From contig NZ_CP013251.1 of NCBI RefSeq assembly GCF_001583435.1, forward strand, positions 1,622,117-1,686,116: 64,000 nucleotides of DNA, in the 5' to 3' direction. The translations under genes and the position numbers were made by a program. A model generated the notes under the pieces. It was not told where the DNA came from and did no database searches. It worked only from the letters and a program-made list of their open reading frames with translations. Below, one piece after another: positions 1-64,000 of this stretch (position 1 is its first letter; the number at the start of each line of letters is the position of its first letter). This stretch comes from Endozoicomonas montiporae CL-33 (lineage in GTDB: Bacteria; Pseudomonadota; Gammaproteobacteria; Pseudomonadales; Endozoicomonadaceae).

Positions 1-1125
1 CAATCTGTCGCCGGACAGATCACTTTTCAGATGTTTGATGAAGTTCTCATCCTGTCCTCTTGGACAGTAAAGCTCTTCATAAATTACCTCTGGAGAAGCT
101 TCCTTCATCGACGTCACAATGAAACGAGGGTTGTCGCCTTTTTGGTTGACCTCCGCCTTGTAAATTATCCGGGTATCGAGACCTTTCCAGCTCTTGGCCT
201 GGTATTCTGCTTCCCCGTAAAGTCTGAGCCGATCAGGTTCTGGCATGTTGTTCAGTCTTGCCAGCTCAGTCTTGACCTTCAGAGCTTGACGCGCTTCATC
301 CAACAACTCTTTGGCTTTTGGCCGCAAAGCCGTTTTGTGGCCTGCACCTTTGCCCAAGACATAATCCGAATGAGGGGCATTCTGAACCACCCACATTAAC
401 TCTGGTTGAGCGAAGTGGCTGTCTCCCCGAACCAGTAGATGGGTTTTCGGCCACTTTTTCCGAAGCAGCCGAATGACCCGTTCGAGAATAGCTGCATTTT
501 CCTTGCCCGTTGGGGTTTTCCCCGGACGAAGAATCGCCGTAATCAGCTTGCCGCTGAGTCCCTCAAAAATCATCAGGGGCAAGTAGCAGTAGTCCTGATA
601 TTTGGCATTAAACAGGTTCATCTGCTGGCCACCATGAGTAATGGCCGGTGTATGATCAAGATCGATAACGATCACCGGAGGTGGCAGCTTGTAACTGCTG
701 ATAAAGTGATGCACAAATGCTTCAGCCATCCTGTAAATGTCGGAGCGGGTCATAGATTGTCCCAGCCGGGTAAAAGTGGGCGCTGATGCGAGATGGTTAT
801 CGCTGTCCAACGGATTGCGACCAGTGGCCAGTTTGAACATAGGGTCTTTACGCAAACGGTTACTGTCGTTGGCATCTTCATAGCCGCAGGCCATTTGCAG
901 AACCCGCTGAACCAGAAGTTCTTTCAGGGAGTGGTCGATATAGGATTGATGGCGTCTGTCATTGATGGCATCAGTCATTTTGCAGATAAGACCGCTCTGC
1001 AGAATGGTTTCCCGTAGCAGCAGAGTGCCAAAGTCAGAAGATAACTCCCCACCATTGAAGTCTGCCCGGATGGTTTTTCCATTTGAGGGATGAAAACGAA
1101 GCTGTTCTTGTGTAGATTTGGGCAT
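1..1125 (-). CDS. IS1380-type transposase, 3' end cut by window edge
   Basis: An open frame of 375 codons runs from an ATG at 1125 (MPKSTQEQLRFHP) to the window edge, so the C-terminus is not visible. It reads as a DDE transposase of the IS1380 family. The first catalytic block is around residues 155-175 (IVIDLDHTPAITHGGQQ) and a second motif is LLVRGDSHFAQPEL around residue 235. Both match the DxDPT...HG.Q and RGDSGF blocks I know from that family. The frame is intact over the visible part. The upstream boundary (terminal inverted repeat) could not be fixed; it should lie between 1126 and about 1215, next to the intron remnant. Family-level call is by motif recall only. Confidence 0.75.
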   Translation of the reverse strand, partial: MPKSTQEQLRFHPSNGKTIRADFNGGELSSDFGTLLLRETILQSGLICKMTDAINDRRHQSYIDHSLKELLVQRVLQMACGYEDANDSNRLRKDPMFKLATGRNPLDSDNHLASAPTFTRLGQSMTRSDIYRMAEAFVHHFISSYKLPPPVIVIDLDHTPAITHGGQQMNLFNAKYQDYCYLPLMIFEGLSGKLITAILRPGKTPTGKENAAILERVIRLLRKKWPKTHLLVRGDSHFAQPELMWVVQNAPHSDYVLGKGAGHKTALRPKAKELLDEARQALKVKTELARLNNMPEPDRLRLYGEAEYQAKSWKGLDTRIIYKAEVNQKGDNPRFIVTSMKEASPEVIYEELYCPRGQDENFIKHLKSDLSGDRL

Positions 1126-1214
1126 GGCAAGTTCCGGTTTGCTTCTTCCGAAGCTTTCTTTTGGTCGACCCAATTATATCAAGTGATTGGGCGGAACTTG
1201 CCTCCTTTTATGAA

Positions 1215-1848
1215 ATATTCGGGCTAGCGAAGCACAAGGTTTGTATCGCGAGGTGCAGACTGAAGGCAGTGTGGAGCAAAACTGCGAGCTGACGAATAGA
1301 AATCGGATATGAGGCTGTCTGCGTGAGGACGAGTCAGCATGTGATGACGAAGTCCCATACTCATCCGGACACTCGGACAGTAAATCCGGCAGTTGTGCAG
1401 GGAAGGCGGTGTAACTTACCTCGGGAGGTCTGTCTGGTGTCTGATATTTCAGACTGAGGTCATCGTAAGATGTCCTGATCGCCATACAGAAGTCAGCAGA
1501 CGGCATAGTAGCTGGCGAAGTCAGTGAAGGCCTGAACGGTTAGAGCGGTGATTAGTTTCTGTTTCTCGATATATCGGACGCAGACAAAGGCCAGCAAACA
1601 CTGGTGCTCATGCCAAGCGGTGACGGCGGAACCGAAAGCTGCAAGGTCATAAGAGCTGAGACTATATCGGCATTACAGGATTACAAAAGCCCGGCGGGTG
1701 GTGTGAGTCATATGTCTTGTATCACTGACCCTTCCATTGTCATGTTTGTGCTGATGGTAGACGCTTAACTAACCGAAACGCCCAGTACGGACCCGTACGC
1801 TGGGTGTTGTGGGAGGAGTGGAGCCGCGAGGCTCCACCCTATCCCGAT
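1215..1848 (+). mobile_element. Group II intron, ORF-less or internally deleted
   Basis: The stretch carries sequence typical of bacterial group II intron ribozymes. Near 1490 is GAAGTCAGCAGACGGCATAG followed by a GTGAAGGCCTGAAC-like segment (domain I/III type). Near 1402-1430 is AAGGCGGTGTAACTTACCTC. The 3' end (1775-1848) folds as domain V (hairpin around AGTACGGACCCGTACGCTG) and domain VI (GGAGTGGAGCC...GGCTCCACCC with a bulged A in CTATCCCGAT). No reverse transcriptase/maturase frame is present, so domain IV has lost its ORF. Its 3' splice junction abuts the reading frame of the MATE stub. The 5' end is uncertain because the IS1380-like element lies there. A 110-aa antisense frame here is a shadow of the ribozyme. 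Confidence 0.65.
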
Positions 1849-2188
1849 TAATCTGGGCAAGGCCATTTATTCAAGTCTGCTGAACTGGGGGAGAGCCATT
1901 TTAGGTACAGTGCCTTTTGTCTGGCTTGTTGCACACTGGTATGGCGCTATTGGTGTTCTTCTCGGGCAAGCATTTGGTGGCGTTGTTTTTGCCATTGTCT
2001 CTTTAGTGTGTGGTTTTCTGTATATTCGCAGGGTTGAACGTAAAGTGCTTTCTGCACAGGCTGAGGAGTCAGCCGTATTACCTTGCAGTATGAACCTGAT
2101 GTCATCGGAATGCTCACAGGTTGGTCAGCTTGCAGAAGAAGCTGAGCTGATTGAGAAGTGCCATTCAGAAGCTATTACTGCCCGATAA
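1849..2188 (+). pseudogene. MATE-family efflux transporter, 3' fragment
   Basis: From the intron's 3' edge the frame reads INLGKAIYSSLLNWGRAILG then TVPFVWLVAHWYGAIGVLLG and ends at 2188. This is the last two membrane helices and hydrophilic tail of a MATE (NorM-like) cation/drug antiporter. Proteins of this family are about 450 aa; only the final 113 codons remain. The upstream coding part is gone, replaced by the group II intron and the IS1380-type element. A GTG at 1910 could start translation, but a two-helix product would not be a transporter. Family assignment is from the hydrophobic pattern and recalled similarity of the NWGRA and HWYGAIG motifs. Confidence 0.6.
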
Positions 2189-2276
2189 GCGGCTTATATA
2201 TAGATGAAGCAATACGCTCAACATCAGTAAAAGGGCACTGATCATCTGAATTATTCATTTTTTTCGGTTAATACTT

Positions 2277-2305
2277 TTGTAATACGTAAATCATTTTGAT
2301 AGATT
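2277..2305 (+). promoter_or_regulatory. Sigma70 promoter of the tRNA-Pro cluster
   Basis: TTGTAA (2277-2282), 17-bp spacer, TAGATT (2300-2305), followed at once by the GC-rich discriminator AGCCGCCG. A GC-rich discriminator is usual for stable-RNA promoters under stringent control. The first tRNA starts 42 bp downstream. Confidence 0.5.
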
Positions 2306-2347
2306 AGCCGCCGTTGTCGAGCAGGGCTTGGTTTCTGAAGACAAATA

Positions 2348-2424
2348 CGGGGTATAGCGCAGTCTGGTAGCGCGCCTGCTTTGGGAGCAGGATGTCGGGA
2401 GTTCGAATCTCTCTACCCCGACCA
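2348..2424 (+). tRNA. tRNA-Pro(TGG), copy 1
   Basis: 77-nt cloverleaf with acceptor CGGGGTA/TACCCCG, anticodon loop TTTGGGA (anticodon TGG), T-loop TTCGAAT and encoded CCA. It is the first of five identical copies on a 129-bp period. Confidence 0.97.
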
Positions 2425-2476
2425 TTTTCTCTTTCCGGGATTACTCGTGGTTCGAGTTTAAATAAACCGCACAATT

Positions 2477-2553
2477 CGGGGTATAGCGCAGTCTGGTAGC
2501 GCGCCTGCTTTGGGAGCAGGATGTCGGGAGTTCGAATCTCTCTACCCCGACCA
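2477..2553 (+). tRNA. tRNA-Pro(TGG), copy 2
   Basis: Identical to copy 1 over all 77 nt including CCA. It is separated from copy 1 by a 52-bp spacer that recurs with small changes between all copies. Confidence 0.97.
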
Positions 2554-2605
2554 CTTTCTCTTTCCGGGATTGCTCATGGTTCGAGTCTAAACAAACCGCA
2601 CAGTT

Positions 2606-2682
2606 CGGGGTATAGCGCAGTCTGGTAGCGCGCCTGCTTTGGGAGCAGGATGTCGGGAGTTCGAATCTCTCTACCCCGACCA
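2606..2682 (+). tRNA. tRNA-Pro(TGG), copy 3
   Basis: Identical 77-nt tRNA with anticodon TGG and encoded CCA, third unit of the tandem array. Confidence 0.97.
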
Positions 2683-2734
2683 TTTTCTCCTTACGGGATT
2701 ACTCGTGGTTCGAGTCTAAATAAGCCGTACAATT

Positions 2735-2811
2735 CGGGGTATAGCGCAGTCTGGTAGCGCGCCTGCTTTGGGAGCAGGATGTCGGGAGTTCGAATCTCTC
2801 TACCCCGACCA
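2735..2811 (+). tRNA. tRNA-Pro(TGG), copy 4
   Basis: Identical 77-nt tRNA with anticodon TGG and encoded CCA, fourth unit of the tandem array. Confidence 0.97.
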
Positions 2812-2863
2812 TTTTCTCTTGCTGAGATTGCTCGTGGTTCGAGTCTAAATAAGCCGTACATTT

Positions 2864-2940
2864 CGGGGTATAGCGCAGTCTGGTAGCGCGCCTGCTTTGG
2901 GAGCAGGATGTCGGGAGTTCGAATCTCTCTACCCCGACCA
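2864..2940 (+). tRNA. tRNA-Pro(TGG), copy 5
   Basis: Identical 77-nt tRNA with anticodon TGG and encoded CCA. It is followed within 7 bp by a strong terminator, so the five copies are probably one transcript. Confidence 0.97.
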
Positions 2941-2946
2941 TTTTGA

Positions 2947-2974
2947 AAAGCCTGCAGTTTTGCAGGCTTTTTTT
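2947..2974 (+). terminator. Rho-independent terminator of the tRNA-Pro cluster
   Basis: Stem AAGCCTGCA/TGCAGGCTT with a 4-nt loop and a run of seven T. Confidence 0.9.
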
Positions 2975-3031
2975 ATGCCTTACGTTCAAGTTTTGCCTTT
3001 CGCTCCTCTCTAAAAAGATTGATACGTATCT

Positions 3032-4757
3032 AGTGCCTGTCAGAAAACCTCTGAAAAATGGCAGTCGTTCCTGGCCGACAGAAGTTGATAACGGCTGGAT
3101 TTCAGTTACCAGACGAACAAAGGATGTTTTTTGTACTGCGCTGCTCAAAATACAACCTGATTCGACTATCTACGAGCACAGTAATCTCTCATGCTTGGCA
3201 TGATCAAAAGTAAACTGACGGGAGCCTGACTGAAAGGCTACTGACGATCTCTGGTCAGCAGAATTTTACCCAACCGCTTCAGGTTGCTGGCGACAACAGC
3301 CAGTGCGACATACCGCTCAAAGCCTTCTATCCCTTTATCCGGGCATTTGTCGAGACCATTCGCTTCCAGTGCGTTGATATCGGATTCAACGGCTGAGTGC
3401 TTCCTTCTTGCCCGGATAAATTCCGGGTGGCATTCCCGTTTTTTGTCATTGGCTGACAGCCTGCCTTTCTTGGGAAGAACTGAATGCTCCAGAAGAACTT
3501 CCAGCTTTTCAAGATTGCCCGGACTCCAGAAGCCTTTGTCGTAGCTCACCTGGCTTAATGTCGGGAACCGCTTTTTGGCAGCCTCGGCCATAGGTACTGT
3601 AACCTGGTCGTCTGTTTGTTTTTGCATGACCTGATGATGCAAAGTAAAACCGAACTGATCCTGCAACACGCAGACCCGTAACCCCAGTTCAACCGGAGTT
3701 CCGGCTTTGCCTTTGCTGATCCATTCTGTATGAGGCTCAAAGATTGAGAACACCTTCTCATTATGGGGAATCTGCTCATGTTCTATCACCCGTCGGTAAA
3801 TCAGGTTTATCTGGTGACGGCTGTGGGCTATGTGGTATTTGAGGTTTTCCAGCCTTGGCTCATCCGGTTGTTTTTTTCAACAGCAAGGACAAGGTCGTTT
3901 CAGCTTTGCGGACAATTGAAAGGCTGTACTTTATGTACTCAAGGTGAGCCATTTCAATGTCGTGCTGCCGCTGCTGTTGTTTCAGTTCACAGGTTGCGCT
4001 GGAATGCTTCAGGTTTCGAGCCTTGTTGTAGCGTTTGCGATGCTGGTCTTTAAGATATTTGCTCTGACGCCAGCCCGGAAGCTGGTACTGATTGGAGAGA
4101 GCGTATGCAAACTCAATGCTTTTACGGCAAGCGTCGCTCAGAAGGCTGATATCCGTGGGGAAATGGACATCGGTTTTGACTACGAAGGAATCGGCACGGC
4201 CATGTAGCGGCTCATCTTTTTTTTAACCAGCTGGTGACCTGCATCCACCGTGACCTGGTTAATCTGATCCAGTATCTCCGGTGTGAAGAGGCTGATGTTA
4301 TCCTGCAATGTTTGTATGTGGTAGGAATGGGTACAATATGGGCCGTGACCGAGCATTTTCCGTAATGTCCCATGTTCATTAGCCAACTCTTGCAAGCGGT
4401 CATAGTCACAATTAGTGACAAGGCGCAGAGTGCCGAAAACCAGAATGTTCCAGAGGTCCATACCGGGACGACCGTTGTGCCGACTGGCAGGAATCATGTT
4501 CTCAAGCACCTGAAAAACCCTGTGTCGCAGATCAGGTGTTATCCAGATATGTTGCAGCCCCCGAAGCAGACGGGGAATGTCGTCTCTGGACTTGGGATTA
4601 AACGTGATGGCGGAGATATCAACTTCGCCCAACTGCATTTGTGGGTTGATGGTTTGGCGCATAAATGTGGAAACAGCCTGTTTTGGAAAATCTTCGAGTA
4701 CTATATGGGGCTACAGGCTGCTGTTTTCAAGTGTTTGTGGGTTTTCGGACAGGCACT
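3032..4757 (-). mobile_element. ISNCY-type insertion sequence, 1726 bp
   Basis: The ends are an 18-bp inverted repeat, AGTGCCTGTCAGAAAACC at 3032-3049 and its complement with one mismatch at 4740-4757. They are flanked by a 4-bp direct repeat ATCT (3028-3031 and 4758-4761), read as the target duplication. Inside is one transposase gene in broken frames (3238-4662) and about 190 bp of non-coding DNA on the 3' side. The element separates the tRNA-Pro cluster from the CNNM gene and ends 67 bp before that gene's start, so it may have displaced the gene's promoter. Confidence 0.85.
3238..4662 (-). pseudogene. ISNCY-family transposase, two frameshifts
   Basis: The N-terminal frame starts at 4662 (MRQTINPQMQLGEVDISAIT) and runs to an A8 run at about 4211-4219. 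There a -1 shift is needed to continue as DEPLHGRADSFVVKTDVHFP, which carries the first catalytic Asp. Near 3865-3880 (AAAAAAACAACCGGATGAG) a second shift is needed to enter the last frame (DEPRLENLKYHIAHSRHQIN). That frame continues through IPHNEKVFSIFEPHTEWISK to the stop at 3238. The joined protein would be about 475 aa, normal for the family. The first site could be a programmed -1 slip on the A run. The second needs a +1-type change and looks like damage, so I call the gene broken. Confidence 0.75.
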
Positions 4758-4828
4758 ATCTACTCCATCCCTTTTTTCTTCTGCAACTGGTCTTTCAGGG
4801 TCGTCAACGGATTTTATTAGGCGTTACA

Positions 4829-5902
4829 ATGCACCGAGCTGATCATCTGTCTCTGGAGTTGTTTGTGGTAGCGCTCGTTGCGTTTGTAGCGATTGCCCTG
4901 GTGGTATCGTTTTTCTGTTCCGTGTTCGAATCGGTTCTTCATCATCTCACCCCGGCTTACGTCATTAATCTGGAAAAAAAGCAAAGCTGCTGGGCTGGCA
5001 AGGTCAGATGGTTGCACGATAATCTGGATCGTTCTCTGGCTGCAGTGTTGACCCTTAATACCATTGCTCACACGTTTGGTGCAGCCGGGGCAGGGGCGCA
5101 GACTGCCACCGTGTTTGGTGATGCATCCGTAGGCTTGTTTGCTGCGATTCTGACAGTGCTGATTTTGTTTGTGTCGGAAATTATCCCTAAAACCCTTGGC
5201 ACCAACGGCTGGCATAAGCTGGCACCTTATACTGCTGTCTGTGTCGGTTTTCTGGTCAAGTTGCAGATGCCGTTAATCTGGCTGGCAGAACAGGTGACCC
5301 GGCAGTTGACGCCTAAGCACAAAAAGAACGATTACCTGCGCGAAGAAATCAGCGCCATGGCTGATATTGGTGAGGAGGAAGGGGCGCTTCTGGGCACCGG
5401 GTCGGATTTGTTGAAAAACATGCTTCGGTTCAGGGATCTGAAAATCATTGAGATCATGACGCCTCGCTCTGTGCTGTTTACTCTGCCTGAATCTATGGAT
5501 GCAGAAACCTATTTGCAAACTTGTCCTGATAATGCGTTCTCCAGAGTCCCTGTCTATAGCGATGAGCCGGATGACATCAATGGCTTTGTTATGAAAAACG
5601 ATATTCTCATGGCCTATCATCAACGCGGTGGAAGCATAACCCTGGGTGAGCTCAAACGCCCGATCATTGCCGTACTGGAAAACGAATCCCTGCCCAGACT
5701 GATGTCGACCTTGCTGGAACAGCGCAACCATATTGCCATGGTTGTCACGGAATACGGCGATATCAGGGGTATTGTCACTCTGGAAGATATGATCGAAACG
5801 CTGCTGGGGCGTGAAATTGTTGATGAAAGCGATGAAGTGGTGGATATGCAGCAGGTGGCTCGACAGAAATGGGCAGAGCGCCTGCCGTCGCAGTTGCACT
5901 GA
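4829..5902 (+). CDS. CNNM/DUF21 transmembrane protein with CBS domains
   Basis: 357 aa. The DUF21/CNNM membrane domain covers residues 1-165, with hydrophobic segments near 8-30, 75-95 and 108-130 and the motif VSEIIPKTLG, a hallmark of the family. Two CBS repeats follow (about residues 195-320; IMTPRSVLFTLPE, FSRVPVY, ILMAYHQ, IVTLEDMIETLLGREIVDE). Members are inner-membrane proteins linked to divalent cation (Mg2+, Co2+) homeostasis; the substrate here is unknown. The start is placed at ATG 4829 (MHRADHLSLE). The frame stays open upstream but only inside the adjacent IS. The short gap to the IS means expression may now depend on an IS-borne or newly formed promoter. Confidence 0.85.
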   Translation: MHRADHLSLELFVVALVAFVAIALVVSFFCSVFESVLHHLTPAYVINLEKKQSCWAGKVRWLHDNLDRSLAAVLTLNTIAHTFGAAGAGAQTATVFGDASVGLFAAILTVLILFVSEIIPKTLGTNGWHKLAPYTAVCVGFLVKLQMPLIWLAEQVTRQLTPKHKKNDYLREEISAMADIGEEEGALLGTGSDLLKNMLRFRDLKIIEIMTPRSVLFTLPESMDAETYLQTCPDNAFSRVPVYSDEPDDINGFVMKNDILMAYHQRGGSITLGELKRPIIAVLENESLPRLMSTLLEQRNHIAMVVTEYGDIRGIVTLEDMIETLLGREIVDESDEVVDMQQVARQKWAERLPSQLH

Positions 5903-5981
5903 GTCAATATAACATGCACATTCAGGTAGCCTGTCTATAGTTGTGTAGTGATTATCTCGGGAAACTGGCAGAAGAATACAA

Positions 5982-6494
5982 ATGGCTTTATTACAACTGG
6001 TGGATGAGTCTCACCCCAACCTGAGACGACCGACAAAACCTGTTTCGGACTTTGGCGCAGACCTTCAGCAGATCATCGATGACATGCTGGAAACCATGTA
6101 TGAGGTGAATGGTGCCGGTCTGGCTGCCACCCAGGTGGGGCTGGATATCCGTGTTGCAGTGATTGATGTAACCTCTGATCACACTCAGCCACTGGTGCTG
6201 GTTAATCCCGAGATCATTGATTCAGCCAGTGAACAGACGATGGAGATGGGTTGCCTGTCTCTGCCTGGTTGCTGGGCGGCGGTCAAGCGGGCCGGTTGGG
6301 TTAAGGTTCGGGCGCAGGATCGTCATGGTGAGTTTTATGAAATGGAAGGGGAAGGTATTCTCGCTGAAGCTTTTCAGCACGAAATAGATCATCTCGACGG
6401 CATACTCTTCATTGACAAGCTATCCCCTCTGAAACAGAAAATGGTGCGTCAACGTGCTAAAAAAGCACTGAAAAAGCAACAGCGACGCAGTTGA
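5982..6494 (+). CDS. def: Peptide deformylase
   Basis: 170 aa, the usual length. It removes the formyl group from the initiator Met of nascent proteins. All three metal/active-site motifs are present: GAGLAATQVG (residues 45-54), EMGCLSLPG (about 87-95, metal Cys) and QHEIDHLDG (about 133-141, two metal His and the catalytic Glu). The Lys-rich C-terminus (KKALKKQQRRS) is normal. It lies 79 bp after the CNNM gene, far from any fmt gene, so it may be an additional deformylase paralogue rather than the housekeeping def-fmt copy. That point is inference from context. Confidence 0.92.
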   Translation: MALLQLVDESHPNLRRPTKPVSDFGADLQQIIDDMLETMYEVNGAGLAATQVGLDIRVAVIDVTSDHTQPLVLVNPEIIDSASEQTMEMGCLSLPGCWAAVKRAGWVKVRAQDRHGEFYEMEGEGILAEAFQHEIDHLDGILFIDKLSPLKQKMVRQRAKKALKKQQRRS

Positions 6495-6546
6495 TATCAG
6501 TATCTGGTTGCAGCAATAAGGGAAGGGCAAGCCCTTCCTGTGCATC

Positions 6547-8758
6547 TCAGGGCTTCAGGTGACGTTTAAAAAAATCAGAAAGCCGTTGGTAGCTGCTTAT
6601 CCAGGGCTTGTGGGTCAGAAATGTATGAACTTCGTCAGGAATCGCCAGCCCTTCGACTTCAACATTCCGTTCTCTCAAGGCGTGATAAAGCCTTTGAGAC
6701 TCTTCAAAATGGACACTGCGATCATCATCCGGATGAATCAGCAATGCCGGCGATGTCCAGCCGTCAAGGTAGTGCCAGGGCGAGCTTTCCAAAGCACGCT
6801 GTGATCGGGCGCGAATCTCATCCATATCCTCCGGTGCGGTCAGCTCAAACTTGCTGGAGTTCCAGTGTTTTTGCCGAAACTCCCGGGGGAAGTGATGGCA
6901 GCCTTCAATATCGACTCCGGCTTTAAACAGATTGCTGTTTCGAGCCAGTCCCATAGCGGTAAGATAACCGCCATAGGATTTCCCCCACAAACCAATACGG
7001 TTAGCATCTATATTGCCCTGCCTGCGAGCCACTCACCGGCCGCCACAATATCCTGATATTCAGAATTGCCGTTCCAGCAATAATTGACAGGGTGTCTGAA
7101 TGCTCTGCCGTAGCCTGAACTGGCGCGGTAGTTTACCGCCAATACGGCAAACCCCCTGCTGGCAAGATACTGGCAGCAGGCGTAAACATAAGATAAGCCA
7201 ACCTAGGAGCCTGTCGGACTTACCACTGACCTACTGCGAAAAAGCCGGATTTGGCCATTTTTGACGATCCTTTTCGTTGAATAGCTCGCTATTCGCCTCA
7301 AATGATCGTCAAAACTGTCTCAAACCGGTCTTTTTCTCGCTACGGTCGGCTAAGTCCGACAGGCTCCTAGTTGCTGAAACCGGTCAGAGTCTGACACCAG
7401 GGGCCGCCATGCATAGTCACCAGCCCTGGGAAAGGGCCTGCCCCTTGCGGCATAAACAGCTGACAGGGAATCTCAAGGCCATCTCTGGAAGTAATGCTCA
7501 GCCCTTCGACGTCGGTAAAGCGTGTGCAGCCAGATTCATAAACCGGTTGCCCAAAACGTTGCAGCGATGATTCATCCATTTTAACAACAGAGGCAATCAG
7601 TGGTTGTCTGGGACCCGACAGGATAAAACCAAGGGCAGAGCCCGAAGCGACGGGTGTGGGATTAAATACAATGCTGTTATCGGGCAGCATGGAATGCAGG
7701 CTTTCAGTATGTCCGGAATTCAGGTTCAAACGGGACAGGCAGTAACCATGCGGCGTGTTGTCGTTATGGGTGAAATACAACCAGCCGCTGTTCCGGTCAG
7801 CTGCGTAACTGTGCACCAGATATTTGCCACAGGTCAGGGCTGCAACTTGCCGTCGGTCGAGATCCAGGCGGTAGACATGGTCCCAGCCGCTGGCTTCGTG
7901 GCTGAATACCAGCTGAGTGTCGTTAATCCACAGGAGAGGTCGGCTGCCTTCCTGCAGAGATAGGCCATAGCCTTCGGGGCATTGCCAGTAAGACCGTGTT
8001 TTCATGGAATTGATATTAGCCACCATCAATTCGAAACGATCAGGGGCATCACTGAGCCAGAAATCAACAATATCGGGCTTGGTGCCATGACAGCGAAGAA
8101 AGGCCAGCTGTTGACCATCAGGTGACCAGACCGGATTAATATCACGGTCAAAGCTTGGGCTGAGCCATTGAATAGCCTCCTCATCCGGATAATGCAGCCC
8201 AATGAAGCCGTGACGATAGCGGTTGATCACCATAGCCAGACAGTCCCCCTGTTCCGACCAGCTCAGCTCTGCAATGGTTCCACGGGTTTCCAGAACCTGC
8301 TCTGGTTCTGTTGCTTCTGACTCCGGGTTTATGCGCATCAACTGGCGCTTGTTGTGGGTGTAATAGAGATAGGCAGAGCCGGGGCGAAAGCAGGCAAGCC
8401 CGGTTTCTGTCAACGCTTTCGGAGCGCTGTGGTTGTCTGACAGATTCAGGTACCAGAGAGTTTGTACCGGGGCTTGATTGAGCGATAGAGGGTTGGGGTA
8501 TTCATTCAGCTCATTTTTGCCTTCCCCTCTGATAAACAATAATGCAGAGCCGTCGTCAGCCATCTGCAGGCTGACTATTCTCTGTCCGTCGTCTTCTCGA
8601 AAGGCAGTCACCTGAACAGGGTTATAGTCCGGTGAGGAGGCGACAAACACGTTGCGAATGCCCTTATTCATCTGAACCCAGGCGAAAGTGTCCCGGTGTC
8701 GGGCGCTGATCATGTGTTCGGTAAAGGTAAAGCTCAGGAACTCTTCAAGGCTGTGCAT
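6547..8758 (-). pseudogene. S9-family prolyl oligopeptidase, interrupted
   Basis: The intact N-terminal part (8758 to about 7371) starts at ATG 8758 with AGGAG nine bases upstream. It shows the beta-propeller of S9 peptidases and the start of the alpha/beta-hydrolase domain (FPGLVTMHGGPWCQTLTGF). A 168-bp MITE at 7203-7370 brings a TAG stop at its edge. Beyond it the hydrolase frame resumes (YLASRGFAVLAVNYRASSGY) until a one-base frameshift near 7035. The last frame then carries the nucleophile motif GLWGKSYGGY, the acid HPDDDRSV and the His in DEVHTF, ending at 6547. The whole would be about 680 aa. Since the catalytic triad lies after both lesions, no active enzyme is expected. Confidence 0.85.
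7203..7370. mobile_element. Palindromic MITE in the S9 peptidase gene
   Basis: 168 bp with perfect 20-bp terminal inverted repeats (CTAGGAGCCTGTCGGACTTA at 7203-7222, complement at 7351-7370). An internal inverted pair (TTTTTGACGATC / GATCGTCAAAA) and the central palindrome GAATAGCTCGCTATTC lie within it. There is no coding capacity. The CTAG at both tips fits an IS630-like transposase that inserts at TA inside CTAG; that parent is inferred. Confidence 0.85.
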
Positions 8759-8811
8759 AGCCACTGACTCCTGCTGTTGGTGGGCAGAGATCCATTAGAA
8801 TAGAAGCTCTT

Positions 8812-9945
8812 TCAGGGTTTTACCGAACGGGTCAGTTCCTCTTTCCAGAGTTGTTGCGCCATTACGGTAACATCGTAAGGCGTCCAGAAACCATGGGGCT
8901 TGTGAATGCCTTTGTGGTGCTGCTCTGGCAAGCCTGCCAGAAGCAGGTTGCCGACTTTGGTAGAGCAGTTATAACGGGTGAGGTTGTACCCTTTGTCCTT
9001 GGTTGAATTCATATGGCTGACCATTTTGTCCCGGTCCAGCCCTTTCAGCTCGACCACATAGTCAGGAATACCGAATTGCACGCAATCTTCCTGAAATGTA
9101 TGACTGGCAGCCGTAATTGAAGAGCCGGGGAGGGTAGCTTTTATACCACTTAGTGCAGACTCCCTCATCCCCAGGTGTGAGACATACTGCGGCTTATTTC
9201 CTTGCCCACCTTTTCCTCCAATGACCAACGCTGCATGGCCGGAATTTTCCGGCGACCCATCCTGAAAAACGACAACATAAACAGATTCAGGGTTTGACAG
9301 CTTTTCACTCATCCTGACTAAGGCTTTGGTGAAAGCGGGGATATCATCAATTTTATGTCGTTTTGCTTTGCCATTAAATCGCCTTTTCTGTCCGGAGATA
9401 AGCTGACGTGTGCCTTTGAGTACACCGTGTTTTCGGGGAATAACAAGATTATCCTGCGTATGGAAATTTATCATTTCAGAAAGCGTTGCCCGATTGATCA
9501 TAGCATTCATTGCAGTCAGTTGTTGCTCGGTTGTTTTGTTTTTTACAGGTTTTATTGTGAAGTCCGTGCGCTCTTTGTCTGAAGGTGTTGTATAAACTGC
9601 TAAACCATTAGCCACCAGAAAAGCGGAGGCTATGTTCTGGCTTTGTTCCTTTGAAAGGAAATAGGGGGTTTTGCTTTGTATCGTTGCTGTAGTTTGCTCC
9701 AACAGCTGTTTGAACGTTGTTTTGGAATTTGACGGATCAGTTTCAACCTTTGTGATTTGGTAAGAGCGAACAGGGCGCGAATTGCGAGAAGGTTTTATCT
9801 GCGGAAGAAATTTTTTTGCGAAAGAATCAAGCTTTATACGCCACCCTTGCCACCCTGCTTTTTTGGACTGAGCGCTTTTATTGGCTTGCTCTGGTGTTGG
9901 AGGCGTTTGTGTCGTCTGTAATGGCGCTTTTGGTTCTGTTTTCAT
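8812..9945 (-). CDS. Putative effector with permuted papain-like (LRAT/NlpC-type) domain
   Basis: 377 aa with no signal peptide or membrane segment. The first 60 residues are Pro/Thr/Gln/Lys-rich and likely disordered, as in many secreted effectors. The C-terminal part carries GSPENSGHAALVIGG (around residue 237), then FQEDCVQFG, and later YNLTRYNCSTKVGNLLLAGL (around residue 325). A His in a GHAAL context preceding a Cys in an NC(S/E) context is the circularly permuted order of NlpC/P60, LRAT and YiiX-type proteins. Those families include peptidases, amidases and acyltransferases. The fold and the catalytic His/Cys are my inference; overall I do not recognise a named family. It starts 26 bp after the TatD stop with AGGGAA before the ATG, and it sits in one minus-strand run with the S9 gene. 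Confidence 0.5.
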   Translation of the reverse strand: MKTEPKAPLQTTQTPPTPEQANKSAQSKKAGWQGWRIKLDSFAKKFLPQIKPSRNSRPVRSYQITKVETDPSNSKTTFKQLLEQTTATIQSKTPYFLSKEQSQNIASAFLVANGLAVYTTPSDKERTDFTIKPVKNKTTEQQLTAMNAMINRATLSEMINFHTQDNLVIPRKHGVLKGTRQLISGQKRRFNGKAKRHKIDDIPAFTKALVRMSEKLSNPESVYVVVFQDGSPENSGHAALVIGGKGGQGNKPQYVSHLGMRESALSGIKATLPGSSITAASHTFQEDCVQFGIPDYVVELKGLDRDKMVSHMNSTKDKGYNLTRYNCSTKVGNLLLAGLPEQHHKGIHKPHGFWTPYDVTVMAQQLWKEELTRSVKP

Positions 9946-9971
9946 TGGCTTCCCTGCCAGTCGTGTCTGAT

Positions 9972-10778
9972 TTAAGCGTAGCTGGGGTTGGGAAGTGAGA
10001 GTATTTTGCGGGTGTTGTGTTGAGTGGCTGCAGCAATGTCTGCTGCTGTTTCAGAGCGAAGCTCTGCCAGAGCATCAAGTACTAAAGTCAGCCTTGTGGG
10101 TTCATTTCGTTGTCCCTGAAAGCCGTGCAGTGGCATATCGGGTGCGTCAGTTTCCAGTACTATGGCACTTAAAGGCAGGGAAGCTGCCAGAGCTCTTATT
10201 TTGCTGGCTCTGGGGTAGGTGATGCTGCCACCGAAGCCAAGACAGAAGCCCTGTTCAATGTACTGGTAAGCCTGTTGTTCACTGCCGGAAAAAGCATGCA
10301 CAATGCCGCCCTGTTTGACCGGGTTTAGTCTCAGTTGTTTCAGTATCTGGTCGTGAGCTTTGCGGGCATGAAGAATCACCGGGCGACTGAATTGTCGGGC
10401 CAGTTCCAGCTGTTTACAGAACCAGACGGTCTGAAGGTCATGGCTGACGGTTTGCACGGCAAAATCCAGCCCGATTTCACCCACGGCAACAATCTGAGGG
10501 TTGGTCTTGAGGTTTTTTTCCAGCAGGAGCAGGTCATCCGGCTGATGCTGTTCCACAAACCATGGGTGTATTCCCAGTGCCGGAAAGAGTTGCACCGGAT
10601 GCCTGTTTTCATGGCACAGCTGTAACAGTGATGACCAGCGTGCTGACTCAGTACCCGGTATGCAAATGCCCTTAATGCCTTGTTCAAAGGCGTTCGTGAT
10701 GACTTGCCCCCGATCCGGATCAAATTCAGAAAAATCGAGATGGCAGTGGCTGTCGATTAAAGCGGGTTGCTGGTTCAT
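9972..10778 (-). CDS. TatD-family metal-dependent deoxyribonuclease
   Basis: 268 aa, normal for the family. N-terminal metal motif LIDSHCHLDF (residues 7-16), then VGEIGLDF with the conserved Glu and Asp, VILHARKAHDQ (metal His), GGIVHAFSGSEQQA, and VLETDAPDMPL (metal Asp) near residue 205. TatD-like proteins are 3'-5' DNA exonucleases implicated in DNA repair or quality control. It is closer to the YjjV/YcfH type than to a tat operon member, because no tat genes are nearby. It is the first gene of the minus-strand run and is divergent from the gene at 10821. Confidence 0.88.
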   Translation of the reverse strand: MNQQPALIDSHCHLDFSEFDPDRGQVITNAFEQGIKGICIPGTESARWSSLLQLCHENRHPVQLFPALGIHPWFVEQHQPDDLLLLEKNLKTNPQIVAVGEIGLDFAVQTVSHDLQTVWFCKQLELARQFSRPVILHARKAHDQILKQLRLNPVKQGGIVHAFSGSEQQAYQYIEQGFCLGFGGSITYPRASKIRALAASLPLSAIVLETDAPDMPLHGFQGQRNEPTRLTLVLDALAELRSETAADIAAATQHNTRKILSLPNPSYA

Positions 10779-10820
10779 GGTCGTTTAATGTTATGGGTAT
10801 TTGTGCGTATAATCTACCGC

Positions 10821-11300
10821 ATGAATTATAAGCAGTATGGATGTGCACTGCTGGTGCTGGCTTCGATGGCAGCGCTGGTGGTGGTTCCCGGATTATTACA
10901 ACAACGAACACTGTTATCGTCAGAAGATAAAGCCAGAGAGTTCCACCGTACTTTCTGTCGTGTCTCGGCAGGATGCCGGCTGGATATTCATGATGGTACC
11001 ATCGAACTGTTCATTGAGCCTTATACTATGCCAGTACTCCAACCCTTGCAGATTGATGTGAAGATTGTTGGGGTCAAGCCTGAATCGGTGAGTATGGAGT
11101 TTATTGGCAGGGATATGGCTATGGGGCTGATGCCTCATAATCTTGAGCTTCTGGAGCACTCCACAAATTTCTGGTTCTACAGGGGCGAAGCAATGATCAC
11201 CTTTTGCCCCGTTGACCGGAATATGGTCTGGCTGGCTCGGGTAGTGGTGGAGTCCGATCAATTAATAAGAACAATGGTTTTTGAGTTGGAGAATCAGTAA
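10821..11300 (+). CDS. Membrane-anchored periplasmic protein, unknown function
   Basis: 159 aa. Residues 7-24 form a single hydrophobic segment (GCALLVLASMAALVVVPG) after a short basic N-terminus, so the body is probably periplasmic. It has three Cys (HRTFCRVSAGCRL and MITFCPVDRN). I do not recognise a domain. The stop directly abuts the start of the PCuAC copper chaperone (TAA then ATG), so the two are translated together and a role in copper or cytochrome oxidase assembly is plausible. A TATAAT at 10808-10813 lies only 7 bp before the ATG, which would make the message nearly leaderless. Confidence 0.7.
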   Translation: MNYKQYGCALLVLASMAALVVVPGLLQQRTLLSSEDKAREFHRTFCRVSAGCRLDIHDGTIELFIEPYTMPVLQPLQIDVKIVGVKPESVSMEFIGRDMAMGLMPHNLELLEHSTNFWFYRGEAMITFCPVDRNMVWLARVVVESDQLIRTMVFELENQ

Positions 11301-11792
11301 ATGATGGGTCTGGTTGGTTTATCTCGCTTTGTAAAAGCCTCCCTTTTGGGAATGCTGTTTTCTGTGTGCATCAGCTCGGTTAACGCTGCAGATGTGGTGA
11401 TTTTAAATGCTATGGCCAGAGCTGTTCCGCCGACTTCAACCAATACCGCAGCGTTTATGACGCTGAAAAATGTTGGTAAAGACGATATCAGGCTGGTCAG
11501 TGTGGACAGTAGTGTCGCCGAAAGAGTGGAGATTCATGGTCATCGCCATGAAGGCAATAAGATGATGATGTATGAAGTAGAGGATTTGGTACTGCCAGCT
11601 GATAAAGTGGTGAAGCTGGAGTCCGGTGGGTATCACATTATGATCATGGGGCTGAAAAAGACATTGAAAGAGGGCGAGAAAGTGCCGCTGACACTGCATT
11701 TCTCAGATTCAGATGCCATTGATATTCTCGCGCCGGTCAAGCCGCTGATGGAGACGCTTTCCAAAGATCCTCATGGACATATGTCGCACTGA
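11301..11792 (+). CDS. PCuAC-type periplasmic copper chaperone
   Basis: 163 aa with a signal peptide (about residues 1-29, cleavage after SVNA). The mature part matches the PCuAC/DUF461 family: TSTNTAAFMTLKNVG near the front, then the Cu(I) ligands in EIHGHRHEGNKMMMYEV and the downstream HIMIMGLKK. Together these correspond to the H(M)x10Mx21HxM copper site. A further His/Met tail (DPHGHMSH) ends the protein. Such proteins deliver Cu(I) to the CuA or CuB site of cytochrome oxidase. GGAG lies 10 bp before the ATG and the gene follows its upstream partner with no gap. Confidence 0.88.
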   Translation: MMGLVGLSRFVKASLLGMLFSVCISSVNAADVVILNAMARAVPPTSTNTAAFMTLKNVGKDDIRLVSVDSSVAERVEIHGHRHEGNKMMMYEVEDLVLPADKVVKLESGGYHIMIMGLKKTLKEGEKVPLTLHFSDSDAIDILAPVKPLMETLSKDPHGHMSH

Positions 11793-11843
11793 TTGCCTTC
11801 GATTGAGGTGTGCGAAACGATCTCCCAACAATTTCCCAGCAAT

Positions 11844-11883
11844 CTCTCAACAAGGTGAACGTCATAGAACACCTTGTTGAGAG
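11844..11883. terminator. Perfect stem-loop between convergent genes
   Basis: A 14-bp perfect inverted repeat, CTCTCAACAAGGTG / CACCTTGTTGAGAG, with a 12-nt loop, sits between the ends of the copper chaperone (+) and the Gate-domain gene (-). There is no clear T run on either side, so terminator is the likely but not certain role. Confidence 0.45.
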
Positions 11884-11911
11884 TGACGAGAATGGTTTTG
11901 TGTCTTAATAA

Positions 11912-13102
11912 TCAGAACAGGCTTTGGGTCAGCAGATAAATGTATCGGGCAGCAACACCGGCACAGAGTCCGCCAACGGTGTGAGCAATAATGGCTTTTG
12001 ATGTCAGGTTTCGAAAACCCAGAGTGTCCAGCATGGCAGTATGAGTACTCAGGTAACCACTCCAGCACATGCCCATGGCGGTAAACACAGCAATATCACT
12101 TTCACTGATGATGCCCTGGGAAATAAAGTTTGGCACCAGTGACATGGCTGCACCCACGGCACCCAGCGAGGTAATCGGGAAGGCTACCAGCTCGGGGTGG
12201 TCAAAGCCGAACAGCAACTGGAACAGCCAGGACAGTTCGCCTGCCAGCTTAGGCAGCAGGGCAACCCCTTCGTAAGCAGCACCGGTATAACCTTCCGCAG
12301 ACGGGCCAAAGGTCAGAACCATGACAACAGTACTGATAATCAGTACGCCGGGAATAATGGCCATGCCCATTTCCACGCCGCTTTTACCGCCGTCCAGAAT
12401 GGAATTCAGACCACGCAGCCAGACAGGGCTGTTGTTGTGTTCTTCAAGCAACTCGGATTTTTGTGACTTCAGCTCATCCAGCTTGATGGCTTTTACGTCA
12501 GAAGCGGTCAGGCGTTGCATCAGACGGGTGGAAATGATGGCGCCGACCATAGCGCCTGCCAGTCCCACCAGGGCAGCCTGCAGGAAATTCTGATCCGAAC
12601 CGCTTTCCAGCGTTGCCATAAAGGTGATGACGATCAAACCCATACCGAAAGCGGTACCAAAATTGGTCAGTGAGATCAGCTCGTGAGGTTTGAAGCTATT
12701 GCTAAAGCGTTTGTCTTTGGCAAGACTGATGATGGCCGGGTTGTCAGAAAAGAAGGTCATCATGGCGGCCATGGCGGCCCGGCCGGGTAAGTTGAACAGG
12801 GGGCGCATCAGTGGCATCAGCAGTCGCTCCAGCAGACCGATGACATGAAATTCAGTCAGGAGCCGGCTCAGGGCTCCGGCCAGAACGGTGATACCCATCA
12901 GGAACAGAACGGTATGCAGCAACAGGTCGTGGGCCGTGCTGAACAGCGTGTTGAACATATTGGTGAGACCCATTTCTGAGCCCACGTAACCGAAAAACAG
13001 AACCAGAAACAGTAGCAGGCCTAGCGGTTCGATGATCTGGCGAGCACCAAGGTTACTCGATTGGACTTTGTCTTTATCAGACACCGAGACAAATTCATTC
13101 AT
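11912..13102 (-). CDS. Gate-domain (nucleoside-recognition) membrane protein, CD0519/CD1768-like
   Basis: 396 aa with about nine hydrophobic segments (around residues 27-45, 62-80, 155-172, 177-195, 245-270, 300-375). Motifs AAMAAMMTFFSDNPAIISLA and FPITSLGAVGAAMSL match the Gate/nucleoside-recognition family that includes SpmA-like proteins, and more specifically those called CD0519/CD1768 family. It is an inner-membrane protein of unknown substrate. It is a single gene, convergent with the copper chaperone and 141 bp downstream of the prfC stop in the same direction. Confidence 0.75.
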   Translation of the reverse strand: MNEFVSVSDKDKVQSSNLGARQIIEPLGLLLFLVLFFGYVGSEMGLTNMFNTLFSTAHDLLLHTVLFLMGITVLAGALSRLLTEFHVIGLLERLLMPLMRPLFNLPGRAAMAAMMTFFSDNPAIISLAKDKRFSNSFKPHELISLTNFGTAFGMGLIVITFMATLESGSDQNFLQAALVGLAGAMVGAIISTRLMQRLTASDVKAIKLDELKSQKSELLEEHNNSPVWLRGLNSILDGGKSGVEMGMAIIPGVLIISTVVMVLTFGPSAEGYTGAAYEGVALLPKLAGELSWLFQLLFGFDHPELVAFPITSLGAVGAAMSLVPNFISQGIISESDIAVFTAMGMCWSGYLSTHTAMLDTLGFRNLTSKAIIAHTVGGLCAGVAARYIYLLTQSLF

Positions 13103-13203
13103 ATAGGCTCCGGGAGGGGACTGGAGAGTAAAGATTAGGTGAAAACAGTCAGTGACGCAGAGTTTTGAACAGTTGTACTACATAAAACCATTATTGAATC
13201 AGT

Positions 13204-13237
13204 CAGGAACAGGCAGGAAAAGCCAGCCTGTTCCCTG
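13204..13237 (-). terminator. Possible prfC terminator
   Basis: Inverted repeat AGGAACAGGC / GCCTGTTCCCT just after the prfC stop; no T run follows, so support is weak. Confidence 0.35.
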
Positions 13238-13243
13238 CCATTA

Positions 13244-14830
13244 TCAGTGCTCGCGAGTCGTTCGGAAGTTAACGTCCGGATAGCGCTCCTGCGACAGAGA
13301 CAGGTTAACCCGTGTAGGTGCCAGGTAAGTCAGGTGTCCACCACCATCAATGGCCAGATTCTCGGCGCATTTGCGTTTGAATTCTTCCAGCTTCTTTTCA
13401 TCGCTGCATTCAATCCAGCGTGCAGTATTAACATTCACCGGCTCGTACAGGGCTTCTACCTTGTATTCATCTTTCAGGCGACGCATAACCACATCGAACT
13501 GCAGAACACCCACCGCACCCAGAATCAGGTCATTATTATTGACCGGCATAAACAGCTGGGTGGCACCTTCTTCCGACAACTGCTGCAGACCTTTCTGCAA
13601 CTGTTTCAGCTTCAACGGATCTTTCAGGCGCACCCGGCGGAACATTTCCGGAGCAAAGTGAGGAATACCGGTGAACTTCATCAGTTCACCCTGACTGAAG
13701 GTGTCACCAATCTGGATGGTGCCGTGGTTGTGCAGGCCGATGATATCACCGGACATCGCTTCTTCGACATGAGAACGGTCACCCGCCAGGAAGGTCACAG
13801 CGTCGGCGATTTTAACGTCTTTGCCAATACGCACATGCTTCATCTTCATGTTGCGGGTGTACTTACCGGAACAGATACGCAGGAAGGCGATGCGGTCACG
13901 GTGTTTCGGGTCCATGTTGGCCTGAATCTTGAAAACGAAGCCGGAGAATTTGTCTTCCGCAGGTTCAACAGCACGTTCGTCGGTATGACGTGGCAGCGGC
14001 GCGGGAGCCCAGCGGGCGAAGTCATCCAGCATTTCACGCACACCAAAGTTCGCCAGTGCGGTACCAAAGAAGACCGGTGTCATGCGGCCAGCCCGGTAGG
14101 CTTCCAGGTCGAATTCATGGCTGGCGCCCTGAACCAGTTCGATTTCTTCCACGAAGTCGTCGTAGATTTCATCCAGCAGTTCACGGGCTTCATCACTGTC
14201 CAGTCCCTGAATGCGGATGTCTTCCGGCACCGTGTGACCCTGACCGGGAGTAAATACATGAATGGTATCGGTGTAAAGGTTATAAACACCCTTGAAACTC
14301 TTGCCCATGCTGATGGGCCAGGTGATCGGCGCGCACTGGATTTTAAGGATGCTTTCGACTTCGTCCAGCACTTCGATCTGATCCCGTACTTCACGGTCCA
14401 TCTTGTTGACGAAAGTGAAAATAGGGGTGTCGCGCAGTCGGCAGACTTCCATCAGCTTAATGGTGCGATCCTCGACACCTTTGGCGCCATCGATCACCAT
14501 CAGGCAGCTGTCAACGGCTGTCAGTGTGCGATAGGTGTCTTCCGAGAAGTCTTCGTGCCCCGGTGTGTCCAGCAGGTTGACGGTGCAACCTTTGTAGGGA
14601 AACTGCATCACCGAGGTGGTGATGGAGATGCCGCGCTCCTGCTCCATCTTCATCCAGTCAGAAGTCGCCATACGTCCGGATTTTTTACCCTTAACGGTGC
14701 CTGCCATCTGAATAGCTCCGCCGAGAAGCAGCAGCTTTTCCGTAATGGTGGTCTTACCCGCATCAGGGTGGGAGATGATAGCAAATGTGCGTCTAAGCCT
14801 TATTTCATCGGCTAATGAGGTATTTGACAT
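13244..14830 (-). CDS. prfC: Peptide chain release factor 3 with phage-supplied N-terminus
   Basis: 528 aa, matching RF3 length. The GTPase domain shows P-loop [14 protein letters not shown] (residues 21-34), [10 protein letters not shown] (switch I), [10 protein letters not shown] (G3) and FVNKMDR (G4). Domains II/III follow to the usual end FRTTREH. RF3 recycles RF1/RF2 after peptide release. I place the start at ATG 14830 ([10 protein letters not shown]); an upstream in-frame start at 14962 would add 44 residues absent from the family. The first 17 codons lie outside the attachment core and come from the prophage. They replace the native MSALAQEVANRR... left at 62703-62764. The protein should be functional, but its promoter region is now phage DNA. 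Confidence 0.93.
14763..14779. other. attL core of the prophage
   Basis: The 17 bp TCAGGGTGGGAGATGAT occur here inside prfC and again at 62703-62719. On the coding strand they encode IISHPD of RF3. Left of the core is host prfC; to the right begins the prophage. Confidence 0.88.
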
Positions 14831-14846
14831 GACTCTAAATTCATAC

Positions 14847-14870
14847 TGTGTACACAGGTATGTACACATA
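14847..14870. repeat. TGTACA repeats near attL (candidate integrase arm sites)
   Basis: Palindrome TGTGTACACA (14847-14856) followed by TGTACACA (14861-14868). The same words recur at 62516-62573 beside the integrase gene. They are placed like arm-type or excisionase sites, or like a repeated operator; the role is inferred. Confidence 0.5.
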
Positions 14871-14942
14871 AAAAATATGAGACAAACCTGAAAAGAAAAT
14901 TGGGCGCATATCTTATGAAACACGCCAGCTTCCGGCAAGAAC

Positions 14943-15155
14943 TCATTTACGATCAGAGGCAAATGGCGATAGTAACTGCTTGCAAATACACCTTAACTCG
15001 TTGGCTCTTGGTCTTCGACACATATCTTTACTATCTTCGTGAGCCTTGGCTTCCGACTCTAATTCTCTTGCAGCTATTTTTAACAGGAATTCCATGCTCT
15101 CAATATAAATACTGAGACTCTTGGTATCCAACCGTTCGGCGCTATTATTATCCAT
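14943..15155 (-). CDS. Small SOS-controlled prophage protein, unknown function
   Basis: 70 aa beginning [20 protein letters not shown], mostly helical and charged, with two Cys near the end. I do not recognise it. The start is well supported: AGGAG lies 6 bases before the ATG, and a near-consensus LexA box lies 25 bp upstream at 15180-15199. It is the last phage gene before attL and reads toward prfC, whose start is 113 bp downstream with no terminator visible between them. Candidate roles are antirepressor (as Tum of phage 186), excisionase, or SOS-induced cell modulator; none is shown by sequence. Confidence 0.7.
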
Positions 15156-15179
15156 CCTGTACTCCTGTTTTACCGAAAC

Positions 15180-15199
15180 TACTGTATATAAAAACAGTA
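15180..15199 (-). promoter_or_regulatory. LexA (SOS) box
   Basis: TACTGTATATAAAAACAGTA, a CTGT-N8-ACAG palindrome very close to the gammaproteobacterial LexA consensus. It is placed upstream of the gene at 14943-15155. Confidence 0.85.
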
Positions 15200-15498
15200 T
15201 TATTTTCTACATTCTGTCGTATAACTTCGAATTGCTACCACTATCTCACAAGTTTCGAATCTATCAAGTTTTGACTATTTCTTAGTCAATTTGTAACTGA
15301 AGCCATAGTCACTATCACACATTCCCAGTTCAACCGACTGATCAAACGAGTCTTATTTTCCAGATTTCCCCGCCCATCTGGTTCTAAAGGGTTTTAGGGA
15401 AAACCTGATTTCACTTTTTACAAGACAAGCCTTCGGCGGCTCTCTAACAAGGCGTTAGAAAATTTCTCATCAATTAAATTAAGCTACCCTTGACGACT

Positions 15499-15800
15499 GT
15501 TTGGCCTATGCGCCAAACTGGCTCCCATCACCCCTGCGCTGCTGATAACAGTTGCTGGGTGGGAGCCACCCATCAGGACAAACGGCACTCTATGCCGGGC
15601 GTCCATGGATAAAAAACCGTGAACGGTGGGTCAAGCCGTGCCTTGCTGCTTTGCAGGGAGGCGGAAAGCAGTGGGGAGTGCTAGCAACTCTTATCAGCGT
15701 CCCGGCACCACTTTCTAACCAGCTCTGTTCCCCAGAGCTGAGGCTCCATGTTGAATACGATATGGACATCAGAACCGCACTCTTTGAGCTGCGGTTTTTT
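15499..15800 (+). ncRNA. Candidate structured RNA with terminator
   Basis: This gene-free stretch is rich in nested pairings. There are local hairpins GTTTGGC/GCCAAAC (15499-15518) and CAGCTCTG/CAGAGCTG (15720-15740). GGCTCCCATCACCC (15520-15533) pairs with GGGTGGGAGCC (15557-15567). A long-range helix joins GCTGATAACAGTTGCT (15541-15556) with AGCAACTCTTATCAGC (15683-15698), 15 of 16 pairing. It ends in a Rho-independent terminator AACCGCA/TGCGGTT plus six T (15773-15800). A TTGACG at 15490-15495 could be a -35 box. I do not recognise the family. Confidence 0.5.
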
Positions 15801-15921
15801 CGTTTCTGGAACATACGACACCTGTATTTGTTATGACGTCAGTGTCGCGAGGCCTGCGCGTAGTTACAGTGTGTCAACAAAGGAACGGAGAAATATTGAT
15901 GTGAGTCAGTTTTCAAATCGT

Positions 15922-15940
15922 AGTTGCCAGGTTGGCAACT
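15922..15940. promoter_or_regulatory. Palindromic operator candidate
   Basis: AGTTGCCAGGTTGGCAACT is a near-perfect dyad 48 bp upstream of the -35 box of the XRE gene, a plausible binding site for that regulator. Confidence 0.45.
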
Positions 15941-15987
15941 TTGGTGAAAAAGCTGACCCAGATCAAAGAAGAAAGGCAGTTCAGCCA

Positions 15988-16016
15988 TTGACAAGACCAT
16001 GTTTCCAAAAATAACA
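15988..16016 (+). promoter_or_regulatory. Promoter of the XRE-type regulator gene
   Basis: TTGACA (15988-15993), 17-bp spacer, ATAACA (16011-16016). The start codon is 20 bp further on, with GGAG between. Confidence 0.6.
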
Positions 16017-16035
16017 GATGGGGGCGGAGCTATGA

Positions 16036-16596
16036 ATGTACAAACCGTTTACGCTGTCACTAAGAGTTATAATTCGGTCACGGAACTGGGAAGATCAGGA
16101 TTTAGCCGAGGAGATAAACGTGGAGAAATCAACCGTTTCACGGTGGCTCAATGGAGAGAGAGAACCAAAGAACCTGACCGAGCTGGTTAAACTGGCTGAT
16201 AGCCTTGACATTTCTCTGGACGAGCTGGTCGGGCGGGATCGGGAAAGGGCTAAGGCGATGAGTCGCTTGAGGCATATGGATAAGGGTATGTTTCGCAAGG
16301 CGAGGGAGTTGTTCAGTTATGCGGTTCACTTGCCTGATAAAGATCTGGCAGTATTGCTGGACAAAGCAAAGGCAATTCACGTGGAAGCCATGAACCTGGA
16401 ACAATTAGACCAAAATGAATTCAAGCAACGACTGGCGATTTCACCGGGGCTGAAGCGAGATATCTCTGACGCGCCAGCTGTCATCAAATATCTAACAGCC
16501 GACGGCATCGTCAGGGCAGAGATCAGGCGGGATTACTGCATTATCAGGCAGGCATTCAAAGAACCAAGCTACTGGTTTGAAGAGTGGGTGGAGTGA
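16036..16596 (+). CDS. XRE-family HTH transcriptional regulator
   Basis: 186 aa. The HTH_XRE domain covers about residues 8-62 (DLAEEINVEKSTVSRWLNGE followed by REPKNLTELVKLADSLDISLDELVG). The remaining 120 residues are helical and unrecognised and lack an S24 peptidase domain. The start ATG 16036 has GGAG six bases upstream. It stands alone at the left end of the prophage behind its own promoter, with a dyad operator candidate at 15922. It may be a second regulator besides the S24 repressor at 46645, perhaps working with the ImmA-like peptidase at 17057. Confidence 0.75.
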   Translation: MYKPFTLSLRVIIRSRNWEDQDLAEEINVEKSTVSRWLNGEREPKNLTELVKLADSLDISLDELVGRDRERAKAMSRLRHMDKGMFRKARELFSYAVHLPDKDLAVLLDKAKAIHVEAMNLEQLDQNEFKQRLAISPGLKRDISDAPAVIKYLTADGIVRAEIRRDYCIIRQAFKEPSYWFEEWVE

Positions 16597-16622
16597 GGAA
16601 AGGCCGGGCAGGATGCCCAGCG

Positions 16623-17039
16623 TTACAAGATGGGATCTTGCCGATTGGTGCCAACCTTTTCCGGTTTCAACAGCTCGTGCTTGCCATTAAACAGGTCTGA
16701 AGCAATGTAGCGGATAATGGCGTAGGTGTAGATCAGGCTGCCATTGATGAAGAAGCCGAATACCCAATTACTTAGCTGGAAGCCGAATGGTCTGAACCCT
16801 TGACATAACATAAGCAACATCAGGAAGCCCACTTGTATGCAGAGCAGGACGTAGATTTTTTTATCGAATTTTTCTCGGTGCTTCCTTCTGGATCGATGCC
16901 ATTCAAGCTGTTCTTGCTGGATGCTTTTTAGTTCTGTTGATGCTTCTGCTTGAGCATTCTGTATCAGAGAGGTTCTGGCAGCTTGTGACTGTCTCTTAAG
17001 AGAAGAGAATAACGTATCCTTGTCGTTTACCTCAGCCAA
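16623..17039 (-). CDS. Two-helix membrane protein, unknown
   Basis: 138 aa. Residues 1-60 are a charged, Gln-rich helical segment, probably coiled coil. Two hydrophobic helices follow (about 64-82 KIYVLLCIQVGFLMLLMLC and 92-112). It follows the ImmA-type peptidase gene by 17 bp in the same direction, so the two look co-transcribed. It could be a superinfection-exclusion or sensor partner. No family is recognised and function is open. Confidence 0.65.
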   Translation of the reverse strand: MAEVNDKDTLFSSLKRQSQAARTSLIQNAQAEASTELKSIQQEQLEWHRSRRKHREKFDKKIYVLLCIQVGFLMLLMLCQGFRPFGFQLSNWVFGFFINGSLIYTYAIIRYIASDLFNGKHELLKPEKVGTNRQDPIL

Positions 17040-17056
17040 CCTTGGCCTCCTTAAAA

Positions 17057-17548
17057 TTACATCAAACCGAGTACTCTGGCTCTTACTTCTGCAGCATATT
17101 CACTGACTGCAAAGTCGGCTGCTACCAGAGAAGCAATTCCAGACCAATGAGCCCAGCTGTTTATGAAATGCTGCTCTGGCATAAGCAGCTCAGCTGCAAA
17201 CATATCAGCTTCTTTCTCTCTGGTGTTTTTTGGTCCGGGCGTCCGGTAGTCAACAAAGTTCTGGTCAGGATTGGTTGGATCAAAATGCAAGACAATGTGA
17301 CCCAGCTCATGAGCAAGGGTGAAAAGCTGTCTACGGGCTGAGTCCTCATCATTGAGGTAAATCATTTTTTGCGAGTGGCTGACAGCACCAGCAACATTTC
17401 TGGTTGACTCATCAGGTAAGAAATTCTCGTAACCATATCCAAGGCGAGTTGCAACTTGTTCTATTGGAACGGGAATCTGATCGCCGATATCAAGGCTACG
17501 TATTAAACCGTTAGCCCGCTCCTTAATTTGCTCTCTTGTATAACTCAT
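17057..17548 (-). CDS. ImmA/IrrE-family metallopeptidase
   Basis: 163 aa. The zinc-peptidase motif LAHELGHIVLH (residues 78-88; HExxH) with a downstream Glu in EKEADMFAAELLMP (about 111-124) is diagnostic for the ImmA/IrrE (COG2856) family. ImmA of ICEBs1 cleaves the element's ImmR repressor after DNA damage; related proteins also occur in toxin-antitoxin-like pairs. Here no XRE gene is directly adjacent; the nearest is at 16036 on the other strand. A promoter (17571-17598) overlaps an inverted repeat, suggesting regulation at the divergent region with 17740. Confidence 0.85.
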   Translation of the reverse strand: MSYTREQIKERANGLIRSLDIGDQIPVPIEQVATRLGYGYENFLPDESTRNVAGAVSHSQKMIYLNDEDSARRQLFTLAHELGHIVLHFDPTNPDQNFVDYRTPGPKNTREKEADMFAAELLMPEQHFINSWAHWSGIASLVAADFAVSEYAAEVRARVLGLM

Positions 17549-17570
17549 CGTACTCTCCCCAGGAAGGGCT

Positions 17571-17598
17571 ATAGTACTTATAATTCTTCGACCGTCAA
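17571..17598 (-). promoter_or_regulatory. Promoter of the ImmA-type peptidase gene
   Basis: On the minus strand TTGACG (17598-17593), 16-bp spacer, TACTAT (17576-17571). ATAATCCTT at about 17600-17609 and AGGATTAT at 17647-17654 form an inverted pair across the intergenic region. Confidence 0.5.
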
Positions 17599-17739
17599 TA
17601 ATAATCCTTCCGAATTCAACTTATCAGCTTGACTTATTTCCTGTCTAGGATTATCGGCGTGAATTATTAAGATTACAGATTTCATTCAACAACCTCATCC
17701 GTTATGGTTGTAATTTGAACAGAAGGAAGGAACCTGACA

Positions 17740-17961
17740 ATGAACCCAACTCAAATCATGGACAAGATTTACAAGCTGCTGGATCGAGTGGGTTTTCTGG
17801 CAGACAAGGCTTATCAGGAACATCTGAAGGCAGAAGAAGCAGCTGGTCAGCCAGTGGCGTTCAATATCAGTAAGGAAGCTGAAGAGGTAATCGCTTCATT
17901 CAGTCAGGAAGATGTTTCGAAAGTGGTTGAGCGTAAGAAGCGGTTGTACGGGTTGGGTTAA
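17740..17961 (+). CDS. Small prophage protein, unknown
   Basis: 73 aa, charged and helical (MDKIYKLLDRVGFLADKAYQ; AEEVIASFSQEDVSKVVERK), no membrane segment. GGAAGGAA lies about 8 bases before the ATG, a strong ribosome site. It is divergent from the ImmA gene across a 190-bp regulatory region and followed by another tiny gene. I do not recognise a family. Confidence 0.65.
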   Translation: MNPTQIMDKIYKLLDRVGFLADKAYQEHLKAEEAAGQPVAFNISKEAEEVIASFSQEDVSKVVERKKRLYGLG

Positions 17962-17978
17962 ATGGAAGAGACACCGAA

Positions 17979-18110
17979 ATGAATCACAAAGAGTTTGATA
18001 CAGAGCTTTTGAAAGAGCTAAAAACTCTAAAGTCTATGTGGGCTAAAACCCTTGATAAGGTTGAGGCAACGGCTAAGAAAACTGAAAAAAGCAAGCAGCT
18101 TGATTGTTAA
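17979..18110 (+). CDS. 43-aa helical protein, unknown
   Basis: MNHKEFDTELLKELKTLKSM to KQLDC, 43 aa, highly charged and helical. It starts 17 bp after the previous stop with GGAAGAG upstream and is followed directly by a terminator. The pair 17740/17979 thus forms a short operon that ends against the late tail genes. No family recognised. Confidence 0.55.
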   Translation: MNHKEFDTELLKELKTLKSMWAKTLDKVEATAKKTEKSKQLDC

Positions 18111-18113
18111 AAA

Positions 18114-18141
18114 GAAGCCCGGTTAGTTCCGGGCTTTTCTT
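18114..18141. terminator. Rho-independent terminator between convergent operons
   Basis: Stem AGCCCGG/CCGGGCT with a 6-nt loop, T-rich on the plus side (TTTTCTTT) and A-rich on the other, so it can end transcription from both sides. It coincides with the end of the late tail operon. Confidence 0.8.
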
Positions 18142-19115
18142 TAACCCACACTCTCCGCCCGTATCGAAGTCACGAACCCACTCCTCCCCAGTTTATGTGT
18201 CACTTGGTTAATAACCCACTCCCCATCAACCCCATTGCGGAATCCTGTCAGGGTCAATTTCCCCTCTACTCGCAAAGATGGATTCCCCGGCAAGGTCAGG
18301 CTTGCAGTTTGGGTACCGCGCTGAAGGCTGTCCAGCTTGGAGCGGGCGGCTACTTTTGCCGCTTCTTCGTCAGGGTGCTGGCCTCTCAAGGTGTAAACGG
18401 GCTTGGTGTCCGGCTCTCCCACTCTAACGGGTACCCGTTGAGCCGTGGCGCTGTTATGCCAGTGTGCGATGACGGCAGTGTACTTGCCCCGGTCGGTCAT
18501 GGTGAAGCGGTAACGGGTGAGTTGTTCGGGTGTCAGGCTAATGGCAGGCAGGTCTTTACCACTGGCGGTGCGGCCTTGTCCTTTGGGAACAAACAGTAAT
18601 CGTCCTTCTTTTATTGTGCTGACCGCGTCGTACTGTCTGGCCAGTCGGGTGAGGAAGTGTAAGTCCGACTCTTCAGTCTGGTCGATGTGGGCAATGGTTT
18701 TGTCTTTCAATGTTTCAGCAATCACCGGCTCAAGTTGATGGTTGCCGGCAATGGTGCGGGTTAAGTCATCGAGGGTGACGTTCTCCCAGCTTCGGGTATT
18801 CTGGGATTTGAGGCTTTGTCTGAAATCAGCAGCCCTTGCCCGGATGGTGAGCGTGTCAGGTGGGCCTTCCATGTTGAGCTCGTCCACAATAAACAAACCC
18901 ATCGGGCTGAGCTTGTCGTTACGGTAGCCCAGATGCAGGAACAGTTCGGCACCGGTTCTCGGTAAGCGTACAGATCGGTCACGGTCATCGAGCTTGATTT
19001 CAAGTGTGTCAGACTGGATACCTGATTCGTCTGTCACGCTCAGGGAGATAAGCCGATCCTTAATGGCATTGGTAATGTCCTGACGGTCGGCTTCAAGAGT
19101 AAATACGGGCTGCAT
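18141..19115 (-). CDS. Tail hub / late control protein (P2 gpD-like)
   Basis: 324 aa from ATG 19115 (MQPVFTLEADRQDITNAIKD). That start overlaps the gpX stop as TGATG, which decides it over an upstream GTG. The sequence follows the phage late control D (GPD) family: SLSVTDESGIQSDTLEIKLD near the front, then GLFIVDELNMEGPP and the central SDLHFLTRLARQYDA. In contractile phages this protein forms the baseplate hub under the spike. It is the last gene of the minus-strand tail operon, as in P2. Confidence 0.88.
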   Translation of the reverse strand: MQPVFTLEADRQDITNAIKDRLISLSVTDESGIQSDTLEIKLDDRDRSVRLPRTGAELFLHLGYRNDKLSPMGLFIVDELNMEGPPDTLTIRARAADFRQSLKSQNTRSWENVTLDDLTRTIAGNHQLEPVIAETLKDKTIAHIDQTEESDLHFLTRLARQYDAVSTIKEGRLLFVPKGQGRTASGKDLPAISLTPEQLTRYRFTMTDRGKYTAVIAHWHNSATAQRVPVRVGEPDTKPVYTLRGQHPDEEAAKVAARSKLDSLQRGTQTASLTLPGNPSLRVEGKLTLTGFRNGVDGEWVINQVTHKLGRSGFVTSIRAESVG

Positions 19116-19315
19116 CAGTCCCACAACCTCACTTCTTTCTCAGCTTTCGGCGCGGCAATATTAGGCAGGTTAATAACAACCCCTGCCGGCAACACAGCCC
19201 CCATCTGCGCCAGTCTGGGATTAGCCGCCAGCACTTGTGGTAATACGTCGGTGCGCTGGTAATACTTCAGGCAGATGTCGTCGAGCATATCGCCGTCGCG
19301 TGTACGGTAACGCAT
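19115..19315 (-). CDS. Tail protein X (LysM-like, P2 gpX)
   Basis: 66 aa. Shape and motif of phage tail protein X: YRTRDGDMLDDICLKYYQRT at the start, then AANPRLA and PAGVVINLP, a LysM-like fold. It connects the tape measure and hub at the baseplate end of the tube. It lies directly before gpD with overlapping stop/start. In P2 gpU and gpX are near neighbours; here two extra genes (19331, 19633) separate them. Confidence 0.88.
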   Translation of the reverse strand: MRYRTRDGDMLDDICLKYYQRTDVLPQVLAANPRLAQMGAVLPAGVVINLPNIAAPKAEKEVRLWD

Positions 19316-19330
19316 GGGGAGTCCCTGTAA

Positions 19331-19630
19331 TTAATGGGTTTTCTTTTTACTGCGGCTTTTAAGAGACCGGTTCTTGTAGGCGTCGTGGGTCTCGACTGAA
19401 AAGACCTGATAGTGATTTTCTTCCAGCTTTCTGAGGTGTATTCGCCAGTAGAGGTTTACCCGGATTGTGTAACATTCAGGAAAACCGGTCATTGACTCAA
19501 AATTAAGGGAAGGGTATTGAGGGTTGGCAACAAATGTCTTCAACTTGTCTTTGACTTTGCTGTGTAAGCTTGAGGGTACGTGCTTCTTTAACTGCTTCTG
19601 AAACCTTGGATGAAAATCAAGTTTGATCAT
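19331..19630 (-). CDS. RelE/YafQ-like toxin candidate
   Basis: 99 aa, basic. It reads as a small RelE/ParE-fold mRNA interferase: MIKLDFHPRFQKQLKKHV at the start, LNFESMTGFPECYTIRVNLY in the middle (beta strand with Arg), then YQVFSVETHDAYKN near the end. The HDxxY ending is typical of YafQ/HigB-like toxins. It starts 2 bp after the stop of the 19633 gene, so the two are coupled, and the pair is wedged between gpU and gpX. Fold call from motif recall; activity not shown. Confidence 0.6.
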   Translation of the reverse strand: MIKLDFHPRFQKQLKKHVPSSLHSKVKDKLKTFVANPQYPSLNFESMTGFPECYTIRVNLYWRIHLRKLEENHYQVFSVETHDAYKNRSLKSRSKKKTH

Positions 19631-19632
19631 TG

Positions 19633-20124
19633 TTATAAGGAGTCAAATACTTCGTCAAAGTTGTCCCCTTCCCTGAAGGTGGCAACGGGAGGGTGGTCTT
19701 TTTGTCGTTCTGAAAGCACGCAAACAAGAGCCATTCGAGTATCCCGCATAATCTCAACAATGGAATAGCTATGGCTTAGGAAGTGGTTTAAAACAGACTC
19801 AACTTCCCCGCGTCGATGAGGACTATAAGAGGCAGCTTTGACTAATTTATTCTCTGCCCTTTTGCGAAGAGGCTTATAGGCCTTGTTGATCATCTTCTCA
19901 TTGGCTTCAAGGTCATCAATCCTTTGCTCCAGATCCTCGTCAGATAGAACCGGAATGCTGATCATCAGGTTCTCAAGGCTGGATGTCATATGACGGTAGA
20001 AGTCCTGACAGGTATTGATCACATCTTCACTACGAGTCAGGTCGCCACCGACAAAAGCGGCAAAGTTATGCTCGAACCGTTCAAAGCGTTGTTGTGTATT
20101 CATAGTCATGAGTCTAAACCCCAT
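19633..20124 (-). CDS. Partner gene of the RelE-like toxin, unknown
   Basis: 163 aa from ATG 20124, whose start overlaps the gpU stop as TAATG with GGGAG just upstream; ATGs at 20109 and 20103 are alternatives. It is charged and helical (EDLEQRIDDLEANEKMINKA; RGEVESVLNHFLSHSYSIVE) with no recognised DNA-binding domain. Position before a RelE-like gene suggests an antitoxin, but it is twice the size of classical ones and lacks a visible HTH or AbrB/RHH motif. It could instead be a moron protein with another role. Confidence 0.5.
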   Translation of the reverse strand: MGFRLMTMNTQQRFERFEHNFAAFVGGDLTRSEDVINTCQDFYRHMTSSLENLMISIPVLSDEDLEQRIDDLEANEKMINKAYKPLRKRAENKLVKAASYSPHRRGEVESVLNHFLSHSYSIVEIMRDTRMALVCVLSERQKDHPPVATFREGDNFDEVFDSL

Positions 20125-20525
20125 TAGCTCCCTTGTCGATCCTCCCCATACTCCACCAGTTCCAGTCTGAACCGAATATGCCGGGGCGCGCCATTGGCTA
20201 GCAGGTCGCCCCGGGTTTCTTCGATGCGGGTGATACACCACTTGCCCCACACGTTACCCAAACCATCGGTCATGATTAAAGGCTCGCCCTTGCCTGCCTG
20301 TTCCCGCATAGCGTCAATCTGTTTCAGGCCGCCTTTATAGTGGGGCAGTATTTCACCTTCCAGGTGAACAGTGTCAGCATCGGGTCCGGTGAACTGTTGG
20401 GCGGGTTTCCGGTTGACTCGCTGTTGTGCCTGCCACTGGTAACGGCTGGAACGTTGCAGAGTTTTGTACGCTGCCGTGTTTACGCTGAAACGGTACTCGC
20501 CCAGAGTCATTAGTACATCACTCAT
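20124..20525 (-). CDS. Tail completion protein (P2 gpU-like)
   Basis: 133 aa. Matches the phage P2 gpU family: MTLGEYRFSVNTAAYKTLQR at the start, then RYQWQAQQRV, GPDADTVHLEGEILP and GNVWGKWCITRIEETR. gpU-type proteins take part in tail assembly/termination. It overlaps the tape-measure stop by 8 bp and is followed by the toxin-like pair. Confidence 0.88.
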   Translation of the reverse strand: MSDVLMTLGEYRFSVNTAAYKTLQRSSRYQWQAQQRVNRKPAQQFTGPDADTVHLEGEILPHYKGGLKQIDAMREQAGKGEPLIMTDGLGNVWGKWCITRIEETRGDLLANGAPRHIRFRLELVEYGEDRQGS

Positions 20526-22857
20526 CGTGCTGGGCTCCCTGTTCCTGATAGGCGTTCTTCTCGTCGATCCGTTCCATAATGCGCTCGGTCAGGGCTTCGG
20601 CGTCTTCGTCCGGTCGCTGGTAAATCTGGATGCGTTCGACGGTGGTCATTTGCTGCTGGGTAATAGGTGCTGGTGCAGCTACAGCGGGTGTTGCCACCAG
20701 TGCAGCGGTGACAGCTGCGGCGGCTCCCGTTTTGGGTAGATTACTGGCAACGGCTTTTTCAGGTTCGGTATCATCGCCGGTAAACAGACTGCCCACTTTA
20801 TCACCCAGCATACTACCGCCAACGCCACCAATGATGGAGCCGAGTACGCCACCAACAGCAGTACCGATGCCGGGGGCGATGACTGTTCCCAAAGCGGCAC
20901 CCAGTTTCGCACCACCTAAAGCACCGCCAATACTGCCTGCCGTGTTGCTAACATCGGCGGCTTTTTCTCCGGCACTCAGGTTGCTGTTCATCAGAGTAGA
21001 GCCAACACTTAACGCTCCAATCCCTGCGCCGACCAGTCCCAGTTTGCCACCCATGGCTTTACCGGCACGGGCAAGTCGCCCGCCTTTTCTTGCCTTGCCG
21101 CCAGCAGAGCCTATCCCTCCAACACCAGCCCCGCCCATTTGCAGACTGGCTTTTTTCGCTGTGAATCCGAGCATCGCTACTGCACCAGTCAATGCAGCAA
21201 TGGCGGTAATCACCGGGGCAGTGATCAGGGCAATGGTACCAATGCCCCCGATCAGGCTGACAATACCTGTGGTCATGCCGGGGCTTTCTTCCACAAATTT
21301 GTTGATGCCTTCAATAATGTTCTCAATCTTGGGCATCAATCGTTCCAGTACCGGCAGCAGGGCTTGTCCGATGCGCTCCTGCAGGGCTTGCCAGCGTTGC
21401 TGCATCAGCTGGATCTTGTTGCCAGTAGTGTTGGAACGGTTATCAAACTCCCGCTGCATACTACCGGCAAACTGTGTTTCATCATTGGTTAGCCGGACGG
21501 CTTTTTGGTACTGCTCAAGGCTACCGGTTAGCAGTGATATGTCGTCTGCGTATTCGGTACCAAACAAGTTAGCCAGTACGCCTGCCCGTGACTGGTTATC
21601 CAGTTGTGACACGCTTTCCAGAAAATCACTCAGCGCTCCTTGAGCATCATCACCAATGGCCATTGACAAGTCGCTGGCCGAATAGCCCAGTTCTGCCAGT
21701 CCGTCCTGAAACTTTGCGCCCTGTTGCTCTGCTGTCTGGAGTTTAATTAACAGAGCATTGATAGCCGTACTGGCCACTTCAGGTGGTTTGCCCAGGGCAA
21801 TAAAGGCATCGGCTAACGCAGCCGCTTCCCGGGCAGACAAGCCAAAGGTTTTTGCTGTACCACCAATACGCTGGAGTGCAGGCACAATATCGCGGGCTTT
21901 CGCTGCCGTGTTATCCGACAGGTGATTAATAACATCACCCAGCTTATCCATTTCAGAAATAGGGATCTGGTAAACGTTAGCCAGCTTCGCCATGGCGTCG
22001 CCTGCTTCTTCCGGCAGCATGTCAAAAGCGGTGGACATTTTCGCCACGGTTTCAACAAAGGTAGGCAAAGCATTGCGATTCACACCCAGCTGACCACCGG
22101 CGGCGGCAATCTCTGCCAAGCCTTCCTTGGTGATGGGAATGGTTTTGCTCATTTCCTTGAGCTGATTACCAAAGGCTTTAAATTGCTCCGGCGTGTCAAA
22201 GTCTACCACCTTGCGCACGTCTGCCATCGCCGACTCAAAATCAATGGCTTGCTGGAGTGGTGCTCTAAGAATGTTGGTAAAGCTTTGCCCGACACGCCTT
22301 GTAGCCTCTCCCACAAACATCATGTTGGCAGATCGTTGCAGACCACGGTCGTATTTCTCGGCGGCTTTGCTCAGGGCTTTGGATCGTTGTTCAATGGCCT
22401 TCATTCGGTCGCCGAGCTTACCCATTTTACCGGCGACCTGTTCGTTGGCCTGACCCAGATGTCGGGTGTCGATGCCTGCGCTGCGCAACTCGCCGCGCAT
22501 CTCCCGGGTTTCATTGCGTAAGGTCTGGTGCAGCGTCGCCAACTTCTGGCATTTCTTCTTGGAGCGTTCAAACTCTTGCTGAAGTTTCTTGGTGGGCTTG
22601 CTGGTTTTTTGTAACTCTTTTGCCAGCTGCGAGGTTCTCAGTCGCGCCTTGTCCAGTTCCGACGCTGTAGACCCTAGCTTGCTCTGGAGTGCTTTCAGGG
22701 CATCAATGTTTTTTTGATGTCCTTTCAGTTGTGACAAGGCCTTTGTCTGCTTGCCCAGACTGTCAGAGAACTTGTCGGTACTGCGGGTAATTTTCCGAAT
22801 TGGAGCCGTGACTTTATCCACCGCCTGAATAATCACGGAGAGCTTGGTATCGGCCAT
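20518..22857 (-). CDS. Tail tape measure protein (P2 gpT-like)
   Basis: 779 aa. Long coiled-coil N-terminus (residues 10-190, many Lys/Gln/Leu heptads). The TP901-family tape-measure core follows (around 200-480; FESAMADVRKVVDFDTPEQF, EIAAAGGQLGV, ALADAFIALGKPPEVAS, LFGTEYADDISLL). Then come hydrophobic helices near 535-575 and a Gly/Ala-rich membrane-like segment (650-700). The protein sets tail length and is ejected with the DNA. Its position between E/E' and gpU is the P2 order. Confidence 0.92.
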   Translation of the reverse strand: MADTKLSVIIQAVDKVTAPIRKITRSTDKFSDSLGKQTKALSQLKGHQKNIDALKALQSKLGSTASELDKARLRTSQLAKELQKTSKPTKKLQQEFERSKKKCQKLATLHQTLRNETREMRGELRSAGIDTRHLGQANEQVAGKMGKLGDRMKAIEQRSKALSKAAEKYDRGLQRSANMMFVGEATRRVGQSFTNILRAPLQQAIDFESAMADVRKVVDFDTPEQFKAFGNQLKEMSKTIPITKEGLAEIAAAGGQLGVNRNALPTFVETVAKMSTAFDMLPEEAGDAMAKLANVYQIPISEMDKLGDVINHLSDNTAAKARDIVPALQRIGGTAKTFGLSAREAAALADAFIALGKPPEVASTAINALLIKLQTAEQQGAKFQDGLAELGYSASDLSMAIGDDAQGALSDFLESVSQLDNQSRAGVLANLFGTEYADDISLLTGSLEQYQKAVRLTNDETQFAGSMQREFDNRSNTTGNKIQLMQQRWQALQERIGQALLPVLERLMPKIENIIEGINKFVEESPGMTTGIVSLIGGIGTIALITAPVITAIAALTGAVAMLGFTAKKASLQMGGAGVGGIGSAGGKARKGGRLARAGKAMGGKLGLVGAGIGALSVGSTLMNSNLSAGEKAADVSNTAGSIGGALGGAKLGAALGTVIAPGIGTAVGGVLGSIIGGVGGSMLGDKVGSLFTGDDTEPEKAVASNLPKTGAAAAVTAALVATPAVAAPAPITQQQMTTVERIQIYQRPDEDAEALTERIMERIDEKNAYQEQGAQHDE

Positions 22858-22919
22858 GCTATAATAATCCCTTAGTGTTCAGGCTCGTATTCAAACCTCG
22901 TATCAGACAAGGATGCCCG

Positions 22920-23132
22920 ATGAATAAAGTGCTGACTGTCATTCGTTTTTTGTTCACCGTCGTTGCGGCGTATTTCCTTCTCTATGGCTTCAAGGAAATT
23001 GACTTCCTGTTTATTGTGTTGGGCTTTCTGGTTTATGGATTCGGTATTGGTTTGACACTGCTGGTAGACGGCAGCCTGAACGACGAAGGCTGTAAGGATC
23101 GAGGCGGGCCGACACACATTAGCCGATATTAA
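22920..23132 (+). CDS. Small two-helix membrane protein on the opposite strand
   Basis: 70 aa, MNKVLTVIRFLFTVVAAYFL onward, with two hydrophobic helices (about 5-22 and 27-48) and a polar tail. AAGGA lies 6 bases before the ATG. It lies antisense to the gap between the tape measure and E/E' genes and slightly overlaps the E' end. Against the late operon this looks like a lysogeny-expressed moron (for instance superinfection exclusion), but no family is recognised and it could be spurious. Confidence 0.45.
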   Translation: MNKVLTVIRFLFTVVAAYFLLYGFKEIDFLFIVLGFLVYGFGIGLTLLVDGSLNDEGCKDRGGPTHISRY

Positions 23133-23517
23133 CGATTGTGTTTTGGAGCCCTTTCCAGTGCCAGCTTGTGAAAGGCAACCAGTTCTTCCAGTGGCATCGA
23201 CTTCATATCTGGCAGTGACCAGTGAAACAAGATCGCAAGGTTAGCCATTAATGGCCGGAATTCATCCGGCTTTAAACCAAAAAACCCGCCGCCTTTTCTG
23301 AGATTTTCTCAAAGTCAGCAACGTCCATGGTGCTCACTACTGCCGGTGGAATGTTCGCCAGCCTGGCGAGAATAGCTGTACCCCGTTTCAGTTCGTTTTT
23401 TTCATGCTCAACCGCTTCCAGATCCGCAACGGTCATCCGTCGTAAATGCAGAGTATCGGTTTCAATGCCATCCACTTCGATGGGGTATTGCAGTTTAAAG
23501 GCTTCTTTTTTGCTCAT
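23129..23517 (-). CDS. Tail assembly chaperones E and E+E' (programmed -1 frameshift)
   Basis: Frame 0 gives gpE, 81 aa, 23517-23272 (MSKKEAFKLQYPIEVDGIET ... AAGFLV). A slippery TTTTTTG lies at 23284-23278. Slipping -1 there enters a frame reading FFGLKPDEFRPLMANLAILF, then HWSLPDMKSMPLEELV, and stops at 23129. That is the GpE' domain of P2-like phages. P2 uses the same TTTTTTG heptamer to make E and E+E', the tape-measure chaperones. The order FII - E/E' - T is the P2 order. The frameshift product is inferred from conserved layout and the site. Confidence 0.85.
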
Positions 23518-23531
23518 GTTGATAGTCTCGT

Positions 23532-23678
23532 TTAAAAGTAAAGAGAGATAGCTGCAATCACAGCCGCTGTACCAAATAACCAGGTGGACAAACTGACAAT
23601 AAATCCAGCCCGGTCTGCGCCTTGGGGAGTCATATCGCCTTGTACCTTTAGTTGCCCGTTTGTTTTATACTCTTCCAT
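23532..23678 (-). CDS. 48-aa single-helix protein in tail operon
   Basis: MEEYKTNGQLKVQGDMTPQG, then a hydrophobic helix (FIVSLSTWLFGTAAVIAAIS). The ATG at 23678 has AAGGAA upstream. It sits between the tail-tube terminator and gpE. Unknown function; a small membrane protein of this kind is common in phage tail operons. Confidence 0.6.
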   Translation of the reverse strand: MEEYKTNGQLKVQGDMTPQGADRAGFIVSLSTWLFGTAAVIAAISLYF

Positions 23679-23713
23679 ATGGTTCATTCCTTTGGCTTGG
23701 AAAGGTTTGAATC

Positions 23714-23749
23714 AAAAGCCCGACTGTTTGCAGCAGCCGGGCTTTTGTT
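23714..23749 (-). terminator. Terminator after tail tube gene
   Basis: Stem AAAAGCCCG / CGGGCTTTT with a 15-nt loop, T-rich on the minus side (GGGCTTTTGATT). It follows the FII stop, so sheath and tube may be transcribed at a higher level than the genes beyond. Confidence 0.65.
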
Positions 23750-23760
23750 TTCAGGGTTTG

Positions 23761-24267
23761 TTAAATACCCAACGCGTCCCGCAACTCGGCGGTTTGATCC
23801 ACACCATTGATAATGCAGACCAGGTTGACCGGATCAATCTCATGAATCACTTCACGATCAATGGTCAGCCGGTAGTAATGCAGGGTCATACCGACTTTCA
23901 GGGTGGTGTCGTCGCCGGGCTTCCAAGTACCATAGTCAGTTTCTTTGATCAAACCGCGCTGGGTAACAACGACCTTACCCTTGTTACCGTCCTGACTGAC
24001 GGTTGCCCCACGGAATTCAAAAGGGACAGTTTCACCCGGTACCACTTTCAGCTGCTTCAATACCGAACGGCTGCAACTGTTGAGCGTGAACTCGCTTTCC
24101 ATCTTTTCCACTTCACCAGTGGGAATATCCACCGGTGCGCCCATACCGCCCGCCATGTACTCCCGAAACTTCGGAGTGATTTTGGGCGGTGACAGTTCCT
24201 GCGCCTGACCGACGAAATCCTCGCCATCAAAGTACAGGTTCATATTGACCAGGATGTCCTTGATCAT
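23761..24267 (-). CDS. Major tail tube protein (P2 gpFII-like)
   Basis: 168 aa, the usual length. Family features: MIKDILVNMNLYFDGEDFVG at the start, ELSPPKITPKFREYMAGGMG, and the end HEIDPVNLVCIINGVDQTAE. It forms the inner tube of the contractile tail. It overlaps the sheath gene stop by 4 bp. Confidence 0.92.
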   Translation of the reverse strand: MIKDILVNMNLYFDGEDFVGQAQELSPPKITPKFREYMAGGMGAPVDIPTGEVEKMESEFTLNSCSRSVLKQLKVVPGETVPFEFRGATVSQDGNKGKVVVTQRGLIKETDYGTWKPGDDTTLKVGMTLHYYRLTIDREVIHEIDPVNLVCIINGVDQTAELRDALGI

Positions 24268-25424
24268 GCGACGATCTCCTCCAGGTAATCATTGTTCAGG
24301 TGGCTGCGGAAGGTAATGCGTTCTGCAGGGCTGAAAGGACCGAAGTCAAAGTCGAAGTAAACCTTACCCGCCTGAATCGATTCTTTGGTATTCAGTTCAG
24401 CATCTGCCCAGCACTTACCACCCTGAATGGCGCCCAATGCTTTCAGTTCACGCAGATAGGCATTGACGCCATCAGTGACGTTTTCCACATAGGTCTTGGT
24501 GATGTTGCGATCCACTGCCCACAGGTGCGCCCGCTGGATGCTGTCCTGAATAATGTCTGCCGTACGTCGTACAGACAGGAACGCCCACTGAGGATCAGCA
24601 CCAAGAGTGCGGTTACCCCAGAGCCGGAAGCCGTTTTCACGGATGATGGTGCTGACGTTCTCTTCGTTCAGCAGGTTGGCCCGGCTGTTCACATCGCCCA
24701 ACGCGAAATCAACCGGGCGGGCTGTGCCGATAATACCGCGCATTTCGGTATTGGACGGTGACCACCAGAAGCCGCGCTCGTTGTCGGAACGGGCAATCAT
24801 ACCCGCCACCCTGGCAGACGCAGGCTCAACGGTTTCGGCGTTCAGGCTGGTGTCCCAAACCCTTACCCACGGATCCACCAGATAAGCACGATGGGAGCCG
24901 AAGTTATCAGCGTACGTTTTGGCGGCTGCGTCGTCGGTGTTGGGTCCATCGATAATCGCTACAGCTCGCAAACGTTCTGCCACCACGACCAACTCGGCAC
25001 CGCCAGCATCTTTATGGCTGAAGTTTGGCGCACAGAGAATACGGGGCTGAACACCCACAATACTCTTGGCACCCAGAAAGGCATGAACGCCCTCGTACTC
25101 ACCGCCAGCACCTACACCGCCAATCACATTGGACAAAGTGTCAGCATCGTCTGACCCTTCTTCGACACGCACCACCACAACAGCAGCACCCACCTGATCG
25201 AAGATACCATCAATAGCAGACGGCAGTGTGCCACCGTCGCCCAGTGCGGCGGCTTCCGTGCGGTTACCGGCAATCAGTACCGGTGTATTGACCGGAAATT
25301 GAATCGGGTCGGCATTGGGCGCTGTACCAATCAGCCCGATCACGGAGCTTTTGACGGTGCGGATCGGCCGCGTTCCGCCATCAATCTCCACGACCTCAAC
25401 GCCATGTAAAAAGTCCGTGGCCAT
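24264..25424 (-). CDS. Tail sheath protein (P2 gpFI-like)
   Basis: 386 aa, near P2 FI size. It begins MATDFLHGVEVVEIDGGTRP (handshake N-terminus), carries IIDGPNTDDAAAKTYADNFG and DPWVRVWDT, and near the end GKVYFDFDFGPFSPAERITF, all typical of phage tail sheath. The protein contracts to drive the tube through the envelope. It is preceded by a terminator at 25477, so it probably has its own promoter or relies on antitermination. Confidence 0.93.
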   Translation of the reverse strand: MATDFLHGVEVVEIDGGTRPIRTVKSSVIGLIGTAPNADPIQFPVNTPVLIAGNRTEAAALGDGGTLPSAIDGIFDQVGAAVVVVRVEEGSDDADTLSNVIGGVGAGGEYEGVHAFLGAKSIVGVQPRILCAPNFSHKDAGGAELVVVAERLRAVAIIDGPNTDDAAAKTYADNFGSHRAYLVDPWVRVWDTSLNAETVEPASARVAGMIARSDNERGFWWSPSNTEMRGIIGTARPVDFALGDVNSRANLLNEENVSTIIRENGFRLWGNRTLGADPQWAFLSVRRTADIIQDSIQRAHLWAVDRNITKTYVENVTDGVNAYLRELKALGAIQGGKCWADAELNTKESIQAGKVYFDFDFGPFSPAERITFRSHLNNDYLEEIVA

Positions 25425-25476
25425 AGGTTCTCTCCTTTGGAGTGTGGTTAATTCAGGACGACTTTCCTGAAGGCAT

Positions 25477-25499
25477 AAAAAAACCTCCGGTTGGGAGGC
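25477..25499 (-). terminator. Terminator upstream of the sheath gene
   Basis: Minus-strand hairpin CCTCC-CAACC-GGAGG followed by seven T. It ends the fibre-region transcript before the sheath gene. Confidence 0.85.
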
Positions 25500-25527
25500 T
25501 CTTCAATTCTGTGCAGGTAAAGCGAGC

Positions 25528-25752
25528 CTACAGCGCTCGCTTACCTTCATCTTCTTCTATGGATTTCTCGCAATGGTTGCTATCAAACCAGTCCAGCACC
25601 CGACACAGCACACAGCCCCAGCGCTGACCATTGCGGGCAGCTTTGGCGGCGCGGCTGCTGATGGTTTCGTCCGGGTCGCCTGCCAGCAGTGTGTTGGTTA
25701 ACTGGTCGATGGCAATCAGCAGGTTCCAGAAATAACGGGTGATGTTATCCAT
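25528..25752 (-). CDS. Small phage protein of the fibre region (DNITRYFWNLLIAIDQ type)
   Basis: 74 aa from ATG 25752 (MDNITRYFWNLLIAIDQLTN). The pattern with GDPDETISSRAAKAARNGQR and CVLCRVLDWF recurs beside tail fibre genes in many prophages; I recall it as a small conserved phage protein without assigned function. Its start overlaps the end of the fibre-assembly gene by 8 bp. An upstream in-frame start at 25812 is less likely because it lies deeper in that gene. Confidence 0.7.
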   Translation of the reverse strand: MDNITRYFWNLLIAIDQLTNTLLAGDPDETISSRAAKAARNGQRWGCVLCRVLDWFDSNHCEKSIEEDEGKRAL

Positions 25753-26320
25753 CGGGGTTGAGTGCCTCCAGCTGCTCAACAAACGGCTGGGCGATGGCCA
25801 TAAAATCGGCATCGTCCGGGGCGTTTTCTACCGCTTGTTTGCCTTTTAAACGGATGTTGCGGATCTCGTCCAGCTGGCTGAACCAGTAGTCGCCTGTCGC
25901 CTTGATGGTTTGGGCGGCGTCCTGTTCGGTTCTGCCGAAGGCTTCAGCGTCACTTTTGACGGGCTTGGGGGCTTCGCCCTGGTAGCCGGAATTGATCCAC
26001 TGTACTGCTGTGTCGTAGGCGCGTTGGTATTCGGTTTCTATGAATGCTGAGTTGGTGGCGAATCGGGTTCTTGCGGCTCCGGCGGCGTTGTCGATGGCGG
26101 TGCAGGTAGATAGACGACGATCAGCTACCGAAGCAACTTTTTGTTGAGAGAGGATAGGCCGCCCTGTTTCAGATGCCTCTATCCGCTTTCCAGAGGACTG
26201 TCCTTCTAGTAAGGACTGGTACTCCTCATGTGTTATTTTAACCACATCATCCGGCATGTTGTTTCCATGCAGTACCGATGTGTAAAAACCGCCGGTTTGT
26301 TTACTGTAATAAGTATCCAT
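25745..26320 (-). CDS. Tail fibre assembly protein-like (P2 gpG position)
   Basis: 191 aa. It begins MDTYYSKQTGGFYTSVLHGN and has EYQSLLEGQSSGKRI, the common N-terminus of Tfa-type fibre chaperones (GG.Y. ... HGNNMP.D.V.IT.EE...L). The C-terminal half is helical and charged and differs from classical Tfa. It starts 1 bp after the fibre stop. It should help trimerise or attach the fibre; that role is inferred from position and N-terminal pattern. Confidence 0.75.
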   Translation of the reverse strand: MDTYYSKQTGGFYTSVLHGNNMPDDVVKITHEEYQSLLEGQSSGKRIEASETGRPILSQQKVASVADRRLSTCTAIDNAAGAARTRFATNSAFIETEYQRAYDTAVQWINSGYQGEAPKPVKSDAEAFGRTEQDAAQTIKATGDYWFSQLDEIRNIRLKGKQAVENAPDDADFMAIAQPFVEQLEALNPDG

Positions 26321-26321
26321 A

Positions 26322-28001
26322 TTAATGTCCTATCGCAAACCATCTTAATCCAATGATCACACCGCTGTTGTTACGTGCAATATAGAATTTGGCAGAAGTC
26401 TGAGTATATTCTCCGATTGATGTATACGTGTCGGTTGACACAAATCGCGCCTCAAATGAATTCATCAGTGTTATGAATGTGCTGGTAGGAAACGTAACCG
26501 GGAATGTGACAACTGATGTCCCGTCGGCACCTGTTACAGAAATCCCCCATTGAAAAATAAAACCACCCAACCACGACGGCAACGCCATGTAGCCATGATC
26601 ACTCGAAAAATTGTAAGAAAAACCGGCACGCAACTTCTTTGGAGTGACGGCGTTACTGTCATTTGTTCCTGCATTCACTTCTGCCTGTGTGGCAATTTCC
26701 ACAAACCCTTTTATGCTCTCTGTAGCATTACGCGCAAACGAATTTAACCGGCTCGCCAGTGTCTTAGGCGTCACCATCCGTGTATGAGTTGTTCCTGCAT
26801 CCACCTCTGCCTGCGTCGCAATCTCCGCCTGCCCGCGTGTTGATTCTGTTGCCTGCCGTGTTCCGTCATCCCGTGCAACATCCACTGCTTTAGAAGTGGC
26901 AAGGGTTGTGCTTGATGTACTGGTTGCCGAGTCGCTGACGCCGGTGACCTTTGTGCCGCTGCTTAACTGGATACCGCCAAGTTTCAGGTTGGCGTTACCT
27001 TCCGAACCTTCCGACGCATCGGCAACCATGTGGAATTCATTGTCGCCATCGTCGTACCAAATGTGGTCTAAGTTGGTGCCAGAACCGCTGTAAACAATGG
27101 GTTTGCCGCCGGTGTTGATGCCTTCATTAAATTTTGGTCGTACATCGGTGCGGGCAAACTTCGACGTTAAAATGCTCCATAACTTCTTGGGTGTAATGAT
27201 CCGACTGTCATCCGTTCCCGCATCGGCTTCTGCCTGTGTCGCTACTTCTGCCACGCCACGCCGACTTTCTGTAGCGGTGCGGCTGTTTAGCTTTTTAGGG
27301 GTGATGGCTTTGGTGTCATCGGTGCCGCCGTTCGCCTCTGTTTGAGTGGCGATTTCCACAAACCCCTTGATAGTTTCGGTAGCGTTTCGGGTGAACGACG
27401 CCAACCGGCTTTTCAGGGTTGCCGCTGTTATTACCCGACTGGTTGATGTGCCTGCATCGGTTTCTGATTGTGTCGCCAGTTCGACCACACCACGTCTGGA
27501 AGTGGTGGCGGTTCGGTTGTAGAGCTTCTTGGGCGTAATGAACCGGGTGTCGTCGGTTGATCCGTTGGCTTCGTCTTGTGTCGCAATCTCTGCCGTACCC
27601 AATAATGATTCAGTCGCCTGTGGCGCATAGATTGACACATCACCGGACGGCGCAACGGAACCCGGCGCGGCACTGAGGTTCAATTGTTCTGCCAGTATCA
27701 GGGTCGTGGTCGATCCTTTGCTCTGGATGACGGATCCGTCATCGTGCTGAACCGTGGCGAACAGCGCACCGCCATCGGTGATGAAGTCCATCTTTGTTAC
27801 GTCGTAGCTTTCGGTGGTGCTGTCCTGGGCCACCACGTAAATGCGTGATGGTTCGATGACCTGAACGCCCACCAGGTCAAGCCGCTTTATTTTGTTGTTG
27901 CCATCAAACAGGTCAACGTAGCTGAGCGTCGCGCCCGAAAAGCCGTCAGCCTGAGCATTAATGGCCGCATCAATGCCGCTCTGGTGAATCATCATGCTCA
28001 T
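26322..28001 (-). CDS. Tail fibre protein with internal repeats (P2 gpH position)
   Basis: 559 aa from ATG 28001 (MSMMIHQSGIDAAI), whose start overlaps the gpI stop as ATGA. The middle (about residues 130-490) holds at least six repeats of the form A(T/A)ESRRGxxExATQxExxxGTxxxxxxTPKKL, a pattern of phage fibre shafts. The C-terminal 90 residues (GYMALPSWLGGFIFQWGISV ... GLRWFAIGH) form the receptor-facing tip; the FxxIGx.. ending is typical. It binds the host cell surface. The repeats are a natural substrate for slippage and tip exchange. Confidence 0.88.
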   Translation of the reverse strand: MSMMIHQSGIDAAINAQADGFSGATLSYVDLFDGNNKIKRLDLVGVQVIEPSRIYVVAQDSTTESYDVTKMDFITDGGALFATVQHDDGSVIQSKGSTTTLILAEQLNLSAAPGSVAPSGDVSIYAPQATESLLGTAEIATQDEANGSTDDTRFITPKKLYNRTATTSRRGVVELATQSETDAGTSTSRVITAATLKSRLASFTRNATETIKGFVEIATQTEANGGTDDTKAITPKKLNSRTATESRRGVAEVATQAEADAGTDDSRIITPKKLWSILTSKFARTDVRPKFNEGINTGGKPIVYSGSGTNLDHIWYDDGDNEFHMVADASEGSEGNANLKLGGIQLSSGTKVTGVSDSATSTSSTTLATSKAVDVARDDGTRQATESTRGQAEIATQAEVDAGTTHTRMVTPKTLASRLNSFARNATESIKGFVEIATQAEVNAGTNDSNAVTPKKLRAGFSYNFSSDHGYMALPSWLGGFIFQWGISVTGADGTSVVTFPVTFPTSTFITLMNSFEARFVSTDTYTSIGEYTQTSAKFYIARNNSGVIIGLRWFAIGH

Positions 28002-28129
28002 TCCCATGTTCCTCTGTGAAGTACGGTGATTGATAGCTGTGACTGCAAATCAAACGGTGCGGTGTGAACTGTTCCGACGTTAAAAGTGAAGTCGCTGCGT
28101 AACGGCTTGGCCTGTTTGATGGCGTTGAT

Positions 28130-28984
28130 GGTAGTGGGCCAGAACTGTTATATCGCGTGAATATTGACCCCAAACTCAACTTTATTAATCAATAATCCAA
28201 TAACAATATCGTGCATCTTTTCGAGCTTTGAAAAACAAATTGTCTTTCTGGCCAACCGTTTAATCCAAGTCCGAAAATTAAGGTTTTTACGCTCTATCTT
28301 CTGAGTGTTTGCTTTACCAATAATATGCATGTTTTCATCAAGGTGTCGCTCATAGGCTCCCCAATCATCGGTGTAAAATTTATTAATACCAAATGGCTTC
28401 AGAAGTGTTTTGAGTTCTTTAAAAACTTCATCTTTCCGTTTTCCGAAAACATAAGCAAGCACGGTATTTGTAGCGTGATCAACAGCATACCAAAGCCAGC
28501 GTTGGTTCGATTTATCATGAACATACGACCACTGCTCATCTAGCTCAGCCTCTTGGCAGACAAGCCCTACATGAATAATTGCATCTGACTTGAGATCAAT
28601 AGTTTGAATATTTGGGTTGACCTTTACCAGACCGCTTTCTTTTTTTTTAGAGTCTTTATTACTGTTGTCTTGCTTATTCCGAGTACTTTACTTGTATCCC
28701 TGATTCCGCTGCCATTTATTGCCATATCGATGATTTTTTCTTTAACGCCAGGCTCACAGGCCTTGTAGCGATATTCAAGCATGAAGGTTTTGATTTCACA
28801 TTTGTCATTACAGCAATAGTATCGTGGAACATCATGAGTGCTGTATCCGAAAGGCCGAACTTGGTTACTGCCACATGTTGTACAGAGGACTTGCGTAAGG
28901 CACATTTTTAAACCGCATTTTTCAAAGTTGCCGAATGTCGTATTTTAGCAGACAGGGCTAGAATCACAGAACTGTGCCACTACC
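28130..28984 (-). mobile_element. IS1-type element, copy 1 (855 bp)
   Basis: Ends GGTAGTGGGCCAGAACTGTTAT (28130) and, inverted, GGTAGTGGCACAGTTCTGTGAT (28984). The 8-bp target duplication GCGTTGAT lies at 28122-28129 and 28985-28992. It carries an insA/insB-type transposase on the minus strand. An apparently identical copy lies in opposite orientation at 34768-35622. Confidence 0.93.
28148..28905 (-). CDS. IS1-family transposase (InsA/InsB' by -1 frameshift), copy 1
   Basis: InsA-like part 28905-28624 (93 aa) has a zinc-finger N-terminus (CLTQVLCTTCGSNQVRPFGY, YYCCNDKC) and an HTH (SGIRDTSKVLGISKTTVIKT). It ends at an A-rich run coding KKKK. A -1 slip there continues in frame ESGLVKVNPNIQTIDLK through DEQWSYVHDKSNQRWLWYAV and FYTDDWGAYERHL to 28148. 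That is the DDE catalytic part. IS1 makes its InsAB' transposase by the same kind of slip. Both frames look intact, so the element may still be active. Confidence 0.85.
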
Positions 28985-29905
28985 GCGTTGATGATGTCGT
29001 CCTGCAGGTCGGCGTCGGGTCGAAAGGCTGCGGTTTTGATGGTGCCGGGGGCGTTGTCGGGGACGGTTTCGCCTGCGTGGCTCCGGCTCCAGCCTTGTTT
29101 GCCGTTTTCAAACCGTGGGTTGGGGATTAGTTGTTTGTTTTCGAACAGGTCCCAGCATTCCAGTTCTGCGACCTGTGCGGTGCCGGTTCCGTCCCGGTAG
29201 TTGACGATAAACATGGGGCGTATGTAGGCCGTGCCGGGGCGAAATTCGTGATGGTCGTCACCAGTGCCGGTGATCTCGCCGTCAAACACCTGCCAGCCTG
29301 CAACGGTCAATTCATGACCACTGACCGCACAATAACGATAAGTACCTGCACCACCGCTTATATTCCTGAACGCCTTATCCAGCGTGGCAACACCTGCATA
29401 AACTTTATCCGGACCGGGACTGTCAACCGTCTGCCGAACCTTGAAACGTATGCGATAGACCCGACTGGTCTGCACGGGGATAGGTTCAGAACAGAACACC
29501 CATTCATCGTGGCCTGTACCGATTTCCAACACCGGCAACTGTCGCTCATTATCCTGCGCCGACAGATCCACGCTGAACGTGTGCGGTAATCCCTTCGGTG
29601 TTTGCTGCCACCACTCGGTAATGTTGGCCGTAGTACCGAATCGGGCAATGGCGTTTTCAACCGCTTTTAAACTGCCTTTAATGCGGTGTTGATAGAGTGC
29701 GTCTTTTAATGACTGGCGCTTGATGTGTTCCGGCCAGTCGTCGTTCCAGTCATCCACTGAGAACGCCCACGCGAGATAGGGCAAAAACTCAACCGGGCAT
29801 TGATCAGGGTTCCAGAGCTGGCGGTAAATCACCGGCAACTGCTCAATGCGTTCGGTGACGCTGGCGAGAGCCCGTTCTTGTTGTGTAGCTGAAGGTGGTA
29901 GCAGG

Positions 29906-30805
29906 TCAGACACTTTCTGCTTCCTGCTTTTGTGTCAGTTCAATGGCTGAACAATAAGCCGCTTCGGTATCGGTCGGGGTGATGTCGGCTGCTGGTTCGT
30001 GCAGAACAACACGACTGACGCCTGCCTGTTGCAGTGCGCCGTAAATACCCGACACTGGCACAATAGCCCCGAGTCGGTGTCGCGTTTCTACAAACTGTTG
30101 AACCGCATCGCGGGCGGCATTCATTACCTGTTCTGCGCCTAAACCACTTTGGGTGTAGAGGTCAGCCCGGACACGGTAGGTGGTGATGGTCGCACCCTGT
30201 ACGGTCAGCTCGTCAGTCAGCTGCCTGACGTGGGTCTGGTTTAAATGGTCGGTGACGGTTTGCAGCAGTTCGTCGGACGGTGTGCCGTCGCCCTGTCTTG
30301 AAAGGATGGTGTTGATAATGCTGGCGTCGCCCTGCCGTTTGGGTTGGGCGTCTTTCACCTGACCGTCTGCGCTGAGGCTTTGGAAGATGTACGAGCCTTC
30401 TGTTCCGGCGTTGGTTTGGCCTTCCATAGACAGTTGGATTCTGTAACGCAGATCGGTGTCACTTTCGTAGACAGGTTCACGGGGTGGTATGGCGTCCGGA
30501 TCTCCGGCATCGATGACCAGCCGCTGGACATTCCAGAGTGCGCCCAGGTTGTCGAGGTCTGAACCGGTGGCATAAGGCAGCATCACCGCCTGTGCTTCGT
30601 CGTTGATCTTCGCCCGTAACAGCATTTCGCGGTAGGCGCAGACTTCGAGAATTTTGTAAGCCGGTTCGCTTTCCACCGGTGCATCAAAGTCGGGATAACG
30701 ACGGCTCAACTCTGCCAGTATCTCGCTGAGGCTCTGCTCAAAGTCCAGCGCTTCCACCACTTTGGGCGGCGGTAACTGGCTGAGGTCGATTACCGTAAAA
30801 GCCAT
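29906..30805 (-). CDS. Baseplate assembly protein J (P2 gpJ-like)
   Basis: 299 aa, P2 gpJ size. Motifs of the baseplate_J family: SRYPDFDAPVESEPAYKILE, LPYATGSDLDNLGALWNVQR, RYRIQLSMEGQTNAGTEGSY and the C-terminal TIT(T)YRVRADLYTQSGLGAEQ. It forms the wedge of the contractile baseplate. It starts within the TAATG of the gpW stop and overlaps gpI by 8 bp. Confidence 0.92.
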   Translation of the reverse strand: MAFTVIDLSQLPPPKVVEALDFEQSLSEILAELSRRYPDFDAPVESEPAYKILEVCAYREMLLRAKINDEAQAVMLPYATGSDLDNLGALWNVQRLVIDAGDPDAIPPREPVYESDTDLRYRIQLSMEGQTNAGTEGSYIFQSLSADGQVKDAQPKRQGDASIINTILSRQGDGTPSDELLQTVTDHLNQTHVRQLTDELTVQGATITTYRVRADLYTQSGLGAEQVMNAARDAVQQFVETRHRLGAIVPVSGIYGALQQAGVSRVVLHEPAADITPTDTEAAYCSAIELTQKQEAESV

Positions 30806-31140
30806 TAGATGATTAATCCTTCCAGTGTTACGGGTTTGCCATCCGGTAAATGTTCGCCTTCAATATCCAGCGTCACCTGACCACTGCTGACACTGACTAC
30901 CTGTACTCTTTCGAGCTTTAACCGTGGCTCCCATTGATCAAGGGCTTCTGCCACAGCGGCATAGCATTCTGTTTTCCAGGCGGCGTTAACCGGCTCATCA
31001 ATCAGGTCAAACAATCGGGAGCCGTAGTCACGTCGCATCACGCGGGAGCCGATAGGTGTTCGCAGAATGTCAGCAATACTCTGGCGCAGGTGTGCCTTAC
31101 CGGACAGTGCTTTGCCGGTGTGTGCGTCGATGCCGTTCAT
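30805..31140 (-). CDS. Baseplate wedge protein W (P2 gpW / gp25-like)
   Basis: 111 aa. It starts MNGIDAHTGKALSGKAHLRQ and has the gp25 lysozyme-like baseplate motif SIADILRTPIGSRVMRRDYG then SRLFDLIDEPVN. It is part of the baseplate wedge. Order V-W-J-I is conserved with P2. Confidence 0.93.
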   Translation of the reverse strand: MNGIDAHTGKALSGKAHLRQSIADILRTPIGSRVMRRDYGSRLFDLIDEPVNAAWKTECYAAVAEALDQWEPRLKLERVQVVSVSSGQVTLDIEGEHLPDGKPVTLEGLII

Positions 31141-31146
31141 GGTGTT

Positions 31147-31734
31147 TTATTGCTGCTGGCCAGTTGTGCCGGTAGTCGATGGACCGGACGCCACGCCGGA
31201 ATGTTTATGGCTGTTATAAATGTCCCGGTCAGCCTGCATGCTGCGGGTCTGGTCGGTGATGTCTTCAGTGGCTTTGATATTGCCGTTTACGGTCAGGTCA
31301 CCGGTAAAGTCGATGCCGCCAGTACTGACCAGTTCAGTGGTGGATCCGGACGGGAGCTGCACTTTCAAATGATGGTTTTTACGGTCGTACTCAAAGTGTG
31401 CGCCATCGGAGAAACGGTAAATCTCTTTATCGGGATCGCTGGACAATGCCGGTAGGTTTTCCTGATAACCACTACCCAACACCCACGCCTGCGCCGGATC
31501 GCCACAGGGGCACAACAAAATAACCTGTTCGCCCACTTCCAAGGGTTGCCAGTTGCGGTTATTACCTGCCCGCGAAGTAAGCCAAGGTAGCCACTGGGTT
31601 TTTAGCTTGCCAGTTTGTACTCGTACTTTTGCCTGCTGGTGATCCACTTCAGTAACAATACCCGGGCGTACGACGTTGGCTAACTGCCGTGCCAGCTCAA
31701 CTACATCAAACGATTTGTTCATATTTATTTTCAT
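31147..31734 (-). CDS. Baseplate spike/assembly protein V (P2 gpV-like)
   Basis: 195 aa. N-terminal LANVVRPGIVTEVDHQQAKV and KTQWLPWLTSRAGNNRNWQP form the OB-fold of gpV/gp45-type spikes. Then EVGEQVILLCPCGDPAQAWV, a beta-helix-like middle and a C-terminal SHKHSGVASGPSTTGTTGQQ (HxH iron-binding tip type). It forms the membrane-piercing spike. The first ATG (31734) and a second at 31722 are both possible starts. Confidence 0.9.
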   Translation of the reverse strand: MKINMNKSFDVVELARQLANVVRPGIVTEVDHQQAKVRVQTGKLKTQWLPWLTSRAGNNRNWQPLEVGEQVILLCPCGDPAQAWVLGSGYQENLPALSSDPDKEIYRFSDGAHFEYDRKNHHLKVQLPSGSTTELVSTGGIDFTGDLTVNGNIKATEDITDQTRSMQADRDIYNSHKHSGVASGPSTTGTTGQQQ

Positions 31735-32233
31735 TGTCTAAGCCGATGTCGGGATCAATGCCGACCATCACTGTGTCAGGCAGTAGGCTGTCGTCGGGTT
31801 CGGGTTCTCCGAGGTAGACGGTTTGTTCCCAACTGACGACCCAGGATTCGAAACCGGCTTTGCCGGGTTTGAAGTCGGCAGGCTGGGCACTGAGGTTATG
31901 AGGATGGCTGACTTCCGAACCCAGCCCCCAATGGTTGTAACGAATCTGGTGCAGAACTTCAGCGGCAAAGTTGGCAATGGCAATAGAGACTTTGTCAGCA
32001 GGTAAGCCCTTCTCCGGCAAAATGGCGCACAGTGAAAAGCTGCACTCGACAGCGGTGCGACCATCACCGGTTTCATTGCCACCGTTCATATGATCCAGAG
32101 CCAGAAGCAGTGCCGGTGCTTTGATGTCTTTCACCAGTGGACTGTGAACACGCAGCGTCTCGACTTTTTGGGCGAAAGGTTCCTGAAGGCTTTCAACAAT
32201 AGCCTCGTGTACTTTGGTTAGGGTCAGACTCAT
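31706..32233 (-). CDS. Tail protein, Mu gp37/tail-terminator-like
   Basis: 175 aa beginning MSLTLTKVHEAIVESLQEPF. It contains KDIKAPALLLALDHMNGGNE, TAVECSFSLCAILPEK and WEQTVYLGEPEP. This resembles the Gp37/DUF-type proteins found between neck and baseplate genes in Mu-like and P2-like hybrids, where they act in tail completion. Recognition is partial. It overlaps gpV at its end and follows the gpZ-like gene by 1 bp. Confidence 0.6.
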   Translation of the reverse strand: MSLTLTKVHEAIVESLQEPFAQKVETLRVHSPLVKDIKAPALLLALDHMNGGNETGDGRTAVECSFSLCAILPEKGLPADKVSIAIANFAAEVLHQIRYNHWGLGSEVSHPHNLSAQPADFKPGKAGFESWVVSWEQTVYLGEPEPDDSLLPDTVMVGIDPDIGLDNENKYEQIV

Positions 32234-32234
32234 A

Positions 32235-32759
32235 TCAGCTTTTATCGTGATTCAATGCGTAGTTCAGTTCTTCATTGAGTCGGCTGAGGTAATAGCTTTC
32301 AGCTCTTTTTTCCAAACGTGCGATTACTTCAAATCCGGGCTCTTCAATATCAATCTGCACTTTTTCAATAGGAAGCCGTGATTCACCGGATCGTTTCCAG
32401 ATATGAGGGGAGCCGCCATTAACAGAGGCTACAAAAGCACCGTCAAACCGATGCTTGCCAGCCCTTGCGCCGAACTTTGCCTGTTTGGGTTCTCCCGCCC
32501 TGCGTGCTGAAACAGGGTTAAGCCCGATCCATATGTTGCCGGTCAGATCACCGGCATCAAAGCTGGACATGACCCGATAGCGTATGTTCTTAAGGGGAAT
32601 CAGGGTTTCTTTCGCAATGGCGCTGGCCAGCTGACGTGACAGCCAGTTATGGGTTTTACGCACAGCCCGCCGCATGGCCTTGGCCAGGGCAGAGCTTTTA
32701 CTCAACATGAAGCCCTTTATTAAATCCTGATCTGCAGCAGACAAGTCGATATTGATCAC
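32235..32759 (-). CDS. Minor tail protein Z-like (lambda gpZ type)
   Basis: 174 aa, GTG start at 32759 overlapping the upstream TGA. The pattern (MLSKSSALAKAMRRAVRKTH, LIPLKNIRYRVMSSFDAGDL, GNIWIGLNPVSARRAGEPKQ) fits prophage minor tail protein Z/neck proteins. These prepare the tail for joining to the head. It stands at the switch from lambda-like head genes to P2-like tail genes. Confidence 0.7.
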   Translation of the reverse strand: MINIDLSAADQDLIKGFMLSKSSALAKAMRRAVRKTHNWLSRQLASAIAKETLIPLKNIRYRVMSSFDAGDLTGNIWIGLNPVSARRAGEPKQAKFGARAGKHRFDGAFVASVNGGSPHIWKRSGESRLPIEKVQIDIEEPGFEVIARLEKRAESYYLSRLNEELNYALNHDKS

Positions 32760-33082
32760 AACCAGTTACCCGCCTCGGAAGACTGGGTATCAGCTAGCAG
32801 AATAACGGTGATGCCCGTACCATCAGGCAACTGTTTACCGGCTGTAAATTCTTTGCCCTTGATAACCAGCGTGTCGCTGTCGTTAATCAGGGCGGCATCT
32901 CCATCCAGTACAGTAATAACCGGAACGCTGTAATCCAGTTCCAGCTTGGCTAATTGACCTTCTTCGGTAGGGATGTCAAAGACACCTCCAATAACCTGAC
33001 CGTCTGGCAGTTGTACTGGTGTTGAAAAGGTTTTGACTGACCGGCGGTTAGCACGGTCAGCCATTCTGTCCCAATTGGGCAT
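32756..33082 (-). CDS. Head-tail joining protein (lambda gpFII-like)
   Basis: 108 aa, size of lambda gpFII. It starts MPNWDRMADRANRRSVKTFS, with a beta-rich body (LDYSVPVITVLDGDAALIND). The last part, TGITVILLADTQSSEAGNWL, is a typical ending of this neck-protein family. It closes the head after packaging and gives the tail its docking site. Confidence 0.75.
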   Translation of the reverse strand: MPNWDRMADRANRRSVKTFSTPVQLPDGQVIGGVFDIPTEEGQLAKLELDYSVPVITVLDGDAALINDSDTLVIKGKEFTAGKQLPDGTGITVILLADTQSSEAGNWL

Positions 33083-33094
33083 CGTGCTTTCCCT

Positions 33095-34084
33095 TTACAG
33101 AGTCAGTTCGATGATGCCCTGGGGCATGGTGCACAGGTTAAGCGGGTTGGACTGGGCTTCCAGTTCAACACTCTTGCCCATGCGTCCCGGCTCCTGCTTG
33201 GCGTAGTAGGGCAAGCCATCGGTACCGACGGTTTCCATGTAATCCGCTGGTGCGAAATTGGTGACGAACATATCGGCTACACCTTCGGGTACCAGGTAGG
33301 CTTTGTCGTCTGCCACAAACTTCTGACCGTTGAGCTTGCCGCGATACTCTTCCCAGCGAACGTCCGCAAAGTCGAACCCGCCACGGGGATCGTTACGCAG
33401 CATTTCGCCCTGGTTGTAACGCTGGTAGGCATCGGCAACCGCCTTGTGATCGCAGAAGCTGTCAAAGAAAATACGGCCGCAGAGCGCCCGGTAGCCGTCA
33501 ACGTTGGCTTCCAGCGCATCTTCACTCATGCGGATGCCTTCGCGCACCTTGGTGCGTACCTTGGTGGATTCGGTTCCCAGCTTCAGTGAATGGGACTGCT
33601 GAGTCAGACCGAAAGCGTCGTAGACATCGAGTAATACAGAACCGTCCGCATCCAAAATCTTGCCGATAATGGCGCCGATACGCTGAAACTCAATGGTGAC
33701 ATCGATGGCGTTACGCATCTTTTGCAGACGACGGTTGACCACCGCTTCAACCATCTCCTGATCGGTGGTACCAAAGGCACGCTTGCCAATGATTTCATCG
33801 GCAAGGATCTGCGCCACCAGTGGCAGGTGTGTGGTTTTAAAGGCAACTGCATTGGCTTTGTCACCCGTCACTGGTGTACCTTCAGCGCCACGGGCTTTGG
33901 CTGGAACAATTGCTAAACCGTTCTTGCGCTTTTCGATCATCACGGCAGTGGTCGAAATACCTTCTTCCATAAACAGCCCGAGGGAAGAAATACGACCCGG
34001 CTTGTAGGTCGTTTCGTTAATGCCCTTGGTCAAATTGATGACCGAAAAGGCGTCGTCATTAAAGACGTCCATAGTCAGAGGCAT
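33095..34084 (-). CDS. Major capsid protein (lambda gpE-like, HK97 fold)
   Basis: 329 aa. Matches the lambda gpE family: MDVFNDDAFSVINLTKGINE at the start, VNRRLQKMRNAIDVTIEFQR in the middle, then AKQEPGRMGKSVELEAQSNP and a short terminal strand. It builds the icosahedral shell. It is preceded by the decoration protein and followed by head-tail joining genes, the lambda order. Confidence 0.93.
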   Translation of the reverse strand: MPLTMDVFNDDAFSVINLTKGINETTYKPGRISSLGLFMEEGISTTAVMIEKRKNGLAIVPAKARGAEGTPVTGDKANAVAFKTTHLPLVAQILADEIIGKRAFGTTDQEMVEAVVNRRLQKMRNAIDVTIEFQRIGAIIGKILDADGSVLLDVYDAFGLTQQSHSLKLGTESTKVRTKVREGIRMSEDALEANVDGYRALCGRIFFDSFCDHKAVADAYQRYNQGEMLRNDPRGGFDFADVRWEEYRGKLNGQKFVADDKAYLVPEGVADMFVTNFAPADYMETVGTDGLPYYAKQEPGRMGKSVELEAQSNPLNLCTMPQGIIELTL

Positions 34085-34164
34085 GGTAGTGCTCCGTATC
34101 CGTTGGATTTATTAAAGGTTGGAATACTTCAGAATTGGGTAAAACTACGACTCTGGTCGCTACG

Positions 34165-34533
34165 TTAAATAGCACCGCTGCGAACTTTGATACCTTTCGC
34201 CAGCAAGGCAGTAACCGCTGCATCTTTCTTGGCAGCAGTAATGCCATCAGGCCAGACCAGCAAGTCGTCAATCACTTGTGCATCCAGATCAATCAAAACC
34301 GCCTGCATATCACCTGCACTGGCATCGACACGGGAATACAAAACACCGGCTGCATTCTGGTTGCCATCCGTGCCAGAGGTTTTCAGGTCGGTGAATTTAC
34401 CGTCGGCAGTCAGCTGCCCCATCACGGTACCGGCTTCATAGCTGCCACCAGTGACAGTGACCTGTGTACGGCTGCGGTCGCTTTCGGCTTCGGACAGGAG
34501 AAATTCGCCAGCCCGGGCTTGCTCTGTTTTCAT
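34165..34533 (-). CDS. Head decoration protein (lambda gpD-like)
   Basis: 122 aa. Features of head decoration protein D: RAGEFLLSEAESDRSRTQVT, GSYEAGTVMGQLTADGKF, NAAGVLYSRVDASAGDMQAV. It stabilises the expanded capsid as trimers. It lies between the protease/scaffold gene and the capsid gene, as in lambda. Confidence 0.92.
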   Translation of the reverse strand: MKTEQARAGEFLLSEAESDRSRTQVTVTGGSYEAGTVMGQLTADGKFTDLKTSGTDGNQNAAGVLYSRVDASAGDMQAVLIDLDAQVIDDLLVWPDGITAAKKDAAVTALLAKGIKVRSGAI

Positions 34534-34767
34534 GGGATTTCCTCGGAAGGTTTGGGAAGGTCAGGCGTAGCTAAACGTCAGCTACGGGTTAATCGTCCGA
34601 GCTGGACGGTTAATTGGTTTGACGGCTGTTTGTTTCGCTGCGGCGCTGGTAAATGGATGAGGCGTTAATCGTACCGCTGCCTTTACCATCGTCAGGATTT
34701 TGGTAACTGGACTGCTCCGGATCGGCAACCGCCTTGGTCTCGGTGATCGCAATGGCAATCGCTTTAT

Positions 34768-35622
34768 GGTAGTGGCACAGTTCTGTGATTCTAGCCCTGT
34801 CTGCTAAAATACGACATTCGGCAACTTTGAAAAATGCGGTTTAAAAATGTGCCTTACGCAAGTCCTCTGTACAACATGTGGCAGTAACCAAGTTCGGCCT
34901 TTCGGATACAGCACTCATGATGTTCCACGATACTATTGCTGTAATGACAAATGTGAAATCAAAACCTTCATGCTTGAATATCGCTACAAGGCCTGTGAGC
35001 CTGGCGTTAAAGAAAAAATCATCGATATGGCAATAAATGGCAGCGGAATCAGGGATACAAGTAAAGTACTCGGAATAAGCAAGACAACAGTAATAAAGAC
35101 TCTAAAAAAAAAGAAAGCGGTCTGGTAAAGGTCAACCCAAATATTCAAACTATTGATCTCAAGTCAGATGCAATTATTCATGTAGGGCTTGTCTGCCAAG
35201 AGGCTGAGCTAGATGAGCAGTGGTCGTATGTTCATGATAAATCGAACCAACGCTGGCTTTGGTATGCTGTTGATCACGCTACAAATACCGTGCTTGCTTA
35301 TGTTTTCGGAAAACGGAAAGATGAAGTTTTTAAAGAACTCAAAACACTTCTGAAGCCATTTGGTATTAATAAATTTTACACCGATGATTGGGGAGCCTAT
35401 GAGCGACACCTTGATGAAAACATGCATATTATTGGTAAAGCAAACACTCAGAAGATAGAGCGTAAAAACCTTAATTTTCGGACTTGGATTAAACGGTTGG
35501 CCAGAAAGACAATTTGTTTTTCAAAGCTCGAAAAGATGCACGATATTGTTATTGGATTATTGATTAATAAAGTTGAGTTTGGGGTCAATATTCACGCGAT
35601 ATAACAGTTCTGGCCCACTACC
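34768..35622 (+). mobile_element. IS1-type element, copy 2 (855 bp)
   Basis: Same ends and length as copy 1 but inverted. The 8-bp target duplication CGCTTTAT lies at 34760-34767 and 35623-35630. Two inverted copies 5.8 kb apart could recombine to flip the segment between them. Confidence 0.93.
34847..35604 (+). CDS. IS1-family transposase (InsA/InsB' by -1 frameshift), copy 2
   Basis: Same two overlapping frames as copy 1. The InsA-like part (34847-35128) has the Cys pairs and HTH. The catalytic part is entered by a -1 slip on the A-rich run near 35103-35112 and ends at 35604 (KVEFGVNIHAI). The protein sequences of both copies are identical where compared, implying recent transposition. Confidence 0.85.
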
Positions 35623-36827
35623 CGCTTTATGAACACCTTCAGCATGACCACAGTCTTTGATAATGGTTTCGGTTTTGTCCTCAAGACCGGCAGCGGTCAA
35701 CACGTCACGAATTTTTCCGGCTTCGGCCAGTTCTGCGGTGGCCTGCTCCATAGTGGCGCCGGACTTGATCAGGCTGGACGCCATAAAACCAAACTGTTTG
35801 CCTTCGCACAGTTCCAGCAGTTCGGCGGCATCGGCTTTTTGTGGGGCTTCCGGTTGCGGGGCTTCGGGTGTTTCAACCGTTTGTTGTTGTGATTGTTCCG
35901 CAGGGTCTTTCACTGCGGGGGCTTTGGTTTCCTGAGTCATAATGGTCGCTCCTTCTGGCGAGTTAACGGTCAGGGTGGTCCCCACAGTGAGCAGGGATTG
36001 GGAAAACTTTTGGAGAACATCATCAGCAGGCATCACTTCATCCACCAGGTTGTGGGTGATGGCTTGACCGGCGGTAAAGATACCGGCTTCGGTATTCTTA
36101 ACAGCCTGCTGAGTCAGGCCGCGATATTCGGCAATTCTCTGGGTGAACAGGTCGTAGGTTTCATCGACGGACGTTTGAATTCTGCTTCTGACCGCTTCTG
36201 GCAATGGCTCGTAAATATTGCCTTCGGTCTTGCGGGAACCGGCATGGATCAGGGTGATGTTCACGCCCATCTGTTCAAAGTTTTTGCTGTAGTCAGCATG
36301 AACCACCAGTACCCCGATGCTGCCTACCTTGGCGCTACTGGTGGCAATGATCCGGTTACAGGCAGACGCTAACCAATAAGCGCCGCTGGTCATCTGATTG
36401 TAGGCCATCGCCCAGACCGGCTTGGTGCGCGAGATTTCACGAATCAGGCGGGCTGTGTCATCCACATTGTCCACCATGCCGCCGGGGCTATTTACATCCA
36501 GCAGAATGCCTCTGACGGTTTCGTCTTTTTCGGCTTCTCTCAGCTGGCTGCGAAGGTCGGCATAAGTGGTCATATTCCAATAACGACCACGACTTAACAG
36601 CATGCCTTTTACTTTAATAATGGCGATGCCGTCGGTGGTGGTTTTGAAGTCGTTGTAACCATAGCGGCCTTCATAATCCACAGAACGCTTCTGGGTCTGG
36701 ACGGCTAATTGTTCGGCATAATGGGGAGGCAACAATAACGGGCTGTCGTAGACGTCGGCCGCCAATGTTTGGGAGCCTTCGTATTCAGGTAATAGCTGCT
36801 CGGATAGTAGTTGTTCAGGCAATGGCA

Positions 36828-38330
36828 TTAGTCGTCATCCTCATCGGGGTCTGGTTCCGTTTTGCTGCTCGTTGGTTTTGCTTCTGGAAGACCTTTCCGG
36901 TATTCCATTTTCCGGCGCTCGTATTCAGCCTGCTCCCTTGCTACTTCATCAGCATCGAGACCATCTTCAGCGCACACCTTCGGCATCGAGGTCAGACTGC
37001 CGTTAATGGCATTAATCTTGGCTTTCACATCTTGATCCGGGTTGTTGTACTTCCAGCCATCCGGACGGGCTTCGTGGGCAAGGTAGTCAATGCGATTCTG
37101 GAAGTAATCGCCGGGAGTGGTCACCGCTCCGGAAGCGATGGCAGCGTTCACAGCCCAGAGCCAGGCATTGCGGCACACCTGATAAATCAGCAAATGATCC
37201 TGAGCCATTTCAATGCCACGACGGTATTCATTCAACACACCCCGTAACAAACGATCGTTGACGTTTTTCCAGTCGCCGGTCAGTAGTTCGTAGGGAATGT
37301 TTTGACCGATGGCAATCAGCTTGGACTGCCAGCTCATGAAATCGTTATAGCCCTGTCCGGTATTGTCACCGTTGAATACTTCGATACGTTCAGTGGGCAG
37401 CAGGTTCAGGAAGGTTCCGGGGTCTACATGCGCTTCGGGCATATCACCGTTTTCAGGATCAAGGGACTTGCCGGTAATGGGATCGTACAAGAAGTCATCT
37501 TCAGTGACGTCCTGATCCCTGTAAATGGCGCCGGTGATGGGTGAACGAGTCTGCTTTCGGGTCAGTTCCGCATCGTCGTAACTGTCAAAGGTGTAAGCCT
37601 TCAGCAAGCTTTGAACCGGATCGGGTTCGCCACGAATCTGCCCGGGACGGGTTGGCATGTAATGATGGATCACCTGGCTGGCAGGAATCCGCATCAACTG
37701 CCCCATATCCAACGCATCAGCGTCTTCGCCCGGATGGGATTTATACATCCAGTACGCCACCCGACGACCTTTCCTAAACTCAACACCCTGACGAATCATG
37801 TTGCCGTTCGCCCGTACCTGGTTCAGATCCTGCGGGACAAATTCCGATTCCAACACCTGCAGCTGCATGGGAATCGCCAAACCTTCGGACAGGCTGCGGG
37901 CGCGCATTCTGATAAATACTTCACCAGCAGTACGACGCGAACGAACTGTCTGAGACTGCAAGCCGTTGAAGTCGAGAATACCTTCAGGGTCAGCCTGTTT
38001 TACCCAGAGTTTCCACAGGGTGTTCATCTGTTCCTGAAAAGTTTTATTCTGGGCAGTACTGCGAACAGTGACACCGGTTCCCACTTCGTTAATGGTGTTC
38101 TTTTCAATGCCGCTGTAGATCAACGGCATATTGCGATACGCCGCACGGGTACGGTTACGCAGAGTGTTTAATGTGTTTCTTAACGCACTGTTGGGACCGT
38201 GGGCAGGCGCATACCAGTAACGGGTACGGGGGCTTTGTTTAGCCGCCTCATAACTGTTCGGTAATGTCTGGCCAGACACTAACGGCTGACCATCCAAGCC
38301 GATAATGGGCGAAACTCTGCGTGCAGTCAT
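36828..38330 (-). CDS. Portal protein (lambda gpB-like)
   Basis: 500 aa. Family motifs of lambda-type portals: NTLRNRTRAAYRNMPLIYSG, ENGDMPEAHVDPGTFLNLLP, IGQNIPYELLTGDWKNVNDR and RGVLNEYRRGIEMAQDHLL. The dodecameric portal is the DNA gate and head-tail connector base. It abuts the protease gene by one base. Confidence 0.94.
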   Translation of the reverse strand: MTARRVSPIIGLDGQPLVSGQTLPNSYEAAKQSPRTRYWYAPAHGPNSALRNTLNTLRNRTRAAYRNMPLIYSGIEKNTINEVGTGVTVRSTAQNKTFQEQMNTLWKLWVKQADPEGILDFNGLQSQTVRSRRTAGEVFIRMRARSLSEGLAIPMQLQVLESEFVPQDLNQVRANGNMIRQGVEFRKGRRVAYWMYKSHPGEDADALDMGQLMRIPASQVIHHYMPTRPGQIRGEPDPVQSLLKAYTFDSYDDAELTRKQTRSPITGAIYRDQDVTEDDFLYDPITGKSLDPENGDMPEAHVDPGTFLNLLPTERIEVFNGDNTGQGYNDFMSWQSKLIAIGQNIPYELLTGDWKNVNDRLLRGVLNEYRRGIEMAQDHLLIYQVCRNAWLWAVNAAIASGAVTTPGDYFQNRIDYLAHEARPDGWKYNNPDQDVKAKINAINGSLTSMPKVCAEDGLDADEVAREQAEYERRKMEYRKGLPEAKPTSSKTEPDPDEDDD

Positions 38331-38338
38331 TCTTGTTG

Positions 38339-38536
38339 TTATCCCTTGCAGGTCGTCATTCGAACCGCACGAATCCGGCGCTTGCCTGCCAGTCTTTGAG
38401 CCACAATACGACGGGCTTCTTTCAATTCTTTGATGGAGCGATAACGGACTTTACGACCATCGGCGAACGTGACTTCCAGCTCGCCCGCTGTGATCGCTTC
38501 GTCAAGGTCGTCGAGTTGTTGTTGGGTGAATGCCAT
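38339..38536 (-). CDS. Head-to-tail joining protein W (lambda gpW-like)
   Basis: 65 aa, MAFTQQQLDDLDEAITAGEL then VTFADGRKVRYRSIKELKEA and RRIVAQRL, matching the gpW fold and lambda order A-W-B. It binds the portal after packaging. Confidence 0.92.
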   Translation of the reverse strand: MAFTQQQLDDLDEAITAGELEVTFADGRKVRYRSIKELKEARRIVAQRLAGKRRIRAVRMTTCKG

Positions 38537-38542
38537 TTATTG

Positions 38543-40645
38543 TTATCCGATTTTGAAACGGGTTCGTCGTCCGCTGCGTCTTCTTCTTGGGGGTACATTG
38601 GCCGGACTGCGTTCGTCAGTCAGAACTTCTGAATTCTGATCCAGAGGTCTTGCCCAGGCGGGAGCGTTATCCCAGTCCACTATCTTGTGAGCGCCTTTAT
38701 GGATTGCTGCGGCAAGGCTGTAGCAACACAGGTCAAAGGCTTCGTTCGCACCCTTGCCCGGCTTTTCCCAGACACCGTTGGCGTTACGGACTTCGTAGGT
38801 CAGCTCATCAAAGAACCATTCACCCAACCAGTCCGGAAAGTGAATGTATCCCGGTCCCGGTGTTTCTCGACTCAGTGCGTTGGCAATCTGATCTTTCAGT
38901 TCGTTAGTAGCAAGCAGGTAAATAGGCACATCACCCGCCGCTGATGCTTTACGATCCTTACGGCGGGTATTATCCGGAAAGCTTTCTTTAATCAGGCTTT
39001 GTTGTTTTCCACTGGCACCTTTCACCAGCATGATCCGGCGGTGATGCCCGTTACGCTTTGCCCGGCGGTAAAACTTGTAAGCCTGGTCGGTGACACTGGT
39101 CTGGCCTGACGTGCCTTTTTCACCACCAATATCAATGGCGGCCAGTAGCGGGGCTAATCGTCTTCCAGAATCATCAGCCAATGGGTAGCTTTTGTTGATG
39201 ACCTGATCAATCAATAAATCCCAGTCTTCGGGATAAGCCGACGGGTCGATGGGCAGAAAATTGCCGTCATCGTCTTTGCGCTCACTGTGACGGATGTTGT
39301 AACGATCAACCACCCACTTTTCCATGCCTTCACCGTAGGCATGAACCTGAACAACGAATCTTCTTTTCTTTCCGCCCTGAACATCCACCGATGCCGTTGA
39401 AAATCGTGCCCGTAATGGGATGGTGCGCTTTACGGTTTCTTCAGCCCGGTCTTTCAGGGAGTCGGATGTTCTGGCTTCGGCTCGTATATGGCTTAAGAAT
39501 GGCCGCCCAATATCCGTATTAACCGCCAGCCTTAGCGGGCCTTCGTTATTGGTTTTTTCAAAAATCTGCAAGGCTGATAGCAAATTGAAAACCAGCTGTT
39601 GCCAAGTTTGAAACGCAGCTGCCGGACCTTCCATCCAGAAGCTGGCAAAATCACTGCGGCGGGGTTCACCTTCCAACTGTCCGAACTTGTCAACCTTGCA
39701 GCCTTCAGGCACCCAGACTGCGCTATTCATCATTCTGGCTTTTTCGCTGGGTGGGATGGCATTGGAACCGCAAATTCCACATATAGGACAGTTGCACACC
39801 ACTGTTTCACTGGCTGCTTTGATATCCGTTTCTTCCTTGTCCCAGTCCAAATATTCAAACCGAGCCGGAAAGTACATCTGGCATTCAGGGCATTGCCAGT
39901 ACAAAAGACGACGATCGCCAATATTGTAAAGGCTGAGAATACCCACAGTGGGTGGAGCTTCATGTGGATTTTCTGTTGTCGCTTTCCACTTTGGGTCGAT
40001 CACCTCAAAACCTGGTGAACCTTCCGCTACACACATACCACGAGATCCGAACGTCTGGGTACGCTTTAGCGCCATTCCCCAGGCTTCACCCTCGCCGCCA
40101 ATATCTCTGGGATGCTTGTCGTAATCAGTCAGAACAACCCGGCGAAAATCGGAACCGGAAAGAATCCGTTTTGACGGATGACCAATTTTCAGAAAGTTAC
40201 CTGACCTGAAGCGACGGTCAAAAATATTATTGTCATGTCCTCTTGGACTAATGCATTCCCTTAACTTCGGGCTATTCTCAAGCATCGGAGTAATTCGGGT
40301 TTTAGAAAACTCGGAAGCCTTTTCCTTGCTCATCTGTACAATCAGGAATTGCGACGGGTCACACTTAACGTCATAACCAAGAAAACCATCGACGAGGGCG
40401 TTGGTTTTAGCTGTTCGGGCAGGACCAGCAAAGATGACACCCCGATATTTGCGGCTGTTAAGCAGGTCGAGAGGTTCAAGTATGTAGGGTGCAACCTCCG
40501 GATCCCAAGGCTGGTAATTTCCTGACGGCCCTTTTGTCCAGACGTACCGGGTAATGGCTTCACTGACCTTTAGTCGTTGAGGTGGCTTTAACAGCCCAGC
40601 AATGTCAAATCTGACTTTTTCGGCACTGCCGTGTTTAATCATCAT
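38543..40645 (-). CDS. Terminase large subunit (lambda gpA-like)
   Basis: 700 aa. Packaging ATPase: GVIFAGPARTAKTNALVDG (Walker A type, about residue 72), VLTDYDKHPRDIGGEGEAW (Walker B region), zinc-like CPECQMYFP and CNCPICG. The C-terminal nuclease region has AAIDIGGEKGTSGQT and a late EAFDLCCYSLAAA. It cuts concatemers at cos and drives DNA into the prohead. It overlaps the small subunit by 11 bp. Confidence 0.94.
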   Translation of the reverse strand: MMIKHGSAEKVRFDIAGLLKPPQRLKVSEAITRYVWTKGPSGNYQPWDPEVAPYILEPLDLLNSRKYRGVIFAGPARTAKTNALVDGFLGYDVKCDPSQFLIVQMSKEKASEFSKTRITPMLENSPKLRECISPRGHDNNIFDRRFRSGNFLKIGHPSKRILSGSDFRRVVLTDYDKHPRDIGGEGEAWGMALKRTQTFGSRGMCVAEGSPGFEVIDPKWKATTENPHEAPPTVGILSLYNIGDRRLLYWQCPECQMYFPARFEYLDWDKEETDIKAASETVVCNCPICGICGSNAIPPSEKARMMNSAVWVPEGCKVDKFGQLEGEPRRSDFASFWMEGPAAAFQTWQQLVFNLLSALQIFEKTNNEGPLRLAVNTDIGRPFLSHIRAEARTSDSLKDRAEETVKRTIPLRARFSTASVDVQGGKKRRFVVQVHAYGEGMEKWVVDRYNIRHSERKDDDGNFLPIDPSAYPEDWDLLIDQVINKSYPLADDSGRRLAPLLAAIDIGGEKGTSGQTSVTDQAYKFYRRAKRNGHHRRIMLVKGASGKQQSLIKESFPDNTRRKDRKASAAGDVPIYLLATNELKDQIANALSRETPGPGYIHFPDWLGEWFFDELTYEVRNANGVWEKPGKGANEAFDLCCYSLAAAIHKGAHKIVDWDNAPAWARPLDQNSEVLTDERSPANVPPRRRRSGRRTRFKIG

Positions 40646-41144
40646 CGACTAACTGCTCAGCTCCAGACATAACAGCACGGTGATACATCTGCTCACGAAT
40701 AGCATCAACTTCTGACTGTACTCTTTCCAACACATCGCCCGATAGTCCGCATTTTCTCTCAAGTAAATCAGTCAGGCTGTCCAGAGGATCAACAATTGCG
40801 CTCACAAAATCGGCGTACCCTTCTGCGACTTCACTGTTTGGTATGAGCTGACCAACTTCTTTTTCCAGAGCAACTCTGGAACGCTCCGAATCAAACCAGT
40901 CCTTACGATCTTTAGGAGGCATCTTGTCAAGAGAATCGTAACCACCGTAATCACCATCAACACCCGGTGCCGGAGCAAACACGGCCTTGGCAGCATCAGC
41001 CACCAGATAAAGAGGCGCGTTCCGTTTCTGATCAACTGGTAGAACATTTGCCTGCTTCAAGCGTTTACGAACCGTATCCCGGGAAACTCCAAAGGCTTCT
41101 GCCAGCTGGGTGATGTTCCAGTGAAATCTTGCTTGGCCATCCAT
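40635..41144 (-). CDS. Terminase small subunit (lambda Nu1-like)
   Basis: 169 aa from ATG 41144 (MDGQARFHWNITQLAEAFGV); a TTG at 41153 is an alternative. The N-terminal winged HTH (NITQLAEAFGVSRDTVRKRL) binds cos DNA, followed by LVADAAKAVFAP. The helical C-terminus contacts the large subunit. It is the first head gene, as in lambda. Confidence 0.88.
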   Translation of the reverse strand: MDGQARFHWNITQLAEAFGVSRDTVRKRLKQANVLPVDQKRNAPLYLVADAAKAVFAPAPGVDGDYGGYDSLDKMPPKDRKDWFDSERSRVALEKEVGQLIPNSEVAEGYADFVSAIVDPLDSLTDLLERKCGLSGDVLERVQSEVDAIREQMYHRAVMSGAEQLVDDD

Positions 41145-41244
41145 ACCATTCAACGTTGCCCGAGCTGACGATGACAGCTTTCTTCAAATGTTTATTCTGA
41201 TAAGGCTTTTCGTCAGCGTCGTCAGGTCTCAGCCCAGCAACCAC

Positions 41245-41256
41245 GGGGAATACCCC
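41245..41256. other. Candidate cosN dyad
   Basis: GGGGAATACCCC, a 12-bp dyad about 100 bp upstream of the terminase small-subunit start, in a stretch with no convincing gene (41154-41326). Lambda-type phages have a 12-bp staggered cosN with partial dyad there. Position and symmetry are the only support. Confidence 0.3.
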
Positions 41257-41326
41257 CACCTGCTGCTGACGACCATAGAAACCCGAAATTTACTCAAACT
41301 CCGCGCTCTCCGTCTCCCCGTGGTGG

Positions 41327-41542
41327 TCACTGAGAGGGTAGGGTCCCATCGGTTAGTGGCTCGATCCATGTACGCATTGACACCTGCTGGCAGACTCTCG
41401 CGCCTTCTTTTACAAGGCAGCTTGTCTTTGAATCAGTCGCCAGCTCCATCGACTCTGGTGCCTTTCTAATGTCACCGGTGTAGATGCCCCAGCAGAGCAA
41501 AGCGATCATAATAGTGAGTAATGTGATTAAGACGTTCTTCAT
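41327..41542 (-). CDS. Small exported or membrane protein of the lysis region
   Basis: 71 aa from ATG 41542 (MKNVLITLLTIMIALLCWGI), a signal-anchor or signal peptide, then a polar tail with two Cys (TSCLVKEGARVCQQ). Placed after lysozyme, holin and a coiled-coil membrane protein, it could be a spanin-like or Rz1-like component, but there is no lipobox. It overlaps no other late gene. Function inferred from position only. Confidence 0.55.
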   Translation of the reverse strand: MKNVLITLLTIMIALLCWGIYTGDIRKAPESMELATDSKTSCLVKEGARVCQQVSMRTWIEPLTDGTLPSQ

Positions 41543-41555
41543 TAATTGCTCTCTA

Positions 41556-41804
41556 TCAGTTCCGCTCAATCAACCGATCCAGCTTACTGTTCATCTTGTC
41601 GATGCTGGACTTGAGTTCTTTCCAGGCTTCCTTGTTGGCTTCCCAGTTGCGGTTCTGCATTTCACGAACCTGCTCAATATCCTTGGCGTTTAAATCAATA
41701 CGCCGTTCAATGCCTCCACCCCAGACGAACAATGAGGCAATCACCATAACTGTGCTGATGATATGGGTGATGCTTACCTTGCGATCCAAGTGCCAGTGCT
41801 CCAT
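41556..41804 (-). CDS. Single-helix membrane protein with coiled coil (lysis region)
   Basis: 82 aa. Hydrophobic helix at residues 12-30 (ITHIISTVMVIASLFVWGGG), then a heptad-rich helix (IEQVREMQNRNWEANKEAWK, ELKSSIDKMNSKLDRL). This layout is typical of small phage proteins next to holins (spanin- or DUF-type). The stop/start overlaps the holin gene by one base. Confidence 0.65.
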   Translation of the reverse strand: MEHWHLDRKVSITHIISTVMVIASLFVWGGGIERRIDLNAKDIEQVREMQNRNWEANKEAWKELKSSIDKMNSKLDRLIERN

Positions 41805-42217
41805 TAGCTTTTACTCCTTGCTCTTATAATTCCCTCTGCTGTACCACCGGCAAAGTAGAAACCAAGGATGATGGCAAATGGTACACCCAATGTGTCGTTG
41901 TTCTTGTTGGCCAGCTCTTTGGAGATGTCCAGCACTGTGTTGCTTCTGCAGATCATTTCAGTGGCGCAAGGTTCCATGAAAGCCGCGATGACCATCATGA
42001 ATGCACACACCAACCAGACCAGTACGTAAGGAATACCAACGGTGAGAGCCAGAAAACGCTGAGCCAGTTTGAAGGGTTCATACGCTTTAAGCAGTCTGAG
42101 GAAATGTCCGGCCTTTTCCTGGTTGGTGAAGATCGCTGCATCGATGCCGTTGTAAATGCCATCGGTTGCCTTCTTGATGACATTGTCACTACCGAACAGT
42201 TTGCCCCAGAAGCTCAT
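41804..42217 (-). CDS. Holin, three-helix type
   Basis: 137 aa. Amphipathic start (MSFWGKLFGSDNVIKKATDG), then helices LAQRFLALTVGIPYVLVWLV and CAFMMVIAAFMEP, and a last helix FAIILGFYFAGGTAEGII. This matches the 3TM holin family seen in GTA and many prophages, which opens the inner membrane for the endolysin. It lies between lysozyme and the coiled-coil protein. Confidence 0.75.
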   Translation of the reverse strand: MSFWGKLFGSDNVIKKATDGIYNGIDAAIFTNQEKAGHFLRLLKAYEPFKLAQRFLALTVGIPYVLVWLVCAFMMVIAAFMEPCATEMICRSNTVLDISKELANKNNDTLGVPFAIILGFYFAGGTAEGIIRARSKS

Positions 42218-42220
42218 GAT

Positions 42221-42670
42221 CTAATCCCGTCCAATATCTTCAGGCCACTCACCAGTCGCCATCATTTTGATTAAACGTCCAGCACGGTTAGGTACCTGCT
42301 TAGCCCAACGGCTCTCAAGCATTTCTTTTGCAGCCAGACTGAAGTCACGCAGAGCCAGAGCATTGATCATCTTCCGGAACTGCGAAAACTTCGGCCAGCC
42401 AAGGTTGAAGCACATATCAACCAGCACAGTCTGACGCACACGATCCAACTGATCCCAGAACAGAAGGTTCCGAATCAGTACCTGCCGGCAATCGTAAACA
42501 TCATTGGCTAACAACTGCTCTGCTTCGTCTCTGGTTATTCCGTTATCTTCAATATTGCGACCATAGCCAATAGTGAGTTTTCCAGCAGTGCAGCGATACG
42601 GACGCGAGCGAAAGCCTTCATGATGTCTGATCAAGTCTTCAGCTTTCATGGGTTGGGAGAATGCGGACAT
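42221..42670 (-). CDS. Endolysin, GH24 (T4-type) lysozyme
   Basis: 149 aa, no signal peptide. Active-site block HHEGFRSRPYRCTAGKLTIG then YGRNIEDNGIT. This is Glu-x8-Cys-x5-Thr, as in the T4 lysozyme Glu/Asp-Cys/Thr triad. The C-terminal VDMCFNLGWPKFSQFRKMIN and SRWAKQVPNRAGRLIKMM are family signatures. It degrades peptidoglycan at lysis after holin action. It starts 19 bp after the tRNA. Confidence 0.92.
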   Translation of the reverse strand: MSAFSQPMKAEDLIRHHEGFRSRPYRCTAGKLTIGYGRNIEDNGITRDEAEQLLANDVYDCRQVLIRNLLFWDQLDRVRQTVLVDMCFNLGWPKFSQFRKMINALALRDFSLAAKEMLESRWAKQVPNRAGRLIKMMATGEWPEDIGRD

Positions 42671-42688
42671 TTTTATTTTTTGAAGTGG

Positions 42689-42762
42689 GGGCGGGAGCTG
42701 GACTCGAACCAGCGACCTTCGGCTTATGAGACCGACAAGCTGACCATCTGCTCTATCCCGCC
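42689..42762 (-). tRNA. Phage-borne tRNA, anticodon CAT (Met or Ile2)
   Basis: 74 nt with a 7-bp acceptor GGCGGGA/TCCCGCC, anticodon loop CTCATAA and T-arm GCTGG-TTCGAGT-CCAGC. CCA is not encoded. The variable loop and T arm (GGTCGCTGGTTCGAGTCCAGC region) resemble tRNA-Ile2, whose CAT is modified to read AUA. Elongator Met is the other option. It lies just upstream of the lysozyme gene in the late operon. Confidence 0.85.
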
Positions 42763-42765
42763 AAA

Positions 42766-42804
42766 ACGAAAACGCCCCGACAGGTTTAAAACTGTCAGGG
42801 CGTA
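42766..42804 (-). terminator. Terminator before the tRNA-lysis segment
   Basis: On the minus strand ACGCCCTGACAG / CTGTCGGGGCGT followed by TTTTCG. It ends the primase-RusA transcript, so the genes beyond need antitermination or an own promoter. Confidence 0.75.
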
Positions 42805-42849
42805 AAAATCGGGAGTATGGGGTTATATTGGTTTATGGGTTTATGAAAG

Positions 42850-43473
42850 TCAACAGTCATGATTAACCAGGTCCGCTAATGCCAGAACGAATTCAGCCCG
42901 TTTGGTGGCCAGGTCGATTAGTTGTCTAACAGCTTTCCGAACTTCCCATTGTTGGTGGTCGATGGTTCTCTGATTCTCATCATCCGATGCCTGGAACGGC
43001 TGTAGCACTATGTCAGGCCGCAATGCTCTCAATGCCATGTACTGCAATCGCTTTTCGTTCGCCAGCACACTGCCACGAACAAGCCCCTGATCGATTAACC
43101 CTTTCCGGATTACTGGCCAACCCTCCTGCAGAGCATCACGCAGGTTATCGGTCATCGCCAGTCGTAACCGGTAGTTGCCGGTTTTTATCGGGTTGCCGTC
43201 GTGCGTGTAACGAACTCTCAGCAGTTGGTACGACACCGGATCCAGCTGGTGACGTAACAGGCCAGCGGTCATGCCTGCCTGAGTTGCCCAGTCCACCCTG
43301 GTCAATCGATCCTTGTCGAAGTTTGGATCCAGCTGAACGGGTATATCCAGCTCCGGATACTTGTCCGAAAGCTTGGATGCCAGAAGTTGCCATCCTGCCG
43401 ATTTGTAGCTGTCGAACAGGGTCGGGTTGAATGCGTTGATCAGAGCTCCTCCGGTGGACGGGTACATGCTCAT
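42850..43473 (-). CDS. Unrecognised protein at the late-regulator (Q) position
   Basis: 207 aa. It starts MSMYPSTGGALINAFNPTLF, with a helical charged body and a C-terminal helix-rich region (QQWEVRKAVRQLIDLATKRA). I do not recognise a domain. Its place is directly after rusA (4-bp overlap) and before a terminator and the tRNA/lysis/late genes. That is where lambdoid phages keep the Q antiterminator, so a late-gene activator is the leading idea. That role rests on position alone. Confidence 0.55.
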   Translation of the reverse strand: MSMYPSTGGALINAFNPTLFDSYKSAGWQLLASKLSDKYPELDIPVQLDPNFDKDRLTRVDWATQAGMTAGLLRHQLDPVSYQLLRVRYTHDGNPIKTGNYRLRLAMTDNLRDALQEGWPVIRKGLIDQGLVRGSVLANEKRLQYMALRALRPDIVLQPFQASDDENQRTIDHQQWEVRKAVRQLIDLATKRAEFVLALADLVNHDC

Positions 43474-43862
43474 GAATTCACCTCCTGTGAGAGCGTCTGA
43501 ATCTCCACCATCGCTACGCCATCGGGTGGAATCTTGTCACCGCGAACAATCGCCAGCTGGTCGATCTGGCTGTCATCGAGCCACACTCCGGCGTGGGTCA
43601 GACTGTCCAGCAGGGCTTTCATGCGGTTGTCGATGTCGGATCTGCGGTTGGTGGGGAAGTGCAGCCGGACCGAGACCCTGAGTTTTCCGGTCAGCTTCCG
43701 GTTGTGGATGCCCTGTTCCATGCAGGCCGCCTTGACCAGTGTCCGATAATTTTTCCCTTCGTCGGTCATGTAGACACTGGGGATATGCTTTCGGCCTTTC
43801 CGGATGACCCTGTGTTTCCAGACATGGTTCACGGTTGGCGGTAAGGGGAGAATTATTCTCAT
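43470..43862 (-). CDS. rusA: RusA-type Holliday junction resolvase
   Basis: 130 aa. RusA family pattern: MRIILPLPPTVNHVWKHRVI at the start, then RRSDIDNRMKALLDSLTHAG with the two catalytic Asp, and VWLDDSQIDQLAIVRG with the third. It resolves branched DNA from phage replication/recombination. Start ATGA overlaps the stop of the upstream 113-aa frame. Confidence 0.92.
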   Translation of the reverse strand: MRIILPLPPTVNHVWKHRVIRKGRKHIPSVYMTDEGKNYRTLVKAACMEQGIHNRKLTGKLRVSVRLHFPTNRRSDIDNRMKALLDSLTHAGVWLDDSQIDQLAIVRGDKIPPDGVAMVEIQTLSQEVNS

Positions 43863-44200
43863 GCCTGACCTCCAGCCCTCGCCTTCCTCCGGTGGTTTCC
43901 CCTAAAGGGGAAAACCACCCGAAAAGGAGGAAGAGGCTCGTAAGGGCTCAAACAGATCGGAGGAAAACCGGAGGTAGAACCGGAGGAATCACTAAACCCT
44001 TTATTTTTAAGGGTTTGAGTGTTTTTTAATAACTTCGGAGGATGACCGGAGGAAGCACTGGAGGAAAGAATATTCTTTAAATTCTCCAAACGACCGGAGG
44101 ATGTCATAACACATTGAAAAATAGGCATTTTACCTTTTTGTCTCCTCCGGTCTTTTTCTCCGGAGGAAGCAATTAAGGAGAAAGAGTGAGCTTTAAACAT
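43859..44200 (-). CDS. 113-aa low-complexity protein whose gene carries iteron-like DNA
   Basis: The frame fits the operon exactly: its ATG (44200) overlaps the primase stop, and its TGA overlaps the rusA ATG as ATGA. The product is Ser/Gly/Pro-rich and basic (SSGRLENLKNILSSSASSGH; SDSSGSTSGFPPICLSPYEP), with no recognised domain. The DNA holds about nine CCGGAGGA-type repeats and two large hairpins. Either a small origin-binding or disordered protein is made, or the frame is open by chance over an origin. Perfect overlaps on both sides favour real coding. Confidence 0.5.
   Translation of the reverse strand: MFKAHSFSLIASSGEKDRRRQKGKMPIFQCVMTSSGRLENLKNILSSSASSGHPPKLLKNTQTLKNKGFSDSSGSTSGFPPICLSPYEPLPPFRVVFPFRGNHRRKARAGGQA
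43885..44170. repeat. Iteron-like CCGGAGGA cluster with hairpins (candidate origin)
   Basis: (A/T)CGGAGGA-type words occur at about 43957, 43968, 43980, 44035, 44046, 44058 (TGGAGG), 44094 and 44160, and inverted at 43886 and 44144. They form two triplets with 11-12-bp spacing. Dyads GGTGGTTTCCCC/GGGGAAAACCACC (43891-43919) and AAACCCTT/AAGGGTTT (43994-44016) lie among them, next to A/T-rich DNA. Phage origins often lie in the replication gene region, as in lambda O. Confidence 0.5.
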
Positions 44201-46211
44201 TGTTTACGTCCTCCATGAGATACACATAGTGTCCATCAATTCTTATGAGCCCAGCTGCAATCATGCGATCCTTTGTGCGACCAAAGTTTTTGTGTGATTT
44301 GAGCGGCCTATCAACTCCTACACATTCTTTTTTCCAGTGATCTGTTGCGACGTTAGCTTGATTTGCATCAGACCCACCGTTGGATAGGTTAAGCCTGTAC
44401 TGCGCGTACATTTCTGCAAGAATCTCAAGGCAGCCAACTTGCTCAGCGCTTGGTCTTTTTCCGTTCTTTCTGGCTTGATTGACAATGTTCTTAACAACAG
44501 GCGCCTCGGTATTCTCCAGCACACAACTGGTCTGAACCTCGCCATCCTCATCACGCCAGGGCAGTTCTGTAATCTTGAGATTGAATTGCTTCGGATCGGG
44601 CTCGTCAGCGTCTTTCATCTTCTTGGAAGTAACCGTTACACTGTCGTCGTTTTTGACAACTGCGTATTCGGCATCGAGCGCAGCCTTTAAGGCAGAGTTT
44701 CCACGGGCCCGATCCTGATTACTGGTGCCGGTGTGATGGACGACAAGAACACAGCAACCCCATTTTGTTCTGAAGTGTTCGTCCAGATGCCGGACAAACT
44801 GGTTCATGTCCTGTGTGCTGTTCTCGTCTGCACCGCCGAAGTTACGGGCGAGGGTATCCACCACGACAACAGAAGGTACGATTCCGCCATTCTGTTCAAT
44901 GATCTGATCAACGGCCTGAGTGACCTGTACTGCACTGGAAGCGTCGTACAGGCTCGCCGATGCCTTGCTGACATAGATGGGAGCGTTTGCCAGTGACGTG
45001 CTGTTCTCCATCTCCCACGCTTTGAACCGTCGGGACAGACCGTTGATACCTTCACCCGCCAGATAGAAGACTGCGCCTTGTCGTTTGATTTCCTGTCCGT
45101 GCCAGGGTTTGCCGGTTGCGATGCAGCACGCCATATCGATAGCTACAAATGATTTACAGCAGGCTGGTTGACCGAACATTAACGCTAAGGAATCAGTCTC
45201 CAGAAAGCCCTTGATAAGCCAGCTTATGGGCTTGGGCTGACTGATCATTTCCCCAACAGGCAGGAAGCTGAAACTGGAGGGCATAAAGCCGGTTGGGCAT
45301 TTAAGTTGTTCCAGTAACAGATTAGGCGCTACTTGCTTTAGGTCGTTGAAGTCTGTGCCAGTGGTGCCGGGTGGAAACTGGGGAAAGACGACGGTTGCGC
45401 CGATTGCTTCAGCTGCCTTCATTGCGCAGGTAAGGCCGGGATTACCCTGCGTCGCACTGTCGTTGTCTGCTGCCATCAGAACGCTTTTGCCGGTCTGTTG
45501 CAGACGACGGGCGACGGCTTCAAGGTTGCCTTTGTCGAAGGCCACTACAGCACCGCAACCGGTTTCTTCGTGAATGGTTGCGGCTGTTGAGTAGCCTTCC
45601 GCTTCGTACAGAGTGTCGGTGAGCTCACCGATCAGGTGGAGGCCGCCGGCTTTTTTTCCGCCCGTCTTGTAACGCTTCTGGAACTCGCCGTTCTCGTCTT
45701 GCCAGATGTACTGGAGGCTACAGATATTGTCGTATTCATCGTGGATGGGGATCAGCAGGGTCTGTTCACGTTGTCGTATGCCGTGGGGCTTTACGTTTTT
45801 CAACATAAGATACGGGTGGTCGGGATCGGCGGCCCGGGCTTGTTCCCATTGTTCCTGACAGACTTTGGCGGCTTCTGCCCACACCCATTGTTGTTCCCGT
45901 TCCCGCTCAGCTTTGAGGAGTGCCATAACGCGCTCTTGCTGCTCGCGTTCTTCCGGTGTTAGCTCGCGACTGTCGTGCATTGACCAGACGTGTTTGTCGC
46001 CGCTCTTCCAGCTGCCAAAGGAACCAGCCGGATAACGCCCGCCATAGAGAACGTACCAGCCATTCTTTTTACCGGGCTTGTCACCTTCCACATGAAAGCG
46101 TTGAATTTTGCCATCGGCTATCAGGTCATCACGGCAAACAAGCCCTGCATCCTGCATAGCATTAGCGAACTGTTGGGCGAAGTCAGGCGATGCCCCGAAC
46201 AAGATGGCCAT
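44193..46211 (-). CDS. Phage primase-helicase (Toprim + RepA-like AAA ATPase)
   Basis: 672 aa. Residues 1-110 are a DUF3987/primase-like N-terminus. The Toprim region is around 205-300 (LYEAEGYSTAATIHEETGCG, VLMAADNDSATQGNPGL, TDFNDLKQ). The RecA-like AAA_25 helicase follows (around 335-540), with Walker A ALMFGQPACCKSFVAI, Walker B VVVVDTLARNFGG and sensor VLVVHHTGTSNQDRARGNSA. Priming and unwinding for phage replication. Odd: the Walker A Gly before Lys is Cys (CCKS instead of GKS). It lies downstream of cro and an intervening terminator. Confidence 0.88.
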   Translation of the reverse strand: MAILFGASPDFAQQFANAMQDAGLVCRDDLIADGKIQRFHVEGDKPGKKNGWYVLYGGRYPAGSFGSWKSGDKHVWSMHDSRELTPEEREQQERVMALLKAEREREQQWVWAEAAKVCQEQWEQARAADPDHPYLMLKNVKPHGIRQREQTLLIPIHDEYDNICSLQYIWQDENGEFQKRYKTGGKKAGGLHLIGELTDTLYEAEGYSTAATIHEETGCGAVVAFDKGNLEAVARRLQQTGKSVLMAADNDSATQGNPGLTCAMKAAEAIGATVVFPQFPPGTTGTDFNDLKQVAPNLLLEQLKCPTGFMPSSFSFLPVGEMISQPKPISWLIKGFLETDSLALMFGQPACCKSFVAIDMACCIATGKPWHGQEIKRQGAVFYLAGEGINGLSRRFKAWEMENSTSLANAPIYVSKASASLYDASSAVQVTQAVDQIIEQNGGIVPSVVVVDTLARNFGGADENSTQDMNQFVRHLDEHFRTKWGCCVLVVHHTGTSNQDRARGNSALKAALDAEYAVVKNDDSVTVTSKKMKDADEPDPKQFNLKITELPWRDEDGEVQTSCVLENTEAPVVKNIVNQARKNGKRPSAEQVGCLEILAEMYAQYRLNLSNGGSDANQANVATDHWKKECVGVDRPLKSHKNFGRTKDRMIAAGLIRIDGHYVYLMEDVNNV

Positions 46212-46259
46212 GCTTCCCCCCTGATACTGAATAGGTCATAATGATCCCTGTTGATATGT

Positions 46260-46301
46260 AAAACCCCGTAACCTGTTGGCGCTGGTGCGGGGTTTTCTTT
46301 T
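46260..46301. terminator. Terminator between cro-like gene and primase
   Basis: AAACCCCG / CGGGGTTT with a long loop and a T-rich right side. On the minus strand it lies after the cro-like gene, like tR1 of lambda, so the replication genes may need antitermination or read-through. Confidence 0.55.
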
Positions 46302-46309
46302 TGTCTTTC

Positions 46310-46531
46310 TTATTCAGCTGAAGGGGTGCTGATCAACTGCTTTCTGCTAATCCTGCCGTCAGTTGCTTTTTCTATTTGAGTTGCGTAGCTGGTTTCACCA
46401 GTCCACTCAGTTCTAGGTAGTCGTCCTCTCTTCTCCCACTTCTTAACGGCTTGGTAAGTGACACCGCACACTGTGGCCAGCTTCTGCAGTCCGAGCATTT
46501 CAATAGCTTCAGTGATCCTGTTGTTTTTCAT
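46310..46531 (-). CDS. Cro-like regulator (YdaS type)
   Basis: 73 aa from ATG 46531 (MKNNRITEAIEMLGLQKLAT), with GGTGGAAAT before it; longer in-frame starts run into the operator region. HTH: LQKLATVCGVTYQAVKKWEK, then RGRLPRTEWTGETSYATQIE. YdaS/Cro proteins shut off the repressor and early promoters and favour lytic growth. Divergent from the S24 repressor gene across an operator region with its own promoter. Confidence 0.85.
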   Translation of the reverse strand: MKNNRITEAIEMLGLQKLATVCGVTYQAVKKWEKRGRLPRTEWTGETSYATQIEKATDGRISRKQLISTPSAE

Positions 46532-46544
46532 ATTTCCACCTAGA

Positions 46545-46573
46545 ATAAAACTATTGGTTATATAAATTATCAA
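46545..46573 (-). promoter_or_regulatory. Promoter of the cro-primase operon
   Basis: Minus strand TTGATA (46573-46568), 17-bp spacer, TTTTAT (46550-46545), 14 bp before the cro-like ATG. The spacer overlaps the operator word at 46550-46561. Confidence 0.6.
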
Positions 46574-46624
46574 TAGAGATAACTGATAGTCAATCCTATA
46601 GTTTGAGAACATATAACTTTCAGT
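46550..46624. promoter_or_regulatory. Repressor operators between cro and cI
   Basis: Three words of the form ATAAC-N4-AGT: 46550-46561 (inverted, ATAACCAATAGT), 46579-46590 (ATAACTGATAGT) and 46613-46624 (ATAACTTTCAGT). The same word recurs at the downstream early promoter (47454, 47479). Confidence 0.6.
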
Positions 46625-46644
46625 ATTTAACGAGGGTGGTAACA

Positions 46645-47349
46645 GTGACTGCAAATGGCAGTGATGAGAGAGCCGATTTTGCCAAACGGTTAAACCAGGC
46701 TTTAGACAAAATTAACTTTCCGGTGAAAGGTAAAGGTAGGCAGCTGGAGCTGGCAAAAATGTTTGGCATATCTCAGCACGCTGCCAGAAAATGGCTTGAG
46801 GGTGAATCCATGCCTAATACAAAACGCTTGCCAGAGCTTGCAGGTCGGTTGCAAGTGACAACTGAATGGTTGCTTAGCGGTCGCGATCTGGGCCCATCCA
46901 AAACTGGAAATCTTTCTACTGTTGGAATCAACTTTGAGATAGCGCACAGTGTACCAATAATAAGCTGGGTTCAGGCTGGAGCCTTCTGTGACAGTGGTGG
47001 TCCTTGGGTAGTAGAAGACGAGACAACACAGCATGTAGCGCATTTCGGAAAACTGAGCGCCTCAGGTTTTGCTCTGGAGGTGCGTGGAGACTCAATGGTT
47101 AATCCTCATGCAGGGCAAGTGTCGTTTTTGCCTGGCTCTTTTGTCATTATCGAACCAGCTAAGGAAGCGAGTCCCGGCAACTATGTGGTTGTAAGGTTGC
47201 CAGGAACAAACGAGGTGACACTTAAGCAGCTTGTTAGTGATGCCGGTGAGTTATATCTAAAGCCGCTGAATCCACAATACAGTACACAAAAATTTCCTAA
47301 AGACGGGCATGTTTGCGGTGTGGTTGTAGGCATGCAGACAAATTTTTAG
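46645..47349 (+). CDS. CI-type repressor with S24 (LexA-like) peptidase domain
   Basis: 234 aa from GTG 46645 (VTANGSDERADFAKRLNQAL), with GAGGGTGG upstream; an in-frame start at 46603 lies inside operator DNA. N-terminal HTH (LELAKMFGISQHAARKWLEG). The C-terminal S24 peptidase has cleavage site WVQAGAF (Ala-Gly), Ser in LEVRGDSMVNPHAGQ and Lys in EVTLKQLV. It maintains lysogeny and is expected to self-cleave with RecA after DNA damage. It ends at a strong terminator (47380). Confidence 0.92.
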   Translation: MTANGSDERADFAKRLNQALDKINFPVKGKGRQLELAKMFGISQHAARKWLEGESMPNTKRLPELAGRLQVTTEWLLSGRDLGPSKTGNLSTVGINFEIAHSVPIISWVQAGAFCDSGGPWVVEDETTQHVAHFGKLSASGFALEVRGDSMVNPHAGQVSFLPGSFVIIEPAKEASPGNYVVVRLPGTNEVTLKQLVSDAGELYLKPLNPQYSTQKFPKDGHVCGVVVGMQTNF

Positions 47350-47379
47350 ACGATAACCAGCCACCTTCTCCTGACTAAA

Positions 47380-47404
47380 GCGCCCTGCCACGGGCGTTTT
47401 TTTT
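47380..47404 (+). terminator. Rho-independent terminator of the repressor gene
   Basis: Stem CGCCC-TGCCA-CGGGCG followed by eight T. Confidence 0.88.
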
Positions 47405-47453
47405 GCGCAAAATACCCACCATCAACCAAAAGTATTTTTATTTCAAAAAAAAT

Positions 47454-47495
47454 ATAACCAAAAGTATTGACTGTAAAAATAACTAACAGTTATAT
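47454..47495 (+). promoter_or_regulatory. Early promoter of the plus-strand operon with operators
   Basis: TTGACT (47467-47472), 17-bp spacer, TTATAT (47490-47495). Operator words ATAACCAAAAGT (47454-47465) and ATAACTAACAGT within a dyad ATAACT-AAC-AGTTAT (47479-47493) flank and overlap it. A related word TCAACCAAAAGT is at 47422-47433. Repression by the S24 protein or Cro is the obvious reading. Confidence 0.75.
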
Positions 47496-47539
47496 TTATT
47501 TTCACAAGGTAGGCAGACAGACATCGGGAAGCAAAAGTC

Positions 47540-48094
47540 ATGAAAAGGGATAAGGTTATTGGTCAGCTGAAAATTTACGCTAAAAAGGAAGCGGCTATTC
47601 AGTCAGTCATAAAGAGACTTAAAAGCGATATATCTGAACTTGAGCAGGAAGCTACCCAAATTAAAAACGATATCCTGATCAGGCATTCTGAGTTTAACAC
47701 GCGTCTGTGGGAGTCTTTGCCAGTCGATGAGCAGGGTTCCTTCGAAGAAAAAATGCTTCCATTTTCATTCTATGCAGATGGCATTCTGGTTGAACTGACT
47801 GAAGATTATGAAGTTGCTGGAGATGTCGCTATCACTGCGATTCCAAATTTCTCCACTTCTGAAGAAATCACAATCATTGAAACTATTGGTAGTCGAATTA
47901 CCCAGCTAAGAAAAGCTAAAGGCTGGAGCCAGTCTCATCTTGCAGGTGTTATTGAAATATGTACTGACACAAAAATAACTCAGCAAAGCATTCAGCAAAT
48001 TGAAAGCGGAGAAACAAAGAATCCTCGCCATCTGGAAGACTTTGCGACGGCATTGGATGTATCTGAAAAATATCTTCGCTTTGGTGAAGATTGA
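47540..48094 (+). CDS. Coiled-coil protein with C-terminal XRE HTH
   Basis: 184 aa. Residues 1-60 form a coiled coil (KKEAAIQSVIKRLKSDISEL, EQEATQIKNDIL). The C-terminal HTH_XRE is at about residues 118-180 (ITQLRKAKGWSQSHLAGVIE, QQSIQQIESGETKNPRHLED). First gene of the early operon, 45 bp after the promoter. It may regulate the operon itself. The coiled coil suggests oligomer formation. No closer family recognised. Confidence 0.75.
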   Translation: MKRDKVIGQLKIYAKKEAAIQSVIKRLKSDISELEQEATQIKNDILIRHSEFNTRLWESLPVDEQGSFEEKMLPFSFYADGILVELTEDYEVAGDVAITAIPNFSTSEEITIIETIGSRITQLRKAKGWSQSHLAGVIEICTDTKITQQSIQQIESGETKNPRHLEDFATALDVSEKYLRFGED

Positions 48095-48145
48095 TTAAGT
48101 CACTAAAGCAGTAACCAAACCACAACAATAAAGGGAAAACCCCAA

Positions 48146-48628
48146 ATGTCAAAAACAGACCTTGATTGTCTGGAGGATGCCTTCGTGCCTGAAAAAGACG
48201 AAGAGCGCCTTCAATTAACCGCTTCTACCCTGCTGGGGGATTTGATGGGGCTGGTAACGGATGAAGTTAAAGCCCTGCCTGATGTATGGCAAAAGCTTTC
48301 CGAACTCCAGCAGCAGGAAGTGATTGTTCGGGTTAAGAAGCAGTGTACAAACGCTGTCGCCCAAGCGGTTCGCATTATGGCAACCGGTGACCGTGTTTCT
48401 CTGCTCGCCACTGTAGACACGGTGACGTTTAAGGATGGTGTGAAGGCCGTTTTTAAAATGCCTGGTAACTCTCCCGGTCGCCACGATCTGGCAGACGCGG
48501 AAGGCGAAACCGTGATGATCGTCATTCCTGACACAGATGCCTATATGGGCGGTGAAGAACCTGAAGCGGATCCGGATCAGCCAGCTTTTGATTTGGATGG
48601 AGAAGACGTCAGCCAATTTACTCACTGA
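48146..48628 (+). CDS. Early phage protein, unknown
   Basis: 160 aa, acidic. It begins MSKTDLDCLEDAFVPEKDEE, with a helical part (LSELQQQEVIVRVKKQCTNA) and a beta-rich middle (LATVDTVTFKDGVKAVFKMP, GETVMIVIPDTDAYM). It resembles small proteins found before recombination ATPases in many siphophages, but I cannot name a family. Start supported by AAAGGGAAAA upstream. Confidence 0.65.
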   Translation: MSKTDLDCLEDAFVPEKDEERLQLTASTLLGDLMGLVTDEVKALPDVWQKLSELQQQEVIVRVKKQCTNAVAQAVRIMATGDRVSLLATVDTVTFKDGVKAVFKMPGNSPGRHDLADAEGETVMIVIPDTDAYMGGEEPEADPDQPAFDLDGEDVSQFTH

Positions 48629-48671
48629 TTAGAGCAAACCAAAGAAAACAATAAGCGCAGGAGCGTAAACC

Positions 48672-49085
48672 ATGGAAGAGAAGAACGAAGTTCATATTCT
48701 GGATAAGCTGTCTTGGCAACTGGAAGAGGCCAAGCGCCATGAAAGCATGGCTCGTCAGGCTCGTCTGGAAGTTGAAGCCAAGATTCTGGAGACCGTCGGC
48801 GTGAAAGAGGAAGGCAGCGCCACGATCAAAAGCGACTTTTATAAGGTCACCACCACTGGCGGCATCACCCGCAGTCTGGACGCCAAGAAGTTTGAAGACA
48901 TCAAAGGTCGTTTGCCACTGCATGTGGCTGAAAAGGTGGTTCGCCTGAAGCCCGAACTGGATGTTCGTCAGTTCAAAGCATTGAAAGATCTGAGTCCTGA
49001 CCTGTACGCCATTATGGCGGAAGCCGTCACCAGCAAGCCCCGCAAAGCGTCTGTGAAAATTGAACGGCTGGAGGCGTCTGCATAA
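48672..49085 (+). CDS. Early phage protein preceding the ATPase (DUF7173-like)
   Basis: 137 aa. Helical N-terminus (LDKLSWQLEEAKRHESMARQ, ARLEVEAKILETVG), then a small beta domain (GSATIKSDFYKVTTTGGITR) and LKDLSPDLYAIM near the end. This combination commonly stands directly before a RecA-like phage ATPase and is annotated as a DUF in the databases I recall. Its stop overlaps the ATPase start (TAATG). Confidence 0.65.
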   Translation: MEEKNEVHILDKLSWQLEEAKRHESMARQARLEVEAKILETVGVKEEGSATIKSDFYKVTTTGGITRSLDAKKFEDIKGRLPLHVAEKVVRLKPELDVRQFKALKDLSPDLYAIMAEAVTSKPRKASVKIERLEASA

Positions 49086-49867
49086 TGGCTATCTCCCTTA
49101 ACTCCATCAGTCGCGCCGCTGGCCTGAGTGCGCCCCGGGTGCTGATTTATGGCGATGCCGGTACCGGTAAAACGACAGTGGCCGCCGGTGCACCTGCCCC
49201 CATCTTTCTGCCCACTGAAGACGGCCTGGGAAAGCTTGTGGTTGATGCCTTCCCGATGCTCACCAGCTGGAGCAGTGTCATCGAAGCGTTGTCTGCTCTC
49301 TATCACGAAGAGCACCAGTTCCAGACCCTGGTGCTGGATAGCGTTGACCACCTGGAGCCGCTGATCTGGCAACAGGTCTGCATGGATCACAACAAAAGCT
49401 CTATCGAGGAGTTTGGTTACGGCAAGGGCTACGTGGAAGCCCTGACCCACTGGCGCACCCTGATGCAGTGGCTGAACGCCCTGCGTAATGAGAAAGGCAT
49501 GGCCATCATTCTGATCGCTCACGCGGAGATCAAGCGGTTTGAGTCACCGGAAGTCGACAGCTTTGACCGCTACCAGATCAAGTTGCATAAGCGAGCCTCT
49601 GAACTGGTTCAGGAAAGCATGGACTGTGTCCTGTTCGCCAACTACAAGACAGTCGTCCAGAAAGAAGACAAGGGGTTCGGGCAGACCAAGAGCCGTGGTG
49701 TGTCCACTGGGCAGCGTTTACTTTACACCGAAGCCCGCCCCGCTTTCGTAGCGAAAAACCGCTACTCACTTCCGACTGAGATTCCTATGTCCTGGGACGC
49801 ATTTAGTCAGGCACTCGGTCACTCATCCAACCCAACCCAAAACAACCCACAACCACAGGGAGAATAA
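49085..49867 (+). CDS. Phage RecA-like ATP-binding protein (AAA_24, Sak4-type)
   Basis: 260 aa. Walker A VLIYGDAGTGKTTVAA (residues 20-35), Walker B FQTLVLDSVDHLEP, and MAIILIAHAEIKRFESPEVD with a sensor His. This fits the AAA_24 / Sak4-like single-strand annealing or recombination ATPases of phages, which work with an SSB and a nuclease. The next two genes are exactly such candidates. It starts 1 bp overlapped with the preceding gene. Confidence 0.85.
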   Translation: MAISLNSISRAAGLSAPRVLIYGDAGTGKTTVAAGAPAPIFLPTEDGLGKLVVDAFPMLTSWSSVIEALSALYHEEHQFQTLVLDSVDHLEPLIWQQVCMDHNKSSIEEFGYGKGYVEALTHWRTLMQWLNALRNEKGMAIILIAHAEIKRFESPEVDSFDRYQIKLHKRASELVQESMDCVLFANYKTVVQKEDKGFGQTKSRGVSTGQRLLYTEARPAFVAKNRYSLPTEIPMSWDAFSQALGHSSNPTQNNPQPQGE

Positions 49868-49869
49868 CC

Positions 49870-50481
49870 ATGGCAGGTTTAGGATTTAAGGCTAACGACT
49901 ACAGTCCCGCGCAAGGGTTCGAGCCTCTTCCCAATGGTGATTACATCGCCATGATCACCGAGTCTGAGCTGAAGCACACCAGGGCAGGCACTGGCCAGTA
50001 CATCAAGTTCACTTGGACGGTGATGGATGGTGAATACTCCGGACGCAAGATCTGGAGCAATCACAACATCATCAACCCCAACCAGACGGCTGAAAAAATT
50101 GCCCGGGAAGAGATCAGCGCCATCGCTCACGCCATTGATCGTCCTGAAGCACGCACCACTGAAGAGATGGAAAACATTCCTTGCTCTATCACGTTGACTA
50201 TCAAGCAGGAAGACGGACGGGATCCTTCCAACGTCATCAAAAAATGGGAGGCCATTAACGGTGCGGGCTTTCCAGCCCAGCAAGCCCCAGCCCCTCAGCA
50301 ACCAGTGCCCGGACAGCAGCCTCAGCCTACAGCGACTCCAACAGCTCCACCGCAGCGAATGGCGCCAGCGCAAACGGCTCCTCAGCCCGCCACGCAAGCG
50401 CCGCCGGTAGCGCCTGCACCACAGGCACCGGCACAAACCACAGCACCGGCAGGTGCGCCCCCATGGGGACAGCGACAGTAA
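49870..50481 (+). CDS. DUF669 protein, probable single-stranded DNA-binding role
   Basis: 203 aa. N-terminal DUF669 domain (about residues 1-130; GDYIAMITESELKHTRAGTG, KFTWTVMDGEYSGRKIWSNH, NIINPNQTAEKIAREEISAI). A long Pro/Gln/Ala tail ends in GAPPWGQRQ, like the disordered tail of SSBs. DUF669 genes regularly follow AAA_24 ATPases in phages and are thought to bind ssDNA. That role is from context. Confidence 0.78.
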   Translation: MAGLGFKANDYSPAQGFEPLPNGDYIAMITESELKHTRAGTGQYIKFTWTVMDGEYSGRKIWSNHNIINPNQTAEKIAREEISAIAHAIDRPEARTTEEMENIPCSITLTIKQEDGRDPSNVIKKWEAINGAGFPAQQAPAPQQPVPGQQPQPTATPTAPPQRMAPAQTAPQPATQAPPVAPAPQAPAQTTAPAGAPPWGQRQ

Positions 50482-50541
50482 CGGACGACGCCCCTCTGAT
50501 ATTCAGAGGGGAAACCCCAATTAATGAAGGACTGCACCACC

Positions 50542-51591
50542 ATGAAAATTCCAGAAGCTGACAGCACCATTAAGCGCATCTACCGGCACTACGAAGCCAA
50601 TGCCGACAGCGGGTTCCGTCCACACCTTGGAGCCTCTTTAATCGGTAAGCCTTGCGCCCGTGCGCTCTGGTATGACTTCCGGTGGTGTACGCCTGCCAGT
50701 TTTGAAGGTCGCATGTTGCGGCTGTTTGAGACTGGGCAGGTTGCAGAGCCACGGTTCGTTAAGAATCTGGAAGGAGCTGGTGTAAAGGTCTACGAAGTGG
50801 ATCCACAAACCAACCAGCAGATACGGGTGAGTGCTTGCGCTGGGCACTTCGGCGGTTCCATGGATGGTGTCGGTATTGGCTTTGTGGAAGCGCCCAAGAC
50901 CTGGCACGTCATCGAGATGAAGACGCATTCCGAGAAGTCGTTCAAGGATTTGCAGAGTAAAGGCGTTGAGGAGTCCAAGCCCCAGCACTACGCACAAATG
51001 CAGGTGTATATGCACCTTGCTCACGATGGTCCCCTGACCAGAGCCTTTTATATTGCCGTGAACAAGAACACCGACGAGCTGTACGGCGAGCGCATTAAAT
51101 ACGACAAGAATAAGGCAACCGAACTGGTCAACAAGGCCGCCACCATTATCGCCAGTGACAGACCACTGGATAAATTGAACGAAGATCCTACTTGGTATCA
51201 GTGTAAGTTCTGTGATCATTCACCGGTTTGTCATGGTCAACAAGCACCAGCGGTTAACTGTCGAACCTGCCTGCACAGTACACCCGCAGACAATACCCAG
51301 TGGCACTGCGCCCGTTACAAGTGTGCCATCCCTGAAGAAAACCAGCGTACTGGCTGCCAGTCACATCTTTATATACCCGATCTGTTGTTTGGCTTCGCTG
51401 ACGTAGTTGACTCCGGCGAGTACTGGATTCGCTACAAGCTGAAAAGCACTGGTCAGGAGTTTGTGACAGGTGAAGCACCAGAGCAGTTGAGTTCCTGTGA
51501 GATTAAGGCAGTGGAGCAGAAAGAGTTACTGGGTGATCCGAACGTGCAGGGTCTTCGGGAGACGTTTCAGGCTGAGATTGTAAAGCGATAA
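50542..51591 (+). CDS. PD-(D/E)XK nuclease, RecB/Cas4-like
   Basis: 349 aa from ATG 50542 (MKIPEADSTIKRIYRHYEAN), with AAGGA upstream; ATG 50524 would add six residues without a ribosome site. LGASLIGKPCARALWYDFRW is the Cas4/RecB start with the first Cys. GGSMDGVGIGFVEAPKTWHV and IEMKTH supply the Asp and ExK. QHYAQMQVYMHLA is motif IV (QxxxY). Later Cys pairs (CKFCDHSPVC; CRTCLHS...CARYKC) suggest an Fe-S cluster plus an extra zinc site. It is probably the exonuclease partner of the recombination ATPase. Confidence 0.82.
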   Translation: MKIPEADSTIKRIYRHYEANADSGFRPHLGASLIGKPCARALWYDFRWCTPASFEGRMLRLFETGQVAEPRFVKNLEGAGVKVYEVDPQTNQQIRVSACAGHFGGSMDGVGIGFVEAPKTWHVIEMKTHSEKSFKDLQSKGVEESKPQHYAQMQVYMHLAHDGPLTRAFYIAVNKNTDELYGERIKYDKNKATELVNKAATIIASDRPLDKLNEDPTWYQCKFCDHSPVCHGQQAPAVNCRTCLHSTPADNTQWHCARYKCAIPEENQRTGCQSHLYIPDLLFGFADVVDSGEYWIRYKLKSTGQEFVTGEAPEQLSSCEIKAVEQKELLGDPNVQGLRETFQAEIVKR

Positions 51592-51617
51592 ATCACAACA
51601 ATAAGGATAAGCAACCC

Positions 51618-52265
51618 ATGCGATTAAGTATCAAATTAAAAGACGACATGCTGACCAATGCGCTTGAAAGCATCTTTGGTAAAGAAATGGATCGGCTTAA
51701 TAAGCGGCTGTTGAAAATGGTGGAATCAATGCTTCCACTGCATGAAAAAAGCATTGGTCCATGGAAGGAGATTAACAACGAATTTATCTCGCTTTCTCAA
51801 AATGCCAGTCTTGAGACTGAGAACAAGAACGGATATCACAAAACCCTTGAACTTAGGTTTGTAGATTCTGGATGTCGTAAGATTCGATACAGAGGTAATC
51901 CTGAAAACCTTTTAACCGATACTGTTCCATTACCTTACGCGGTTCCTTACCGAATCAGATACAGCAGCAGGGTTTACCTGCGACTAAGCACCCTTCTAAA
52001 GAAACATCCTGCCAAGCTTCGAAACATTGAAGAGCATACCAAGAAAGTTGAGCAGCTGATGGAACGGTTCAAAGAAACCCGCTTTGAACTTATCCAACTG
52101 ATGAACTCCTGCAAAACTGTCAAACAACTTCAGGAAGCATGGCCTGAAGGTATTGAGAAAGGAATCATTGAAATTCCCCAGCCACAGCAAACCCCGAACC
52201 TGCCAATCGCAGTACACAACCTGAATGAAATGGTGTTTGGCAATGACGGTAAGCGCGGAACATGA
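51618..52265 (+). CDS. Nmad5-like (nucleotide-modification-associated) protein
   Basis: 215 aa. It begins MRLSIKLKDDMLTNALESIF then GKEMDRLNKRL, the N-terminus I recall for the phage Nmad5 domain, predicted by genomic context to take part in DNA base modification. The middle has RFVDSGCRKIRYRGNPENLL and a C-terminal helical part. No catalytic residues are assigned for the family. It lies between the nuclease and helicase genes. No hypermodification enzymes (thymidylate-hydroxylase, glycosyltransferase) are seen nearby. Confidence 0.6.
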   Translation: MRLSIKLKDDMLTNALESIFGKEMDRLNKRLLKMVESMLPLHEKSIGPWKEINNEFISLSQNASLETENKNGYHKTLELRFVDSGCRKIRYRGNPENLLTDTVPLPYAVPYRIRYSSRVYLRLSTLLKKHPAKLRNIEEHTKKVEQLMERFKETRFELIQLMNSCKTVKQLQEAWPEGIEKGIIEIPQPQQTPNLPIAVHNLNEMVFGNDGKRGT

Positions 52266-52533
52266 GTTCCTGCGCTGGATCGACGAACAGGACGAATTAG
52301 AAAAACAACACGTTATCAACAGGCTATTCAGGGATAAAAACAATGAACAGAAAGTTCGAAGGCATTACACAGATTATCGAGGGGTACGGGTTCCATTCCG
52401 GCAACGTCAAGCCAGAAAAAAAGGGCGAGTTTATTGGCTTTTCTATCGAAAATGGCATCTGTCTGACAATGTTTGTCGAAGGCCGGTTTTTTCCGGAGGT
52501 CGATTACTGGTTGCCGATGACGGGGATCAATAA
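52243..52533 (+). CDS. Doubtful overlapping ORF
   Basis: 96 aa from ATG 52243, beginning MTVSAEHEFLRWIDEQDELE and KQHVINRLFRD, which looks like coding sequence. The rest overlaps the next gene by 190 bp in another frame and is Arg-rich. Either a short real gene lost its stop, or only the first 33 codons were once meaningful. Confidence 0.3.
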   Translation: MTVSAEHEFLRWIDEQDELEKQHVINRLFRDKNNEQKVRRHYTDYRGVRVPFRQRQARKKGRVYWLFYRKWHLSDNVCRRPVFSGGRLLVADDGDQ

Positions 52534-52729
52534 CGCGGTGACTCATCCCGAAGGGCTGGAGGATAAGTTTGCTGGTCAGGCGTTGTCAGCATTGCTAGGT
52601 CAAAGCAACCCCTTATTAAATTACTGCGAAGAGTTCTCTGAAAGAGAAGTAGCCAAGTTCGCTTTTGGTTATGCAGATGCGATGCTCGCTGAGCGCAAGG
52701 CCAGAAAGGAGCAGGACAATGGCCTTTAA
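52343..52729 (+). CDS. Early phage protein, unknown
   Basis: 128 aa. MNRKFEGITQIIEGYGFHSG at the start, beta-rich middle (EFIGFSIENGICLTMFVEGR, FFPEVDYWLPMTGINNAVTH), helical end (AKFAFGYADAMLAERKARKE). It overlaps the helicase start by 10 bp and so is translationally coupled to it. I do not recognise the family. GGGATAAAAACA precedes the ATG. Confidence 0.65.
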   Translation: MNRKFEGITQIIEGYGFHSGNVKPEKKGEFIGFSIENGICLTMFVEGRFFPEVDYWLPMTGINNAVTHPEGLEDKFAGQALSALLGQSNPLLNYCEEFSEREVAKFAFGYADAMLAERKARKEQDNGL

Positions 52730-54314
52730 TCTGCGCTGGTACCAGGGCGAAGCCATTGCGGCGATCTATGAGTACTTCGCCAGAGCGCAGGGCAACCCGC
52801 TGGTGTGCGTCAGCACCGGCGGGGGTAAGTCGGTCATTATCGCTTACTTCATTCAGCAGGTGATGGAAGCGTGGCCCAACCAGCGCATTCTGGTATTGGC
52901 TCATGTGAAAGAGATTCTGGAACAGAACTTTGACAAGATCACCAGCATCTGGCCATTGGCTCCCGCTGGTGTTTACTCCGCAGGCCTGAACCGTCGTGAT
53001 ACCGATTCCGCCATTCTGTTTGCGGGTATCCAGTCAGTTCACAACAAGGCGTTTGATCTGGGTGCGTTTGATCTGGTGATCGTGGACGAGTGCCACCTGA
53101 TCAACGCCGACAAAGACGACACCATGTACACCGGTTTCTTTCGGGATATGAAGCTGATGAACCCGAACGTTAAGGTGATTGGTTTTAGTGCTACACCATA
53201 CCGGATGAAATCAGGACTACTGACTGAAGGTGACAATGCCCTGTTTGATGAAGTGGTGTACGAAACTGATATTCAGCGGCTCATTGATGAAGGTTTTCTG
53301 TCACCACTGGTGACAAAGGGTGGTACTGAAAAAATTGATATGACCGGTGTTCGTACCCGTACCGGCGAGTTTGTCACCAAGGATCTGGAAGACGCTGTTC
53401 ATAAAAACGATGTCACCGAGAAAGCCGTGACCGAGATCCTTCACTACGGGAAGAACCGTAAAGCCTGGTTAATCTTCTGTGTCAGTGTCGCCCATGCGGA
53501 GGAAGTGAAAGAGCTGCTGGAGTATGAAGGCATTACTACTGAATGCGTCCATGGTGCTACACCCGCCATCGAGCGCGAGCGCATTCTCAGGGATTACAAA
53601 GCAGGCAAGATTCAGGCGCTCACCAGTCAGGGGGTTTTAACCACCGGTTTTGATGCGCCACTGACGGATATGATTGCTCTGTTGCGTCCTACCAAGTCGC
53701 CCGGCCTGTATGTGCAGATTATGGGCAGAGGCCTGCGGATCAGCCCGGAGACTGGCAAAACCGATTGTCTGGTTCTGGACTATGCCGGCAACGTCGAAAG
53801 ACACGGCCCCATTGACCGTATCAACGTAGACAGCATTCGTCGTAAGCGTAAGGGTGTAAAAGGTGAAGCCCCTATGAAGGAATGCCCGGAGTGCCACACC
53901 TTTGTACTGGCATTCGTTCCTGCTTGTCCGGATTGCGGTTATGTCTGGCCACAAAAGCCCCAGCATGAAGAAACCGCTTCGAATGCTGCCGTACTGGCTG
54001 ACCAGGTAGAGGCTGAATGGCACGACGTAGAAGACGTGTTCTACGACAAGCACGAGAAGAAAGACAAGCCGCCATCGTTGAAGGTGACATACCGTTGTGG
54101 CTTCGACTCTTTCAGTGAGTGGGTCTGCTTTGAGCACACAGGCTATGCCCAAAACAAGGCGCAGGTGTGGTGGTTCCAGCGAGCAGGCTTTCAGGCACCT
54201 TGCCCCCGTACCGTGGATGATGCCGTTGACCGGATCAGAGAACAACAAATTCCATTCCTGGCACCCAGCCGGATACAGGTCAAACCCGAAGGCCGTTTTC
54301 AGCGCATTCTGAAT

Positions 54315-55928
54315 GGGTGAAAGTCTCATACTGACCATTTTTTCTGGGCTTGCCGTCCGTGGTTTATACAGCAGCTACAAATTTTCTCTGGACTTACATA
54401 GGAACGGCCAAACACCGCTATGATCGTTACTGTAAAAGATACCGCAACAGTGAAAGGCCGCCCCGATGCAAGTATGTCAGCCACTAGCTGAAGCCGCCAA
54501 TTTTTCTTGTCATGCTATCCAACAGCTTGAGCAAAAACTGGCCGTTCTTCGTCAGGAACACAGCCCAATCAAGCACTTTGAAGACTATGAAGGTGAGATC
54601 CATAAACTCTTTATCGAAGCAGAGCAAAGCGTTCTGGCAGAAGACCTGACCGGGCTTGATATTGACGTTCCTGCGATTGAGGTAAGCGGTGTCTGTTACC
54701 ATCGGGTGTTGCGATCTTCAGAAACTTATCAATCCGCTGTCGGCCCTGTCCGGGTTTTGCGTACGCTCTATCGTAACGGTAAGGATCACTCTATCATCCC
54801 TTTGGAGCTACAGGCAGGTATTGTAGAGGGGTATTGGACACCAAAAGCAGCTAAACAAGCTGTCTGGATGGTTGCGCAAATGCCTCCCGGAGAGGCTAAA
54901 AGCCTACTTGATCTGATAGGGAACATGACGCCCTCGGAAAGCTCTCTGGCCAGACTACCCAAAAAGTTCAATGCGCAGTGGGAACCCAATAGGGAAGCCT
55001 TTGAAGACTTTCTCTGGGAAAGCGTCAAGGTTCCTGAAGAAGCTGTGACTGCCGCCGCTTCTCTTGATGGCGTCATGTTGCCGATGAAAGATGGTAAACG
55101 TCAGGAAAAGCGGGAACAGAATAGAGTCGATGGCAAGCGAACCCGTGGCCCTGCTGGCTGTCAGGAGGCCAGTTGTGGAACATTGTCGTTTTACGATGCA
55201 CAGGGTGAACGCCTCTCAACGGTCAGGATGAGTCGAATGCCTGAAAGCAAGAAAGTGACTTTGAAACAATCACTCTCCGCACTCCTGAGCGAAGCTCTTC
55301 GACAGAGGCCAGATCTGACGCTTGTTAAAGTCGCTGATGGGGCAAAAGACAACTGGACCTACCTTGCCAATGAACTCCCTGAAGGTCACGAGGTTGTAGA
55401 CTTCTATCATGCCGCAGAGCACCTGAAGAAAGCGTTTGACCTGTCCTATGGTGAAAACAGCAACAAATCCAGAGAAAAGTTCATCACCTATCGCCACATC
55501 CTCAAAGAGGAGCCCGAAGGTGTTGAAAAAGTCATCAAAGCTCTGGCTTACCAGCATAAACGACACCCTCGTCGATCGAAGTTGAAAACAGAGCTGGAGT
55601 ACTTCAGAAGTAATCGAACCCGCATGAACTATGCTGAACACTTGTCGCACAACTTGCCAATAGGCTCAGGGGTTATTGAGGCTACTTGTAAAACCTTGGT
55701 AACGCAGCGAATGAAGTGTTCTGGAATGAGGTGGCGGCATCCCGGAGGCCAAGGTATTTTGACAGCAAGGTCATTAATTCAGAGTGGCATGTTCGACAAT
55801 GGCTGGAAGTTACTGGCGGTGACCTACTGCGCCAAGGTCACGGAAGTGGGTATGGACAATGTCATCCCATTCCCCATGCAGAAAGGTGACTTGGAATTAT
55901 AGTACCAGTCAATATGAGACTTTCACCC
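54315..55928 (+). mobile_element. ISKra4-type insertion sequence, 1614 bp
   Basis: Terminal inverted repeats GGGTGAAAGTCTCATACTGAC (left) and GGGTGAAAGTCTCATATTGAC (right, complement). The 8-bp target duplication TTCTGAAT lies at 54307-54314 and 55929-55936. One intact transposase frame inside. Confidence 0.92.
54466..55902 (+). CDS. ISKra4-family transposase
   Basis: 478 aa, intact. N-terminal FEDYEGEIHKLFIEAEQSVL and VCYHRVLRSSETYQSAVGPV. The catalytic part starts with ASLDGVMLPMKDGKRQEKRE (first Asp), then VKVADGAKDNWTYLANELPE and GHEVVDFYHAAEHLKKAFDL (second Asp with His/Glu). LPIGSGVIEATCKTLVTQRM then KCSGMRWRHPGG closes with the catalytic Glu. These blocks are diagnostic for ISKra4. 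The frame is complete and the target duplication perfect, consistent with a recent insertion. Confidence 0.92.
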   Translation: MQVCQPLAEAANFSCHAIQQLEQKLAVLRQEHSPIKHFEDYEGEIHKLFIEAEQSVLAEDLTGLDIDVPAIEVSGVCYHRVLRSSETYQSAVGPVRVLRTLYRNGKDHSIIPLELQAGIVEGYWTPKAAKQAVWMVAQMPPGEAKSLLDLIGNMTPSESSLARLPKKFNAQWEPNREAFEDFLWESVKVPEEAVTAAASLDGVMLPMKDGKRQEKREQNRVDGKRTRGPAGCQEASCGTLSFYDAQGERLSTVRMSRMPESKKVTLKQSLSALLSEALRQRPDLTLVKVADGAKDNWTYLANELPEGHEVVDFYHAAEHLKKAFDLSYGENSNKSREKFITYRHILKEEPEGVEKVIKALAYQHKRHPRRSKLKTELEYFRSNRTRMNYAEHLSHNLPIGSGVIEATCKTLVTQRMKCSGMRWRHPGGQGILTARSLIQSGMFDNGWKLLAVTYCAKVTEVGMDNVIPFPMQKGDLEL

Positions 55929-56161
55929 TTCTGAATCACGATCTGACACCTGTTATCGGTACACCCAGCGAGTGGAACGACAACCCAGCCACTAAACCCA
56001 AACAGATGGACATCACTCCTGCAGAGGATGAATTTGCAGACGCCCGGGCAGCCTTGGGTGATGACGACGATGACGAGTGGAACAAAACCATGGACGACCT
56101 GTGGAGTTCAGCCGGACAGGTTGTAGAAGACGACAAGGTACCGTTTTAGGAGTTTCGGATT

Positions 56162-56311
56162 ATGGACAGCAAGAAAATAAGACAGGCTTTGCAGCTGGCG
56201 CAGGAATACATCCTGATGCCGGAAGGCCACAAACCCAATCGGCAGGTAGTGATCAGGGAGTTAAGAGCCGCCATCGAGGAAACCAAGAAGCAGGAGAAGG
56301 ATCATGAATAA
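56162..56311 (+). CDS. 49-aa phage protein, unknown
   Basis: MDSKKIRQALQLAQEYILMP to EKDHE, 49 aa, helical. AGGAG lies about 10 bases before the ATG. Its last codons overlap the start of the next gene. Likely a small early-operon protein; no family recognised. Confidence 0.6.
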   Translation: MDSKKIRQALQLAQEYILMPEGHKPNRQVVIRELRAAIEETKKQEKDHE

Positions 56312-56510
56312 CCGAAACGCACTCCAGAACATCGCTGAAGATCTGGTTCGTATGGAAGGCATCAGCCGTTCAATCGTTAGCGATAACCAGAGAGTATGGC
56401 GAGAAGGTTCAGTTCTGATTTTCAGTTCAGGGCCTAATCGAATTTATCTTGCCAGCAGTTGCTCGGCTGCAGACCGGGCAATTAAAAAGCTCATCGCGGC
56501 ATCACGGTAG
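56304..56510 (+). CDS. 68-aa phage protein, unknown
   Basis: MNNRNALQNIAEDLVRMEGI then VWREGSVLIFSSGPNRIYLA. A small alpha/beta protein. GGAGAAGG precedes the ATG. It overlaps the previous gene by 8 bp and is followed 6 bp later by the next, so it is within one tight operon. No family recognised. Confidence 0.6.
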   Translation: MNNRNALQNIAEDLVRMEGISRSIVSDNQRVWREGSVLIFSSGPNRIYLASSCSAADRAIKKLIAASR

Positions 56511-56516
56511 TTGAGT

Positions 56517-56786
56517 ATGGACGTACCAGTGTTTGCCACCAAACGGGACCTGGATCTGATCCATGTACGGAAGCTGGCGAAGAACTTCCGCAAAGACCAA
56601 CTGTCTGATGCTGACGGCGAACAACTGGCTGGCGATCTGGAAGCGTTAAACCGGTTAAAGACCAGCAGCCTGATCAGTAACTACGAGTCGATTCGATGTG
56701 AGAAACGGATCTACAAACGTTATCAGGCATTGGTTCGGGAGTATGGGCATAAAGTCAGGAAGCAGGCAGATGGAAATAACGTATGA
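56517..56786 (+). CDS. Phage protein, unknown (89 aa)
   Basis: MDVPVFATKRDLDLIHVRKL, helical and basic (CEKRIYKRYQALVREYGHKV). The ATG at 56517 is preferred over a TTG at 56511. Its 3' end overlaps the next gene by 17 bp. No family recognised. Confidence 0.6.
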   Translation: MDVPVFATKRDLDLIHVRKLAKNFRKDQLSDADGEQLAGDLEALNRLKTSSLISNYESIRCEKRIYKRYQALVREYGHKVRKQADGNNV

Positions 56787-57021
56787 CAAACACGGGCGGA
56801 TGAATTATCACCCGGACTTTCATTTTAATCAGAAGAAACCGTGGACGACGACAGACGAAAAATTCCTGATTGATATGTACGAAAGAATTGGTCCTGATCA
56901 GGTTTCTTTGTATTTGGGTCGCACTATTCACACGGTTATGACCAGGGCGTATCAATTAAGAAAAAATGGATTGATGCCAAAAAGGTCAATTAAGAAGCAT
57001 TTTCCCAGGAATGGTAATTGA
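56770..57021 (+). CDS. Myb/SANT-like HTH protein
   Basis: 83 aa from ATG 56770 (MEITYDKHGRMNYHPDFHFN), with AGGAAGCAGG upstream. The core PWTTTDEKFLIDMYERIGPD then QVSLYLGRTIHTVMTRAYQL has the spaced Trp and helix pattern of a Myb/SANT-type or homeodomain-like HTH found in small phage DNA-binding proteins. Role unknown; a regulator or origin-binding factor is possible. Confidence 0.65.
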   Translation: MEITYDKHGRMNYHPDFHFNQKKPWTTTDEKFLIDMYERIGPDQVSLYLGRTIHTVMTRAYQLRKNGLMPKRSIKKHFPRNGN

Positions 57022-57031
57022 GGATCAAATA

Positions 57032-57412
57032 ATGAAAATAGAGTTAAAGGAATGTCCGCTTTGTGGGAGTAAGGCGTATTTAGATAGAAAAACATCAGCT
57101 GTTCATTGCTCCAACTGTTGTACAAGATATCTGGCCTCTGCTGTTAAATACCCGGACTTCGATCAAGCTGCTATTGATCATTGGAATAAACGTTATTTCC
57201 CGGAAGGTTGTACACCAGCTGATGCCAGACACTTGCGGGAGGCTAATTGGGATTTGGCTAAAGAGAAAGAAAAGATGGAGTTACTTCTTTTTAAGTTTGT
57301 AACCGAGTACGGCGAGCGTGAAACAGAGAAAAACTCAGACGAGTTAAAGCCAGTAGGAAAACAACGCTGTTTAATTATGCGTCAGTGTATGCGTGAGTTG
57401 GGGATCAAATAA
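57032..57412 (+). CDS. Lar-like zinc-ribbon protein (restriction alleviation type)
   Basis: 126 aa from ATG 57032 (MKIELKECPLCGSKAYLDRK), with GAGG upstream. Zinc ribbon CPLCGSKAYL ... VHCSNCC followed by AAIDHWNKRYF matches the Lar family motif (CPFCG ... C..C ... A...WN.R). Lar of the Rac prophage relieves EcoKI restriction. Many phages carry such proteins, and only some act that way. The C-terminus is extended by a helical segment. Confidence 0.75.
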   Translation: MKIELKECPLCGSKAYLDRKTSAVHCSNCCTRYLASAVKYPDFDQAAIDHWNKRYFPEGCTPADARHLREANWDLAKEKEKMELLLFKFVTEYGERETEKNSDELKPVGKQRCLIMRQCMRELGIK

Positions 57413-57843
57413 TGAAAACACCTTTCAATCCAAGCACTAGAGCAGCCAAACGAGTTAAAAACCCATTGCCAAAACCGGAGAGCTGTAATTGTTGTGGTGG
57501 TTCCGTTGAGATTGTTCGTAACAGTGAAATATACAACGGTCGTAGCTTTGGTCAATGGCCGTGGGTTTATCTCTGCCGCAGTTGTGGCGCTTACGTTGGC
57601 ATGCACCCGCTGACAGATATTCCATTAGGCACACTGGCAAATAGGGAAACACGCATAGCCAGAAAGCGCAGCAAGGCACCTTTTGAACTTCTGCATAAAA
57701 CCGGAAAGATGACCCGGTCTGAAGCCTACCGTCGTCTGGCTGAAAAACTGGGTATTGAAAAAGGGCAGTGCCATTTCGGCTGGTTTGATGTGGCGATGTG
57801 TGAGCGGGCTGAAGTGGCAGTCAGGGAAATACTTTTGGATTAG
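57412..57843 (+). CDS. Zinc-finger phage protein (DUF3268-like)
   Basis: 143 aa. CNCCGGSVEIVRNSEIYNGR then WPWVYLCRSCGAYVGMHPLT, a four-Cys zinc finger with the GRxxGxWPxxYxCxxCxAxVGxHP signature I recall for DUF3268. The end KMTRSEAYRRLAEKLGIEKG is followed by CHFGWFDVAMCERA. Start overlaps the previous stop (TAATG). It is the last ordinary gene of the early operon; the cassette array begins 30 bp after its stop. Confidence 0.8.
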   Translation: MKTPFNPSTRAAKRVKNPLPKPESCNCCGGSVEIVRNSEIYNGRSFGQWPWVYLCRSCGAYVGMHPLTDIPLGTLANRETRIARKRSKAPFELLHKTGKMTRSEAYRRLAEKLGIEKGQCHFGWFDVAMCERAEVAVREILLD

Positions 57844-57902
57844 AGCTGGAGAGAAGCCTGCCCTTACCCGATTTATCTGCCGATTGGCAGGGAGCTGAAA
57901 AC

Positions 57903-58133
57903 ATGGACACCAACAAACCGAGAAACGTAGATCATGCGTTCATCACGAACGGACAGGAGAACCCCGACGAGCTTATTACTCTTTTGAACGATGCAGCCAA
58001 GCAAATACGAGAATTGGAGCAAGAGAATAAGCAGATAAATGAAAAGATCGAGAATGCAAAGAACTGTCTGGTAGCTGCCGCTATCGGTGATCCGTTTGAA
58101 GTTATTCAGATAACTTTGGACATACTCGAATAA
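57903..58133 (+). CDS. Cassette 1 protein: coiled-coil, unknown
   Basis: 76 aa. MDTNKPRNVDHAFITNGQEN, then a heptad region (LNDAAKQIRELEQENKQINE, KIENAKNCL) and a hydrophobic end. GGGAG lies 8 bases before the ATG. Cassette 1 spans 57873-58187: it starts TTATCTGC and its end box is GCAGATAAC, exact complements. The base before the first TT is T rather than the usual G, so the left edge is atypical. It is the first cassette after the early operon. Confidence 0.7.
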   Translation: MDTNKPRNVDHAFITNGQENPDELITLLNDAAKQIRELEQENKQINEKIENAKNCLVAAAIGDPFEVIQITLDILE

Positions 58134-58136
58134 GGC

Positions 58137-58194
58137 AGATAACGCCGTTTTCACCTGCCGCCGGAGGCGGTCTGGTGGAAAACTTTGGTAGGTG
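58137..58194 (+). other. attC-like site 1 (short type)
   Basis: R'' AGATAAC (58137-58143), arm GTTTTCACC, GC-rich hairpin head (CCGCCGGAGGCGG), arm GGTGGAAAAC, end GGTAGGT (58187-58193). The right end belongs to cassette 2 and reads GGT instead of GTT. Confidence 0.85.
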
Positions 58195-58226
58195 GCTGAT
58201 TGGTACAAAGTAGAGGGTAGAATAGA

Positions 58227-58505
58227 ATGGAACAACGAATAGTTTGTGCAGCAGTTGAGATTGACGGCTTTATTGTTACTGGCTACAGGCATTACGATCA
58301 GATAATGAATGCAGTTATCGACAAAGTTTTTACGGAAAAACAATTTAATCAGTTGATGCGTGATGATCTGATACGTGATGGCTTCATTGATAATCGTGGT
58401 GCATTTCTTGACCGAAAAGCAGCATGGGAAATTGCATTAAAAAATAAACAGATTATTAGAGACTTGCCAAGCGCAGGTGCGTTGTTTAGTGAAAACCTTT
58501 ATTAA
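58227..58505 (+). CDS. Cassette 2 protein: phage-type family, unknown function
   Basis: 92 aa. MEQRIVCAAVEIDGFIVTGY then RHYDQIMNAVID, with DGFIDNRGAFLDRKAAWEIA later. The pattern (I(I/V)CAAI...G.RH.D.IM ... QGF(I/V)D..G.FL.R.EA..IA...) is one I recall from many tailed-phage genomes, with no assigned function. Finding it as an integron-style cassette is unusual. Cassette 2 covers 58188-58559. Its start box GGTAGGTGGC and end box GCCACATACC pair with one mismatch. Confidence 0.75.
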   Translation: MEQRIVCAAVEIDGFIVTGYRHYDQIMNAVIDKVFTEKQFNQLMRDDLIRDGFIDNRGAFLDRKAAWEIALKNKQIIRDLPSAGALFSENLY

Positions 58506-58507
58506 GC

Positions 58508-58567
58508 CACATACCGCCGTTTTCACCTGCCGCCGAAGGCGGTCTGGTGGAAAACTTTGTTATACGC
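58508..58567 (+). other. attC-like site 2 (short type)
   Basis: R'' ACATACC (58509-58515, a CC ending instead of AAC), arms GTTTTCACC/GGTGGAAAAC, head CCGCCGAAGGCGG, R' GTTATAC (58559-58565). Confidence 0.88.
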
Positions 58568-58593
58568 AAAATGACAAACCCAATGGGGAAAAC

Positions 58594-58824
58594 ATGGAAA
58601 GAATTGAAGGTAGTGTGCAAGTAAAAGTAATGCCAGGAATGAAAGCAAGAATTAACCCTGAAGAAATTGAAGGAAAGAAGAACAAAGGCAAAGAGTTTGT
58701 AATTGCCAGTGAGCCTAGAAACCTTTGCGGAACTATAATTGTCGCATTAGATAATTTAGACGGGAGTCGTTTCAGCCCTGCATATGATTTGTCGATGCTT
58801 GAGATAACTGACGCAAGCGTATAA
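58594..58824 (+). CDS. Cassette 3 protein, unknown (copy A)
   Basis: 76 aa. MERIEGSVQVKVMPGMKARI then NPEEIEGKKNKGKEFVIASE and NLCGTIIVALDNLDGSRFSP. A small beta-rich, basic protein; no family recognised. GGGG/GGAAAAC precedes the ATG. Its stop TAA lies inside the attC R'' box (GTATAAC), so the recombination site ends the frame. Cassette 3 covers 58560-58889 and is duplicated as cassette 7. Confidence 0.72.
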   Translation: MERIEGSVQVKVMPGMKARINPEEIEGKKNKGKEFVIASEPRNLCGTIIVALDNLDGSRFSPAYDLSMLEITDASV

Positions 58825-58897
58825 CGCCTGCTTCAGCCGCCGAACGAAGTGAGGTCGGGTGAGCGCAGCGAACGAACTGGAAGCATTTGTTAGGTGC
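58819..58897 (+). other. attC-like site 3 (long type)
   Basis: R'' GTATAAC (58819-58825), arms TGCTTCAG/CTGGAAGCA with one extra C on the right arm, 40-nt variable head, R' GTTAGGT (58889-58895). Confidence 0.92.
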
Positions 58898-58932
58898 TTT
58901 GGCACGATGCCTGAAAATTAACGGAAAAAATT

Positions 58933-59181
58933 ATGTTTGATCTTGATCTTGAACCCGTCGAAGAAGCATCTATCAATGAGGATGCCGCTAAAATCATTAT
59001 GCAACTTGAAGCATGGTTTGAGTCTCGAACTGACAAACTTCAGGAGATTGCCAGAAGTCAGCCAGACACAGTAAGGATCAATGACTTTGAAAACAGCGAC
59101 CCTGATTTTATCAATGGTTTTAAAGCTGGACTCATTGCAGCAGTGGAAGTTATGGGAAAATTCCCTGTAAACGTGGAGTAG
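58933..59181 (+). CDS. Cassette 4 protein, unknown
   Basis: 82 aa, acidic. MFDLDLEPVEEASINEDAAK, then IIMQLEAWFESRTDKLQEIA and INGFKAGLIAAVEVMGKF. Mostly helical, no domain recognised. The ribosome site is weak (ACGGAAAAAATT). Cassette 4 covers 58890-59242, begins TTAGGTGC and ends with box GCACATAAC (one mismatch to its start). Confidence 0.7.
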   Translation: MFDLDLEPVEEASINEDAAKIIMQLEAWFESRTDKLQEIARSQPDTVRINDFENSDPDFINGFKAGLIAAVEVMGKFPVNVE

Positions 59182-59187
59182 CGGGAG

Positions 59188-59250
59188 GCACATAACGCCT
59201 GCTTCAGTGGCGTGCCGTAGGCACGTCCGCTGGAAGCATTTGTTAGATGC
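59188..59250 (+). other. attC-like site 4 (long-arm type, short head)
   Basis: R'' ACATAAC (59190-59196), arms TGCTTCAG/CTGGAAGCA, head TGGCGTGCCGTAGGCACGTCCG, R' GTTAGAT (59242-59248). Confidence 0.92.
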
Positions 59251-59278
59251 ATGGCAGAGGACTTAATTAGGGTGAAAA

Positions 59279-59491
59279 ATGAGCAAACTGCTTGGTAAAT
59301 ACGACTACTGGATTGTAGATCAAGACGATGAACTTGTTTGGCAAGGAGAATGTCGGGATCAAGCCAGAGAGGTCATCGACCGCATTATTGATAGGGAAGA
59401 TGGGTATTACTATCTGTGTGAACGGGACGTGGGAATAATTATGGAAGGTGGCGACCTTGATAAAGAACCGGAACCCATCAGTAGCAACTAA
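59279..59491 (+). CDS. Cassette 5 protein, unknown
   Basis: 70 aa, very acidic. MSKLLGKYDYWIVDQDDELV, then WQGECRDQAREVIDRIIDRE and YYYLCERDVGIIMEG. It could be a small beta-hairpin/helix protein or DNA mimic; no family recognised. AGGGTG precedes the ATG. The TAA stop falls at the attC R'' box (CAACTAAC). Cassette 5 covers 59243-59555. Confidence 0.7.
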   Translation: MSKLLGKYDYWIVDQDDELVWQGECRDQAREVIDRIIDREDGYYYLCERDVGIIMEGGDLDKEPEPISSN

Positions 59492-59563
59492 CGCCTGCTT
59501 CAGCCGCCGCCGAAAGGCGGTCGGGTGAGCGCAGCGAACGAACTGGAAGCATTTGTTATGTGC
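59486..59563 (+). other. attC-like site 5 (long type)
   Basis: R'' AACTAAC (59486-59492), arms TGCTTCAG/CTGGAAGCA, head with CCGCCGAAAGGCGG, R' GTTATGT (59555-59561). Same head as site 7. Confidence 0.92.
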
Positions 59564-59589
59564 ATGGTACGGAGTAAAGGAGAAGAAAA

Positions 59590-59934
59590 ATGAAATTGGT
59601 TGCAGGTACAGATAGAGTACATGATGATTTTTTGCACGAATCTTTATTGAAAGCCTTTGTTTGGGGAGCTGTCGATGAAGGCAAGGCCGTTGGTCAGTTA
59701 GTTCTAACTGAAGAACTGGGTATTGATCCTGAATATGATTACCCTCCTGGTTCAATTCTTCCGGGTGTATGTATGTATCAATTTAACTTGGATGAAGTGG
59801 TTGAATCTTTCATTGAGCTATATGAAGTTTTGCCCGACGGGAAGTTCCAAGACAAAAACCACGATAAAGCAAAACAGATGATTGCTAATTTAAGAAAGCT
59901 GGCAGACGAAGTAGAAACCCGAATAAGCACATAA
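59590..59934 (+). CDS. Cassette 6 protein, unknown (copy A)
   Basis: 114 aa, acidic. MKLVAGTDRVHDDFLHESLL, KAFVWGAVDEGKAVGQLVLT, CMYQFNLDEVVESFIELYEV, then a helical end. No family recognised. AAAGGAGAAG lies 5 bases before the ATG, the strongest ribosome site in the array. The stop TAA lies in the R'' box (ACATAAC). Cassette 6 covers 59556-59979 and is repeated as cassette 8. Confidence 0.74.
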   Translation: MKLVAGTDRVHDDFLHESLLKAFVWGAVDEGKAVGQLVLTEELGIDPEYDYPPGSILPGVCMYQFNLDEVVESFIELYEVLPDGKFQDKNHDKAKQMIANLRKLADEVETRIST

Positions 59935-59987
59935 CGCCGTTTTCACCTGCCGCCGAAGGCGGTCTGGTGGAAAACTTTGTTATACGC
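59927..59987 (+). other. attC-like site 6 (short type)
   Basis: R'' ACATAAC (59929-59935), arms GTTTTCACC/GGTGGAAAAC, head CCGCCGAAGGCGG, R' GTTATAC (59979-59985). Confidence 0.9.
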
Positions 59988-60013
59988 AAAATGACAAACC
60001 CAATGGGGAAAAC

Positions 60014-60244
60014 ATGGAAAGAATTGAAGGTAGTGTGCAAGTAAAAGTAATGCCAGGAATGAAAGCAAGAATTAACCCTGAAGAAATTGAAGGAAAGAAG
60101 AACAAAGGCAAAGAGTTTGTAATTGCCAGTGAGCCTAGAAACCTTTGCGGAACTATAATTGTCGCATTAGATAATTTAGACGGGAGTCGTTTCAGCCCTG
60201 CATATGATTTGTCGATGCTTGAGATAACTGACGCAAGCGTATAA
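60014..60244 (+). CDS. Cassette 7 protein, unknown (copy B of cassette 3)
   Basis: 76 aa, protein identical to cassette 3. The DNA from the cassette start (59980) through the ORF is also the same. Only the attC head downstream differs: cassette 7 ends with the head seen in site 5. The stop again lies in R'' (GTATAAC). Cassette 7 covers 59980-60308 and sits between the two copies of the cassette 6 type. Confidence 0.72.
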   Translation: MERIEGSVQVKVMPGMKARINPEEIEGKKNKGKEFVIASEPRNLCGTIIVALDNLDGSRFSPAYDLSMLEITDASV

Positions 60245-60316
60245 CGCCTGCTTCAGCCGCCGCCGAAAGGCGGTCGGGTGAGCGCAGCGAACGAACTGGA
60301 AGCATTTGTTATGTGC
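60239..60316 (+). other. attC-like site 7 (long type)
   Basis: R'' GTATAAC (60239-60245), arms TGCTTCAG/CTGGAAGCA, head with CCGCCGAAAGGCGG, R' GTTATGT (60308-60314). Confidence 0.92.
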
Positions 60317-60342
60317 ATGGTACGGAGTAAAGGAGAAGAAAA

Positions 60343-60687
60343 ATGAAATTGGTTGCAGGTACAGATAGAGTACATGATGATTTTTTGCACGAATCTTTAT
60401 TGAAAGCCTTTGTTTGGGGAGCTGTCGATGAAGGCAAGGCCGTTGGTCAGTTAGTTCTAACTGAAGAACTGGGTATTGATCCTGAATATGATTACCCTCC
60501 TGGTTCAATTCTTCCGGGTGTATGTATGTATCAATTTAACTTGGATGAAGTGGTTGAATCTTTCATTGAGCTATATGAAGTTTTGCCCGACGGGAAGTTC
60601 CAAGACAAAAACCACGATAAAGCAAAACAGATGATTGCTAATTTAAGAAAGCTGGCAGACGAAGTAGAAACCCGAATAAGCACATAA
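60343..60687 (+). CDS. Cassette 8 protein, unknown (copy B of cassette 6)
   Basis: 114 aa, identical in protein to cassette 6, with the same leader and ribosome site. The difference is in the attC head (CCAGCCGAAGGCTGG instead of CCGCCGAAGGCGG, a compensated change) and in the following R'. Cassette 8 covers 60309-60734. Confidence 0.74.
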   Translation: MKLVAGTDRVHDDFLHESLLKAFVWGAVDEGKAVGQLVLTEELGIDPEYDYPPGSILPGVCMYQFNLDEVVESFIELYEVLPDGKFQDKNHDKAKQMIANLRKLADEVETRIST

Positions 60688-60742
60688 CGCCGTTTTCACC
60701 TGCCAGCCGAAGGCTGGTCTGGTGGAAAACTTTGGTAGGTTC
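60680..60742 (+). other. attC-like site 8 (short type)
   Basis: R'' ACATAAC (60682-60688), arms GTTTTCACC/GGTGGAAAAC, head CCAGCCGAAGGCTGG, end GGTAGGT (60734-60740), again GGT instead of GTT. Confidence 0.87.
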
Positions 60743-60773
60743 ACGAATTGCACGAAAAAAAAGGAAAACAAAA

Positions 60774-61100
60774 ATGCCAAAATATAGAAAGAAGCCTGTT
60801 GTCGTTGAAGCAAGCCAGTGGTTCAAAAATGGCGACCATCCAAATGACAACTGCCAGATACTTGAAACAGGACAGATATTAACTGAGGGTCATGTGGTTC
60901 GGGGCTACCGAACTCCTGATTTAGACGCAGAAGTTGATTGTCAATACTGCAACAACATCATGGAAGTTCACGGCTGGATAGACACAATGGAAGGCGGTCA
61001 CATTGTCTGCCCTGCCGACTGGATTATTACTGGCATTAAAGGTGAATATTATCCTTGCAAGCCAGACATATTTGAACAAACGTATGAACTCGCTGAGTGA
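60774..61100 (+). CDS. Cassette 9 protein: phage-type KPVVVEA family
   Basis: 108 aa from ATG 60774 (MPKYRKKPVVVEASQWFKNG), with AAAGGAAAA upstream. The N-terminus and the ending CPADWIITGIKGEYYPCKPD then IFEQTYELAE match a family very common in tailed phages (KYRKKPV.(I/V)EA.QW ... GDWII.G..GE.YPCKPDIFE.TY). Function unknown. Two Cys pairs in the middle (CQYCNN) are extra. Cassette 9 starts at 60735 (box GGTAGGTTC). The matching end box GAACATACC lies at 61099-61107, overlapping the stop, but the rest of that attC is missing. Confidence 0.82.
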   Translation: MPKYRKKPVVVEASQWFKNGDHPNDNCQILETGQILTEGHVVRGYRTPDLDAEVDCQYCNNIMEVHGWIDTMEGGHIVCPADWIITGIKGEYYPCKPDIFEQTYELAE

Positions 61101-61259
61101 ACATACCGCTTAGTAGTTACCCAAGGCAGGAATTACAGTTATTTATCCGTATTTCCTGATCAGGCAACATAACGCCTGCTTCAGCCCATACATGGATAAT
61201 GCACGTCATTATCCATCAGATATAATCATGGATAAGCAGTCGTAATCCGGAAGGTTATA
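61099..61259 (+). other. Decayed attC remnants at the array end
   Basis: The R'' box GAACATACC (61099-61107) is not followed by an arm. Further on ACATAACGCCTGCTTCAG (from about 61169) starts a long-type site. Its head holds a hairpin TGGATAATG/CATTATCCA, and its right arm is degenerate (CCGGAAGGTTATAA at about 61247-61260). The array ends at the integrase gene, which reads toward it. Confidence 0.6.
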
Positions 61260-61261
61260 AT

Positions 61262-62500
61262 TCATTGCCAGATGGGGCGGTCAATGCCATCAATATTTTC
61301 TGAAATCTGCATAAGCCTGCACCACCATTTAGAATAAGCCTCGGCCTGTTCATCAATGTATAGGTGTTGGTCATAGGTTTGCCACTCACCTGGGAGCTTA
61401 TGCCCAAGCATGATCTCGGCAACATGGGGAGCGGTCAGAGTAGACCACTTGGTACGGGCTGTTTTCCTGAGGTCATGTACTGACCAGTGCTCCATTTCAA
61501 TGTCCTTATTTTTTCTAAGCCACTGCATAATGTTGTATGGAAGGGGTAGGGGTGAGGATTTTCCCATCATTTTGTTAGAGCCACTATTAGTGAACACATA
61601 AGAGCTATCCTTGCTTAGCTGTACTGCTTGCTCAATCAATGGCTTTATTTCCGGGATGATGGGACGGATAAGTGGCATTCCCGTACTGGAACCTAATTTG
61701 TGATCACTGGGCGGTACAGTCCAGATCATATTATCAAGGTCAAATCCACTCTTCTTGCTCTTTCTAAGCTCACCGTTTCGGCACCCAAAAACGAGACACA
61801 GTATCAAGAATAATTTGTTCTTATGGGACATTCTTGATTTGTGAATAGCTTCCCAGACCTGTCTGATCTCACTATCAGAAAGAGAGCGCTTTATAACGCC
61901 TTTTTTGATCTGAAGATCAGCTTTAGCGTTAATAGCGGCTAAAGGATTTGTGTCGATAATGTGTCTGGTTACAGCCCAGTTAAGCATCTGTTTGGCGTTT
62001 ACCAGTATCCGTTCAGCGATGGCCGGAATGGTTTCAACAAGCTTTTCCAGAATATTCAGCCAGTCCATGGTTGTAACTTGCTTGGCTGGAAGGTGTCCGA
62101 TTTTTGGAAGAATATGGATTTCAAAGGATCGGTTAATTTCGATGTGACTCTGTTTGCTTTTCTTGCAGTAGCTTTTGTACCAGAGGCGGTAGAGATTCTC
62201 CAAAGTGGTTGCGGTAATGATCGCTTGTTTCTCTAACTGTCGTACCACTGCGGGATCGTGACCTTGTTCCAGCTTTCTCCTGAGCCGAGTATTTTCCTCT
62301 CTGGCTTCCTTTAAAGTGATTAAGGGGTAACTGCCAATATCCAAGCGCTTAGGTTTACCTGCATAGCGATATCGTATTTGAAAGACAATTTTCCCTTGCG
62401 GCGTCACCCGTACACTCAGCCCGTCTCTGTCTGCGACTTCGTCCCGCTTGTCTCTTTTCTTGCCGTTATTGGCTTTAAGCCAGGTGTCCGTGATAGCCAT
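61262..62500 (-). CDS. int: Prophage tyrosine integrase (P4-type, DUF4102 N-terminus)
   Basis: 412 aa from ATG 62500 (MAITDTWLKANNGKKRDKRD), with AGGAG 7 bases upstream; ATG 62506 would leave one base of spacing. The N-terminal DUF4102 arm-binding domain has RDGLSVRVTPQGKIVFQIRY and RLDIGSYPLITLKEA. The core-binding domain is at about 100-190. The catalytic domain has Arg in FGCRNGELRK, HDLRKTARTKW, LGHKLPG and Tyr in WQTYDQHLY. It recombines attP with the prfC attB at the cores found at 14763 and 62703. It lacks the extra domain of IntI, so it is not the cassette integrase. Confidence 0.93.
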   Translation of the reverse strand: MAITDTWLKANNGKKRDKRDEVADRDGLSVRVTPQGKIVFQIRYRYAGKPKRLDIGSYPLITLKEAREENTRLRRKLEQGHDPAVVRQLEKQAIITATTLENLYRLWYKSYCKKSKQSHIEINRSFEIHILPKIGHLPAKQVTTMDWLNILEKLVETIPAIAERILVNAKQMLNWAVTRHIIDTNPLAAINAKADLQIKKGVIKRSLSDSEIRQVWEAIHKSRMSHKNKLFLILCLVFGCRNGELRKSKKSGFDLDNMIWTVPPSDHKLGSSTGMPLIRPIIPEIKPLIEQAVQLSKDSSYVFTNSGSNKMMGKSSPLPLPYNIMQWLRKNKDIEMEHWSVHDLRKTARTKWSTLTAPHVAEIMLGHKLPGEWQTYDQHLYIDEQAEAYSKWWCRLMQISENIDGIDRPIWQ

Positions 62501-62512
62501 GTACATACTCCT

Positions 62513-62573
62513 GATGTGTACATATTTATTTTTTTCTTAAAATCACTCATTTATGTACACTGCTGTGTACACA
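62513..62573. repeat. TGTACA repeats near attR (candidate arm sites / int operator)
   Basis: GTGTACA at 62516-62522, ATGTACAC at 62553-62560 and the palindrome TGTGTACACA at 62564-62573, between the integrase start and attR. The same palindrome is at 14847-14856 beside attL. Confidence 0.5.
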
Positions 62574-62626
62574 ATAATCATAGCTTGGCTTGGTTTTAGA
62601 TGCTTTGGGTTGCGTCAATCGAATGG

Positions 62627-62764
62627 TCAGATTAGAGGCTTTTTGCCTGTTTTTCTAGGCTTAAATGCATTTTGTTGAACTGTGGTGCTGTTTAGGTGGT
62701 TGTCAGGGTGGGAGATGATTGCGAAAGTACGGCGATTTGCCACTTCCTGAGCCAGTGCGCTCAT
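62627..62764 (-). pseudogene. prfC: Displaced native 5' end of prfC
   Basis: From ATG 62764 the frame reads [20 protein letters not shown], the normal RF3 N-terminus, to the attachment core (62703-62719). It then runs into phage DNA (NHLNSTTVQQNAFK) and stops at 62627, giving a 45-aa peptide without function. A TATAAT on the minus strand (62807-62802) probably belongs to the original prfC promoter, now cut off from the gene body 48 kb away. Confidence 0.88.
62703..62719. other. attR core of the prophage
   Basis: TCAGGGTGGGAGATGAT, identical to attL at 14763-14779. To its left is phage DNA; to its right the native prfC 5' end. Confidence 0.88.
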
Positions 62765-62927
62765 TGATACCTGCCAAGAATACTCGAAAAAAACTGGCTG
62801 CATTATATAGGCTCTGGCGGCTAAAACCAGTGATCTGTTTTGAACGATCCATTTCAGGCAGGCTGTTTTCTTCAATACTCACGCCGATAAGCTGTTTAAT
62901 TAAAGTGAGTAAAGATAACGCATATCC

Positions 62928-64000
62928 ATGGACAATCTTCAGAGATTGCTATCCCCCGCGGTCAGTGGTGTGCCCGACCAGACTGAAATTCAGCCTGCCC
63001 CGTCTGGTGTCTGGCTGGGGCGTGACGTCCGGCCTTTACCTCTGGGACGGGAGCTTGGGCTCAGGGAAGGAGAGGTGATTGCAACGGAAAGAGTCACCGG
63101 TCTGATTGAAGAGCGTTATGGTCCTTATGTGAAACGTGAGATTGACCAGTATCTTGGGGGTATAAAAACGCTGGATGAGCGCGATGTCGTGGTGGTGGAT
63201 AAGCAGGCCAGAAAGATATTTCGCTCGATCAGGGAAGACAACCGGGAGATGGTGAAATCTCAGGTGGATGCCCGGCAAGTTGGCACCATATTTGAACATT
63301 TACAGATCGATTTTGAAGGCGCGCAGCCTGACGAGCCAGGAGTCAGTTGGAACTATCTGCCTGAACATGAACAGCAGTTTATGCTTGAGTCGGTCCAGAC
63401 AAGAATGCTCTCCAGTCAGAGTATGCTGACGTTTAATGAGATTCCGGGTGAGGTTGCAGAGCATATTGAGTCTCATCAAACACTGTTTTCTGCTTCAGCT
63501 CCCCGGGTTTCTGACTTTCTCGAAGATCATATGGAGCTCAGGACACCGGTTAAGCCCGGAGATCTGAGGAGGTTGGGAGAAGGGTTGTATTACGACTTTG
63601 AATCTCCCCAGGTCAGTCGTCGCGGATTGGGGCTTATGCGTAACGTCGATATTTTCACTAATCGAACGGCAAGAATGCTTTATAACTCCCCCCTGGAAAT
63701 CATGTCCGAAAAGCCTCTGGGTATACAGATATTGGAAGCGAGGGCGCACGCGAGGGATCTGATGCGAGGGCTGTCAGCCGTCAGCAAGTACGGTGAACAC
63801 CTCCCCAGCGCTTTAGAGGATGCAATGATAAAGGATTTGCGCAGTCAGTTTTATGCCACACTTGACCATATTCATCAGTTGGGTGTGATGGAAGCGAACA
63901 ACCCGCTCAGTCATAGTCACTGGCAAAAATGCAAACAGGATGAACTGGTTGCCGCTCTGGATGTGCTATTTACTGAAGAACGTAAACTCGGGAAAAAATT
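62928..64000 (+). CDS. Large unknown protein, cut by window end
   Basis: An uninterrupted frame of 357 codons from ATG 62928 (MDNLQRLLSPAVSGVPDQTE) to the window edge; the C-terminus is not visible. The protein is hydrophilic and helical with no signal peptide or membrane segment. A Pro-rich N-terminus precedes stretches such as RLTGLIEERYGPYVKREIDQ-like helices and SSQSMLTFNEIPGEVAEHIE. I do not recognise a domain. Being divergent from the native prfC start, it is a chromosomal gene outside the prophage. A secreted host-interaction protein is possible given the neighbourhood, but that is speculation. Confidence 0.7.
   Translation, partial: MDNLQRLLSPAVSGVPDQTEIQPAPSGVWLGRDVRPLPLGRELGLREGEVIATERVTGLIEERYGPYVKREIDQYLGGIKTLDERDVVVVDKQARKIFRSIREDNREMVKSQVDARQVGTIFEHLQIDFEGAQPDEPGVSWNYLPEHEQQFMLESVQTRMLSSQSMLTFNEIPGEVAEHIESHQTLFSASAPRVSDFLEDHMELRTPVKPGDLRRLGEGLYYDFESPQVSRRGLGLMRNVDIFTNRTARMLYNSPLEIMSEKPLGIQILEARAHARDLMRGLSAVSKYGEHLPSALEDAMIKDLRSQFYATLDHIHQLGVMEANNPLSHSHWQKCKQDELVAALDVLFTEERKLGKK

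Follow-up and report, generated by a model that had tools for sequence, protein, structure and literature searches.

Positions 57872-61184 of the analysed stretch, a 64,000-nucleotide window from Endozoicomonas montiporae CL-33, hold an integron cassette array without an integrase (CALIN), located within a 48-kb prophage in prfC. Its nine genes all lie on the plus strand, parallel to the phage early operon, and are antiparallel to its eight attC sites, all of which lie on the minus strand. We consider it highly probable (about 0.88) that these are integron cassettes residing in the early operon of a temperate phage, moved as units by a host integron integrase (IntI), kept in the operon direction and expressed by read-through.

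The array inside a prfC prophage

The prophage occupies the 5′ end of prfC, where a 17-bp repeat marks its limits on either side of the array. Together with the repeat and the integrase, the structural genes (terminase, portal, capsid, sheath and tape-measure) identify a temperate phage, and the available text of the genome paper (PMC4781883) rates PHAST region 1 as ‘intact’. A transposase gene at 54466-55902 splits a helicase ORF upstream of the array, and the phage may therefore be defective. The features are as follows.

14763-14779, unstranded: 17-bp prophage att core in the 5′ part of prfC (ORF 13244-14962, minus; TIGR00503, E 8e-267), exact direct repeat with 62703-62719
57412-57843, plus: DUF3268 zinc finger (PF11672, 6e-39; phrog_1934, 4e-50), last ordinary early-operon gene before the array
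57872-58143, plus: cassette body C1, filled by ORF 57903-58133 (76 aa); R boxes pair at 9/10; R'' box only, 57872-57881
58135-58195, minus: attC of C2 (covariance model, E 2.8e-8)
58187-58515, plus: cassette body C2, ORF 58227-58505 (92 aa; phrog_839, 1e-23); core triplets GGT/ACC, not GTT/AAC
58507-58567, minus: attC of C3 (E 5e-9)
58559-58825, plus: cassette body C3, ORF 58594-58824 (76 aa), from repeat comparison and ORF fill
58817-58897, minus: attC of C4 (E 3.4e-14)
58889-59196, plus: cassette body C4, ORF 58933-59181 (82 aa; phrog_12368), with a copy in the host chromosomal array
59188-59250, minus: attC of C5 (E 4.8e-15)
59242-59492, plus: cassette body C5, filled by ORF 59279-59491 (70 aa)
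59484-59563, minus: attC of C6 (E 8.2e-17)
59555-59935, plus: cassette body C6, filled by ORF 59590-59934 (114 aa); the protein search gave no match besides C6 itself
59927-59987, minus: attC of C7 (E 2.3e-12)
59979-60245, plus: cassette body C7, copy of C3 (328 nt exact repeat)
60237-60316, minus: attC of C8 (E 8e-17)
60308-60688, plus: cassette body C8, copy of C6 (463 nt exact repeat)
60680-60742, minus: attC of C9 (E 2e-9)
60734-61107, plus: cassette body C9, ORF 60774-61100 (108 aa; phrog_419, 3e-30); core triplets GGT/ACC; ends matching those of two host cassettes
61108-61184, unstranded: remnant carrying a half attC, with a single R and a single L arm at 61163-61184
61192-61216, unstranded: perfect hairpin that looks like a terminator by eye but is absent from the results of the terminator scan
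61262-62506, minus: phage integrase, a tyrosine recombinase with Arm-DNA-bind_3 (phrog_1, 3e-66; PF13356, 9e-22), not an integron integrase
62703-62719, unstranded: second att core, exact repeat, adjoining a displaced PrfC-like N-terminus recognised by eye (ORF 62627-62875, minus)

A covariance model trained on 23 attC from six related genomes, none of them E. montiporae CL-33, finds eight attC in the window (E 8e-17 to 3e-8), the next match in the whole 64 kb being at E 0.11. The same eight are returned by a structural scanner in a 3.5-kb stretch, against a mean of 0.095 and a maximum of 1 in 200 first-order Markov resamplings. Each displays R''/R' and L''/L' pairing, unpaired central spacers and a variable head, with an extra base limited to the L'' arm; an L''-specific extra G is described for the attC bottom strand in the accessible part of PMC2727003. 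The covariance model agrees with the unpaired base and the spacers in assigning all of the sites to the minus strand. The complete attC structure seen in the original prediction holds for eight sites with one extra base each, while the last site is a half attC and the extra base makes the sites point to the minus strand.

The R boxes pair within their own cassette, as had been claimed: 61 of 70 positions are paired over the seven distinct cassettes, a value reached by 4 of 5040 permutations (mean 47.7). Core triplets are the conserved AAC/GTT in five of the eight attC and GGT or ACC in the remaining three, because the bodies of C2 and C9 end in GGT/ACC. The cassette bodies, of 251-381 bp, are filled by nine short ORFs (70-114 aa), and only seven cassettes are distinct, C7 copying C3 and C8 copying C6. 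At the left end, the own attC of C1 is reduced to its R'' box; at the right end, the ninth site is only half an attC, at 61163-61184. A CALIN consists of at least two clustered attC with no intI nearby, and here eight lie in 2.6 kb; in place of the intI and attI that adjoin the array of a complete integron, the adjoining recombinase is the phage integrase. The attC model, the 17-bp repeat and the structural genes bear out the original placement of a CALIN in the prfC prophage between early operon and phage integrase. A search of 50-64 kb against Rfam gives no match in the array and a single sub-threshold one at 56053-56138 (E 0.58). PADLOC finds no match at 0.01 among ten proteins (seven from this array, one from prophage 2 and two from the host array), so a defence function of the cassettes is not supported.

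Copied and shared cassettes

Three blocks bear on the cassette unit. The C3/C7 block is an exact repeat of 328 nt (58515-58842 / 59935-60262) whose start, 58515, is the predicted crossover base, and the C6/C8 block, an exact repeat of 463 nt (59489-59951 / 60242-60704), starts three bases before it. C4 is identical to a host chromosomal cassette over 376 nt, the single mismatch falling in an L arm of its attC; this alignment (98%), with the one mismatch inside, also starts three bases ahead of the predicted crossover. Each block includes the complete attC upstream of the gene. Among the 12 cassette pairs with identical bodies, the upstream attC is the better match in 11 and equal in 1, and among the 242 pairs with at least 85% body identity, which are not independent, it is better in 166, equal in 28 and worse in 48. 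The better upstream match indicates a unit as expected for minus-strand attC, and each cassette, as read from these alignments, consists of an attC followed, in gene direction, by its gene. Formation of the duplicated blocks by R''-side crossover or top-strand recombination is rejected in view of the minus-strand attC, with which the units are canonical.

The host chromosome carries an array of the same attC class. With 150 of 1404 candidates scored, the host genome contains at least 50 matches at E<=0.01, comprising 28 in this one array, 8 and 3 in two prophages, and 11 elsewhere. The checks proposed at the outset, for the same attC types and the same cassettes elsewhere, both give positive results, C4 having its chromosomal copy and an 89% relative in the second prophage, accompanied by three attC. 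The exchange between chromosome and prophage may have run in either direction.

Within the genus, attC-class matches occur in 10 of 10 genomes and IntI matches over the family cut-off in 7 of 10, E. montiporae CL-33 being counted among the ten; in two relatives, G003 and G004, arrays of such attC adjoin intI in the canonical layout. No sequence in the assembled E. montiporae CL-33 genome exceeds the IntI cut-off. However, the expected intI position at one end of the host array falls in a 9.7-kb assembly gap of at least 9,658 N; a gap of 9.8 kb close to 1.6 Mbp is given in the available text of the genome paper (PMC4781883). Since the gap covers the expected place of intI, absence of IntI cannot be concluded, and the host array beside it may not be a CALIN. 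The earlier statement of ‘no IntI in sight’ is accurate for the assembled sequence and does not amount to a finding.

A segment of Endozoicomonas-type cassettes is proposed to have entered the temperate phage early operon between the DUF3268 gene and the terminator-like hairpin. A host integron integrase would act on the folded attC bottom strand, which is the plus strand of the window, and at least three cassettes would have moved as units, two copied inside the array and one exchanged with the host chromosomal array. The phage would retain cassettes with genes running along the early operon, whose expression is predicted to occur by read-through. Several points count against this scheme. Both array ends are damaged, so either the array did not first arrive by a clean attC x attI event or it has decayed since; the assembly has no IntI over the cut-off; 48 of the 242 pairs run contrary to the cassette unit; and the plus-strand terminator-like site at 58462-58478 lies inside C2. 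This site and one promoter-like site at 58200-58228 are the only plus-strand scan sites in the array, and overall both kinds are rarer than in shuffled sequence (promoters 5 versus 10.4, terminators 3 versus 6.1).

An unlikely alternative is that similar hairpins allowed the cassettes to be copied and exchanged through homologous recombination or slippage during replication, with no integron integrase, the array being a fossil carried by the phage. Besides the truncated ends and the IntI-free assembly, it draws on the blocks of 20-50 nt common to the attC, a possible source of homology, and on the 48 pairs in which the downstream attC is better kept. Opposing it are the block starts at or three bases before the predicted crossover, the complete upstream attC in every block, the R-box pairing within each cassette, and the 12 identical-body pairs, none of which keeps the downstream attC better.

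Gene direction and the empty-site relative

The nine cassettes had been described as running in one direction, which is correct for the nine plus-strand ORFs; the attC are antiparallel to these genes, and seven of the cassettes are distinct. That the antiparallel look is false, with the minus strand carrying the true genes and the plus ORFs due to chance, is very improbable: a minus ORF of 91 aa in C4 exceeds its plus ORF, but C2, C4 and C9 match PHROGs in plus frames, 16 of the 21 changes between C4 and its prophage 2 relative affect third codon positions in the plus frame, the plus ORFs fill the bodies behind leaders of 31-44 nt, and a TAA stop lies inside the R box in five of nine ORFs (three of the seven distinct).

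Orientation counts vary with the threshold. Among the clear cassettes in the arrays of five relatives, 14 of 14 are co-oriented with attC. Under the stricter rule, the array of a sixth relative (G004) has 20 of 28 clear cassettes co-oriented and 8 antiparallel, while the host's own chromosomal array has 9 antiparallel and 2 co-oriented; under the first rule, the figures are 27 antiparallel and 50 co-oriented of 93 for G004, and 14 and 5 of 20 for the host array, two of the 5 being transposases by eye. The stricter rule excludes unclear bodies (prophage 1, own array 5, G004 62, G003 main 12, G007 3, G008 1, G009 2, G017 3; another G003 region has 3 unclear bodies), no scorable body occurs in G001, G006 and two further G003 regions, and the relatives' arrays are scored over the retrieved stretches only. 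PHROG match rates do not support recognising antiparallel cassettes as phage genes. Of ten proteins per direction, hand-picked from the 26 antiparallel and 42 co-oriented ORFs of the G004 array, 5 and 6 respectively match at 1e-5; the host array gives matches at 1e-3 for 3 of 10 antiparallel proteins. The families seem to differ by direction, with a Lar-like match once per array and phrog_419 among the antiparallel genes, an impression and not a test.

A congener's sister prophage has the same operon and no attC at the corresponding spot. Its DUF3268 gene lies at the equivalent place (L215:6623-7060), and its relative of the last array gene (C9, phrog_419) is followed by a plain hairpin resembling that at 61192-61216, without attC. 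Searching the genus for relatives of the phage integrase did not reveal the corresponding phage (best identity 33%). Among 16 other viral contigs with a DUF3268 gene, none has array proteins besides a C9 relative, which occurs in 3 of them, several kb from that gene. Related phages bearing the genes without paired boxes, which would have favoured ordinary hairpins, are seen in small part, in the sister prophage, while the sites themselves pass the covariance test. It is highly improbable that the repeats only resemble attC and are instead ordinary terminators or phage stem-loops between genes. This reading draws on the plain hairpin of the sister prophage and on the frequency of the C9 gene family in phages that lack attC (95 loci, 79 of them with C9 relatives, give 4 strict scanner matches, and one shuffle gives 1). 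It is opposed by the eight matches to a model from other genomes, by the covariation in the relatives' sites (0.366 versus 0.140 shuffled) and by the intI-adjoining arrays in G003 and G004.

With an identical cassette in prophage and chromosome, a related one in the second prophage, and the uninterrupted operon of a congener's phage, phage-integron traffic in either direction becomes testable in a culturable coral symbiont, which bears on where integron cassette genes originate and how they travel between genomes. More speculatively, and with the odds against it, phages of this genus may carry their own integron-cassette form, with the gene against attC, and their prophages may be a nursery turning phage accessory genes into cassettes for the host integron. 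If so, the antiparallel gene would fit the phage operon, and IntI would recombine the non-template strand that is displaced when the operon is transcribed. Cassette expression and exposure to recombination would then both result from early transcription or phage replication, and the antiparallel direction in the host array (9 versus 2) would be a remaining mark of phage origin. The orientation is a simple mark, countable in other genomes, and predicts expression from the phage operon and not from an integron promoter.

Comparison with known systems

Phage-borne cassette arrays, thought rare in the original prediction, are uncommon but already described, with 17 CALINs in 10,705 phage genomes (Qi et al. 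2023, PMC9892861); what is new here is the orientation, the sharing of a cassette within one genome and the empty-site relative. Those CALINs, in temperate and virulent phages, are likewise attC arrays without an integron integrase, and five of six virulent-phage attC work with IntI1 (PMC9892861). In the phage CALINs of M16-3 (two arrays) and TJE1 (a single site), the two records checked for strand, attC and neighbouring genes are co-oriented, whereas all are antiparallel here; here, too, an identical cassette lies in the chromosome of the same host and a sister phage has an empty site. The Vibrio anguillarum and Shewanella M16-3 prophages (PMC9892861) resemble this one in carrying cassettes of the host integron type. 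However, the V. anguillarum prophages have been described as lying at or within the host integron, while the present one lies in prfC, apart from the host array, and the Shewanella prophage has an intI, which this prophage does not carry. A further counterpart is the sedentary chromosomal integron of Endozoicomonas (G004:C2, about 631-713 kb, and G003), which has the same attC class in the usual intI and attC layout and is large, with at least 113 and at least 97 covariance matches per genome. Unlike the prophage array, it possesses intI, and most of its clear genes are co-oriented with attC.

The cassette array and its attC sites

The window holds a genuine CALIN carried by a phage, which bears out the original prediction of an integron-type cassette array within the prophage; its arrangement is new. 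The prophage has head and tail genes, and its relevant features are as follows.

14763-14779 and 62703-62719: 17-bp repeat bounding the prophage, the left copy within the 5' part of prfC (TIGR00503, E 8e-267)
57412-57843 (+): DUF3268 gene, the last early-operon gene ahead of the array
57872-61184 (+): nine short ORFs (70-114 aa) in compact cassette bodies, C1 to C9, set apart by eight complete attC-like sites
61163-61184: attC half-site
61262-62506 (-): phage integrase

Within the array, C7 is an exact copy of C3 over 328 nt and C8 of C6 over 463 nt. Eight sites in the array pass a structural scanner set to A[AC]C / G[TG]T cores, spacers of nearly equal length, L arms that pair and a single extra base; 200 resampled sequences average 0.095 sites and never exceed 1. 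A covariance model was trained on 23 sites, picked for diversity among scanner-passing ones, from six related genomes (G002, G003, G004, G007 and G008 of the genus, G017 of the family) and none from the host; the paired positions of this set covary (0.366 vs 0.140 when shuffled, 0.03-0.07 in slid controls). Across the 64-kb window, the model returns exactly the eight array sites, with E values from 8e-17 to 2.8e-8 and the next match at 0.11. The R boxes pair within their own cassette at 61 of 70 positions, a fit equalled by 4 of 5040 permutations. In four cassettes (C2, C9, and 1755-2064 and 10699-11007 of the host chromosomal array locus L133), GGT and ACC replace the GTT and AAC core triplets; the change is present at both ends, thereby preserving the pairing.

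Gene orientation relative to attC

Both the scanner and the covariance model place all eight attC sites on the minus strand. Three checks uphold the strand convention. Shewanella phage M16-3 has an annotated intI, and both methods place attC on the cassette-gene strand in both of its arrays, divergent from intI; in G004 and G003, intI lies at the array end demanded by the assigned attC orientation; and Bouvier et al. (PMC2727003) report that only the L'' box carries an unpaired G and that inverted extrahelical bases can shift strand and crossover. Support independent of this convention comes from cassette pairs, mostly from a few G004 repeat families and not independent of one another. Where the bodies are identical (12 pairs), the attC lying upstream of the gene is the closer match in 11 pairs and ties with the downstream one in the other. 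Over all 242 pairs whose bodies are at least 85% identical, the upstream site wins in 166, ties in 28 and loses in 48, with a mean identity of 0.97 against 0.87 for the downstream site. This pattern is the one expected of the cassette unit for minus-strand sites.

The cassette genes do lie on the plus strand. C2, C4 and C9 have phage-family matches, all in plus frames. C4 and its relative in the host's other prophage show 21 differences across the plus ORF; 16 fall on third codon positions, and 5 amino acids are altered. The stop codon lies within the R box in 5 of 9 cassettes (3 of 7 distinct ones). With attC on the minus strand, the genes are thus antiparallel to their sites and in line with the phage early operon.

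Of 7 prophage cassettes scored under a stricter rule admitting clear cassettes only, 6 are antiparallel and 0 co-oriented, and copies account for two of the six; C1 and C9 were left out because one attC of each is incomplete, and C4, ambiguous by length, was settled by its substitution pattern. The corresponding counts are 9/2 in the host chromosomal array, 8/20 in G004 and 0/14 in G003, G007, G008, G009 and G017 pooled. With the caveat that cassettes within one genome are not independent samples, Fisher p is 7.5e-5 when the prophage's seven distinct cassettes are set against 8/34 in the relatives, 9.6e-4 against G004 alone, and 0.0054 against G004 when C1 and C9 are omitted to leave five. That prophages act as a nursery of antiparallel cassettes is unlikely; PHROG rates of 5/10 for antiparallel and 6/10 for co-oriented proteins lend this no support.

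Genomic setting, related phages and shared cassettes

Prophages rated 'intact' by PHAST at 1624494-1699528 and 4621590-4662332, along with a gap of 9.8 kb near 1.6 Mbp, are given in the CL-33 genome paper (PMC4781883) and agree with the host assembly. An IMG/VR record of the prophage (L029, L030), identical over the compared parts, is taken as the same strain. Five tandem tRNA-Pro (tgg) genes with a 129-bp period occupy 2348-2940.

The sister prophage of congener G002 (L215) shares the early operon at 49076-57839 in five pieces (75-85% DNA identity), and also matches 69 nt at the C9 end. In L215, a phrog_419 gene (E 1.7e-30; 46/88 residues shared with C9) comes 20 nt after the DUF3268 gene, and beyond it lie, in order, a hairpin like that of the window, a small ORF taken for an excisionase, and another integrase. 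The covariance model finds no attC in this locus at E<=0.01, so the array sits between the DUF3268 gene and the hairpin. Of 355 loci found with C9 relatives, 80 were kept, one of them this phage; these other 79 viral loci, together with 16 that have the DUF3268 gene, give 4 strict scanner matches vs 1 in one shuffle. In those phages, the C9-family gene is not a cassette. The helicase gene, a single ORF in L215 (3242-5098), is split in the window (52665-54320 and 55859-56149) with a transposase gene inside it (54466-55902); by eye, the same transposase sequence recurs at L133:17226-18662 of the chromosomal array and also at L007:42-1187.

In the host genome, the model gives at least 50 matches, with 150 of 1404 candidates scored: at least 28 in the array at 1577967-1610033, 8 in this prophage, at least 3 in the second prophage (4.658 Mb) and at least 11 elsewhere. 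Away from the main array and both prophages, small attC groups occur at 0.818, 1.96, 2.878 and 3.713 Mb. C4 and its attC are present in the chromosomal array over 376 exact nt; the alignment reaches 98% over 415, with one L-arm mismatch, before the downstream head diverges. The C9 ends and gene family recur in two chromosomal cassettes. A C4 relative (89%) in the second prophage is flanked by phage-type genes (repressor, exonuclease, RdgC) and that prophage's own, different integrase; its locus (L177:11979-12760), set between early genes and integrase, carries three attC along with cassette ORFs on the plus strand. The G004 array (contig C2, 630-728 kb, L137-L141) contains 20 copies (91-100% identity) of a ~469-bp cassette that has no clear gene.

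Integrase, proposed movement and known phage arrays

Sites of the same attC class occur in 10 of 10 genomes of the genus and IntI matches over the cut-off in 7 of 10, the host being one of the ten. No IntI passes the cut-off in the assembled host genome, where by eye the two top matches resemble XerC and XerD. A run of at least 9,658 N, from 1612342 to at least 1621999, lies just left of window base 1 and right of the last chromosomal attC, the place expected for intI from the G004 layout; intI and attI may be hidden within it.

Most likely, an IntI of the present or an earlier host acted on the folded bottom strand, here the window's plus strand, and shifted each attC together with the gene downstream of it as one unit. 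Base 58515, where the C3/C7 repeat starts, is the predicted crossover point. Transcription reading through from the early operon probably expresses the cassettes, since their leaders (31-44 nt) leave room for at most a ribosome-binding-like stretch and none for a promoter. Both array ends are damaged; for the entry of arrays into phages, Qi et al. proposed off-target homologous or illegitimate recombination (PMC9892861).

That 2023 survey reports 17 CALINs, 3 complete integrons and one lone intI among 10,705 phage genomes, with phage attC active with IntI1. Among the papers listed in open-licence literature on Endozoicomonas integrons, reverse-oriented cassettes and prophage attC since 2023, PMC11014356, PMC11551772 and PMC8946536 included, neither this array nor phage cassettes antiparallel to attC are described, an absence that carries little weight. 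Antisense promoters are reported inside Vibrio cassettes (PMC11014356), and transcription opposite to the attC direction is therefore not in itself new.
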